Below are positions 1-41,532 of a stretch of 41,532 nucleotides of DNA, piece by piece. Source of the DNA: Thermoguttaceae bacterium. GTDB lineage: Bacteria; Planctomycetota; Planctomycetia; Pirellulales; Thermoguttaceae. The translations under genes and the position numbers were made by a program. The DNA lies in NCBI GenBank assembly GCA_028694795.1, contig JAQVKF010000008.1:1-41532 (forward strand), written 5' to 3'. Position 1 is the first letter of the stretch. Every line of letters starts with the position of its first letter. The notes under the pieces were generated by a model. The model saw only the letters and a program-made list of their open reading frames with translations, was not told the DNA's origin and did not search any database.

Positions 1-602
1 GATTCCACCTCGCCGTCCGCTCGCATGAGTAGATGTTGGCAAAACGGCCAGGCGGTCTGACGGGGTAAACTGGAGGGCACTTCGAGTATTTGCCGATGGA
101 GCTTTTCAGCTATCGAACCGAATAGAAAACCGCCATCCGGAACGCCGACGAATTTTCGCGCGGAGTTAAACGCATCTACTTCCGCGGGCGGATGGCAGAA
201 AAATGCCATCGTGAGATCAGCGATCAGATTTTTTTGTTCTAGGGCCAAACGTTGTATCATTGCGTCTTTGAGTCCGAAATAATCGACATACAAAAACGCT
301 TCATCTGAAGCCAAATGGTCAAAGTGTCCCGTTGGAGCCAGCTGCATATCGAGCGGATACGTTTCGTATTCGATACTCAGGCGATCCAGTGTGTCGAAAA
401 CGATCGGACAAATATAGGCGGGCAACCAAATTTTGCGATATCGTCGATGTTGTAAAATGAACGACAATCCCGAACGTCCCAAATTGATCGGAAACGCGTA
501 AAAAAGTTTATCCGCACCATCCGTGGTCGGTGGGTATGGCAACTCACACTGTGAGGATAATTCGAATGGATGATATCCACCAATCGGATGTATATTTACC
601 AT
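1..602 (-). CDS. DegT/DnrJ/EryC1-like PLP-fold protein, partial (C-terminus outside window)
   Basis: This open frame is missing from the ORF track because it runs off the left edge; I translated it by hand. It starts with ATG at 602 and gives about 200 residues (MVNIHPIGGYHPFELSS...). The block FNSARKFVGVPDGGFLFG is typical of DegT-family sugar aminotransferase relatives found in polysaccharide clusters; the lysine in SARKF sits where the PLP-binding lysine is expected, and LYVDYFGL resembles the family core. Its start overlaps the stop of the upstream GNAT gene (ATGGTAA), so translation is probably coupled. It is the last visible gene of the glycan operon. The exact substrate is unknown; it may be a transaminase or a non-catalytic relative. 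Confidence 0.7.
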   Translation of the reverse strand, partial: MVNIHPIGGYHPFELSSQCELPYPPTTDGADKLFYAFPINLGRSGLSFILQHRRYRKIWLPAYICPIVFDTLDRLSIEYETYPLDMQLAPTGHFDHLASDEAFLYVDYFGLKDAMIQRLALEQKNLIADLTMAFFCHPPAEVDAFNSARKFVGVPDGGFLFGSIAEKLHRQILEVPSSLPRQTAWPFCQHLLMRADGEVE

Positions 603-1534
603 TTTTTTTCCATAAGGTATTTTTCTTCTGTTTCAGAAATGCGGTTAAAGCCAATATTTTGATAAAATCGGATCGCTCGCATATTCTGCCTAGACACTTC
701 TAAACACATGGATACAAACTTTTGTCGCCGGGTTTGTTCAAAGGCAATGCGCATTAACTCTTGCGCTACCCCACACCCTTGTACCTCCGGAAGTACACAG
801 ACAAAAGGAATATAAGCGTGTCGATGAACGGTATCATTGATATATGCGGCGATGAGACCAATAAGACGATTGTCACGATATGCCTCGAACGTCGTTCCAA
901 ATCGTCTCAATTTTTCCGCAAATTGGACGATATCTAAACGTTGACTTAGGCCTGGCGGTACCATAAGATCTTCGCATAGTGCCAAATAGGATTTTATGCC
1001 GTCAGTCGTACAACTATCGATTTGGTACGTGATTTCGTTCTGAAAATCAAGCCACATTTTTCGTAGCCGTCCGTTTGATTTCTGTTCAAATTCCTCTAAA
1101 AAAACGAAGCCCAACTTGCGATACACCCGAACGGCGGCGGTATTGGCCTCGTTGACGAAGAGAAAAATTGTGCGCAGTTGCAACGTTTCCTTCGCGTATT
1201 TCAGCATGAGTTGCGTGGCGAGCGTTCCATAACCACGTCCCCACACGCTGCGTTCTCCGATAAAAATATGGAATTCTGCCGCTCCGGCGTTCGTATCGAT
1301 ATCGCTCAGCTGGACGTTTCCGATATACTGATCATTCTCGGATAGGCAGATGGCGAATCGTTGGCAAGTGGCGTCGGTCAAGACGTGTCGAATCCAATCG
1401 CGTTCGATCTGTGGCGTAATGACACGATCCGGTCGTCCGCTGGTGTACTGCCAAACTTTTGGATCGTTCCGCCACTGCCACGAAATTTCAGCATCAGCTT
1501 CTCGAAGCGGACGAATATAAACTTCCTCCCTCAT
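596..1534 (-). CDS. Tandem GNAT-family N-acetyltransferase (two domains)
   Basis: The 312-residue protein holds two GNAT domains in tandem. The N-terminal one (about 1-160) starts IRPLREADAEISWQWRND, like RimJ/PseH-type enzymes, with the acetyl-CoA loop VWGRGYG at about 98-103. The C-terminal one (about 175-312) has VQGCGVAQEL at about 251-260 and the closing NMRAIRFYQNIGF block. Both loops keep the Q/R-x-x-G-x-G/A pattern, although the second has Q-G-C-G-V-A. GNAT enzymes transfer an acyl group from acyl-CoA to an amine; in this operon the likely acceptor is an amino sugar or an amino acid attached to it (inference). The Shine-Dalgarno GAGGAG lies inside the last codons of the upstream ATP-grasp gene, 6 bp away, and the stop overlaps the next start. 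Confidence 0.85.
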   Translation of the reverse strand: MREEVYIRPLREADAEISWQWRNDPKVWQYTSGRPDRVITPQIERDWIRHVLTDATCQRFAICLSENDQYIGNVQLSDIDTNAGAAEFHIFIGERSVWGRGYGTLATQLMLKYAKETLQLRTIFLFVNEANTAAVRVYRKLGFVFLEEFEQKSNGRLRKMWLDFQNEITYQIDSCTTDGIKSYLALCEDLMVPPGLSQRLDIVQFAEKLRRFGTTFEAYRDNRLIGLIAAYINDTVHRHAYIPFVCVLPEVQGCGVAQELMRIAFEQTRRQKFVSMCLEVSRQNMRAIRFYQNIGFNRISETEEKYLMEKKW

Positions 1535-1540
1535 ACCATA

Positions 1541-2749
1541 TTACTCCTCGACGATGACTCGTACCATCTCGTCCATACGCGACATTTTATCGTGCATTTC
1601 GCTCATGGAACCAAATCGTAATGCCATGGTACCCAATGTACCTTGCGCACCAGTGAAAGCGAGCACCGATTCCCCTGGATGAACCATTTGCCAAAATTGC
1701 ACTAAATGTACACGCTGGATCTTTTCGTCCACTTCAATTTTTTTCAAAATACCTGGGCGAGAACTATGAACGACGTAATAGGCCCAAAAATCATTCGGTT
1801 CCGCCATGGTATAATCACTGCAATCTTCACCCATCGCGGAGCGAATGACAAATTCAGTCATATCGACACCCGTAGCGTACTGAAGCACTTGGGGAATCAT
1901 ATTTCCCCCATTTCGACACCCGATTTCCATCAAAATCGGATGATCCGACGCATCTAAACGCACTTCAAAATTGTACCCACAGTGCTGCATTTCCAAACAT
2001 GTAAGCAAACGTTGAATCTCGTCATGGATTGCTTGGTGCACCACTTGGGGTTTATCGTAAGGCCAACAACCTCCCGCGGGAACAAAAGGACTACCGCCAC
2101 CACGATTGAAAATGTGGCTTCCAAACGCTCGAAAAACCAAGTTGCCTGCCCACGAAATCCCATCACCTATCACTTGCGGTCCATGGTTTTCTACAAACTC
2201 TTCAATCACAATGCGTTTGCCGCGGGAGAATCCCAACGCATATTCCACCGCATGGAAAAGTTCGTCTACGGAATCTATTTTGGATACCCCCTTGCTACCA
2301 CTCGAATCAACGGGTTTTACCATCACCGGAAACACAAAGCGACCGATATCCTCACGTGCTTCCTCATAACAGCCGTAACCGCCGGATTGTGGGGTTTGGA
2401 AACCATGCCGAGCGAGATATTGACGAAATCGGTCTTTCGTCGAAAGAATCATCACCGAATCGTAAGGATTGCCCGGCAACCCGAGCTTTTCCGCAACATA
2501 AGCCGCCGTCGGAGCCGCCGGATCAGACGCATAACAAACAATGCCGTCTATTTTTAACGATTTCGCCAATTCTAATACGGCGTGCATGTCGGTCGTACTC
2601 ACGTTATAGTACGCATCGGCAAAACGATGGCCCGGATTATCGGGAAGATAATCACAAGTGATCGTGTAGTATCCCAATCGTTTCGCTGTTTGGACGGAGG
2701 GAACCTGAAAAAAGGAACCGCCAAGAAGAAGAATTTTTTTTGGTGTCAT
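1541..2749 (-). CDS. ATP-grasp domain ligase
   Basis: The 402-residue protein has the layout of carboxylate-amine ligases of the ATP-grasp fold. There is a Rossmann-like N-terminal part (KKILLLGGSFFQVPSVQTAK), an ATP-binding lysine and glycine loop at about 145-157 (KPVDSSGSKGVSK), and the metal-binding acidic strands FEVRL at about 261-265 and LMEIGCRNGGN at about 273-283. Such enzymes activate a carboxylate as acyl phosphate and join it to an amine. Here it may attach an amino acid or other acid to a sugar or lipid in surface-glycan synthesis (inference from context). It is 9 bp downstream of the CapK-like gene, with AGGA seven bases before ATG, and is clearly part of the same operon. The substrate cannot be read from the sequence. 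Confidence 0.82.
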   Translation of the reverse strand: MTPKKILLLGGSFFQVPSVQTAKRLGYYTITCDYLPDNPGHRFADAYYNVSTTDMHAVLELAKSLKIDGIVCYASDPAAPTAAYVAEKLGLPGNPYDSVMILSTKDRFRQYLARHGFQTPQSGGYGCYEEAREDIGRFVFPVMVKPVDSSGSKGVSKIDSVDELFHAVEYALGFSRGKRIVIEEFVENHGPQVIGDGISWAGNLVFRAFGSHIFNRGGGSPFVPAGGCWPYDKPQVVHQAIHDEIQRLLTCLEMQHCGYNFEVRLDASDHPILMEIGCRNGGNMIPQVLQYATGVDMTEFVIRSAMGEDCSDYTMAEPNDFWAYYVVHSSRPGILKKIEVDEKIQRVHLVQFWQMVHPGESVLAFTGAQGTLGTMALRFGSMSEMHDKMSRMDEMVRVIVEE

Positions 2750-2758
2750 ATGATATTC

Positions 2759-4057
2759 CTAAGCCGACTTCTTCCATTCGTTGACATAGACCTTACGCTT
2801 GCCTGACGCCATCACAGGAATTTCATTCACATAAGAAATCTGAATTTCTGCATCCTCGCCCAAACACTGTTTGAGAACCGCACGTAACCTGCCTTCCTGC
2901 AAAAATTTTGACTTCACATTGAGATGCACTTCATAATTCTTTTGGGCCTTTTGAATCAATTGGTACTGAACGATCTCAGGAAATTCCCAAAGATAATTCG
3001 TAATCGTATGAGGCGACATAAAATCGCCCCGCGTATTGCAAATTAAATCCACTCGTCGGCCTTCTAACGTGGTCAGAACGCGTCTCGGTTTGCCCTGGAT
3101 GATTTTCGTTTCTAATGTTCCGATATCTCCCGTATCGTAACGCAGCAGCGGCATCGCGTGATTAAAAAGATCCGTAATCACAATTCGCCCTTGCGTACCA
3201 TCCGCCACCGGAACGTCTCGTTCCAAATCAAAAACCTCGAAATAGTAACTCGCCGTGTTCAGAACAAAAAAGTCTTCGTGGTCCAGTTGTTGTCCTAAAA
3301 TGCCCATTTCTTGGTTCGAATAACGAGAAAGAACTGGTGCCTTAAACACTCGTTGCAGTGCGTCACGAGCCGCTGGAGAAAGCGATTCAGATGCGGTGAT
3401 TACGGCACAAATATGCGGAAACGACTTCGATTCGTCACCTTTGGCAAGCATATATTTACCGAGTCGTTCATAAACGGAGGCGTAACCGAACAACATCGTT
3501 TTTTCACGATAGTGCTGAAAATCTTCACGTAGTGAATCCAAACGTGCGTCGCTGAGATCCGCCGCGTCAAGGAGTGTCATATTCATTCCCCACAGTTTCC
3601 ACGCCGGTTTACGCGTCGCGGAGGTTAATCCGCGAATAAACACAAGATGGTCACGAACTTTGAACCCTTCCGGGTGAAAAGCTAGAATTTCCGCCAAAAC
3701 GCGATAACGTTTGTTCATTTCCTGATAAACCGAAAATGGCGTACCAGTCGAGCCGCTCGTGCTCATTTTATGCAGTTTTTGATCCGCGTATTCCGGCGAC
3801 ATGAACTGATCCGGCTGAGACTTAATGATCATTTTGTTAATCACAGGAAGCTCTTCGAATCGTTGCGATCTGGTAGATTGATAGAAGGGCACCTGCCGCA
3901 TTGCGTATTGAAAAATCGACTTTCGATAACCGTCGACCACCGATTGCAGAGGCTCGCCACCGTTCAAAATACGCTCGATATCGGCTAAATTTTTACGAAC
4001 CGCTCCCCCGCGAAAACATGCGTCGTAAATCCAGTATCCTACTCGACGAATATTCAT
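2759..4057 (-). CDS. CapK/PaaK-like adenylate-forming enzyme
   Basis: The 432-residue protein belongs to the phenylacetate-CoA-ligase-like branch of adenylate-forming enzymes that includes CapK of capsule clusters. The phosphate-binding loop STSGSTGTPFSVY lies at about 99-111, and the core motif LLRYDTGDIG follows in the second half, with a C-terminal lid ending in MASGKRKVYV. The family activates a carboxylic acid as acyl-AMP. Its place between a CapA-like gene and an ATP-grasp ligase suggests acyl or amide decoration of a surface glycan rather than phenylacetate catabolism. The start at 4057 is preceded by AGGAATATC, almost identical to the leader of the next gene. A second, classical PaaK lies at 17549. 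Confidence 0.82.
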   Translation of the reverse strand: MNIRRVGYWIYDACFRGGAVRKNLADIERILNGGEPLQSVVDGYRKSIFQYAMRQVPFYQSTRSQRFEELPVINKMIIKSQPDQFMSPEYADQKLHKMSTSGSTGTPFSVYQEMNKRYRVLAEILAFHPEGFKVRDHLVFIRGLTSATRKPAWKLWGMNMTLLDAADLSDARLDSLREDFQHYREKTMLFGYASVYERLGKYMLAKGDESKSFPHICAVITASESLSPAARDALQRVFKAPVLSRYSNQEMGILGQQLDHEDFFVLNTASYYFEVFDLERDVPVADGTQGRIVITDLFNHAMPLLRYDTGDIGTLETKIIQGKPRRVLTTLEGRRVDLICNTRGDFMSPHTITNYLWEFPEIVQYQLIQKAQKNYEVHLNVKSKFLQEGRLRAVLKQCLGEDAEIQISYVNEIPVMASGKRKVYVNEWKKSA

Positions 4058-4066
4058 GATATTCCT

Positions 4067-4222
4067 CTATTCCTCTTCTATGCAGTAGTTTTCAAAATCT
4101 GGGGAAACCTCTGCGAATCTATGGACAATAAAAACCTCGGAATTCCACTGCTTAAAAGTTCGATATACATCCATTTTCTTCCCCAACTTGATTTTTCCAT
4201 ATCCACGACTACGAAAGGATGG
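4067..4222 (-). other. Out-of-frame 3' tail of the CapA-like gene
   Basis: If one C is removed from the CCC run at 4221-4223 (coding strand), the CapA-like frame continues past its TAG and adds about 50 residues: SFRSRGYGKIKLGKKMDVY, then RTFKQWNSEVFIVHRF, ending in NYCIEEE. The extended stop at 4067-4069 falls 9 bases before the next gene, matching the 1-9 base spacing of every other junction in this operon, whereas the annotated stop would leave an unusual 151-base gap. An independent 35-residue ORF starting at the internal ATG (MDVYRTF..., with GGGGAAG upstream) is the alternative reading. The cause could be a sequencing or assembly error, a real mutation, or recoding at CCC-A. Confidence 0.55.
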
Positions 4223-5201
4223 GACTCATTCGTTTGATCATCTCATCGTCCTCTTTCAATCGTCCGTTAAAATAAATATGCTTTTGCAACCGATCAGGAG
4301 AAAAATCTTCTTCCAAGAGGAGCGAAGTATCCGGTTGAACAAGATACTTCCAACTCACAATCTTAACCGTATCTTTAGAAAATTCTACCGTAGGAATACC
4401 GATCTTTCGCACTGCGGACAAAGGCGTGTAATGGAAATTTCCATGCGCAAGCGTTGTCATACAAAAAATGAAATTACCTAATGAGTACATAATGGGACAT
4501 TCATCCCAGTATTCGTAGGATAATTGGATATGACACTGACCTCCGTAGACAAGCGACGCGCCGGCATTCACCATGCTTCGACCAAGAAAACGATGTTCCA
4601 ATGGAGGTTCAAAACTGATATCTCGATCTCCCCAATGGCAGCACACGATGACGTGATCTACGTTCCTTTTCCACTGACGAATATCTTGTAGTACCCTATC
4701 TGGTTCCAACACATTTACATGCAGTGGCGATTCATCCGGTAAACCGATATTTTCGATCACTTTTTTTTCAGGGCCGATATAATTGAGCAACGCGAAAGAA
4801 ATGCCTTCTTTTTCAAAAAGGAAGGGTGCCGCGGCTTCCTCCGAAGAAAATCCTACACCAAGACACCCTATGCTGTGTTTCTCAAAGAAAGCCAATGTGG
4901 CTTGGGCACCGGACAAATTTCCATCATAAATGTGGTTATTAGCCAAAGTAACTGCGGTCAAGTGAAACGAAAGTACGGACTGGGCGGCTAGTTCCGTCGT
5001 CAACAAAACGGCTCTTTTCTCCTTGCGAGGGTTGGTTTCCAAATCCCCAACGAGTGGGCATTCCCAGTTTCCAAAACGAAAATCATAATCACCCAATAAT
5101 GCGCTAATTTCACGATGATTCCTACGAACTGCCGGAATATTGGCTGGTGAACAATGGAAACCATCGTAACTGATATCACCGAAAAACTGTATCTTAACCA
5201 T
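4209..5201 (-). CDS. CapA-family metallophosphoesterase-like protein (probably frameshifted near 3' end)
   Basis: This protein resembles the CapA/PgsA family linked to poly-gamma-glutamate and capsule synthesis, a calcineurin-like fold. Seen motifs are FFGDISYDG at the N-terminus, NWECPL, LANNHIYDG, CHWGDRD and YSLGNFIF. The usual G-x-H-x-H block reads YGGQCHIQ, so the first histidine is glutamine. The track start is a TTG at 5213; I prefer ATG at 5201, one base after the stop of the upstream aminotransferase, giving MVKIQFFGDI. The frame ends at 4209 with ...MIKRMSPILS, but a convincing continuation exists in another frame down to 4067 (see next entry), which would make the protein about 380 residues. 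Role in the operon: probable glycan or amide polymer processing, inferred only. Confidence 0.8.
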   Translation of the reverse strand: MVKIQFFGDISYDGFHCSPANIPAVRRNHREISALLGDYDFRFGNWECPLVGDLETNPRKEKRAVLLTTELAAQSVLSFHLTAVTLANNHIYDGNLSGAQATLAFFEKHSIGCLGVGFSSEEAAAPFLFEKEGISFALLNYIGPEKKVIENIGLPDESPLHVNVLEPDRVLQDIRQWKRNVDHVIVCCHWGDRDISFEPPLEHRFLGRSMVNAGASLVYGGQCHIQLSYEYWDECPIMYSLGNFIFCMTTLAHGNFHYTPLSAVRKIGIPTVEFSKDTVKIVSWKYLVQPDTSLLLEEDFSPDRLQKHIYFNGRLKEDDEMIKRMSPILS

Positions 5202-5202
5202 T

Positions 5203-6306
5203 TTATTTCCCAATTACCAACTGACATACTTCGTCCATCACCGAGTCGGACAGATCAGGCCAAAGTGGCAGACTCAACACACGGCTCGACACATCGTGTG
5301 CCACGCTCAAACTACCCACACACCGAGATTCGCAAAAAACAGGCATATCACTCAGCAGCGGCCAAAAATAACGACGTGGAAAAATCTGACGTTCACGCAT
5401 CCGTTCGACCACCGTCTTCAGCCTCGATTCATCACGCAACAAAACCGCGAAATAACTGTAGTTATATTCCGAAGCGTCATACTTTTGGAACGTGATGTCC
5501 GGAATACGCGACAGAATTGAGGTATATCGCTCACAGCGCTCTCGACGTTTGCTCAAAATTTCTGGCATGTGAGCTAAATTCGCAAGGCCAACGGCCGCCG
5601 ACACTTCGGTCATTTTCGCATTCGTGCCGATCGCCGTCTGTGCTTGCGAACCATCCACATCCATGCCGAAAAAACGCAACTGACGCAAGCGGCTTCGGAG
5701 AGCCGCATCTTCCGCAAAACAGGCACCGCCTTCGACTGTATGGAACAGTTTGGTCGCGTGAAAACTAGTTGTCGAGCAATCGCCCCAAGAAAAAATCGAC
5801 CGACCTCCCGCGCAAACCCCAAAGGCGTGCGCAGCGTCGTAAATCAAGCGAATATCATGTCGTCGCGCGATCGCTTCCAAACGGACCAAATCGCATGGAC
5901 AACCAAATACGTGAACCGCGAGAATGGCGGAAGTTTGGGGCGTGATCGCCGCTTCGACCGCATCGGGATCGATATTCCATGTTTCCGGATCGATATCGAC
6001 GAAAACCGGTTGGCAGCCGACACGACGAATCGCTGTCGAGGTCGCCACGAACGTGAATGGTGTCGTAATCACTTCGCCATGAGCGTCTAACGCCTCCAAC
6101 GCTAATTCTAAGGCGATCGTACCGTTTAGCACCGTCACGGTTTGTGGAACGCCCAAATATCCAGATACTTGACGCTCTAATTCGAGAAGCAGCGGACCGT
6201 TATTCGTTAAATACGCTCGTTCCCAAACACCTTCTAAAAGTGAGGTCACTTCCGAAAGCGGCGGCATAAATGGCCGCGTTACATACACTGGTTGACGTGA
6301 TTCCAC
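5203..6306 (-). CDS. VioA-like dTDP-4-amino-4,6-dideoxyglucose transaminase (DegT family)
   Basis: A PLP-dependent sugar aminotransferase. The protein closely follows my recall of the VioA type: VTRPFMPPL, then YLTNNGP, EVITTPFTFVATS, PVFVDIDPETWNIDPD, IYDAAHAFGV (about 155-164) and SFHATKLFHTVEGG with the Schiff-base lysine near 186. VioA converts dTDP-4-keto-6-deoxyglucose and glutamate to dTDP-4-amino-4,6-dideoxyglucose. The upstream rfbA supplies dTDP-glucose; the 4,6-dehydratase (RmlB) is not in the window. The track begins at a TTG (6384), but the family N-terminus fits better with GTG at 6306 (VESRQPVYVTRPF), preceded by AAGGGA at 11 bases. About 135 bp of non-coding DNA separates it from rfbA if the longer start is used, about 213 if the shorter. 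Confidence 0.88.
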   Translation of the reverse strand: MESRQPVYVTRPFMPPLSEVTSLLEGVWERAYLTNNGPLLLELERQVSGYLGVPQTVTVLNGTIALELALEALDAHGEVITTPFTFVATSTAIRRVGCQPVFVDIDPETWNIDPDAVEAAITPQTSAILAVHVFGCPCDLVRLEAIARRHDIRLIYDAAHAFGVCAGGRSIFSWGDCSTTSFHATKLFHTVEGGACFAEDAALRSRLRQLRFFGMDVDGSQAQTAIGTNAKMTEVSAAVGLANLAHMPEILSKRRERCERYTSILSRIPDITFQKYDASEYNYSYFAVLLRDESRLKTVVERMRERQIFPRRYFWPLLSDMPVFCESRCVGSLSVAHDVSSRVLSLPLWPDLSDSVMDEVCQLVIGK

Positions 6307-6519
6307 GTGACGAAATTCCCTTATGCTTGACGAGGTTGGGTTGAAAATAGACGAATGGAAACGTGGTCGAAGGCAATTTTCCAACCAAAAACACCTCTCG
6401 TAAAATCAAATTTCATGGGTATGATCGCCGCATATCCACGCTGGGCCAGTTCCTATCCGCCTTTTGGGAGGCTGTGCCTACGGTTAAACGACCTTGTAAA
6501 AACCATTCGTCGAGGTCAC

Positions 6520-7449
6520 TCAATCCAGGTGAGACTGCGTATAATCTTGAATCTGTTCTCGAATGTATTCGTAATACGCGCCTTTAGCGCCACGAACATG
6601 TTCCAAAACAGCTTCTGGCGAGATAAATCGCTGGACCATACCAATTTCTTCCAGACACGCCACCTTCAAGCCCTGGCGTTTTTCGACCGTTTCGATAAAG
6701 GTCGAGGCTTCCGACATGGAATCGGGCGTACCGGTATCCAACCATGCGATGCCACGGCCAAGTACCGCGCATTTTAACCGATTTTTCTCCAAATAGATAG
6801 CATTAAGCGACGTAATTTCCAGTTCTCCACGGGCGGAAGGCTGGACCTGTTTCGCATACTCACTCGCATGACTGTCATAAAAGTAAATACCAACAACCGC
6901 GTAGTTCGATTTCGGTTGAGCGGGTTTTTCTTCTAGGCTAAGTACATGCCCATTTTTGTCGAATTCGACGACGCCGAAACGATGTGGATCACGGACGCGG
7001 TACCCGAAAATGATGGCTCCGGAACCTGTCTCTTCCTTGCCAAAGGGTGGCGAGGCGTCTCCGGAAGAAACCTCTGCGGCGGCTTCTCGCAACAGCCGAA
7101 CCAGTCCCGCACCATAAAAAATATTGTCGCCCAAAATCAAACAGACGGGTGAACAAGCCAAAAATTCTTCGCCGATGATAAACGCTTGAGCCAAACCCTC
7201 TGGACGCGGTTGTTCTGCGTAGGTGATGGAAATCCCCCATTGTGAACCATCACCCAGCAGACGTTCGTACTGTGGTAGGTCTACCGGTGTCGAAATGAGC
7301 AAAATTTCACGAATTCCGGCGAGCATCAGGACGCTCAGCGGATAATAGATCATCGGCTTATCATAGATTGGCAAAAGTTGTTTACTGACCGCGAGAGTCA
7401 TGGGGTGGAGCCGTGTACCGCTACCACCGGCCAGAATAATACCTTTCAT
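6520..7449 (-). CDS. rfbA: Glucose-1-phosphate thymidylyltransferase
   Basis: The enzyme joins glucose-1-phosphate and dTTP to give dTDP-glucose, the first step to dTDP-rhamnose and dTDP-amino sugars. Family landmarks are the nucleotide-binding loop [16 protein letters not shown] at 3-18, [28 protein letters not shown], the metal site ILGDNIFYG near 105-113, and [11 protein letters not shown]. At 309 residues it is slightly longer than the usual 290 or so because of an insertion around 125-146 ([17 protein letters not shown]). GAGGA lies seven bases before the ATG. It is the first gene of the minus-strand glycan operon and is followed by the VioA-like transaminase, so its product most likely feeds a 4-amino-4,6-dideoxyglucose pathway here. 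Confidence 0.95.
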
Positions 7450-7580
7450 GCGATGTTCCTCATGGTCCTGTTTTTGTATAGCAAGTCGAATGGTCTTTAT
7501 TGAACCCGGTCCTTACCCATGGATGCTATTGCTAATACTCTACACTAACCGACCGCGCAGTAGCCGGGAGGGTAAACCAA

Positions 7581-7889
7581 GCGGCAGTACCAGCGACAGG
7601 TAAAAAGTTTGCGCATTTCCGGGGAAAATGTCTTTCAGGACGTGTTCACATATAATCACATGGTAAAAACCATGGCCAAGAATGAAATAACCGTAATCGT
7701 GGCGGTCTGTATCGGTTGATATTGAAGTTTGTACGTCTAGTAAAAAGTTTTGGAAGGGTGTTTGAGGGGAAACTTTTTGTAAAAAGTTTCCTTTCATTGG
7801 TTCTTCGTCCCAAAAAAGTTTGACAAAAAAGCATTTTGGCAGAAAATGCACAAACTTTTTTGAACTTTTTACCTGACACTGGTACAGCC
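7581..7889. repeat. MITE-like inverted-repeat element, no coding content
   Basis: The two ends are imperfect inverted copies of about 38 to 46 bases. The left end reads GCGGCAGTACCAGCGACAGG then TAAAAAGTTTGCGCATTT; the reverse complement of this matches the right end at 7844-7889 (AAATGCACAAACTTTTT, an 8-base insertion, then ACCTGACACTGGTACAGCC). The inside is non-coding and contains a second, perfect hairpin. This fits a small non-autonomous mobile element or a dispersed hairpin repeat. I cannot see a clear target-site duplication. Related single ends occur at 12060, 16064 and 17470. Confidence 0.5.
7768..7791. repeat. Perfect 11-bp palindrome with 2-base spacer
   Basis: GGAAACTTTTT, GT, AAAAAGTTTCC forms a perfect 11-base-pair stem. 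It lies in the middle of the inverted-repeat element and repeats the same AAACTTTTT core seen at the element ends. It may fold as a hairpin in RNA or DNA. No gene ends immediately before it on either strand, so a terminator role is not supported. Confidence 0.7.
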
Positions 7890-7915
7890 GATCGCTCCGA
7901 TTAAGGTGGCAACTT

Positions 7916-7929
7916 GTGTGAACACGCCC
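7916..7929 (+). repeat. GTGTGAACACGCCC dispersed motif, copy 1
   Basis: This 14-base motif recurs exactly at 12156-12169, both times downstream of a TTTTTACCTGACACTGGTAC box, and a related inverted form (TGTGAACACGTCC) lies at about 7633-7646. The motif contains the short palindrome GTGTGAACAC. Function unknown. Confidence 0.5.
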
Positions 7930-8191
7930 CAATAAAACCTGTTCAAACGAGGAATCGCATATAGGGGGAAACGTTCGATTGCATGGTCGTTTGCCCGACA
8001 GAAGTCGGGTAAAAGTGTTTTTCCTCCAAACCTCTGCTCGACCAACGGGGATTGGACGAGCGACAATGGCCTAAAACTCTTTAATATACACACAAACCCC
8101 AACATCAATAAGCATGGGCATGCCGAACGACCGCTTGCGATCCGATGCTTTCGCTACTTAAATATACCACATTACGTGCTGTGATACACGA

Positions 8192-9223
8192 TCAATATGG
8201 AAGTGCCGTCTCACCGCCACCCATCGTGCCCGACGCGCCCCATACCCCGTACTTGCTTCCCCCCTTTGCCACCGTCGCGTTCGCACTGTCATCGCCCGCG
8301 TCAATGGTATTCGAAACAAATCGAGTACTTCCGTCGAACATGGAGACATTGACGCCACCAAAATGATAACTCGACGCGTTGATGAGAGGCCGGGTCGTTT
8401 CGTCACCCTGTGTGCAAGAAGCGGTATTCGGAGGCAAAATCGTCAAAAATCGCGTCCTGGTCATCCGAGCGTCGTACCATTTTGCGCTCAGCCACTCATG
8501 GTTCGCATGCGCAAGTGATTCGGGCATTTCAGATAAATTTTGGGCGCAATCGGCGGGAATAGCCTTGGATTCCGTTGCATTCCAGTCCGTGAAGACGCTC
8601 GCGTTTTGCCTTGGTTGCGCCATGGCCCTGCCCGTCGCAATCCGTGATTCCGCAAACGCTACGGTATTACTCGTCCCGTCAGTGACTTGAGCTATGCTTC
8701 CGTAAAACGGCTTGGACGCATCTGGAGTCGCGGCAAAAGAGTTCCTTGGTTTCCACTTCGGATCATTCCGGTCCGCATCGGAAAAAACTTCCACGCGATC
8801 GCCCGAACAGGCGTGATAGCTGATCGCCGTGGGTACCGCCTGAGCGGTTGCGTCACTCGGACATGTTAAGCGAAATGTACTGGATGACATCTCCGCGGGA
8901 TCCAGTTTGTCGATGGTGTCCAATTTGGACATTTTCGCCGTAATTTGCTCATAAGCCGCCTTCTGTTCTATGTACGGAAACAGTGGCAGAAACGCACTCT
9001 GACCCTGGACACCTACCCCCGCGGGAAATCGGTTGTTGGTATCATGGTAATTATGGCTCGCGAGAATCCATTGACGCAGCTGGTTCGCACACTGTGAACG
9101 TCGCGCGGCCTCACGTGCCGCTTGCACCGCCGGTAATAACAGAGCGATTAAAATCGCGATGAGCGCAATGGACATGGCCATATCGGCTCCGGAAAAACCT
9201 CGTCGTTTCCAAATACTTCTCAT
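8192..9223 (-). CDS. DUF1559-family prepilin-like protein, atypical N-terminus
   Basis: DUF1559 proteins are a large planctomycete family with a pilin-type N-terminal helix and a globular outer domain; their role is poorly known. Here the helix [16 protein letters not shown] and the hallmark [11 protein letters not shown] are intact, followed by [12 protein letters not shown] and the C-terminal signature [12 protein letters not shown]. The usual GFTLVELLV processing motif is replaced by [11 protein letters not shown], leaving Asp where Glu+5 normally sits. The track start at 9265 is extended; ATG at 9223 ([10 protein letters not shown]) has an excellent AAGGAG seven bases upstream and gives 343 residues. 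It stands alone, downstream of an orphan response regulator on the same strand, 279 bp away. No terminator is obvious after it. Confidence 0.88.
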
Positions 9224-9502
9224 GAGACATCTCCTTGAAAAAGTGTCTAACATATAGGAATCCATTTCGGTACCACGCCGGCTTCCAATATCCCTCGGAA
9301 GTTATCTATCTCATTTCGTTTGAAAATGTGACACATTCGAACTTGACCACAAGCGATTTTGTCGAAAAAATCTCGCATAAAAACGCAAAATCAAATGAAA
9401 TAGGCATTATTTTCTATGAAATTCCGCTTTCATTCCATCCTAACGGAAGGATCCGTTCCATAAAAGTCGCACTCGCGATTTCTCTGCTAGGATTTTTGGT
9501 TT

Positions 9503-10255
9503 TTATTCCTGAATGCTAAAACGGTATCCCGCGTCGCGCAGCGTCACGAGATATTTCGGTTCAGACGGGTTTTCTTCGATAATTTTGCGTAATCGCCGCA
9601 TAAATTGATCCGGGGCACGTGTGTTTAAATGTCCGGGTACTCCCCAGACACGTTCGAGCAGTTCACGCCGTGAGACGATCGTGTCCTCATGTTCGAGAAA
9701 GTAACGCAAGAGCTTCATTTCAAGCGGCGTCACACGTGTCACTACCGCATCACGCCGCACTTCTAGGTGTTCAAAATCAACCTGCACATTTCCAAAAGTG
9801 TAAATTGCCGGAATCGGTTTCAACTTCACCGCGGTGGTGTTGAAGGTCAATTCCGTTGGCCTTGTGTTATCGATTCGCCGCTGATACATTGCCAATAATG
9901 ACTTGACTCGAATCAAAAATTCATCCAGATCGAACGGTTTTTGGAGATACTGATCCGCTCCGACCTCGAAGCCACGTGTTCGATCTTCCGCGAGCGTCCT
10001 TGCACTGAGAATCATGATTGGCATAATCTGTTCCTGAGCGCGTAGGGCTTCACAAACGGCGTATCCGCTCATCCCTGGCAACATGAGATCAAGCACGACG
10101 AGATCGACTGGTTCGTGTTCAAGAAACTCGAGTGCCGCCACACCCTCGCCAAATGCGCTCACACGATACCCTTCCGCTTCCAGATTATATCGAAGCAGTT
10201 CCGCGATATTTTTTTCATCTTCGACAATCAGAATATGTTTCATCACATGGTCCAT
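9503..10255 (-). CDS. OmpR/PhoB-family response regulator
   Basis: The 250-residue protein has a receiver domain at about 5-120 with the acidic pocket VEDE at 11-14, the phospho-acceptor Asp56 in VVLDLMLPG, and the conserved lysine in LQKPFD. A linker of about 40 residues follows, then a winged-helix DNA-binding domain (about 155-250) with TPLEMKLLRYFLEH and ELLERVWG, ending VTLRDAGYRFSIQE. It should be a transcription factor controlled by a histidine kinase, but no kinase gene is adjacent, so it is an orphan here. A second ATG at 10243 (MKHILIVEDE) is an equally plausible start; it lacks a Shine-Dalgarno. The gene is divergent from the ketosynthase-like gene. Confidence 0.93.
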   Translation of the reverse strand: MDHVMKHILIVEDEKNIAELLRYNLEAEGYRVSAFGEGVAALEFLEHEPVDLVVLDLMLPGMSGYAVCEALRAQEQIMPIMILSARTLAEDRTRGFEVGADQYLQKPFDLDEFLIRVKSLLAMYQRRIDNTRPTELTFNTTAVKLKPIPAIYTFGNVQVDFEHLEVRRDAVVTRVTPLEMKLLRYFLEHEDTIVSRRELLERVWGVPGHLNTRAPDQFMRRLRKIIEENPSEPKYLVTLRDAGYRFSIQE

Positions 10256-10719
10256 AGGATCAAATTCTCAATATTTCCAATGATAATGGCCGGAATCGCA
10301 ACCAATCAGACGCAAGACCATCATAATTATTTTGCACACCATACCTTTCCCGGAAGTGGAGGTCGTCTCGCTATCCCAATTCGTCGCATGGAACGAGTAT
10401 CCCCACCACATGCAATGTCATACGTATTCTGAAAAGTCCGAAAAATGCCGCGACGTGGACCGCCATTTCATAGTATAACCCACCGTGACGGAAAAGAAAA
10501 CTTATTCCCCAACAGTTTGTCGATTCCGTGTAAAAATGTCCGCTATATTTAGCGAATGGAAGCGATTTTCTACATCAGAACGATGCGAGGAATAACCGAT
10601 ACTCTCTAGTGGCAAGCGTCCAAAGCTTCTCGACAATTTTGAAAAAAAAGATATAACAGAGGTTAGGAGCTTCGGTGCGTGTTTGGGATTGGATCAAATG
10701 TAGCGTATGGGAAAGTTGT
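10256..10719. other. Divergent intergenic region with a small palindrome
   Basis: The 464 bases between the response regulator (minus) and the ketosynthase-like gene (plus) must hold promoters for both. I see no convincing gene. A perfect inverted repeat CGCTA-TATT-TAGCG lies at 10541-10554, about 165 bases upstream of the ketosynthase-like start, and could be an operator or small hairpin. No strong -35/-10 pair was found. Confidence 0.4.
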
Positions 10720-12030
10720 ATGAGTTCATCGCAAGAAATCGTCATCACAGGCATAGGGATAGTTAGCCCCATTGGTTCAGATACCGAGACTTTTTACCAG
10801 TCGCTCCTGAATTTGCGTAGTGGAGTTCATGAATCGACGTTTCCCGGTTTATCGCAGGAGATTTCGTGGTTAATCGGAGGTCGAATTGTCGATTTTCGCC
10901 CGGAGAAGGTGGTTAAACCGCGTAAGAATCTTAAAGTGATGAGTCGTGACATCCAGCTGAGTGTGGTGGCGTCGATTCCAGCGATGCAGAGCGCGGGGTT
11001 AGCGACCAGTGATAGTCCAGGCCGTCCCGCCCCAGAACGGATTGGAGTTGTCTGTGGAGCCGATCTGATGGCGGTCAATCTGCAAGAACTTGCGCCTGCG
11101 TTTTACAAATGTATTGAAACTTGTGAAAACGATGACCTGCAGAATATTGATCTCGGTTGGTTTAATATTATGGAGGAATGGGGTTGTAAGGCGTTTCCCG
11201 AAATTTTTCCACTTTGGATGCTCAAATATCTTCCGAATATGCACGCTTGTCACATTGCCATCGCTCAGGACGCACGTGGTCCGAATAACTCGCTGACTTT
11301 GGGCGAATGTTCCTTTGCGGCGGTTTTGGACGAAGCTTCCTCGGTCATTCGACGGAATGCGGCCGATTTAATGATCGCTGGTTCCGTGGGCGATTATCTT
11401 CATCCGAACTGTATTTTACCACGTTATTCATTTCCATTATCCTCACGTCGTCCAGTGGAAACTGCGTGTCGTCCGTTCGATCGCGAGCGAGCGGGGGCGG
11501 TGCTGGGCGAAGGAGCCGGGATGTTCGTTTTAGAACGGCGTGATCGTGCGGAAACACGTGCAGCGAAAATTTTGGGGACGCTTGTCGGCGTTTCCAATGG
11601 GTTTGAATCGCGAGTCGATGGTCTGATAACGGGTCACGGTTTTCACGCGGTGATCCGTTCGCTTTTGGCGAAAACAGGGGTACGACCAGACGAAATTGCC
11701 CATGTTAACGCCAGTGCGATGGGGCTGCTGGAGGACGATCGCGCCGAAGCGAGGGCGATTCGAGAAACGTTGGGAGATGTTTGGGTAACGGCCCCGAAGA
11801 GTTTCTTTGGCGATCTCGGTGCGGGTGCCGGTTCGGTGGAATTGGCTGTGAGTCTGCTCGCATTACAGCGACGTGAGGTGCCGCCGACCTTAAATTATGA
11901 CACACCTGATCCGGAATGTCCCGTGCGAGTGGTGGGCAGTACGGCGATTCCGGAAGATCGGCCTTACGCCATTTCGCTCAATCATACCCATGCCGGCAAC
12001 GTCACCGCCATACTCATTCGTCGTGATTGA
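10720..12030 (+). CDS. Beta-ketoacyl-synthase fold protein lacking all catalytic residues
   Basis: The 436-residue protein aligns along its length with FabF. It has VITGIGIVSPIGSD at 8-21, RPFDRERAGAVLGEGAGMFVLE, VPPTLNYDTPD and the N-H-T-H-A-G tail in place of NSFGFGG. Aligned without gaps to my recall of E. coli FabF, the nucleophilic Cys is Glu196 (TLGECSFA; the Cys is one position late), the first active-site His is Ser332 (VNASAMG against VNAHGTS), and the second His is Asp365 (KSFFGDLGAGAG against KSMTGHLLGAAG). The lysine before it is kept. It therefore probably does not condense acyl chains and may act as a chain-length-factor-like partner or a binding protein. The track start is GTG at 10675; ATG at 10720 (MSSSQEIVITG) matches the family. 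No acyl carrier protein gene is nearby. Confidence 0.88.
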   Translation: MSSSQEIVITGIGIVSPIGSDTETFYQSLLNLRSGVHESTFPGLSQEISWLIGGRIVDFRPEKVVKPRKNLKVMSRDIQLSVVASIPAMQSAGLATSDSPGRPAPERIGVVCGADLMAVNLQELAPAFYKCIETCENDDLQNIDLGWFNIMEEWGCKAFPEIFPLWMLKYLPNMHACHIAIAQDARGPNNSLTLGECSFAAVLDEASSVIRRNAADLMIAGSVGDYLHPNCILPRYSFPLSSRRPVETACRPFDRERAGAVLGEGAGMFVLERRDRAETRAAKILGTLVGVSNGFESRVDGLITGHGFHAVIRSLLAKTGVRPDEIAHVNASAMGLLEDDRAEARAIRETLGDVWVTAPKSFFGDLGAGAGSVELAVSLLALQRREVPPTLNYDTPDPECPVRVVGSTAIPEDRPYAISLNHTHAGNVTAILIRRD

Positions 12031-12059
12031 CCGATTGGCTGGGTTCTCACCATATCGCC

Positions 12060-12170
12060 CTTTTTACCTGACACTGGTACTGCCGCGTCGCTGGTTGACC
12101 ATCCAATTCGTGGTCGGGCACTTCCAGATTGGGGCGGTAGCTTTACCTTGTGATTGTGTGAACACGCCCT
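12060..12170 (+). repeat. Dispersed intergenic repeat, copy 2
   Basis: This copy fills most of the gap between the convergent ketosynthase-like gene and the following minus-strand gene. It starts CTTTTTACCTGACACTGGTA and ends GTGTGAACACGCCC, the same two boxes as at 7865-7929, but with a longer middle. The last bases overlap the TAG stop of the downstream minus-strand gene. It may act as a convergent transcription end or be a mobile-element remnant; the sequence does not decide. Confidence 0.55.
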
Positions 12171-12711
12171 AGTTGGCGGTGGCGACCGGGGCCCCCGTGG
12201 CAAATTTGGCCGTTGTCCAGACCCAAAGCGGTGAGCTAAAGACGGTATTGTTGGAGTGCAGTGCTTGGTTCCATGGCACCATATACGCAATAGAGAGTCC
12301 GGAATTGACCTCGGTTACGTAAACGATATCCATGGACGGTCGAACGTTTCCGCCGGTTTTATAAGCGTCAATGGAACCGGTGACCATGGTGAATTTGGGC
12401 GTTTTGGGAATTTCGGCCCCATGGACTTTCGCGGCGGCCAGCATATCGTCCGCGACGTTGGCGACCCAACGGCTCTGTACGGGCAGATTTCTTACACGTG
12501 CGGGGACAATCCCTTCGAGCAATCCGGTCGTGGTGTCGAAAAAGAAAAGTGCCTCGACCGCGCCGTCCATCCGTGCGGTACAGGTGATGACGCTTCCCGT
12601 ACGGTCCGTGGCGACCGCATGTAACGGCGAATCGGTCCAACGAACTAGCCCCATGACCAGTAATAATCCCGCAAGTCCGAGTGTGAGTGAAAGAATTTGA
12701 GTTTTTTTCAT
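12169..12711 (-). CDS. Membrane-anchored protein of unknown function
   Basis: I do not recognise a named domain in this 180-residue protein. It has an N-terminal signal anchor (KKTQILSLTLGLAGLLLVMGLVRW) followed by a soluble domain likely outside the membrane, with VITCTARMDGAVEALFFFD, RPSMDIVYVTEVNSGLSIAYMVPW and a C-terminal Ala-rich end. AAGGG lies eight bases before the ATG. Codon use and the coherent hydrophobic/polar pattern make it a credible gene. It is convergent with the ketosynthase-like gene, so the two need not be functionally linked. Confidence 0.72.
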   Translation of the reverse strand: MKKTQILSLTLGLAGLLLVMGLVRWTDSPLHAVATDRTGSVITCTARMDGAVEALFFFDTTTGLLEGIVPARVRNLPVQSRWVANVADDMLAAAKVHGAEIPKTPKFTMVTGSIDAYKTGGNVRPSMDIVYVTEVNSGLSIAYMVPWNQALHSNNTVFSSPLWVWTTAKFATGAPVATAN

Positions 12712-13168
12712 CGTATGAGCCCTTTTATAGGAGGACGAAAGTTTTTATACAGGTGAACTTTATCTCGTTGAATGGACGGTTTTACCCACGATTCATGGTC
12801 AAAAACGGGGTTGTCAAGATTCGCTCGGACCTGTTAAAGCCGATATTTGCACCAACTAACCCAAGATCAGTATATGAAAAAGCGGCTTTCGATTCCAGAG
12901 GAATTTTGACATTTTCTGTGTGGTGAAATGTTATTTCTTTAGAATTATCGATTGGGGGGCTTTGAAACGATTTCGCTGGCGGTTAGAATGGGGGGAATCT
13001 ATTTCGGTTGTGCGAGAAGATTCGTCTTTGCTCCATGGATCGTCTGCGTTCTGTCGGGCCGCGTGTCGAACTTTTCTCGCCGAAATAGATGGTGGATCGT
13101 CTGGATGAGTAGAGTATCCGTATCGGACACAATGAATACAATGGCTCTCGTAGGACTGGAGTTTTAAG
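12712..13168. other. Intergenic region upstream of tatA-like gene
   Basis: The 457 bases between the divergent unknown gene and the TatA-like gene have no convincing ORF; the 79- and 62-residue track ORFs have no domain or good start. The left end must carry the promoter of the minus-strand gene, and a plus-strand promoter candidate is listed separately at 12906-12934. Confidence 0.4.
12906..12934 (+). promoter_or_regulatory. Candidate sigma70-type promoter for the tat genes
   Basis: TTGACA at 12906-12911, a 17-base spacer, then TGTTAT at 12929-12934. The -35 box is perfect and the spacer ideal; the -10 box is moderate. It would give a 5' leader of about 230 bases before the TatA-like start, which is long. 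Confidence 0.35.
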
Positions 13169-13411
13169 ATGGGGTTTGGAAGTGGTTGGCATTGGATTAT
13201 CGTTCTTGTGATCGTTCTGTTGCTGTTCGGCAACCGTCTGCCCACGATGATGCGTTCGCTCGGTCAAGGCGTCACGGAATTCAAGAAGGGTATCGAGGGC
13301 GGTAAGAAAGAGGGCGAAGACGAAGAAGAGGACGAAGAAGAGGAAGAGGAAGTTGCCCCGAAGAAAAAGAAGAAGAAAAAAGTCGATGTGACGGAAAACG
13401 ATGAAGAGTAA
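13169..13411 (+). CDS. tatA: TatA/E-family twin-arginine translocase subunit
   Basis: TatA subunits form the pore of the twin-arginine export system for folded proteins. The 80-residue protein has the classic order: a short N-terminus, a membrane helix ([15 protein letters not shown]), the FG hinge followed by [13 protein letters not shown], an amphipathic helix ([11 protein letters not shown]) and a charged tail. The tail is unusual: a run of Glu/Asp (about 48-62) followed by a run of seven lysines. No TatC is in the window. The gene starts two bases after an in-phase stop-rich leader; the next Tat-like gene follows after 212 bp and a strong hairpin. Confidence 0.9.
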
Positions 13412-13461
13412 TCTTCGAATGGTTTGAAGGAAATTTAATCATATTGTTGCCGATGTTTTTC

Positions 13462-13499
13462 GAGGTCGCTTCTAGGGGAAACGTTTCTGAAGTGACCTC
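13462..13499 (+). other. Strong hairpin between the two tat-like genes
   Basis: GAGGTCGCTTC (13462-13472) pairs with GAAGTGACCTC (13489-13499), an 11-base-pair stem with one G-U pair. The loop contains a further small palindrome (GAAACGTTTC). No U-run follows, so it looks more like an RNA processing or stability structure, which could set different levels of the two subunits, than a terminator. Confidence 0.5.
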
Positions 13500-13623
13500 T
13501 TGGAGAGGCTCGGTGTTTGATTTTCCGATGGTTCGGTGGAGATTGCCGGTATTTTCGGCATTTTCCGCGGAATGTGTATGTTGCGAATATTTTTCGAAGA
13601 AAAGTCGAATCGAGGAAACCACT

Positions 13624-14184
13624 ATGCCACTTGCGCTTTTTGAATGGCTAAGCAATACCGAAGTGATTATTATCGGGATCATCGGGATTATGCTGTTCGG
13701 CAAAGATCTTCCGGAGATGATGCGCAAATTTGGCAAGAAAGTGACCGACATTAAACGTAATGTGGACGCGTTGCAAGGGGATCTGAAGTCGGCAGCGGGT
13801 TCGTTTCAGAACGAAGTCGGCGGCTCAATGCGTTCGGTCACCGATTCGATGCGTTCGCTCGACAACACGATTAAACAGGCGAGTGATTCCATGCAGGAGT
13901 CCGTGGATGGTACCACTCCCAAAAAAAAGAGATCCTCTTTCGCTAACGATTCCAATCGCGACGAACCCGTGACGAAAAAATTTGCTCCTCCAGAAGAAGA
14001 CGCTCTTGATGTCGTTGCGGATGCCGCAGAAGCTGCGAACGGAGGTGATAGCGAACCTCGTTCGGGTGGAGAGCATGGTGGAAATAGGGAGATTGAGAAT
14101 CTGGCGAATTTGGGAGATTCTGCGAAATGGACAGACTCTAAAACGACTGGTTCGAACGCTTCGACGGGATCGACTGATTCATGA
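13624..14184 (+). CDS. Second TatA/B-family protein with long C-terminal tail
   Basis: The 186-residue protein begins with a membrane helix (TEVIIIGIIGIMLFG), the hinge KDLPEMMRKFG and an amphipathic helix KKVTDIKRNVDALQGDL, as in TatA/TatB. A long polar tail follows: possible coiled coil (SMRSVTDSMRSLDNTIKQASDSMQE), then a lysine cluster and an acidic, Gly/Ser/Thr-rich end. Its length fits TatB better than TatA, but the FG hinge is TatA-like, so the role is open. The track start at 13444 is over-extended; ATG at 13624 has GAGGA upstream and matches the family. Its stop overlaps the next start (ATGA), so the glycosyltransferase gene is translationally coupled. Confidence 0.85.
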   Translation: MPLALFEWLSNTEVIIIGIIGIMLFGKDLPEMMRKFGKKVTDIKRNVDALQGDLKSAAGSFQNEVGGSMRSVTDSMRSLDNTIKQASDSMQESVDGTTPKKKRSSFANDSNRDEPVTKKFAPPEEDALDVVADAAEAANGGDSEPRSGGEHGGNREIENLANLGDSAKWTDSKTTGSNASTGSTDS

Positions 14185-16028
14185 GGCGAGCGTTTTCGAT
14201 TGTTCTCGTGGGTTTCGTGATCTTCCGAATAGCGATACTATGGGTGGGAGCGGTGCAAGGTTTTGCATTTTCGGACGATCCGGACGCTTACCGCGCGCTA
14301 GCGGAGAATTTTCTCAATACTGGAACGTTTGGGAATGGCGAAATTCCAACGGCGTATCGTCCGCCGCTCTACCCGATGCTGCTCGTTCCCGCGGTTCAAT
14401 TAGGGCGTTTGTGTCAATCGGAGATGGTCTTTCGCCTATCAGTAGCAATGCTCCACTCGTTCCTCATACTGCTGACACTTGTGGCGACGTGGCGACTCGC
14501 GTGGCGGCTGTTTGCTCAACCGCAAAATGCGGATGATGGCGAAAATGTAAAAAATACGCTGCGAACAAAAGATTCACACAACACAAAAAATGTGTCGAGT
14601 ATCGCCGATGATGCGGTTGCTGTGCGTCCGCAGGCGGTTCGTTCGGGGTGGTGTGGTTGGTTGGCGGTGGCTGGCGTGGCGTTTGATCCGGTTCTCGTTC
14701 AGCAATCGACCCAGTTGATGACGGAAACAACGGCGGTTTTCTTTGCGGCGATTCTGTTGTTGCTCGGTAATCCGGTGATTGAATCGACGGACTCGAACGG
14801 TTGGATTCGCATTTCATGGTGGCGAGTTCCGCTGACGGGGCTGCTTTTCGGATTGGCCACGCTCTGTCGTCCCGCATTCCTGCCATTTTGCGGTGTGATG
14901 ACGCTGCTCTATCTGATTCCTATTTTGTGTAATCCTTTACTGCGCAAGACGTTATGCGAATGGAATCCACTATATCGTACCGCACGATCATATTCCCATA
15001 CGCACCAGGCTAGAAAAAAAACGCAAGCGACGCAAGATGCAATTTCTGCGATGAATTTATTGCGGACGATCTTGGCGTGGGGTGTTTTTGTTCTATGTGG
15101 ATTGTTAGTTTTGCTGGTGTGGGGAGGTCGTAATCGAATTTGTTTTGGGCATTCGATTTGGACGACGACGCACGGTGGTTATACGTTGTTGTTGGGGAAT
15201 AATCCCGATTTTTACGAGTGGTTGCGTCATGGCGACACGACGCAACCGTGGAATGCGGAGCGGCTTCAGCGGGAGATTGCCCGACGTAATCCGTACACAG
15301 CGGGAATTCCGCTTGGCATGCCCGATCCGTCCGGTCGGATTCGGACGCCGGAAAATCTGGCCATTCCTCAGCGGACAGCGATACAAAGATCCAAACCAGT
15401 GCCGGAACATATAACGACGGAAACTTCTGAATCGATACCCGTGGCTAAGTCCGATTCCTTTTCCACCTCGGCCCCTGATCGAGCTGCGGAGGAGACGACG
15501 TATCTCACGCATATGCCGAAAATTCGGGTTGAACAGGTGACAGGCGAGTTGGCGTTAGATGTTCAGTTGACGCGTTGGGCAAAACGGACAATTCGTGAGG
15601 ATCCACAAGGTTTTGGTCTGGCGATTGTGTGGCGATTGTCGCGTTTTTTGGGTATCAAATCGTTGGGGCCGCCAGTGGACTCGCCGCTACGTGCCGTATT
15701 AGGATGGGGAATCGCGGTTTACTATACGCTGGAGTGGGGGCTGATTGGGCTGGCAATCCTCGGTGTGTTTTATGATTGGTGGTGTCGTAAGGGGCGGCGT
15801 TCCGTGTGTGGTGTCAAAACGTTTGGAAGCGATTCTGAATCGGCGTTTGCGTGTTGGCTATCGGGTTGGATATTGATCGGCGTGACGGTATCGGTACACA
15901 CATTGTATTGGACTGATATGCGTATGCGAGCGGTTTTGGTGCCCATTCTCGTATTGCTGGCCGTGCGTGGCGTTTTATGCTCGTCGCGTTTTCGACCGAA
16001 GTGTCTCCAGTCTCAGGTCAGCTCATGA
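14181..16028 (+). CDS. GT-C-type membrane glycosyltransferase (ArnT/PMT-like)
   Basis: The 615-residue protein is a polytopic membrane protein with the hallmarks of lipid-linked-sugar transferases of the dolichyl-phosphate mannosyltransferase superfamily. The first periplasmic loop after helix 1 carries the acidic motif FAFSDDPDAYRALAENF and then TAYRPPLYPMLLVPA. About eight to ten hydrophobic segments follow. Two polar, low-complexity insertions (about 113-150 and about 395-445) separate the helices. It probably moves a sugar from a polyprenyl-phosphate carrier to an external acceptor. The start overlaps the preceding Tat-like stop by ATGA. Why it is coupled to a Tat gene is unclear; linkage may be only transcriptional. 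Confidence 0.8.
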   Translation: MRRAFSIVLVGFVIFRIAILWVGAVQGFAFSDDPDAYRALAENFLNTGTFGNGEIPTAYRPPLYPMLLVPAVQLGRLCQSEMVFRLSVAMLHSFLILLTLVATWRLAWRLFAQPQNADDGENVKNTLRTKDSHNTKNVSSIADDAVAVRPQAVRSGWCGWLAVAGVAFDPVLVQQSTQLMTETTAVFFAAILLLLGNPVIESTDSNGWIRISWWRVPLTGLLFGLATLCRPAFLPFCGVMTLLYLIPILCNPLLRKTLCEWNPLYRTARSYSHTHQARKKTQATQDAISAMNLLRTILAWGVFVLCGLLVLLVWGGRNRICFGHSIWTTTHGGYTLLLGNNPDFYEWLRHGDTTQPWNAERLQREIARRNPYTAGIPLGMPDPSGRIRTPENLAIPQRTAIQRSKPVPEHITTETSESIPVAKSDSFSTSAPDRAAEETTYLTHMPKIRVEQVTGELALDVQLTRWAKRTIREDPQGFGLAIVWRLSRFLGIKSLGPPVDSPLRAVLGWGIAVYYTLEWGLIGLAILGVFYDWWCRKGRRSVCGVKTFGSDSESAFACWLSGWILIGVTVSVHTLYWTDMRMRAVLVPILVLLAVRGVLCSSRFRPKCLQSQVSS

Positions 16029-16063
16029 ATGGGGTGGGTTGGACCACGTGACGCGGTTACCAA

Positions 16064-16092
16064 TTTTGCCTGACATTGGCACTGTCAACGCC
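16064..16092 (+). repeat. Degenerate copy of the intergenic CCTGACACTGGTAC box
   Basis: TTTTGCCTGACATTGGCACTG resembles the TTTTTACCTGACACTGGTACTG boxes at 7865 and 12060, with about four mismatches. It lies just after the glycosyltransferase stop. The rest of the repeat is not recognisable here. Confidence 0.35.
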
Positions 16093-16160
16093 TAATAAAA
16101 AAACTCCTGGCCCATTACACGGACAGTCGGGTTGGAATATTCGGGCGATATGCAACCTAT

Positions 16161-16178
16161 TCGGTCCGTGAGGACCGA
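16161..16178 (+). promoter_or_regulatory. Leader hairpin with GNRA-type loop upstream of mqnE
   Basis: TCGGTCC-GTGA-GGACCGA is a perfect 7-base-pair stem closed by a GTGA tetraloop, 45 bases before the mqnE start. The nonamer ATATGCAAC is also repeated, at about 16149 and at the start codon region near 16221. This may be a stabilising or regulatory element in the leader RNA; no known riboswitch was recognised. Confidence 0.35.
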
Positions 16179-16222
16179 GAACAAAACAAAGATCCAACAT
16201 TCCCGCAGATATAGGCAAAAAT

Positions 16223-17374
16223 ATGCAACATCCAACATGGTCGTACCAGGACCGACGATTAAACGACAGAATCGAACGCAGCGAACGTCTGAATTTCGAA
16301 GAGAGCGAGCTTCTTTTCCAATCCGATTGTGATTTACATCGGCTGGGACAATGGGCAGATCACGTTAAAAAACGCTGGCACAGCGATACGGTCTACTATA
16401 ATCGAAATGTTCACCTGAATCCGACGAATATATGCCGTATTCGCTGCCCACTTTGTGCATTTAGCCGCGATCCACACGATCCAGACGCCTATCTCATGAC
16501 GCATGACGAGGCAGTGGCTCATGCGAGGCGACTGATTTATGGGGAGACCATCAGCGAAACCTTGGGTGCGACCGCGTCACGTTTCCCCCGCGCGACGGAG
16601 TTGCATATCGTGGGCGGAATCCATCCGGAACTGTCATATGGCTGGTATCGCGAGCTGATTCGACGATTGCACGAAAGCTGTCCGGAGGTGCTGATCAAGG
16701 CGTGGACAGCGGCAGAGATCTACTATTTTGCGCAGAGTATGCGGCAAACGATAGAGACGATTTTGCGAGATTTGCAATCGGTTGGCTTGACGATGCTTCC
16801 GGGTGGCGGCGCGGAGATTTTTGCACCCGCGATTCGCCAGCAAATTTCGCCGAATAAAATTGACGCCGATTGCTGGCTCGAAGTACATCGTGTGGCACAT
16901 CAATTGGGCATGAAGACAACGGCAACAATTCTTTTTGGGCATATAGAATCGGCAGCGGATCGTGTTGATCATCTTTTTCGATTACGCGCATTGCAAGACG
17001 AAACACATGGTTTTGTCGGGTTGGTACCGCTGGCGTTTCATCCGCATGGTACACGTTTGGCCGATCGGGTTGCCACACGCCCAGACGCGGCAGAATCGCT
17101 CCGGATGATTGCCGCCGCGCGACTGATTCTCGACAATGTACCGCATATAAAGGCGTATTGGATTTCGCTCGGTGTAGCGACCGCTCAGCTCGCATTGGGA
17201 TATGGAGCGGATGATCTCGACGGAACGGTTTGCGAGGAGAAAATCCATCACGACGCTGGTTCCACATCGCCTCAATCGCTAAGCGTCGCACAGATTGAAC
17301 GGCTCATTCGTGAAACGGGCGGCACCCCCTGTGAACGCAATTCTCGATATGAGAAAATCGGCGGTATCGGTTGA
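16223..17374 (+). CDS. mqnE: Aminofutalosine synthase, radical SAM (futalosine menaquinone pathway)
   Basis: MqnE uses S-adenosylmethionine and a 4Fe-4S cluster to join 3-[(1-carboxyvinyl)oxy]benzoate to an adenosyl radical, making aminofutalosine. The 383-residue protein carries the cluster motif C71-x3-C75-x2-C78 in HLNPTNICRIRCPLCAFSRD, and later family blocks HIVGGIHPELSYGWY, KAWTAAEI, LPGGGAEIFAPAIR, TATILFGHIE and LQDETHGFVGLVPLAFHP, which fit MqnE rather than MqnC. This shows the organism probably makes menaquinone by the futalosine pathway; the other mqn genes are elsewhere. A good terminator follows, so the gene is probably monocistronic. Confidence 0.92.
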   Translation: MQHPTWSYQDRRLNDRIERSERLNFEESELLFQSDCDLHRLGQWADHVKKRWHSDTVYYNRNVHLNPTNICRIRCPLCAFSRDPHDPDAYLMTHDEAVAHARRLIYGETISETLGATASRFPRATELHIVGGIHPELSYGWYRELIRRLHESCPEVLIKAWTAAEIYYFAQSMRQTIETILRDLQSVGLTMLPGGGAEIFAPAIRQQISPNKIDADCWLEVHRVAHQLGMKTTATILFGHIESAADRVDHLFRLRALQDETHGFVGLVPLAFHPHGTRLADRVATRPDAAESLRMIAAARLILDNVPHIKAYWISLGVATAQLALGYGADDLDGTVCEEKIHHDAGSTSPQSLSVAQIERLIRETGGTPCERNSRYEKIGGIG

Positions 17375-17382
17375 AAATCGTA

Positions 17383-17416
17383 TTTACGCCCCTGCCGCTT
17401 AGGTGTAAAATTTTTT
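17383..17416 (+). terminator. Intrinsic terminator after mqnE
   Basis: TTTACGCC (17383-17390) pairs with GGTGTAAA (17402-17409) across an 11-base loop, with one G-U pair, and is followed directly by ATTTTTT. It lies nine bases after the mqnE stop. Confidence 0.75.
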
Positions 17417-17469
17417 CATCGTCGGATGCGCAGTTCTACTGGTGACTTAAGCTGAGCGAGAATTGATGG

Positions 17470-17498
17470 GCCGGCACGAGTGACAGATAAAAAGTTTT
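17470..17498 (-). repeat. Degenerate inverted copy of the intergenic box
   Basis: On the minus strand this reads CAAAACTTTTTATCTGTCAC then TCGTGCCGG, close to the CTTTTTACCTGTCGCTGGTACTGCC ends of the 7581 element. It sits about 50 bases before the phenylacetate-CoA ligase start. Confidence 0.4.
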
Positions 17499-17548
17499 GG
17501 TTCGACGCACGATAATTAGACAAGGTATCAGAAGAGGAAACAAGACCG

Positions 17549-18895
17549 ATGAACAAGCAGAATTTGCCCGATCGTTACGCACCAAATACTCCATTTCATC
17601 CGGCGAGTTTTGCGGACTTTTTGCCCACTGAACAGCTTCGTCAGATTCAATCGCAACGTCTGCGACATACTGTGCGTCGCGCGTATGAACATGTTAGGTT
17701 TTACCGCGATCGAATGGATAAACGCGGGTTGACTCCGGAAGATATTCGTTCGGTCGAAGATATCAGTAAATTTTCGTTCACCGTCAAAAATGATCTGCGT
17801 GACACCTATCCGTTCGGTCTATTCGCCTCGCCCATGGAAGAGATTGTGCGTCTGCACGCTTCGAGCGGCACGACGGGCAAACCGATTGTCGTGGCTTACA
17901 CGCAACAGGATATCGAAGTGTGGAAAGAGGTGGTGAAACGCGCATTTTTAGCGTATGGTTTGCACCGTCGAGATATTATTCAGGTAGCGTACGGTTACGG
18001 GCTTTTTACAGGCGGTTTAGGAGCGCATTATGGAGCGGAAGCGTTGGGTGCGACGGTGATTCCGATTTCCGGCGGCAACACGGAGCGTCAAATCATGCTC
18101 ATGCGTGATTTTGGCGCGACGGCCATCTGTTGCACGCCGAGCTATTTCCTGCATCTGATTGGCCGAGCGGAAGAGATGGGGATTGATCTGCACGATCTTC
18201 CGATTCGCGCGGGAGCGTTCGGAGCGGAACCGTGGACCGACGAAATGCGGCAACGGATTGAAGAATCGAGTGGGATTAAGGCGTATAACATTTACGGGCT
18301 TTCAGAGATTATCGGTCCAGGCGTTGCGGCGGAATGCCACTGTCAGGAAGGGTTGCATATCTTCGAAGATCATTTTTATCCGGAAATTATCAATCCTGAT
18401 ACCGGTGAGGTGTTGCCAGATGGTACGCCTGGCGAATTGGTGCTAACGACGCTCTCGAAAGAGGCGATGCCAATGTTACGGTATCGTACCCGCGATCTGA
18501 CGATGATCATGACGGAACCATGTGCGTGTGGGCGAACGATACGGCGTATTCGACGCATTGTCGCTCGCAGTGACGACATGTTTATTATTCGCGGGGTTAA
18601 CGTTTTTCCATCGCAAATTGAGGCCGCGTTGCTCTCGATCAAAGAAGCGTTGCCGCATTATCAGATCGTTTTGACACGTGAAAAAGGACTCGACCAGATT
18701 GAAGTGCAGATTGAGGTATCGAGCGAGTCGGCCAATGACGACCGAGTGCGTGTTGTGGAAGATTTGCGAGATCGCATCGCCATGGCGATCAAAGAAACGA
18801 TCAATATCCGTGTCAAAGTGACGCTCAAACAGCCGAATACGCTGCCGCGTAGCGAGGGAAAGATCCAACGTGTCATTGATCAGCGACAACTGTAA
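17549..18895 (+). CDS. paaK: Phenylacetate-CoA ligase
   Basis: PaaK activates phenylacetate or a related aryl acid with ATP and CoA. The 448-residue length is typical. Visible motifs are the AMP-binding loop [17 protein letters not shown] at about 102-118, [54 protein letters not shown], the hinge [18 protein letters not shown] and the C-terminal [13 protein letters not shown] with the catalytic lysine. AGAGGAA lies about 11 bases before ATG. In anaerobes such enzymes often handle phenylacetate or indoleacetate made from amino acids, but no partner oxidoreductase is adjacent, so the substrate stays open. It differs clearly from the shorter-motif CapK-like enzyme at 2759. Confidence 0.92.
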
Positions 18896-18939
18896 CGCTT
18901 CCGGTATCGGCTCACGAATCCTTACCTCAAGGTGTCGGA

Positions 18940-18959
18940 CAAAGGCGTCCCGCCTTTTG
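18940..18959 (+). terminator. Possible weak terminator hairpin after paaK
   Basis: CAAAGGCG and CGCCTTTTG form an 8-base-pair stem with one bulge and a three-base loop. The U-run is short and inside the stem, so this is only a weak terminator candidate, 45 bases after the paaK stop. Confidence 0.35.
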
Positions 18960-19036
18960 GCGTGGACTCGTGGGTACTCGAGGATGAGATATGGAGATGA
19001 AGACTCCCGTGACATGGCGAAAGAGGTCCGAGAATA

Positions 19037-19534
19037 ATGGATTACAGCTTTGCGAAGAATGCACGTGAATGTTCTGTGACCCATCGCGTTTTCGCACCGG
19101 GTGAGGCGTTTTATTCGTTGCTGATTGAGGAGATGAATGGACGCTTTACCCGTCGCGACTATTCGGTCGAGGCGTGGAATGATCTGCAACGTGATCCGGA
19201 GTATCCCAAAATGGACGGAGTCGTCGGATTTTGGAAGTCGAAAATCCCCGATCTTTCTTCTAAACGACAACGTTGGGCACCGAATGAGATTTTGCTGCGT
19301 TACTTCGAGGAACTCGAAAATCGTCCCGATTGCGACGACACCCGTTACGTGTTAGCTTTGCTGCTTGTGCGACGTCGATTGCTCGTTTGCGATGATGAAC
19401 ATACGGAAGAAGACCGTTCATTTCTGACCTTGCATGATCCGAAACGCGACCTGAACTTCGAAGTGGAAGTGCTAACCCCTTCAACCGAACGTTATGACGC
19501 TATTCAACAACAGCTTGCTGAACTATTACAATAA
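19037..19534 (+). CDS. Conserved-looking protein of unknown function
   Basis: This 165-residue soluble protein carries no domain I can name. The start CSVTHRVFAPGEAFYSLLIEE, the middle GVVGFWKSKIP and the helix RYVLALLLVRRRLLVCDDE look like a compact conserved fold; I have the impression that planctomycete genomes hold similar proteins, but this was not checked. AGAGG lies ten bases before the ATG. It is convergent with the ExeA-like operon and shares the terminator region with it. Function cannot be assigned. Confidence 0.72.
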   Translation: MDYSFAKNARECSVTHRVFAPGEAFYSLLIEEMNGRFTRRDYSVEAWNDLQRDPEYPKMDGVVGFWKSKIPDLSSKRQRWAPNEILLRYFEELENRPDCDDTRYVLALLLVRRRLLVCDDEHTEEDRSFLTLHDPKRDLNFEVEVLTPSTERYDAIQQQLAELLQ

Positions 19535-19540
19535 CGTTTA

Positions 19541-19588
19541 ACAAAAAGAGCGGGGCAGGACGGAGAAGCTGTCCTAACCTCGCTCGTG
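19541..19588 (-). terminator. Intrinsic terminator of the ExeA-like operon
   Basis: On the minus strand GAGCGAGG..AGGAC, a nine-base loop, GTCCTgCCCCGCTC forms a long stem with one small internal mismatch, followed at once by TTTTTGTT. It lies about 27 bases after the ExeA-like stop. The same hairpin may slow plus-strand transcription from the convergent gene but lacks a U-run in that direction. Confidence 0.75.
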
Positions 19589-19614
19589 CAGGTCACCTGA
19601 ATACGCTTAAAAGG

Positions 19615-20484
19615 TTATCGTGGAATGGTACTGGCCTGTGTTGCCGTGGAGCTGAACGTGGCGTCATCGGCGACCGATTGCACGAGTTCAGCGTTGAGAC
19701 GTTCGACTTCTTCCGCGAATCCGAGCAGTAGGGACATATCGGCGATCCGGTTGATGCGTCGTGGAATGCCGCCGCTCACACGGTGCAGCACTTCGACCGC
19801 TTCTTCATCAAACGGCGACTCGACCGCCCCGGCGATTTCCAGTCGATGGGCCACATATTGCCCGGTTTCTTCCATAGAAAACGGTGGCAACAGTGAGCGT
19901 CCGCAGAGGCGTTCTTCCACATGCGGCAAGCGATTTAACATGGGTAACAATCCGGGTTGACCGCTCAAGATGAGGAACAGCCCATGGTGTGTCTCGTTGT
20001 CACCGAAGTTCAACAACAGTCGCAAGGTTTCCAGTGCGGGCGGCGAGAGCCGATGGGCTTCTTCCAACACGAGGACGGTCTGAATTCCACGGTGTAGATT
20101 CTCCTGTAATTGTTGTTCGATCCGTCGAACACTCACACGCACTTCTGGCGTTGGCGTGAAGACCATATCGCTGCTGGTCGCCATTCCGGAGGCCCATGCG
20201 ACCCGCTCGGCGATCTCTGCCAACAGTTCTGGAACGGGCATTTCCGGAAAGAGAATGGGTATCCAGAGTCGCGTGTCTGAGACGAGCGATTGACGCAGAT
20301 GCCCCAGCAGTGTCGTTTTGCCGACGCCCGATGGTCCGCACAACACAATGCCGTGCTGTTGATGATCAATCGCGTAGTGCAGTTTCAAAATCGCTGCCGA
20401 AATTGCTTCTGTTGCACAAAAATATTTCGACGTATCACAGTCATCAAATGGGCGTTCTTGTAATTTCCAATATTGAGTATACAT
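19615..20484 (-). CDS. ExeA/GspA-like AAA ATPase
   Basis: The 289-residue protein starts with the family signature MYTQYWKLQERPFDD, then the Walker A loop GPSGVGKTT at about 50-58, Walker B VLVLEEAHRLSP near 140-150, a sensor region LSGQPGLLPML and the lid helices GGIPRRINRIADMSLL. ExeA-type ATPases help assemble secretins or remodel the cell wall for type II secretion and pili, usually with a membrane partner carrying a peptidoglycan-binding domain; here that domain is missing, and the operon partner is a Pro/Ser/Thr-rich membrane protein. It is the last gene of the minus-strand operon that diverges from the pseudopilin cluster, which fits a role in that machinery (inference). Confidence 0.88.
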   Translation of the reverse strand: MYTQYWKLQERPFDDCDTSKYFCATEAISAAILKLHYAIDHQQHGIVLCGPSGVGKTTLLGHLRQSLVSDTRLWIPILFPEMPVPELLAEIAERVAWASGMATSSDMVFTPTPEVRVSVRRIEQQLQENLHRGIQTVLVLEEAHRLSPPALETLRLLLNFGDNETHHGLFLILSGQPGLLPMLNRLPHVEERLCGRSLLPPFSMEETGQYVAHRLEIAGAVESPFDEEAVEVLHRVSGGIPRRINRIADMSLLLGFAEEVERLNAELVQSVADDATFSSTATQASTIPR

Positions 20485-20766
20485 AGGTTTTTGCCTTTTC
20501 GTACCGATTCCACTTGAGTTGAATGCACTCGTGCGATTTTGGAAGGAATTGGAAGGAATACGGGTTGGGTTAAAAACGCGACGGATTGACCGCTAAGGGA
20601 CATTGACCGTTGGGGTGTCGCGAGCGATTTTCCATAAACAATCGCCACTGTAAACGCCCAGCCAACGCACCGTCACATTCGACAAAGGTTCGATTCCAAC
20701 GAGGACGTTGGAAATCATTCACGGTTTCGTGGCCGCCTGTTCCGAGACGCCCGTGGAGCATCCTAA

Positions 20767-22032
20767 CTAGGCCTGTCCGCAAAAATTATCGATCACAGCC
20801 ACCGTGATCAATCCACAGCGGTGTAACTCCTGTACGGCTTGAAGCGTCACGGCGTTGGAAACAGTTCCAGCGTCCCGCACGAGCAACACACAATCGAGCA
20901 TGTTTCGCATCCAAGCGAGTCGTGGCTGGATGGCCAAATGGCATCGTTCGCTCAGCGTTTGCGCTTTCGAGCGAGGTTCCGTGACGGCATCTTCCGATTT
21001 GGTCAGTCGTTCGCCGGAGAATGTGACAGGAGCCGTGTTAAAGGGCGGTTCGAGCAATACTCCGCAGTCGAGCAGCACGCAATCTCGGTCACCGCATAGT
21101 TGTTCGACCATCGCTTCCAATACGGAGGTCATCACGGCGGGATTTTGTGCCAATCCATGTGACGGCAACAGTTCCAGTTCGCTATCTGTGTTCTGAATTA
21201 ACCGTTTGGAAAGTTCAGCGGCGAGCGAACGTGGGTCCGAAAGCATTTGTATTCCGGTCTGAGTTTCCTGGATATACGCTTCATCCAGCGATTCGGCTTC
21301 TTCCTGCATCGTTTGCAAGGCGGTGGACAACCCGACACAACGGGAAACGCCGCCCGGAGCTTCACGATCCGCGTCAATGAGAACCGTTCGTACGCCACGT
21401 CCACCGAGGACTTTGGCAATCAAAGCGGCGAGCGACGTAACGCCCTGAAAGGGACGCAACGACGCGATACCGACGCTGACGGGACGTTGACGTGTCCACG
21501 TTTGAATCTGATCAGCGATCCGCGTCAACGATTCCGAGGCAACCGACTCAATGTACTGCAAATGTCGATCCCAATGGAACGTTTCCGACCGACTCGCACG
21601 AATCGGACACTCCGCAAACCGTGGCTCTCGCACCGGTAAAGTATTGATCGAAAACGACTCAACCGAAGGGAACACCGCATCGGTAGGCTCATCCGTGTAG
21701 ACGGATTCGACCGCGACGGGTTTTACCGATTTCGCAGGCCTCGTCACTTTCGCGGTGGAACCGACGAGTGATTCCACAATCGACTCGACCGTTGGAGCAG
21801 TCGGTGGTTCTGCCATGTGGAAGCAGGCTTCCGTCGTAGCCTCCGCTACAGCCGCATGGGCTACCGCTTCTGCCGCTACCGCGGTATTGGCCGCCATTGT
21901 GTTTACTGCCGCCGCGATATGATCGACCATTCCCTCCCCCATGGATTCCTCTGAGGTTTGGGCGGCGGATTCGGCTTTGGCTAACGTTCGCTGATATGCT
22001 CGCAATAATGCTTGATTGACTGTTCCACTCAT
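20767..22032 (-). CDS. MinD/CpsD-like protein with degenerate Walker A
   Basis: The 421-residue protein has a disordered Ala/Val/Thr-rich N-terminal part (about 1-150) and then a ParA/MinD/BY-kinase-like domain. VSVGIASLRPFQGVTSLAALIAKVLGGRG occupies the Walker A site near 186-212 but the essential lysines are gone (QGVTS in place of GKST-type residues), while the next strand RTVLIDADREAPGG is intact. The strand DCVLLDCGVLL and the closing DCVLLVRDAGTVSNAV, TVAVIDN also fit the fold. It probably cannot hydrolyse ATP normally and may serve as a scaffold. It lies 282 bp upstream of the ExeA-like gene, 230 bp downstream of the membrane protein gene. No tyrosine cluster of a BY-kinase is seen at the C-terminus. 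Confidence 0.75.
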   Translation of the reverse strand: MSGTVNQALLRAYQRTLAKAESAAQTSEESMGEGMVDHIAAAVNTMAANTAVAAEAVAHAAVAEATTEACFHMAEPPTAPTVESIVESLVGSTAKVTRPAKSVKPVAVESVYTDEPTDAVFPSVESFSINTLPVREPRFAECPIRASRSETFHWDRHLQYIESVASESLTRIADQIQTWTRQRPVSVGIASLRPFQGVTSLAALIAKVLGGRGVRTVLIDADREAPGGVSRCVGLSTALQTMQEEAESLDEAYIQETQTGIQMLSDPRSLAAELSKRLIQNTDSELELLPSHGLAQNPAVMTSVLEAMVEQLCGDRDCVLLDCGVLLEPPFNTAPVTFSGERLTKSEDAVTEPRSKAQTLSERCHLAIQPRLAWMRNMLDCVLLVRDAGTVSNAVTLQAVQELHRCGLITVAVIDNFCGQA

Positions 22033-22262
22033 ATTTTCACCTTCACCGAATATGCGACGAAAACGGATGAGGATATCCTCGTGTTTATGGCCATTTTGAA
22101 CGGGATGGCCGTTCCATTGGATTTTGTGATTTCGTTTCCGCCATTGGTCACGAGATCGTTATCACGAAGTCTAAATCCATCTTAAGTCAAATTCATCTTG
22201 TTTCCGACCCAGTTCCACCCGGCTCGAACCCCTATCCGAGCCGATTCCAAGTCGACTACCGA

Positions 22263-23717
22263 TTACAAACTTGGGATGACGATTTCGCCATGTTCCGTAT
22301 TTGGATATGCTGGCGTGCTGTCGACCGTAGGCAGGGTTATTTCGACATATCCCGTGTCCGGATAATCCGGTGTTTCGATCGGTTTCAAGCTGTCCGCATC
22401 GTTCAAGCCATCCGTACTGGTCGGTTGGTCTGACGAAGCAATCGGCGGCTGAGTCGTATCCGAGATCGCCGGCAATGGCGGCAGATCGTTTTGTGGGACG
22501 GTCGCATCGGTTGGTTGAGCCGCTGGTCGAACTTGGGAAGCGTCCGCGGCGATGGCTACGCCATTAGGAAGGGGTAACATCGGTTCCGTCGAGGCCGTGT
22601 CCGTCGCGAATCGGTCCGTGGCGAGTGATTCTGCCGCGAATGGATCCGAGGTCCGCGGTTCCGCTATGAATCGCGAGTCGAATCGGCTAACTGGTTCCAC
22701 CGTATTGACAGGCGGAGTCATCGGGATTTCCAAACCGTTTTGAGCGATTTCTGGCGAGGAATCCGTTACCCCTGGTAAGGTTGTTTTTGGCGATGGTGTT
22801 CCCGGCACGTTCGTTTCAGGCAACCCCGCCTCTGGTAGCATGGGTAATCCTGTTTGTGCGATCGCATCCGTCATCGGCAGCGAAGCCGTTTGCGCGGCCG
22901 CACTGGGCGTGGACGAGGAGACGGTCGTTTGAGTCACATGATTGGTCGGCTGGGAAGCCGTTAGACTGGGTAACGTGACTGCCGAGCCAAAATCACTCAT
23001 CGGTTCTAGTTCCGTGAGATTGATCTTTGCCTCTGGTTGTCGCGGATTGAGTTTTTCTTTTTGCGCGTCCGAGTTGGCGATCTGTTGGCTCAAATCGCTG
23101 TGCGGTCCAATCGGTTCGGGAATCGTCTGCCGGATCGTGTGAATGACTCCCAACGCGACCACCAACATAGCGGCCACGCCCATCGGCACACGCCAATCAC
23201 GCCGGCGTCCGCGTGACGCCTCCGGAAGATTCCGAGACGCCACCACTTGCGGTCGGTTTTCCTCCCGTGATGCTCTCGAGGCGGAACCATGTGGCACGAA
23301 TTCTTCCATCCGACGTACGGACAATTTTTCCGAAGAGTCGGCGCATTCAGCAACTGCCGTATGGACCGCATCGGCGGTGTTTGATTCGGGAACCACACCC
23401 GGCACCGCCTGGACGGTGAAGACCGGAGTTCCCGGCAACACGAGCGGCTCAGAAGGCATCGTTTGGGCCCCCTCTGTCCATCGAGTTTCCGCATATCGTT
23501 CGGTAGAGCGATCCGACTTCTCGGCGTTGTCAAATGGAACGGAAACGTCCAGTGGGACATGGTCCGTTGGTCTTTTTTGACTATTTTTCGGCGGGAAATC
23601 TGCGGTATGAGAGCTTCCCATGGAACTGGTGACACGAGGAATGGTCGCGAGTACCACGAAGCCAAGATCCGGTGATGCCGCGGAATGGTTCATCGAAGCG
23701 AAACCGTCTTTTTGCAT
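22263..23717 (-). CDS. Pro/Ser/Thr-rich single-pass membrane protein, unknown
   Basis: The 484-residue protein has no recognisable catalytic domain. A basic segment (SRGRRRDWRVP) precedes one membrane helix (MGVAAMLVVALGVIHTI) at about residues 177-194, leaving a large N-terminal side with the predicted cytoplasmic sequence and a C-terminal side rich in Pro, Ser, Thr, Ala and Asp. Near the end, DYPDTGYVEITLPTVDS and YPNTEHGEIVIPSL form a short internal repeat. The track start is GTG at 23747; ATG at 23717 has AAGGA eight bases upstream, and ATG at 23723 is also possible. First gene of the minus-strand operon with the MinD-like and ExeA-like genes, so it may be their membrane anchor. Confidence 0.72.
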   Translation of the reverse strand: MQKDGFASMNHSAASPDLGFVVLATIPRVTSSMGSSHTADFPPKNSQKRPTDHVPLDVSVPFDNAEKSDRSTERYAETRWTEGAQTMPSEPLVLPGTPVFTVQAVPGVVPESNTADAVHTAVAECADSSEKLSVRRMEEFVPHGSASRASREENRPQVVASRNLPEASRGRRRDWRVPMGVAAMLVVALGVIHTIRQTIPEPIGPHSDLSQQIANSDAQKEKLNPRQPEAKINLTELEPMSDFGSAVTLPSLTASQPTNHVTQTTVSSSTPSAAAQTASLPMTDAIAQTGLPMLPEAGLPETNVPGTPSPKTTLPGVTDSSPEIAQNGLEIPMTPPVNTVEPVSRFDSRFIAEPRTSDPFAAESLATDRFATDTASTEPMLPLPNGVAIAADASQVRPAAQPTDATVPQNDLPPLPAISDTTQPPIASSDQPTSTDGLNDADSLKPIETPDYPDTGYVEITLPTVDSTPAYPNTEHGEIVIPSL

Positions 23718-24680
23718 GGTCATATTCCTTACATTCCTTGTATCCACCTATTCCAATCGTGACGTGCACGCACCCCGACGACGAATACAGTGTCCATTCG
23801 TTTACGGAGTTCAATGGAATAAACGGTAAAATCATCGACATACGATGGGGTGGACACCTTGCGGCCGCATTCCAAATGGGACCGTTAGTGTCCATTCCAC
23901 TCGTTCTCTTTTTCGGTTTCCGACACCAATCCTGACGCATCCTTGCAAAGATTCGGTCACCTCTCAGAGACGAAATCTCCTCCGCACGGGAGCGATCATT
24001 GGTGGAACAGATTCTTTATCGGTTAGAATGATAACGAACTTGAGGTTTGTATTGTTTTTCATGATAAAATCAAATGGGTTGCTTTGGCTGTGTAGATAAA
24101 ATGATCAATCCAAAAACGTCCGATATTTGGAACGGAGGGGGATTTCGCGTAAAAAATTTTTGCCGGAGGTGTTTACGGAGGTTTCTTAGAAGTATATGAT
24201 AGGACAGAGGGGATTTTGCGCTCAATGGTCAGGGGTATCACGCGTCGATAAGTGATTCGTGATGGTCGTGGGACGTTTCCTAGGCATTGTGGGGGCAAAG
24301 GACGCCGCGAATCCGATTCCAAGAGCATAACGAGTCGCTCAACTTTTCTGCGAGCTTTTCGTTTGGAGATTCGCCCTCGTCGGTCGTCGATGGCCGGCCT
24401 TTGGGAAGCAGTATTTTCCGTATGTTTTGAAATTTGAACCAGTAAGGCAGAAACGTTGCAGGCGTTTGGGGCGTATCGGCAGGATTCGTCGGGCGTTCGA
24501 TCGGTTCGGCCGTGATATCCCTTGGGATATTCGTTTTTCGCGCATTCGAAGTTTGATCATCGTCCGTGTTTTTATGGAAGAGTTCCGGACGTTTTTCGGG
24601 ATTTCGAAGAAGCGAAACATCCATCGTGGGCCGTTTCTGTTTTGTGCATCACTTCAGGATCCAGGATAAAAGGACAGCGT
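23718..24680. other. Long divergent intergenic region, nothing clearly coding
   Basis: The 963 bases separate the minus-strand ExeA-like operon from the plus-strand pseudopilin cluster and must hold both promoters. The longest ORF (24280-24624, minus, 114 residues) lacks a domain, a Shine-Dalgarno or a credible composition, and I do not call it. Between 24133 and 24180 CGGAGG occurs three times around an AAAAAATTTTT tract, possibly a curved-DNA or binding-site cluster. No clear terminator, tRNA or promoter pair was recognised. Confidence 0.4.
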
Positions 24681-26012
24681 ATGCCGATCTTCCAGTTCGA
24701 AGCCCGGGACGCAACCGGACAGGAAATCAAGAATACGATTGAGGCGGCAACCGAGGAGGAAGCTCACGCCACAATACGTCAAATGGGATATTTTGTGACG
24801 AAGATATCCGTCAAGAAATCTCGTTCGACGGCGGATAAAAAGAAGGCGGTCGGTCGCAAGAAGACCTTTGCGCTGGGAGGCATCAAATCGAAGGTATTGA
24901 CGACATTCACCCGCCAACTTTCGATTTTGCAGGACGCGGGTTTAACGATTCTGCGTAGTCTGCGTATTCTGGAGCAGCAATCGAAACCGGGGGCGTTAAA
25001 GAACGCTCTCATCGATATTTGTGACGACATTGAGGGTGGTTCGACATTGTCAGAGGCGATGGCGAAGCAGCCGAAGAATTTTAGTCGATTATTTGTGAAC
25101 ATGATCAAAGCGGGTGAAGCGGGTGGTGCGTTGGAGGTGATTCTTCAGCGACTCGCCGATTTTCAAGAGAGTTCGGAGTCGTTGAAGCGTAAGGTGAAGG
25201 GCGCGTTGATCTACCCGGTGTCGGTGGTGACCTTTGCGACGGGTATTTTGGTCTTCATTATGTGGAAGATCGTGCCGGAGTTTGAGAAAATTTTCTCGAA
25301 CTTTGGTTTGAAACTGCCCGCGATGACGTTGCTATTGACGAAGGGGTCTTTTTTCGTATTGAACTATTGGTTCTTGATACCGGGGATTCCGTTTTCGATC
25401 TGGTTATTTATCAAACTAGTTAGGAAATTTGCGCCGGGCAGGTATGGGTGGGATTTATTCCTGCTGAAGATGCCGATTTTCGGTCAATTGGTAGAAAAGA
25501 ACATTTGTGCGCGAACCATGCGAACGTTGGGTACGTTGGTAGCTTCTGGTGTGCCGATTTTGGAGGCGATGAACATTACGAAGGAGACGAGTAACAACGC
25601 CGTTTTTGAGTTAATGTATCAGAAGGTATTGGAGGCGATTCGGGAAGGTGAACCGATTGCGGGGCCGTTGAAGCAGCATTCGTATACATCGTTTCATCCG
25701 GTGGCGTTATTTTTCTGGTTCGCGTTTATCGGCGGTCCGATTGGTGCGTTGCTGTACATGACGAGAATGCGGGCACGCATTGTGGACGACATGGTGGTCA
25801 ACATGATCGACGTGGGTGAGGAGACGGGTGAGTTGGACAAGATGCTCTACAAAGTCGCTGATACTTACGATGAAGAGGTGGCGGTATTGACCGAAGGTTT
25901 GACGAAGTTGATGGAACCACTCATGATTATCGTTTTGGGTGGTATGGTTGGTTTCATTGTGATTGCGTTGTTCCTTCCGTTGGTGGACCTGATTCAGAAC
26001 CTGTCGAAGTAG
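24681..26012 (+). CDS. PilC/GspF-type inner-membrane platform protein
   Basis: GspF/PilC sits in the inner membrane under a type II secretion or type IV pilus machine and couples the ATPase to pilin extrusion. The 443-residue protein has the N-terminal FQFEARDATGQEI, a first T2SSF domain (TRQLSILQDAGLTILRSL, GEAGGALEVIL, membrane helix near 178-198) and a second one (ARTMRTLGTLVASGVPILEAM, VGEETGELDKML, terminal helix MIIVLGGMVGFIVIALFLP). Between residues 340 and 370 an extra hydrophobic stretch (VALFFWFAFIGGPIGALLYM) interrupts the second domain. The track start is over-extended; ATG at 24681 follows AAAAGGACAGCGT. No assembly ATPase gene is adjacent, which is unusual for this family. Confidence 0.92.
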   Translation: MPIFQFEARDATGQEIKNTIEAATEEEAHATIRQMGYFVTKISVKKSRSTADKKKAVGRKKTFALGGIKSKVLTTFTRQLSILQDAGLTILRSLRILEQQSKPGALKNALIDICDDIEGGSTLSEAMAKQPKNFSRLFVNMIKAGEAGGALEVILQRLADFQESSESLKRKVKGALIYPVSVVTFATGILVFIMWKIVPEFEKIFSNFGLKLPAMTLLLTKGSFFVLNYWFLIPGIPFSIWLFIKLVRKFAPGRYGWDLFLLKMPIFGQLVEKNICARTMRTLGTLVASGVPILEAMNITKETSNNAVFELMYQKVLEAIREGEPIAGPLKQHSYTSFHPVALFFWFAFIGGPIGALLYMTRMRARIVDDMVVNMIDVGEETGELDKMLYKVADTYDEEVAVLTEGLTKLMEPLMIIVLGGMVGFIVIALFLPLVDLIQNLSK

Positions 26013-26033
26013 TGGTACCTGTCGAAATAGCGG
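25999..26033 (+). repeat. 17-base direct repeat over the pilC-like stop
   Basis: ACCTGTCGAAGTAGTGG, covering the final codons and stop, is repeated after one base as ACCTGTCGAAATAGCGG. Further weak echoes (GATGTCGAAGTGGCGG near 26131 and several TATCGA words) follow in the spacer, as if the gene end had been copied and decayed. Confidence 0.55.
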
Positions 26034-26324
26034 CGATATCGAGGATATCGGACAAAATAGAGGCTGATACGTCGTTATCGAGAATTGGGCTATCGAAGGA
26101 TTAGGGCAGAAGCCGATGTCGGCGTTATCGCGATGTCGAAGTGGCGGGTGATGGGGGAGTAACCGGTGAGGTGCCCCCCGTCGCGGAGCGTTGGCGTTCC
26201 ATCAGGACGATTCATTGTTTGGGATGGAAATGGATGTGAAGATCATTTGGCCATGGTACTCATACTAATACGGCACTCATACTAATACGGCACTCATACT
26301 AATATTGATAAGTGAGAAGCAGAG
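26013..26324. other. Intergenic region between pilC-like and GspG-like genes
   Basis: The 312 bases contain the decayed direct repeats next to the pilC-like stop and the 17-base tandem repeat at the right end. No ORF is credible. The gap is long for an operon, so the downstream genes may have their own promoter here. Confidence 0.4.
26258..26306 (+). repeat. 17-bp tandem repeat, almost three copies
   Basis: ACTCATACTAATACGGC occurs twice in perfect tandem and a third time as ACTCATACTAATATTG, ending 19 bases before the GspG-like start codon. The spacing is short of two helical turns, so repeated binding sites for a regulator, or a replication-slippage array that alters promoter or leader length, are both possible. 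Confidence 0.7.
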
Positions 26325-27242
26325 ATGAATCATAATACGAAGGGACGCTCGGCGTTTACGCTGGTGGAGTTATTGGTGGTGATCACGATCATCGGGATGC
26401 TGGCGGCGTTGATATCGGTAGCGGCGTCGATGGCGATGGGTGCTGCGCGTCGCAGTGCGATTAAGATGGAAATGACGCAGCTTTCCGTGGCGTTGGAGAA
26501 TTACAAGACGAAGTATGGCGAATATCCGCCGGACGGAACGGACACGGCAGCGGTAATTCGCCATTTGCGCAAAGCGTTTCCAAAAATGATGGATCCACCG
26601 AAGATGGACGCGACGAACACCTATGTGTTGTTGCCGTTCAAGTGTGGTCGTGGAGCCCATTCCGCTTTTGATGAAGTCCCTGTCACACCGGCGACGGCGT
26701 TGGTTCTATTTTTAGGTGGTAATTTATCGAAGAATCCGTTGAATCCGCTTTCGACATCTGGTGATCGAGTGGATGCGTTTTACGAATTCAAAGAGGATCA
26801 GCTGATCGAAGTCGCAGGGGGACCGCAGTACTTTCCATCTGGTTTGGAGCGAGATGAGGTCGCGCCGTTTGTCTATTTCAAAGCGCGTTTGACGAACGAT
26901 GGTGGTGCGTATTTTAATCGTGATAGTAAAGGCAATGCGATTCCGCTTTGTTGGCCGTTGGATTTGACGACGACCCCGCCGGTGGGTTTTGCGGTACCAT
27001 ATGCCGACAGCACCAAAAGCGATCCTGATCCGGCGAACTTAGAGGGGTCGAAATGGCGGGAGGCGACGAAGTACCAGATTGTGACCGCCGGCTTGGATGG
27101 TTTGTTCAGTGATCCGACGTTAGCGGGTGGCGACGTGTCGGTACGTGGCAGTAAGACGACGAACTTCGGTTGGAGCGAGGCAGATTACGATAATCTGACG
27201 AACTTTGCGGAAGGTACGATAGGCGACGAGTTGGAACAGTAG
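26325..27242 (+). CDS. GspG-like major pseudopilin
   Basis: The 305-residue protein has a class III leader (MNHNTKGRSA) and the helix FTLVELLVVITIIGMLAALISVAASMA, with Glu+5 intact. The residue before the cleavage site is Ala instead of the usual Gly. The next part, MTQLSVALENYKTKYGEYPPDG, is the typical GspG start of the globular domain, and YQIVTAGLDGLFSDP near the end resembles the GspG 'SAGPDG' calcium-site motif. It is about twice as long as proteobacterial GspG because of a large middle insertion. Probably the main subunit of a pseudopilus or pilus built on the upstream PilC-like protein. Confidence 0.88.
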   Translation: MNHNTKGRSAFTLVELLVVITIIGMLAALISVAASMAMGAARRSAIKMEMTQLSVALENYKTKYGEYPPDGTDTAAVIRHLRKAFPKMMDPPKMDATNTYVLLPFKCGRGAHSAFDEVPVTPATALVLFLGGNLSKNPLNPLSTSGDRVDAFYEFKEDQLIEVAGGPQYFPSGLERDEVAPFVYFKARLTNDGGAYFNRDSKGNAIPLCWPLDLTTTPPVGFAVPYADSTKSDPDPANLEGSKWREATKYQIVTAGLDGLFSDPTLAGGDVSVRGSKTTNFGWSEADYDNLTNFAEGTIGDELEQ

Positions 27243-27530
27243 TGTGCAGCCGCTTCGGACAGCCTAGCGGTCGATCCAATCACCTAGGGTTGCCCGATAG
27301 AGTATCCATGGTAGAGAGATTCGAGTCCATGACAGGGCGGATGTGCGATGAGTGAACCTGGCGGCGGATGCGACGTGGGGAATGATTCACGAGCGGATTG
27401 TCGCTCGCCGCGAATGCTCTTCGGCTTGTTTTTGTCGATTGAGTGAACTGGACGTGTATAGAATAGGGGTGGAGAAAAAAGACATCTTTTCCTCGCCACC
27501 TTATCATCATAAGACAGAGGAGACCGTTTG

Positions 27531-28895
27531 ATGCGACGGGATCATCGAAAACCTACTATATTCACGACAGGCCGCATGGGATTGCTGGTGAGGCGATCCG
27601 ATTTTGGTTTTTGTCCGGGTATGACGCTGGTGGAATTACTGGTGGCGATAGCGATTCTGGCGATCTTAGCGTCGGTTGGAATGTTAGCGGTCGAAGGCGG
27701 TCGTGAGGCGGCGCGTCGAACGGCGACGCAAGCGACCGTCGTAAAAATTGGCGATATACTCACGCAGCGATATGAATCGTATCTGGAGCGTAAGTTGCCG
27801 TTATCGTCGAATCAGATCGACCAATTGGCGTTGAACGCGAACTTCTGGACGACCTATTGGGGGGGCTTGTCGAATACAGGTTATTGGAAGGTAAGCAGTG
27901 GCATTCCAAATGGTTTATCGTTGACAATTTCGACGTTGACACCGATGATGACACAGGGTTATTCGCTGACGCCGCAGAACATCAAGCAGTATGTGTTGAA
28001 TAACATTTCGCAAGATCCGGCGGTAAAACTTGCGGCGATCAACATGACGTTATCGAAGATGCGAGCGCTTGTGCGGTTGACGGTGATGCGGGATACGATT
28101 CGTCTAGAGATGCCGGAGAAGCCGGCGGATTTGTGGATGATGAATTCGGATGGAACCCGCACGAACCAGCGGAATAATCCGGTCTGGGCGAAGTATGGCG
28201 TTTCACAACTCACGACGCCGGCGATGGAGTATATGTGGTCGATGACCGATGTGAAGGATCTAAATCAAGCGGATATTCTTTATTTGGTGGTGATGCAATC
28301 GTCTCCGGACGTACTTACCCAATTTAGTGAATCGGAAGTGGATGATATTGGTTTTGCGGAGGATGGAACGCCGAATCCGAACGATTTGAAGGAGTTTGTG
28401 GATGCGTGGGGGTTGCCGATGATCTTTTTCCGTTGGGCACCGGGTTATTCGCTGTCGGAGATCCAGTCGAGCGCGTCAACGGAAAGCGGTTTGGATGGTG
28501 ATTGGAGTGCGATGACGGATGGCAAGATGCGGTCGATTGAAATCACGAATAAGGACGGAACGAAAACGTCTGTTCAGGTGGGTCCTTACGAGCAAGTTCG
28601 TTGGTTGTTACACGAAAACGACCCCGATCCGTTAGACGTTTCGAATATGGATCCCTATGCGTGGCGTACAGTTCCGATTGTGGTTTCGGCCGGTCCGGAC
28701 GGCGAATTTGGGATGTTTTTCGATCAGTTAGAGACGTGGACGAACCAGACGTTCATACTTCAGCAACCGGATTCAGGTGGCGATCAGACGCTTTTTGGTT
28801 CACCGATGATCAAAGAGGGTGGGCTATTCAAGCATAGTCTGGACCAAGTGAGCGATAACGTGACGAATCACCAGCTATCGGAGGTCCAGCAATGA
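27531..28895 (+). CDS. Prepilin-like protein (pseudopilin)
   Basis: The 454-residue protein has an unusually long basic leader of about 30 residues (MRRDHRKP...FGFCPG) and then the type IV pilin-like motif MTLVELLVAIAILAILASVGMLAVEGGREAARR. The remainder is a large globular domain without a named family; VSAGPDGEFGMFF near residue 384-396 is a GspG-type Ca-site-like motif. The track begins at TTG 27528; ATG 27531 with AGAGGAG upstream is the better start. Its stop overlaps the next gene's start (ATGA), so translation is coupled. Confidence 0.87.
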   Translation: MRRDHRKPTIFTTGRMGLLVRRSDFGFCPGMTLVELLVAIAILAILASVGMLAVEGGREAARRTATQATVVKIGDILTQRYESYLERKLPLSSNQIDQLALNANFWTTYWGGLSNTGYWKVSSGIPNGLSLTISTLTPMMTQGYSLTPQNIKQYVLNNISQDPAVKLAAINMTLSKMRALVRLTVMRDTIRLEMPEKPADLWMMNSDGTRTNQRNNPVWAKYGVSQLTTPAMEYMWSMTDVKDLNQADILYLVVMQSSPDVLTQFSESEVDDIGFAEDGTPNPNDLKEFVDAWGLPMIFFRWAPGYSLSEIQSSASTESGLDGDWSAMTDGKMRSIEITNKDGTKTSVQVGPYEQVRWLLHENDPDPLDVSNMDPYAWRTVPIVVSAGPDGEFGMFFDQLETWTNQTFILQQPDSGGDQTLFGSPMIKEGGLFKHSLDQVSDNVTNHQLSEVQQ

Positions 28896-30178
28896 TATGT
28901 CGAGTTTCGTTTAGTCGAGCGTGGCTCGGTTCGTTGGCGAGCAGCTGTCCGGTTCGTGATCGATGGTCGTTGTGTGGGAGGTTGGCGAGTGATCGTCGTG
29001 GAATGACGCTTGTGGAACTTCTGGTGGTGATCGCGATTTTGGCGGTGTTGGCTGGGTTCATGATACCGCGGATTCCTGGGATGGTGCAAGGTCAGCGGAC
29101 ACGTGAGGCGGCGCGAACGGTGAACGTGGGAATTAGCATGGCACGCGGTCGCGCGATGGAATTAAATCGTCCGTGTGGGGTACGAATCGAGAACAATAAT
29201 GGTCAGACGCTGCTTCGGATCGTGGAAACACGTAAAGGGTTTTCCGGTTATACGGAGAATGCGACAGGTACGGTGACGGTGGCGAGTGCGACGCAGTTGA
29301 CATTGAGTGTGAATGAGGATCTTTCGGGTGTTGCGTCAAAGGGCGACCGTCTGGTACTTGGAGGTCGTCGTCCGGAATTGGAACTACCGTCAGACCCCAC
29401 GTTTGACAGCGCAACGGGTTACAGTACGGTGACGGCAAACCTGATTGCGGATGGCAGCAGTAATACCCTTCCGTGGACGGTGGGATCTGTATTTACGACG
29501 AGTTATTTAGTCAAGCCGAATCCGGAGCAGCCGAAATTTTCGAGCGGCTCGCGTCGTCCGACGGTGCTTCCGGCACAGACAACGGTCGATTTGGGCTGGT
29601 CAGGTGAGGGACGATCGTGTTGGGACGGGGATCCCTTTCGTGTGAAGGATCCGACGAAAACGTTATCGGAGGGTGGCTATCTGGATGATAATGGTCGCCT
29701 AGTCAGTCCGGTACCGGATGCGGTGACGATTCTGTTTGAGCCGGATGGGGCAATCTCACGTGTGGTAAAGGAATATCCGCGTTACACCGAGGGCGTGACC
29801 GCAGCGGTGGTGGTGGACACGAAGAGTGCGGAGCCGAATCAGCCGATTTATCTTTTGGTAGGCCGTCCGGATCAAATTGATTCTGAGTTATCCATACCGG
29901 GAATTCAAGTGCTTTCGGATGCGAAAGAAGCCAAAACGAATGTGATTGATAAAACGAACCTAGCGGATTACGATTGTCTGTGGGTTTCGGTGAATCATCG
30001 CAGTGGTCGAACGGTGACGAGCAGCAATTTAGCGCAAGGGTACGACGCCCAAATGGTGTACGAGAAGGAAAGCAATTGTCCATCGGAAGCCAGTGCGAAG
30101 TTGGGCTATGTGATTGATCGTGCTTTGTATGAATCGCGAACGTTAGCCCGTAGTGGCGATAGTGTGAGTACACGATAG
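28892..30178 (+). CDS. Prepilin-like protein, GspH-like
   Basis: The 428-residue protein starts with a 37-residue leader ending DRRG and the pilin helix MTLVELLVVIAILAVLAGFMIPRIPGMV. The following region, REAARTVNVGISMARGRAMELNRPCGVRIE, resembles GspH/FimT minor pseudopilins, where a run of small residues precedes a beta-rich domain. The start overlaps the previous stop by four bases. The leader is much longer than typical class III leaders (5-25 residues), so an internal start is possible, though no Met or strong Shine-Dalgarno lies close to RRG. Confidence 0.85.
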   Translation: MICRVSFSRAWLGSLASSCPVRDRWSLCGRLASDRRGMTLVELLVVIAILAVLAGFMIPRIPGMVQGQRTREAARTVNVGISMARGRAMELNRPCGVRIENNNGQTLLRIVETRKGFSGYTENATGTVTVASATQLTLSVNEDLSGVASKGDRLVLGGRRPELELPSDPTFDSATGYSTVTANLIADGSSNTLPWTVGSVFTTSYLVKPNPEQPKFSSGSRRPTVLPAQTTVDLGWSGEGRSCWDGDPFRVKDPTKTLSEGGYLDDNGRLVSPVPDAVTILFEPDGAISRVVKEYPRYTEGVTAAVVVDTKSAEPNQPIYLLVGRPDQIDSELSIPGIQVLSDAKEAKTNVIDKTNLADYDCLWVSVNHRSGRTVTSSNLAQGYDAQMVYEKESNCPSEASAKLGYVIDRALYESRTLARSGDSVSTR

Positions 30179-30264
30179 TGCGATGACGGAGCGGTGTTGG
30201 CTGAGCCGGTTGGCGTGTGAGTGATGATCCGCGTGATCATGGAAGCGTTTGGGCAACGAAAGTG

Positions 30265-30292
30265 TGGTGGTCCACTGATTGTGGTGGACCGC
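30265..30292 (+). other. Hairpin in the spacer before the PilV-like gene
   Basis: GGTGGTCCAC (30265-30274) pairs with GTGGACCGCC (30283-30292), ten base pairs with one G-U pair, over an 8-base loop. It lies 45 bases before the next start codon. It has no U-run and may be a processing or translation-control structure inside the pseudopilin transcript. Confidence 0.45.
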
Positions 30293-30336
30293 CTGCGTGA
30301 GGGGTGAAACATAACGAGATCAGGAGTTTCTGGCTC

Positions 30337-31548
30337 ATGAATATACGAACATTCCATCGACGTAGCCGACACGGTTTTACCCTTTTGGAGGTGTTGACGG
30401 CGATATTTGTATTAACGTTTGGTCTTTTAGGGATCACGGCGATGATGCAGATTGGCGGTTATCGAGCGTGGCAGGCGACGCGACAAGCGAAGGCATCGTA
30501 TTTGGCAGAGCAGGCGTTTGCCGATTTGCAGGTACGAGGCACATTGAAGAACGCGGTGGAATCAGCGGGCGGTGTGTTGAATGGTCTGGAGGTTCGAGGT
30601 TTCGTGAATCGTTCGAGCATGGTTTACGATCCATTTGGCGAGCGAGCGGTGATAGACAAGAGCGATGTGCGTCGATTCTCGGTAGCATCGAATCCGGACG
30701 CGGCGTCGCCGAGGTTGTCGTCCTACTTTAGCGTTCCGACCAGTACGGGTTGGCGAGAAATGATTGCGGGCGATTACGGAACGGGGAATTTTTACGATCC
30801 GCTTCGTGTCCAACCGACGGTGTCACGGGATGATTTGGTGTGGAATGACAAGAACAGTGACCGTCGCCCGGTAGCGGAGTACTATACGGCGACATTGGAT
30901 TTGGAGCCGTTAGTGTCGGCGAATGGGACACTCAATGTCAACGCGGTGATCCAAGCGTCCGAAGGACGTTGGAGCTGGCTAGCGACGATTCAACCGTTGG
31001 GCGGTCGTGTGAACGTCGATATGAATGGCGATAACATCGTGGAAAATTTCGCGTATCGGACGAACACCTATGAGGTTTCAGTCGCGGTCTATGAAACTCG
31101 TTCGTTTGCGGCGGAACGTCAGTTTGATGTGGAGCACGACAGTACGACGGACAGCGGGATAAATGCGTTTACGGAAGCGATGTACCGCAAAAGTTTCCGA
31201 TTGAATCCTGTCGGGACGAGTGCTTCGGAGCGAGCGATTTTGAAGCCCGGTCACTGGGTGGCACTGGTTGGCAAACCGGTTCCTGGGATAAACACGTCCG
31301 TTGGCAATCAAGATTGGCGTGTCGTTTGGTTCCAGGTGGTGAGTTCGCAGCCGCTGGCCAATGCGATGTATGACGTTCAATTAGAAGGTCCAGATCTCGT
31401 AAGTTTGACGACGACATACAACGCGACGACGAAGAGTTATCAGCAACTGTATACACCGCAGATATTTTTGCCAACGAGTGACGTATATCTCATTACCGAT
31501 CCGGATATTGTGGGGGTGGTGACGCGAACGCTCCAGGTCACCGACTAA
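30337..31548 (+). CDS. PilV/GspI-like prepilin protein
   Basis: The protein (403 residues from the chosen start) has a short basic leader (MNIRTFHRRSRHG) and the motif FTLLEVLTAIFVLTFGLLGITAMMQIGG, the pattern of PilV/GspI minor pilins, followed by KASYLAEQAFADLQVRG, which matches the family. The larger C-terminal domain is not assigned. The track uses GTG at 30304; ATG at 30337 with AGGAG ten bases upstream gives a normal leader. Minor pilins of this type start fibre assembly at the tip. Confidence 0.87.
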   Translation: MNIRTFHRRSRHGFTLLEVLTAIFVLTFGLLGITAMMQIGGYRAWQATRQAKASYLAEQAFADLQVRGTLKNAVESAGGVLNGLEVRGFVNRSSMVYDPFGERAVIDKSDVRRFSVASNPDAASPRLSSYFSVPTSTGWREMIAGDYGTGNFYDPLRVQPTVSRDDLVWNDKNSDRRPVAEYYTATLDLEPLVSANGTLNVNAVIQASEGRWSWLATIQPLGGRVNVDMNGDNIVENFAYRTNTYEVSVAVYETRSFAAERQFDVEHDSTTDSGINAFTEAMYRKSFRLNPVGTSASERAILKPGHWVALVGKPVPGINTSVGNQDWRVVWFQVVSSQPLANAMYDVQLEGPDLVSLTTTYNATTKSYQQLYTPQIFLPTSDVYLITDPDIVGVVTRTLQVTD

Positions 31549-31813
31549 GGTGGCGATTTAGCAGGCGTAGTGGGTGGAATGACGGCTTTTCGGCGTGTTG
31601 GTTCGAAGGTGAATTTGAATTCGTGTGGTGTTTTTGGCATGAGAGAAGGGTGAAAGCTACTGGTTCAAGCTGTGTTCTTAGGGAGGTTTTAGCCTTGGGA
31701 CCGGTTTGGGCTTGTGAGTCCGTTGGTTCGTGTCCGTTTGCGTGTCGTATGTAGAGGCAGACAACGATCATTCTTTGAAGGAATGTGAAATAGACGAGAG
31801 AAGAGGTTCCGAG

Positions 31814-34800
31814 ATGACGACTATCCGCATGAACAAAAGAGTCCGTATGAGCCGTATTCGAGGCCGACGGGATCGTCGTGGCATGTTGTTGATGATAGTG
31901 TTAGGTCTTTTGGCGTTATTTGCGATGATTGGCGTATCGTTTGTGTTGATCACGTCCGATGCGGATCGCAGCGCGAAGGCGACCTTATCGGTGACGGAGA
32001 AGCGTCAATCCTCGACGGAGCTTTTGGGCGAGGCGGCGATGCGAGTGTTCCGCGGCACGAACGCCGGGGCGTGGGATGATCGTCCGATTGGAACGCACAA
32101 TCTGCTAACAGACATGTACGGTTCGCCATCTGCCAGCAATATGATCAATGCGAGCAATGAGGCGTTTCAGCTGCAAATCGTCCTAGGTACGGATGGTAAT
32201 TATCTTTTGAATGCGGATAGTTGGACGAATATTCTCGCCAAGTTGTATGTGGAAGAACAATCGCGTTTACAGACGATGGTGGTGAGTGGCGAACTTACGA
32301 GTACTCTGATGCAGCGATATCTTCAGGAGTACGAAGCGAATCTTCCATATCGTCTAATGAGCAGTTATTTAGGTCTTTCGAATGGCGATATCTATCAAGT
32401 GGTGAGCATGGCAGGTAATGCGCCATTACTGAGGGCGATTTATTTGATGCCGGAGACCCGCAAGGTTTTTAACGCTGGCAACGGCATGGCTTATGAGAAG
32501 CTGACCTATTCGCTTTATAAGCCGTTTGGCGGAACAGGTCTGACCCAGGTGACAGCGCCGTTTGCGTGGACGACGGATAAAGATGGCAAAGATACGAGTC
32601 AAGCGGTGGCCAAGACGGCGATTCCGTTCGAGATGTTGCCTAACATGCCCGTTTCGGCGTATGGTACGAACCGAGCGCAGGGCGGCGATTATAACGAAGA
32701 GTACGATTCTCCCGATATGCAAAACATGTTTTTGGCATACGCAGTAACGGATGATGGTACCCCGAACAAAGCACAGCGTGTGGTGTTACCGTCGTACTAT
32801 CGTCCCGACTTGCTGGCGTATTGGTATCGTCGCGCGATGATGGATACGGACGATGTGGGGAGTGGTTCGACGGTGAATTTTGTACCATTGTATTACGGGG
32901 CGGCTAAGACGTGGACAATGCAGGCGATTGATTGGAACACGATTTACGCTTGTGTGAGCGAGTTGGTTGGCAATAGTGCGCCGAATGTAGCCACAGGAAA
33001 CACGACGGACAAATGGGCTCAGCGTGTGTTGTGTTTGGAGCAGATCCGTGGCTATCACGTTGGTTCGCACACCGAGACGGAAAGTGTGGAATGGGCGCAT
33101 TTCTTCGCGGTACGTCGATTCGTGGAGTGGCTTTCATTCCGACCGGCGGATTCAACCTTTACGGGCAGCAATCCGAACTTTGGCCTCAAATATGTCGCCG
33201 CCGATGGTACATTCCAGACGGGGCCGTGGGATGTGGATAACGATGGCGACGGTACGCCGGACAGCGTTTGGGTGGATTTGGGGCTTCCGATGCAGATGGG
33301 TCCGGACGGTCGTCTGGTGCAGCCACTCGCGGCGGTGTTGTGTCTCGATATGGATGGTCGTTTGAATGTGAACGCGCACGGTCACGATATGCAACTTGTG
33401 TCTAACGTGATCAATCCTGGTGGCGGTCCGCTTGGTCGTGGTTTTGGTCCAGCGGAGATTGCGCTCGGTAATGTGGTGACGGCGAGCGGTTTAGATCGAC
33501 TTTTACATGGCGATACGACACAGGGAATCGAAGGACGGTTGGGTGAATGGGGTTCATCCATTACGCCGGTGCGCGGTGGAACGACGCTTGCGTACAATGG
33601 GGCTTACGTGTTGACGAATCAAAACGTACCGACGCCGGCGGATGGTTCTATGGCGTATTCGAACTTTGCGGCGTGGGGACAGTACTACCCGCAGATGTTG
33701 GCGACCGGTACGAAGAGTGGAGCAACAGTTTGGGACTTTTATTACGGCATGTTGCCGGACACGCTCGGTTCGCTTTACATTCAGACCGATGTGACAGGTC
33801 CGTATGGGGCGGTGCAGGGTGATATGGCGAGCAATTTTGGCTTAGCGGTCATGAGAAACAATCCCGCGGCGCTTTATGCGGCGAATACGAATTATTGGGT
33901 TGATTTGACGACGCCGAAACGAAATTCGTCCGGCGGCAAGGCTCAGATCGATAATCCGTTTACGCCTGCCGATTTGGAGCGTATTTTGCGGATGAGCGAC
34001 GCGGATCGCAGTACGCTCACGGCGCGGTTAACGACGCTTTTGAATAGCGGGGACAATAATGCGTTGTATCGTCAGATATTGACGACGGACAGTTATCACG
34101 TTCCGGCGACGCCAGCGGTGGAATTGCCACAGTATCAAGTGGAGGTCAGTGGAACGACGAGCACTTATACATCGAAGGAAGAACTGGATCTTCCGTCGCG
34201 TTACGGGAGTGTTACCGAGGCGTTGACGCGGTATTTGCGGATGATGGAAAGCCAAATGTCCGGAACAGGCGTTTATTCGGCGGCGGTGGACTCATATGAC
34301 AATACAGTGTCTGTGGATACGATGATTGCTGGCGAGTTTTACCAGGGGCTTCCAATCAATCCGAATCGTCGATTTACGGATGAGCAATACTTGCTGGATA
34401 ATCCCGGTACGGCGATTCCACCGGCGGACGCGATTACGGCGGGACGGACGGAACGTCAGGCGATGGCACGTCAGTTGTACGTGCTGGCAAAATATTTGAC
34501 ACGACACTGGAAGCTGAATATTGATGCAGTCGCTGATTTGGCGAAACTTCCTGGGTACAAAAAGATTGCCACGTTGAATGTTCCGGAAGGCAAAACGCGA
34601 GAGGATGCGTTAGTGTCGTTATGGCTAGCGCAGTGGGCGGTGAACGTAGTTGATTTCCGCGATCGTGATTCGGCGATGACTCTGTTCTGGTTCGATCCGT
34701 TTCCGGACGCGCAGACGGGTGGTTCGAGTGACCAGCTTGGTTGGACGAAAGATAAGGCGAATTTAATACTGGTTTTTGGATGTGAGCGACCGGACCTTTT

Positions 34801-37702
34801 GATTACGGAAACGCTGGCGACCCATGCGCGACGTACGGAAGATACGGCGGAAGATGCGACGGGTAAAATGACGACGTCGCAAAAGGATCCGGACGACGAT
34901 TTCGATCAGAAGCGTCGTCCGATTGGTTCGCTTTTTGTGGAGGTTTACAATCCATGGGGAGCGGGCGAGGCGGCTCCGTCGCCAGAGTTGCGACCATCGC
35001 AAGATTGGGCGAGTGCCGAAACGGATGTTCGGAGTGTGTCGCTCAATATGGTGAACGGGAATGGCGATCCGGTGTGGCGCATGGGTTTCCGAAAGGGGTT
35101 GCCGAATGACGAGGCGTTCGAGTTGGACGATCCACTGGAGTCGGGCAAGGAATTCGAGCGAACGTTGTACTTTGCGGAACCGAAGAGCGTGGTGACGGGT
35201 TCAACGACGGGAACTGATGGTGAGACCGTCGATACGCTTCGGTATATGGCGTCGAGTGCGGCGAATCAAGATTTGAATAGCAATAACATGTGGGTTCGTC
35301 CGGGCCAGGCGGTGGTGATTGGTCCTTACGATGCGGAGTGGAAAACTTGTACACCGCTTGCGAAGGGAAATAACACCTCCGATTGGTTTGACTGGGACGA
35401 GACTCGGTACATTGATCTGTATGACACGCAGCACGGGACGAAAAGTTTTTCGGTCTGGTACAACTACTTTGGTGATCGCAGTAAGGATGCGAGCAAGTTA
35501 TACGATCTGAATGGTCGTGACCCGTTCAACATGTCGAATGTGTTGCCGATCGCGGTGGATCGTGTGGATATGCGAGAAGCGAGTGCGACCAGTGCGAGTT
35601 GGAAGGTGACGGGTGGGGAAAATCCGCGTTTTAGCGTTTCTGAACCGATCCGCTCGGACGCAAGTTTTACCGATTACTACGGCGTAAAATGGGGGGCCGA
35701 TCCGCTTGGAACCGATTCGAACGATGATTATTATTATACGGCGGTTCTAAACGACCCAATCCAAAGCAGTAATGAGGAGATCCAGAAGAACGGTTTGGCC
35801 GGACAGCAGACTGCGAATTTGGAGATGCCGAAGGGCAGCTATAACGATCGTTTGGCGTATTTACAGCGATTAGCGGATCCGCGGTTACCGTATAATCCAA
35901 ATCCGAACGACACCGATTTGGCGTACAATCCGTACGTGACGATAGACAAGGCACCGATTGATTTGGTGACGTACAATGGTTGGAATCCAGGGAATGAGGG
36001 GGATGAGAGTAAGGAATTAATTCCGGATGGTTCGAAGCGTAAGATGGCCTCCGAGAATAAGGTCGTTTTCCGATCACGTGAGCGAGGTTATTTCCGGCAG
36101 AATGTGGACGACAACCAGAATATCCAGACCGATTTGTGGGCACAAGAGCCGATATTGGATCAGATTCAGTTAGGTCGTGAGGGTACCGATGCGGCGGGTC
36201 AAACGTTACGGAAGTTGACGGCGTTTACCGAGCAACAGTCGAGTCCGGTGGCGGAGGCGTTTGCGGATGGTTCTGGAGATGCGTTGTCTGGGATCGAGTT
36301 TACGCCGTATTTGTCCCACTCGTTAGGTGGGGCGAACCTCTGTTTTTGGGGTAAGACGAACGCTGGTGGTACGGTAGGTCAACCGACGATGCGTCCATTG
36401 GATTTGGCGACCGGTACGCTTGCCGTTCCGAGTAATGGTCCGTTTTCGGTTTTGGCGTGGAATAATTCGCCGTATAACAGTCGGATGGAGTTGATGCAAG
36501 TGCCGGTAACGAGCATGTCTCGGTTCCTCGCGGCCCCGATTTATCGGATCGAAGTGGATAATACGGGTAAGGTTACCAATGTGCCGAAGCTGTTAGAGCC
36601 GGGGTACTCGTTGGTGACGGTAGACGATGCGTCTGAATCGCCATTGGCGGTGACCGGTGATGAGCCTGAAGTTTGGCCATATGCGGGTTACGACAATGTG
36701 AAGTTGACGGGTGCGAATTCGGATGATCAAGGGGATGGGCGTTGGTATCCGCATTTGATGAACTTCTTCGATTCGTCGGCGACATATTTGGAGACGGCGG
36801 GTTCGGAGACGAAGCGAGTGGCTTATGCCTCGAATTTTGGCCAGATATTGGACTTTGTGGACACCCCATCAGCTTATACCGGTGCGTCGGCGTGGCGGCG
36901 TGAGCCAGGCAATGTCAATGTAAATACGATTCCGACAGTGGTGAATGGTGTGAATCGAGACTCGGCGGTCTGGCCCGCACTTGCCGGAACGAAAGCGGCG
37001 AGAGATTTTGAGGTGTTAGATCGTAGTCGTCAATACTTACCGGATGGGGGTAAATCGCATTGGTTGCTTTCGACCGATACGACGACTGGCATGCCGGCGT
37101 TGGCGTTTGACGGAACAACACCGACGATCTTCGCGAATCCTGTCCGTGCGATGTCCACGTTTGAGTCAGCGTTCAATGTGGACTATGATCCAAGTGTGGC
37201 TCCGACGGGTACCAAGGACGACGATTACCGGAATTGGTCGCCGAGCGTTTTGAACGCGGCGCAGCAGGCGAAAGGTGGTGCGGGGGCGGTGTATGTACAA
37301 CCGCAGCCGGCGTATGTGGGGTTATTGCGACCGAAATCAGGTCCAGACATGGGGACAGGCGAGAATGGAGCCGCGAGTCCGGTATTGGCGTATTATTCGG
37401 TGGGTGATTCCGATGTGACTCGTAACCCGCGTTTCCGTTACGAACAGTTGCAGCGTATGGCGAATCTGACGACAGATCGTTCGAGTGTGTACGCGGTCTG
37501 GGTAACGCTGGGTTACTTTGAGGTGACAGGGCAAAACTCCGGTAAACCGATGTTAGGCGAAGAGGTGGAGAGTTCCAACGGAATTCCGAATCGTCCGCGA
37601 GCGTTTTATATGTTCGACCGATCCGTTCCGACGGGCTATCAGCCCGGCTCGGACATTGGTACGGATCGTGCGGTGTTATTGCGTCGTGTGATTAACGAAT
37701 AG
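31814..37702 (+). CDS. Giant PilX/GspK-like pilin-type protein (1962 residues)
   Basis: An arginine-rich leader (RIRGRRDRRG) precedes the helix MLLMIVLGLLALFAMIGVSFVL; Glu+5 is absent, as in GspK and PilX. The rest is an exceptionally long extracytoplasmic chain. Near 472-489 is VDNDGDGTPDSVWVDLG, an Asp-rich calcium-binding-like loop, soon followed by LDMDGRLNVNAHG (about 513-525), and near 1693 EPGNVNVNTIPT, blocks I associate with large planctomycete PilX-like proteins. Canonical GspK is about 320 residues. The chain has few cysteines and no visible second membrane helix. The track start is over-extended; ATG at 31814 with AGAGG seven bases upstream fits. A tip or adhesive component of the pseudopilus is a reasonable guess, not shown. 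Confidence 0.88.
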   Translation: MTTIRMNKRVRMSRIRGRRDRRGMLLMIVLGLLALFAMIGVSFVLITSDADRSAKATLSVTEKRQSSTELLGEAAMRVFRGTNAGAWDDRPIGTHNLLTDMYGSPSASNMINASNEAFQLQIVLGTDGNYLLNADSWTNILAKLYVEEQSRLQTMVVSGELTSTLMQRYLQEYEANLPYRLMSSYLGLSNGDIYQVVSMAGNAPLLRAIYLMPETRKVFNAGNGMAYEKLTYSLYKPFGGTGLTQVTAPFAWTTDKDGKDTSQAVAKTAIPFEMLPNMPVSAYGTNRAQGGDYNEEYDSPDMQNMFLAYAVTDDGTPNKAQRVVLPSYYRPDLLAYWYRRAMMDTDDVGSGSTVNFVPLYYGAAKTWTMQAIDWNTIYACVSELVGNSAPNVATGNTTDKWAQRVLCLEQIRGYHVGSHTETESVEWAHFFAVRRFVEWLSFRPADSTFTGSNPNFGLKYVAADGTFQTGPWDVDNDGDGTPDSVWVDLGLPMQMGPDGRLVQPLAAVLCLDMDGRLNVNAHGHDMQLVSNVINPGGGPLGRGFGPAEIALGNVVTASGLDRLLHGDTTQGIEGRLGEWGSSITPVRGGTTLAYNGAYVLTNQNVPTPADGSMAYSNFAAWGQYYPQMLATGTKSGATVWDFYYGMLPDTLGSLYIQTDVTGPYGAVQGDMASNFGLAVMRNNPAALYAANTNYWVDLTTPKRNSSGGKAQIDNPFTPADLERILRMSDADRSTLTARLTTLLNSGDNNALYRQILTTDSYHVPATPAVELPQYQVEVSGTTSTYTSKEELDLPSRYGSVTEALTRYLRMMESQMSGTGVYSAAVDSYDNTVSVDTMIAGEFYQGLPINPNRRFTDEQYLLDNPGTAIPPADAITAGRTERQAMARQLYVLAKYLTRHWKLNIDAVADLAKLPGYKKIATLNVPEGKTREDALVSLWLAQWAVNVVDFRDRDSAMTLFWFDPFPDAQTGGSSDQLGWTKDKANLILVFGCERPDLLITETLATHARRTEDTAEDATGKMTTSQKDPDDDFDQKRRPIGSLFVEVYNPWGAGEAAPSPELRPSQDWASAETDVRSVSLNMVNGNGDPVWRMGFRKGLPNDEAFELDDPLESGKEFERTLYFAEPKSVVTGSTTGTDGETVDTLRYMASSAANQDLNSNNMWVRPGQAVVIGPYDAEWKTCTPLAKGNNTSDWFDWDETRYIDLYDTQHGTKSFSVWYNYFGDRSKDASKLYDLNGRDPFNMSNVLPIAVDRVDMREASATSASWKVTGGENPRFSVSEPIRSDASFTDYYGVKWGADPLGTDSNDDYYYTAVLNDPIQSSNEEIQKNGLAGQQTANLEMPKGSYNDRLAYLQRLADPRLPYNPNPNDTDLAYNPYVTIDKAPIDLVTYNGWNPGNEGDESKELIPDGSKRKMASENKVVFRSRERGYFRQNVDDNQNIQTDLWAQEPILDQIQLGREGTDAAGQTLRKLTAFTEQQSSPVAEAFADGSGDALSGIEFTPYLSHSLGGANLCFWGKTNAGGTVGQPTMRPLDLATGTLAVPSNGPFSVLAWNNSPYNSRMELMQVPVTSMSRFLAAPIYRIEVDNTGKVTNVPKLLEPGYSLVTVDDASESPLAVTGDEPEVWPYAGYDNVKLTGANSDDQGDGRWYPHLMNFFDSSATYLETAGSETKRVAYASNFGQILDFVDTPSAYTGASAWRREPGNVNVNTIPTVVNGVNRDSAVWPALAGTKAARDFEVLDRSRQYLPDGGKSHWLLSTDTTTGMPALAFDGTTPTIFANPVRAMSTFESAFNVDYDPSVAPTGTKDDDYRNWSPSVLNAAQQAKGGAGAVYVQPQPAYVGLLRPKSGPDMGTGENGAASPVLAYYSVGDSDVTRNPRFRYEQLQRMANLTTDRSSVYAVWVTLGYFEVTGQNSGKPMLGEEVESSNGIPNRPRAFYMFDRSVPTGYQPGSDIGTDRAVLLRRVINE

Positions 37703-37728
37703 TCGGTGGTCAACGGAGGGGTCATTAT

Positions 37729-37767
37729 CCAGCGTTGACGCATTGAAGTTGACGCTGGGTTTATTTA
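37729..37767 (+). terminator. Weak hairpin after the giant gene
   Basis: CCAGCGT (37729-37735) pairs with ACGCTGG (37752-37758), followed by GTTTATTT. The loop is 16 bases and the stem short, so termination would be partial. The hairpin includes two direct GTTGACGC copies six bases apart. Confidence 0.35.
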
Positions 37768-37923
37768 CGGCTGCGGGTTACGCATTGGCGTAAGAGTGTT
37801 TTCATGGAGTTTTAGGGTTCGCTTCATCCGAGTACATTTTTGTTCTTTTAGCCGATTACCAATCCAATTCGACGGTCCGTTTGGCGGTTCGTGAGGGTTG
37901 TAAAACGATAAGGGATTGAGTTT

Positions 37924-39435
37924 ATGAGACAGACACAACGATCCGGTTATACCTTGATAGAGCTTTTGCTTGCGATGGCGTTAGGATTAATGATTCTGGC
38001 GGCGGTGATTCAAATGTTCTCGGTGATGGGTAACACGATCAACAGTTCTCGTTCGTCTTTGGAGATGAACGAGGAGTTGTGTCGGACAACGGCTCTTTTG
38101 CGGAGTGATTTGGAAGGTTTGACGGTGGTCGCTGATCCGCCGCGAGCACCAGAGAACGGCGAGGGTTATCTGCAAATTATCGAAGGGCCGGTCGGGGTGG
38201 CGACGGATCCAACGACGGTTTCGTGGGACACGGACGGCGAGGTCGAGCGTCCGGACACGACGCTTGGTGACATCGACGACATTTTGTTGTTTACGAGTCG
38301 TAAGGAGCAGGGGTTCCGAGCGAAGAAAAATGATACCGTCCAGAAGTTTGACGCGGCGGAGGTCGCTTGGTTTGTTCGTGGCAACAAATTGTATCGCAAG
38401 GTGTTGGCGATTGATACTGATCCGACGATGAAGGCGGAGCCTGCGTCAAACGCGTTGAATTTTTTTCGCGATAATGATATATCGGTGAATATGGTCACCG
38501 ATTCGAGCGGCAACGTTTTTTACGAACGCAACACGCTTGCGTCGCTGACTCGTCCAGACTGTCGCTATGGGGCGTGTTGGGCGGGTGGCTTTGTGAACAA
38601 TGCGGCACCACCATCGTTTCCGGGCAGCCCCTATGGTTTATGGCATTTTGCATATCCACAGATGGCTGGTTCGAAAAGTGTTTGGACGGAGGGAAGTCTT
38701 CCAACGTTAGGTCTTCCGCTCGCGGCGGAGATTTATTATGGGGGGAAGACGAACGCCGGTCCGATCTGGAAGACGGTGACATCGGGTGATGTGGGCGCGA
38801 TGAACGGCAATTTTGATCCCTGGCGTAATCCGATGCCGTGGAATGGTGTGAATGTGAACGATAATGTGTTGATGATGGTCAACGGAGCGTTGGCGTCCGC
38901 GTACTCGAACAGTGATACCTTGAGTGACTATGTGGTGGATCGTAGCCGTGTGGGTGAGGATTTAGTGCTAACGAATGTGTTGAGTTTTGACGTGAAGGTA
39001 TGGGATCCAAACGCCCCAGTGCGTGGCGTGGAGGTAACGCTTCCGATCAATCCATCGCTTCGCGGTTGGGCTGCGAATACGAATCCGATAGGTTTGGGGG
39101 CGTATGTTGATTTGGGATATTTGCCAAGTGTGAAGACGGATACACTTCGTACCAATTTTTCGGATGTTCGTCTTCCGTCGCGGAACGATGCGGTGGCGGC
39201 TGTCTACAATGTGGATACTGCCATCACAGGGCGGCCGCGTATATATGATACGTGGGCAACGCACTACGAGGCGGAGTTGAATGCGGCGACAGGTTTAACG
39301 CCTGGCGGTGTATGGAAATGTTCGGCACCGTATATGAGCAAATTGCGCGGTATCCAGGTGACGTTGCGAGTGTTCGATCCGGATTCGCGTCAGATTCGTC
39401 AAGTGACGTTGGAGCATCGTTTGCGTACCAGCTGA
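37924..39435 (+). CDS. PilW/GspJ-like prepilin protein
   Basis: The 503-residue protein has the shortest leader of the set (MRQTQRSG) and the helix YTLIELLLAMALGLMILAAVIQMFSVMG, with Glu+5, followed by NSSRSSLEMNEELCRTTALLRSDLEGLT, the PilW/GspJ pattern of a helix bearing paired residues. The C-terminus (VTLRVFDPDSRQIRQVTLEHRL) also resembles GspJ. AAGGGATTGAGTTT precedes the ATG. It closes the pseudopilin cluster; the terminator at 39502 follows. With PilV/GspI- and GspK-like partners it may form the tip complex, by analogy with type II secretion. Confidence 0.88.
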   Translation: MRQTQRSGYTLIELLLAMALGLMILAAVIQMFSVMGNTINSSRSSLEMNEELCRTTALLRSDLEGLTVVADPPRAPENGEGYLQIIEGPVGVATDPTTVSWDTDGEVERPDTTLGDIDDILLFTSRKEQGFRAKKNDTVQKFDAAEVAWFVRGNKLYRKVLAIDTDPTMKAEPASNALNFFRDNDISVNMVTDSSGNVFYERNTLASLTRPDCRYGACWAGGFVNNAAPPSFPGSPYGLWHFAYPQMAGSKSVWTEGSLPTLGLPLAAEIYYGGKTNAGPIWKTVTSGDVGAMNGNFDPWRNPMPWNGVNVNDNVLMMVNGALASAYSNSDTLSDYVVDRSRVGEDLVLTNVLSFDVKVWDPNAPVRGVEVTLPINPSLRGWAANTNPIGLGAYVDLGYLPSVKTDTLRTNFSDVRLPSRNDAVAAVYNVDTAITGRPRIYDTWATHYEAELNAATGLTPGGVWKCSAPYMSKLRGIQVTLRVFDPDSRQIRQVTLEHRLRTS

Positions 39436-39501
39436 GGTGGTGGGCGCAGGTTCGGTTATGGGTTGTACAGGGTAGCGCTGGATGGTCGTGGTTTTTGGGG
39501 G

Positions 39502-39531
39502 AACGGATGGGTGAAGGTCCATCCGTTTTTT
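39502..39531 (+). terminator. Strong intrinsic terminator of the pseudopilin cluster
   Basis: AACGGATGG, an eight- to nine-base loop, CCATCCGTT pairs perfectly over nine bases and runs into TTTT. It lies 66 bases after the PilW/GspJ-like stop. Confidence 0.88.
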
Positions 39532-39711
39532 GATGGGAAAAAGAGAAAAATCGAACCGTTATGAGTGGTGTTGAGGGGGTTAGGGAGAAAACCTTGAGAA
39601 TCTGAGCACAAGAGATATTGACCGCGATGGGTTGTGGGGATATGCTTTTTATACTTATTGCGGTTGTAGCTGAGTGGTTTTATACAAGAAACAAATGGAA
39701 GCTGTGTCGAT

Positions 39712-41532
39712 ATGAAAAGTGAAGTACGGAAGACGTTTTTCTTTGTAGGCGTGGCGTTTTTTGCGGCATTATTAGCGTGGTTGGTTCAGCCGAGGGACGA
39801 TTCGTTAGCCCAGCCGATCGACATGGTGGGTCAGCTGATAGTTTCCGAGCGAGGCGACAGCGCGTCGTTGCTGGACGCGACGGGGATGGAGATCGTTCGT
39901 TGGGACGAGGTGGATCAGAAGCCTTTTCGTTTTGTAGTCCAAGAGGATTCTGAGGGGAAGTGGGTCATTCCATCCCATTCGGACTATCCAGCGGATGCGA
40001 AGGAGCAATTTGGTAAGGCGTCATCGGCATTGACGGGGGTGAAGATATTGTCGGTCGCGAGTGATTCCCCGTCGGAGCACAAGGCGTTTGGTTTGTTGGA
40101 TCCCCTTTCGGGAGCAGTGCAGGGTGGCAAGGCAACTGCGGAGCAGATTGGTACACGGATTACGTTCCGCAACAAGTCCGGTCAACCAATTGTTGATTTG
40201 ATTGTCGGTCACGAAGACAAGGAGCAAGAAGGAACACGGTATGTGCGTTATGCGGATAAGGACACGATTTACCAGATCGAGTTGGATCTTTCGCAGTTTT
40301 CGACCTCGTTTAGCGATTGGATCGAGAAAGATTTATTGCAAGCGGATGGCATGCTAGGGTTGCGGAATGTCGCGATTGAGGATTACGTGATTGAAGGGGA
40401 TCGGAAGGTGAATCGGGGAGTGATCCTATTGGATTACGACGATCGGGCCGATCCGCGATGGCAATTAAAGGACGCGGTTCGTTACGAGGGCGGCAAGCCA
40501 CAACCGGTCTCGTTAGCGGCGGACGAGCAACTTTCGGTGAGTGTGCTGGATAATCTTCGAGCGGCGTTGGGCGAGTTAAGTATCGTGGATGTGCGCCGCA
40601 AATCGGATAGCGTTCGCAAATTGATCAATGCGGAACCGGTCTCGGAATCGGAACAGACGCAAATGCAGTTAGACATGGCGTCGTGTGGTTATTTTATTGC
40701 CGATCTTCCTGACGTTGGTCTTTCGTTAGTGGCGAATGAGGGATTGATCCAAGCGAGCCTGAGCGATGGAGTGGATTACGTTTTGCAGTTTGGAGCGTTG
40801 ACGAAGGCGGCGGGCGAGAATCTAGACGCGATGAAAAAGAGCGATGCGGCGGATCCCGCATCAAACGAAGCGCCGGCCTCGGAAGAGAAAAAGGTCGGGC
40901 AAAATCGTTTTCTGTTTGTTCGAGTGGGATTTAACCAGGAAACGATTAAGAAGCCGGAGTTGAAACCATTGCCGACAGCTCCGGAAGCTCCGGCGGCGGA
41001 TGCGGACGAAGCGGCCAAAACGGCATACAACGCAGCGTTGACGGCGTTCCAATCGGAGAAGGAGAAGATCGAATCGGAGAATGCGGCGAACCAGCAAGAA
41101 TATGACGATGCCATTGCCGCCGGTCAGGAGAAGGCGAAGCGGTTACAAGCGAGATTTGCGGATTGGTACTACGTCGTATCGGATGCCGAATTCCAGAAAA
41201 TCCATTTAACCTGGAATCAGGTGGTGGAAAAGAAATCGGCGAATCCGGAGGGAGCGGCGGCTGGATTGCCAGGCATGCCACCAATGCCGATGGAACGCAA
41301 ACCAGACCTTGATTCCAACGTGATGGATTTCGGCAAGATGATCGAGGCGGCGGAGGCGAAAGCAGCAGAACCCGCGGCAGAACCCACTCCAGCTCCAGAG
41401 ACCCCGGCGGCAGAACCCGCAGCAGAACCCACTCCAGTTCCAGAGACCCCAGCGACGGAACCCGTAGCAGAGCCCATTCCAGTTCCAGAGACCCCAGCGG
41501 CAGAACCTGCTCCAGCTCCAGAGACCCCGGCG
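39712..41532 (+). CDS. DUF4340-like membrane-anchored protein, partial (C-terminus outside window)
   Basis: This frame is absent from the ORF track because it runs off the right edge; I translated it by hand. ATG at 39712 gives MKSEVRKTFFFVGVAFFAALLAWLV, one N-terminal membrane helix, then an extracytoplasmic region with HKAFGLLDPLSG, DLIVGHEDKEQEGTRYVRYA, and FSDWIEKDLLQ, the pattern of DUF4340 proteins. In many bacteria these go with GldF/GldG-type ABC transporters, which would be expected downstream. An Ala/Glu-rich coiled stretch (about 420-470) and a Pro-Ala-Glu repeat tail follow. GGAAG lies ten bases before the ATG. It is separated from the pseudopilin cluster by a strong terminator, so it is probably a different transcription unit. 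Confidence 0.85.
   Translation, partial: MKSEVRKTFFFVGVAFFAALLAWLVQPRDDSLAQPIDMVGQLIVSERGDSASLLDATGMEIVRWDEVDQKPFRFVVQEDSEGKWVIPSHSDYPADAKEQFGKASSALTGVKILSVASDSPSEHKAFGLLDPLSGAVQGGKATAEQIGTRITFRNKSGQPIVDLIVGHEDKEQEGTRYVRYADKDTIYQIELDLSQFSTSFSDWIEKDLLQADGMLGLRNVAIEDYVIEGDRKVNRGVILLDYDDRADPRWQLKDAVRYEGGKPQPVSLAADEQLSVSVLDNLRAALGELSIVDVRRKSDSVRKLINAEPVSESEQTQMQLDMASCGYFIADLPDVGLSLVANEGLIQASLSDGVDYVLQFGALTKAAGENLDAMKKSDAADPASNEAPASEEKKVGQNRFLFVRVGFNQETIKKPELKPLPTAPEAPAADADEAAKTAYNAALTAFQSEKEKIESENAANQQEYDDAIAAGQEKAKRLQARFADWYYVVSDAEFQKIHLTWNQVVEKKSANPEGAAAGLPGMPPMPMERKPDLDSNVMDFGKMIEAAEAKAAEPAAEPTPAPETPAAEPAAEPTPVPETPATEPVAEPIPVPETPAAEPAPAPETPA
41365..41532 (+). repeat. 45-bp in-frame tandem repeat encoding a Pro-Ala-Glu tail
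   Basis: Three 45-base units (41365-41409, 41410-41454, 41455-41499) and a shortened fourth encode AEPAAEPTPAPETPA-type repeats. Differences between units are mostly single-base changes. The array continues to the edge and may go on outside the window. Such tails are usually extended, possibly wall-spanning, linkers. Confidence 0.8.

Follow-up and report, generated by a model that had tools for sequence, protein, structure and literature searches.

A probable giant GspK-type pseudopilin in the main operon for type IV filaments in Planctomycetia

The giant gene lies in a pseudopilin operon

We analysed a stretch of 41,532 nucleotides (the window) from a Thermoguttaceae bacterium (assembly GCA_028694795.1, contig JAQVKF010000008.1), focusing on a giant open reading frame on the + strand. 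This frame lies among the following genes.

24522–26012, + strand: GspF/PilC platform protein (PF00482, E 8e-58; TIGR02120, E 2e-105)
26325–27242, + strand: GspG-like pseudopilin (N_methyl; TIGR01710, E 1e-10)
27528–28895, + strand: pseudopilin x, no subtype given (N_methyl, TIGR02532)
28892–30178, + strand: GspH-like pseudopilin (TIGR01708, E 2e-8), also matching Verru_Chthon cassette D (TIGR02596, E 1e-9)
30304–31548, + strand: GspI/PilV-like pseudopilin (TIGR02523, E 2e-7)
31814–37702, + strand: probable giant GspK-type pseudopilin, 1,962 residues (open reading frame; relatives; GspK landmarks)
37924–39435, + strand: GspJ/PilW-like pseudopilin (N_methyl; weak TIGR01711), located between I and K in other orders

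The gene order in the window was F-G-x-H-I-K-J. The flanking pseudopilins matched the N_methyl model, with Glu+5 visible in those at 30304 and 37924, and the initial annotation, which had placed the giant in a pseudopilin operon, was borne out by N_methyl prepilins on both sides and GspF upstream. The frame ran without interruption from either a GTG at 31730 or an ATG at 31814 to position 37702. A purine-rich GAAGAGG lies 7 nt upstream of the ATG, so that a start at 31814, giving 1,962 residues, is reasonable. The gene was present as one copy in the host genome (G000, 3.99 Mb, 310 contigs, 89% complete).

Several other genes occupied the window. The minus strand between 19615 and 23747, divergent from gspF, encoded an XrtA/PEP-CTERM-type AAA ATPase (TIGR03015, below cut-off), a CpaE/tyrosine-kinase-like ATPase and a 494-residue protein without a family. 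Downstream of the J-like pseudopilin, a DUF4340 protein (39712–41532) with terminal Pro/Ala-rich repeats was cut by the contig end. A DUF1559 (SBP_bac_10) protein at 8192–9265 stood separate from the pseudopilin operon, and a sugar/capsule cluster at 596–7449 contained DegT aminotransferase, PseH-like acetyltransferase, ATP-grasp, AMP-ligase-like, PGA_cap and nucleotidyl transferase genes.

The giant begins like a prepilin but has no Glu+5

Two features were recognized at the N-terminus.

31814–31882, + strand: basic leader (residues 1–23) ending in RRG, where prepilin peptidase is predicted to cut after G23 (sequence; the same Gly in all 66 relatives)
31883–31996, + strand: hydrophobic N-terminal helix (residues 24–61) without Glu+5 (AF2 helix 24–61, block pLDDT mostly 60–85; hhalign to the GspK N-helix)

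The N-terminus reads MTTIRMNKRVRMSRIRGRRDRRG before the predicted cleavage point and MLLMIVLGLLALFAMIGVSFVLI after it. The leader of 23 residues is Arg-rich, the chain becomes hydrophobic after G23 with Ile at +5, and the prepilin-like junction, RRG followed by MLLMIVLGLLALF, has no Glu+5. Among the 66 aligned relatives, the Gly before the cleavage point was invariant, and position +5 was V, L, F or I, with Glu in none of them. These results confirmed the GspK-like, Glu+5-free prepilin N-terminus that had been proposed initially, in the leader ending, in the hydrophobic helix and in all 66 relatives.

The giant form is conserved across Planctomycetia

A single-protein query for related loci found no relatives; an alignment query retrieved 368. 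Among near genomes, 53 of 60 contained a relative; sampling across the order gave 173 of 197 (147 of the 160 good-quality ones), and sampling across the class Planctomycetia gave 134 of 149. The relatives included Pirellulales/Thermoguttaceae MAGs, Blastopirellula marina DSM 3645 and Lacipirellula limnantheis I41. Judging from these named relatives, the window belongs to Pirellulales, class Planctomycetia. The open frames of the relatives were mostly 1,400–3,200 residues long, and the shorter ones were often truncated at contig ends. Because frames of similar size were open in those 173 genomes of the order, the 1,962-residue frame reported at first is a real one, neither chance nor artefact. 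The giant form is conserved class-wide in Planctomycetia. In five genomes (G048, G239, G257, G261 and G265) the family reached about 2,900–3,200 residues, so that in certain lineages the inserts have expanded still further.

Across Pirellulales, the gene order was F-G-x-H-I-K, and J was detected downstream of the giant K at some loci, the window among them. Five genomes representing other orders of the class had J ahead of the giant K, and in four of these F lay upstream; this J-before-K arrangement is the classical gspFGHIJK order. Like gspK, the giant gene is last or near-last in its pseudopilin operon.

GspK landmarks are spread in order along the chain

Ordinary GspK is a pilus-tip subunit of about 300 residues. 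Beyond the N-terminal helix, the following candidate counterparts of GspK landmarks were located in the giant.

33347–33382, + strand: first GspK landmark DMDGRLNVNAHG (residues 512–523), counterpart of the GspK N-L-N motif (hhalign alternative alignment)
33944–34057, + strand: region 711–748 (PFTPADLERILR...), perhaps a further GspK landmark (weak hhalign match with the 66-sequence alignment)
34625–34687, + strand: LAQWAVNVVDFRDRDSAMTLF (residues 938–958), counterpart of the GspK DWIDxD region (profile alignment; highly conserved)
36467–36526, + strand: SPYNSRMELMQVPVTSMSRF (residues 1552–1571), counterpart of GspK ELrxVxG (profile alignment)
36899–36928, + strand: REPGNVNVNT (residues 1696–1705), counterpart of GspK INVNTA (profile alignment; P1698, G1699, N1702, N1704 and T1705 invariant)
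37442–37699, + strand: C-terminal helix and strands (residues 1877–1962, NLTTDRSSVYAVWVTLGYFEV...), counterpart of the GspK C-terminal strands (profile alignment; helix and strands in the C-terminal AF2 model)

A 26-sequence alignment of the giants was compared by hhalign profile–profile alignment with ten planctomycete GspK proteins, all hits to the curated GspK model NF037980. The alternative alignments gave six collinear segments. The N-helix of the giant family paired with the GspK N-helix, followed by DLDGRLNLNAHG with GspK NLN, VVDFRDRD with the GspK D-rich element, RPFxSxxELMLVP with ELrxVxG, EPGxINLNT with INVNTA, and NLVTTRSNVYAVWITV, where a TTRSxVYAV motif lies, with the GspK C-terminal strands. 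Without the N-helix, the chain of five segments scored 130.1, compared with best chains of 36.6 in column shuffles (n = 60) and 104 in permutations of 45-column blocks (n = 60), which keep the motifs and break their order. The 66-sequence alignment gave a chain of 137.2 versus at most 37.2 in 50 shuffles, and the families of the other operon genes (F, G, x, H, I and J), tested likewise, reached at most 46.7.

Outside the N-helix, each single GspK match was weak, and the homology is therefore drawn from the number and order of the landmarks rather than from single matches. The curated model NF037980 did not match the window protein, its best E value among the 26 family members being 0.84, in one member, and PF03934 gave no match at the giant's locus; a curated-model match is a library criterion and not a defining biological feature of GspK. 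A PF03934 match in the host genome was rejected as a GspK, being most likely a ComEA-like helix-hairpin-helix protein. The weak single matches and the failure of the curated models would also suit a pilin N-terminus fused to an unrelated large exported protein, in which the LNxN-like motifs arose by chance and GspK homology is absent. That explanation is already disfavoured and appears very improbable, because five or six segments kept the same order with chain scores of 130–137, where shuffles gave no more than 37, block permutations no more than 104 and other operon families no more than 47, and because the gene occupies the gspK position. The collinear segments, the gspK place in the operons of other orders and the absence of Glu+5 from all 66 relatives instead support the giant as a GspK homologue along its whole chain. 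The collinear landmarks and the operon position likewise sustained the initial reading of a GspK-type tip pseudopilin, and its estimate of about six times the usual length agreed with 1,962 residues versus the 307 positions of the curated GspK model.

The giant thus shares with GspK, the T2SS minor pseudopilin of NF037980 and PF03934, an N-helix without Glu+5, two LNxN/INLNT landmarks around a DxxDxD element and an ELxxVP element, and the C-terminal strands. Unlike GspK, it is about six times longer through insertions of 130–600 residues between landmarks, it belongs to a family unrecognized by GspK models, and it carries a conserved Asp-rich DVDNDGDG loop ahead of the first landmark.

The inserted regions are conserved

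Two features stood out in the inserted regions.

33227–33277, + strand: Asp-rich loop W-DVDNDGDGTPDSVWVD / WDVDNDGDGTPDSVWVD (residues 472–488), candidate Ca2+ loop (conservation; weak Dockerin_1 matches)
34796–35332, + strand: insert with lamin-tail-domain-like motifs LLITET, SLFVEVYNP and PGQAVVIGP (residues 995–1173; three collinear matches to PF00932 sequences)

The Asp-rich loop noticed at first was present at residues 472–488, with D475 and W486 invariant in 66 sequences and D473, N476, D477, D479, G480, D483, S484 and D488 at least 90% conserved. Weak Dockerin_1 matches were found in 2 of 26 family members (best E 0.021). In the lamin-tail-like insert, the three matches were each weak, and their chain scored 63.7 versus at most 19.7 in 50 shuffles; the PF00932 model itself matched neither the giants nor any protein of the host genome. 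The motif order is suggestive of a lamin-tail-like module at about residues 995–1175, without amounting to proof.

G23, D475, W486, D512 and N520 were among the positions invariant in the 66 aligned proteins, and blocks distant from the GspK landmarks (e.g. 991–1050) were conserved as strongly as the landmarks. This conservation speaks against the idea of a rapidly changing adhesin specific to a host, and agrees with ligand binding as a conserved function or with a structural role. Pfam and NCBIfam gave only chance-level matches for the window protein and 25 aligned relatives, with no known adhesin or carbohydrate-binding family matched by the inserted regions, and a PDB sequence search with the family profile found no match.

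AF2 models were made in two pieces, both of low confidence (residues 1–1190: mean pLDDT 61, pTM 0.60; residues 770–1962: mean pLDDT 65, pTM 0.78). They showed the N-terminal helix, a beta-rich region at about 985–1390 and the C-terminal strands. Foldseek searches with these low-confidence pieces, in which the division may part strands of the pilin sheet, gave no PDB match at E ≤ 0.001, GspK included.

The operon is associated with a PilB-PilT-PilB cluster

In relatives, PilB/GspE, PilT and PilB genes lay directly upstream of F, with PilT above its curated cut-off. In the host, the PilB-PilT-PilB trio was on contig C181, away from the giant's operon; its PilT, between PilB-like frames, scored 447 bits with TIGR01420 (cut-off 319). 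A second PilT was present on contig C182, and the host carried two secretin genes. With the trio present in the host and located just ahead of F in relatives, retraction of the filament is probable. Taken with the secretins and the operon order, the trio means that the machine fits the description of a GspFGHIJK-type pilus with a retraction ATPase better than that of a plain T2SS.

On contig C48 the host encoded another GspK-like protein, 800 residues long (G000:C48, L109:4009-6411, minus strand; NF037980, E 4e-19), with no pseudopilin genes among the neighbouring frames examined. The cell may therefore have a K besides the giant.

These findings bear on a T2SS alternative, in which the filament is a periplasmic pseudopilus and the giant GspK at its tip is a scaffold or docking platform pushing planctomycete exoproteins through the secretin, not a surface adhesin. 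The GspK homology, the classical gspFGHIJK order, the secretins in the genome and inserts that are conserved rather than variable are all compatible with it. However, a PilT-type retraction ATPase sits inside the ATPase cluster, beside gspF in relatives, and the 800-residue protein on another contig, a better match to the GspK model, could serve a dedicated T2SS. We regard this alternative as doubtful, although it is the strongest of those considered.

Discussion

The reading we favour, and hold to be somewhat probable, is that the giant is a GspK-type minor (tip) pseudopilin of the main Planctomycetia type IV filament operon, enlarged by insertions to about 2,000 residues. It builds on three computed results, namely whole-chain GspK homology, gspK operon position and class-wide conservation. 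Compared with the initial annotation, what is new is that the protein is class-wide, that its size comes from insertions within the GspK plan, and that a PilT-type ATPase accompanies the machine. A class-wide protein family without a library model is now identified as a GspK homologue made about six-fold larger by internal insertion; our literature search found no paper on a giant planctomycete GspK.

Under this tip-pseudopilin reading, prepilin peptidase would cleave the giant after G23, leaving the N-terminal helix in the inner membrane. The lack of Glu+5 suggests that the giant is the first, capping subunit, which together with I and J, and probably H, would prime a filament built of G-type subunits, with PilB driving its extension and PilT its retraction, through a secretin. 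A head of 200 kDa would be too large for the filament interior, which points to a tip location, either extracellular or within the secretin vestibule. The inserts, comprising the candidate Ca2+ loop, the possible lamin-tail-like module and long loops, may form a built-in ligand-binding or docking head, with Ca2+ presumably bound at the DVDNDGDG loop.

In proteobacterial type IVa pili, a minor pilin complex with PilX displays the large tip protein PilY1, which bears a Ca2+ loop, and works together with PilT. By analogy rather than sequence, the giant's head might play the role of PilY1 riding on PilX, in one polypeptide instead of two; no PilY1 was found among the window genes scanned. The class-wide conservation of the giant form suggests a surface-contact or capture device built into the tip subunit itself, and the function as an adhesin or substrate-capture device proposed in the initial annotation is plausible.

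Crateriform structures of Planctopirus limnophila and Gemmata obscuriglobus give rise to pili-like fibres of 12 nm, to which gold-labelled dextran binds (PMC5394234). These fibres, together with the class-wide giant and its PilT, lend some weight to a more specific proposal, that the giant is a surface adhesin or macromolecule-capture head ending the planctomycete fibres, which binds polysaccharide or protein and delivers it by retraction. Against it, no carbohydrate-binding family was detected with Pfam or NCBIfam, the inserts match no known adhesin, and the literature found does not name the fibre proteins; we consider it rather unlikely. The fuller version, in which the dextran-binding fibres of the crateriform structures end in the giant GspK as their ligand-binding tip, a built-in capture head on a retractable filament that feeds macromolecules to the cell, seems more improbable still. 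Planctomycetia gain a concrete candidate for the tip of their pili-like fibres. The giant's role is testable, since cultured relatives carry it (B. marina DSM 3645 and L. limnantheis I41).

A published survey (PMC8179133) counts GspK among the modular pilins, its pilin sheet containing an inserted domain, and locates it together with I and J at the tip, where large modular pilins in general are expected to sit. As in the giant, the modular pilins PilB and PilC of S. sanguinis, CofB and ComZ carry an extra module on a likely tip-located pilin, and the ComZ module, like that of GspK, is inserted in the pilin sheet (PMC8179133). In contrast to these, the giant has about 2,000 residues, no recognized extra domain and a class-wide distribution, and it exceeds the most extreme modular pilin of that survey (860 residues; PMC8179133).

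Very large proteins with a GspK-like N-helix also occur elsewhere in the phylum, where frames in 51 of 149 genomes matched the TIGR02600 N-terminus (Verru_Chthon cassette protein A); the H-like pseudopilin of the window (28892–30178) matches protein D of the same cassette. Membership of the giant in TIGR02600 was rejected, as the model had no match at E ≤ 10 in the host genome and only the N-helix aligned to the TIGR02600-like giants. The latter, mostly 1,000–2,000 residues long, have a GspK domain at about residues 10–350 (hhalign probability 99.3, E 1e-20) and, beyond it, a long extension on the C-terminal side. Their GspK domain is thus wholly N-terminal, whereas in the window family the GspK elements appear spread over the chain, with INLNT at 1702 of 1962. 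As judged from these alignments, the two families have different architectures, so that a single phylum shows two routes by which K subunits became giant, one by insertion along the whole chain and one by C-terminal extension. The TIGR02600-like giants (L074-L093, L126 and L127) were found across Planctomycetota, many with an INVNTA motif, and several paralogues occurred per genome, e.g. at G085:C25.
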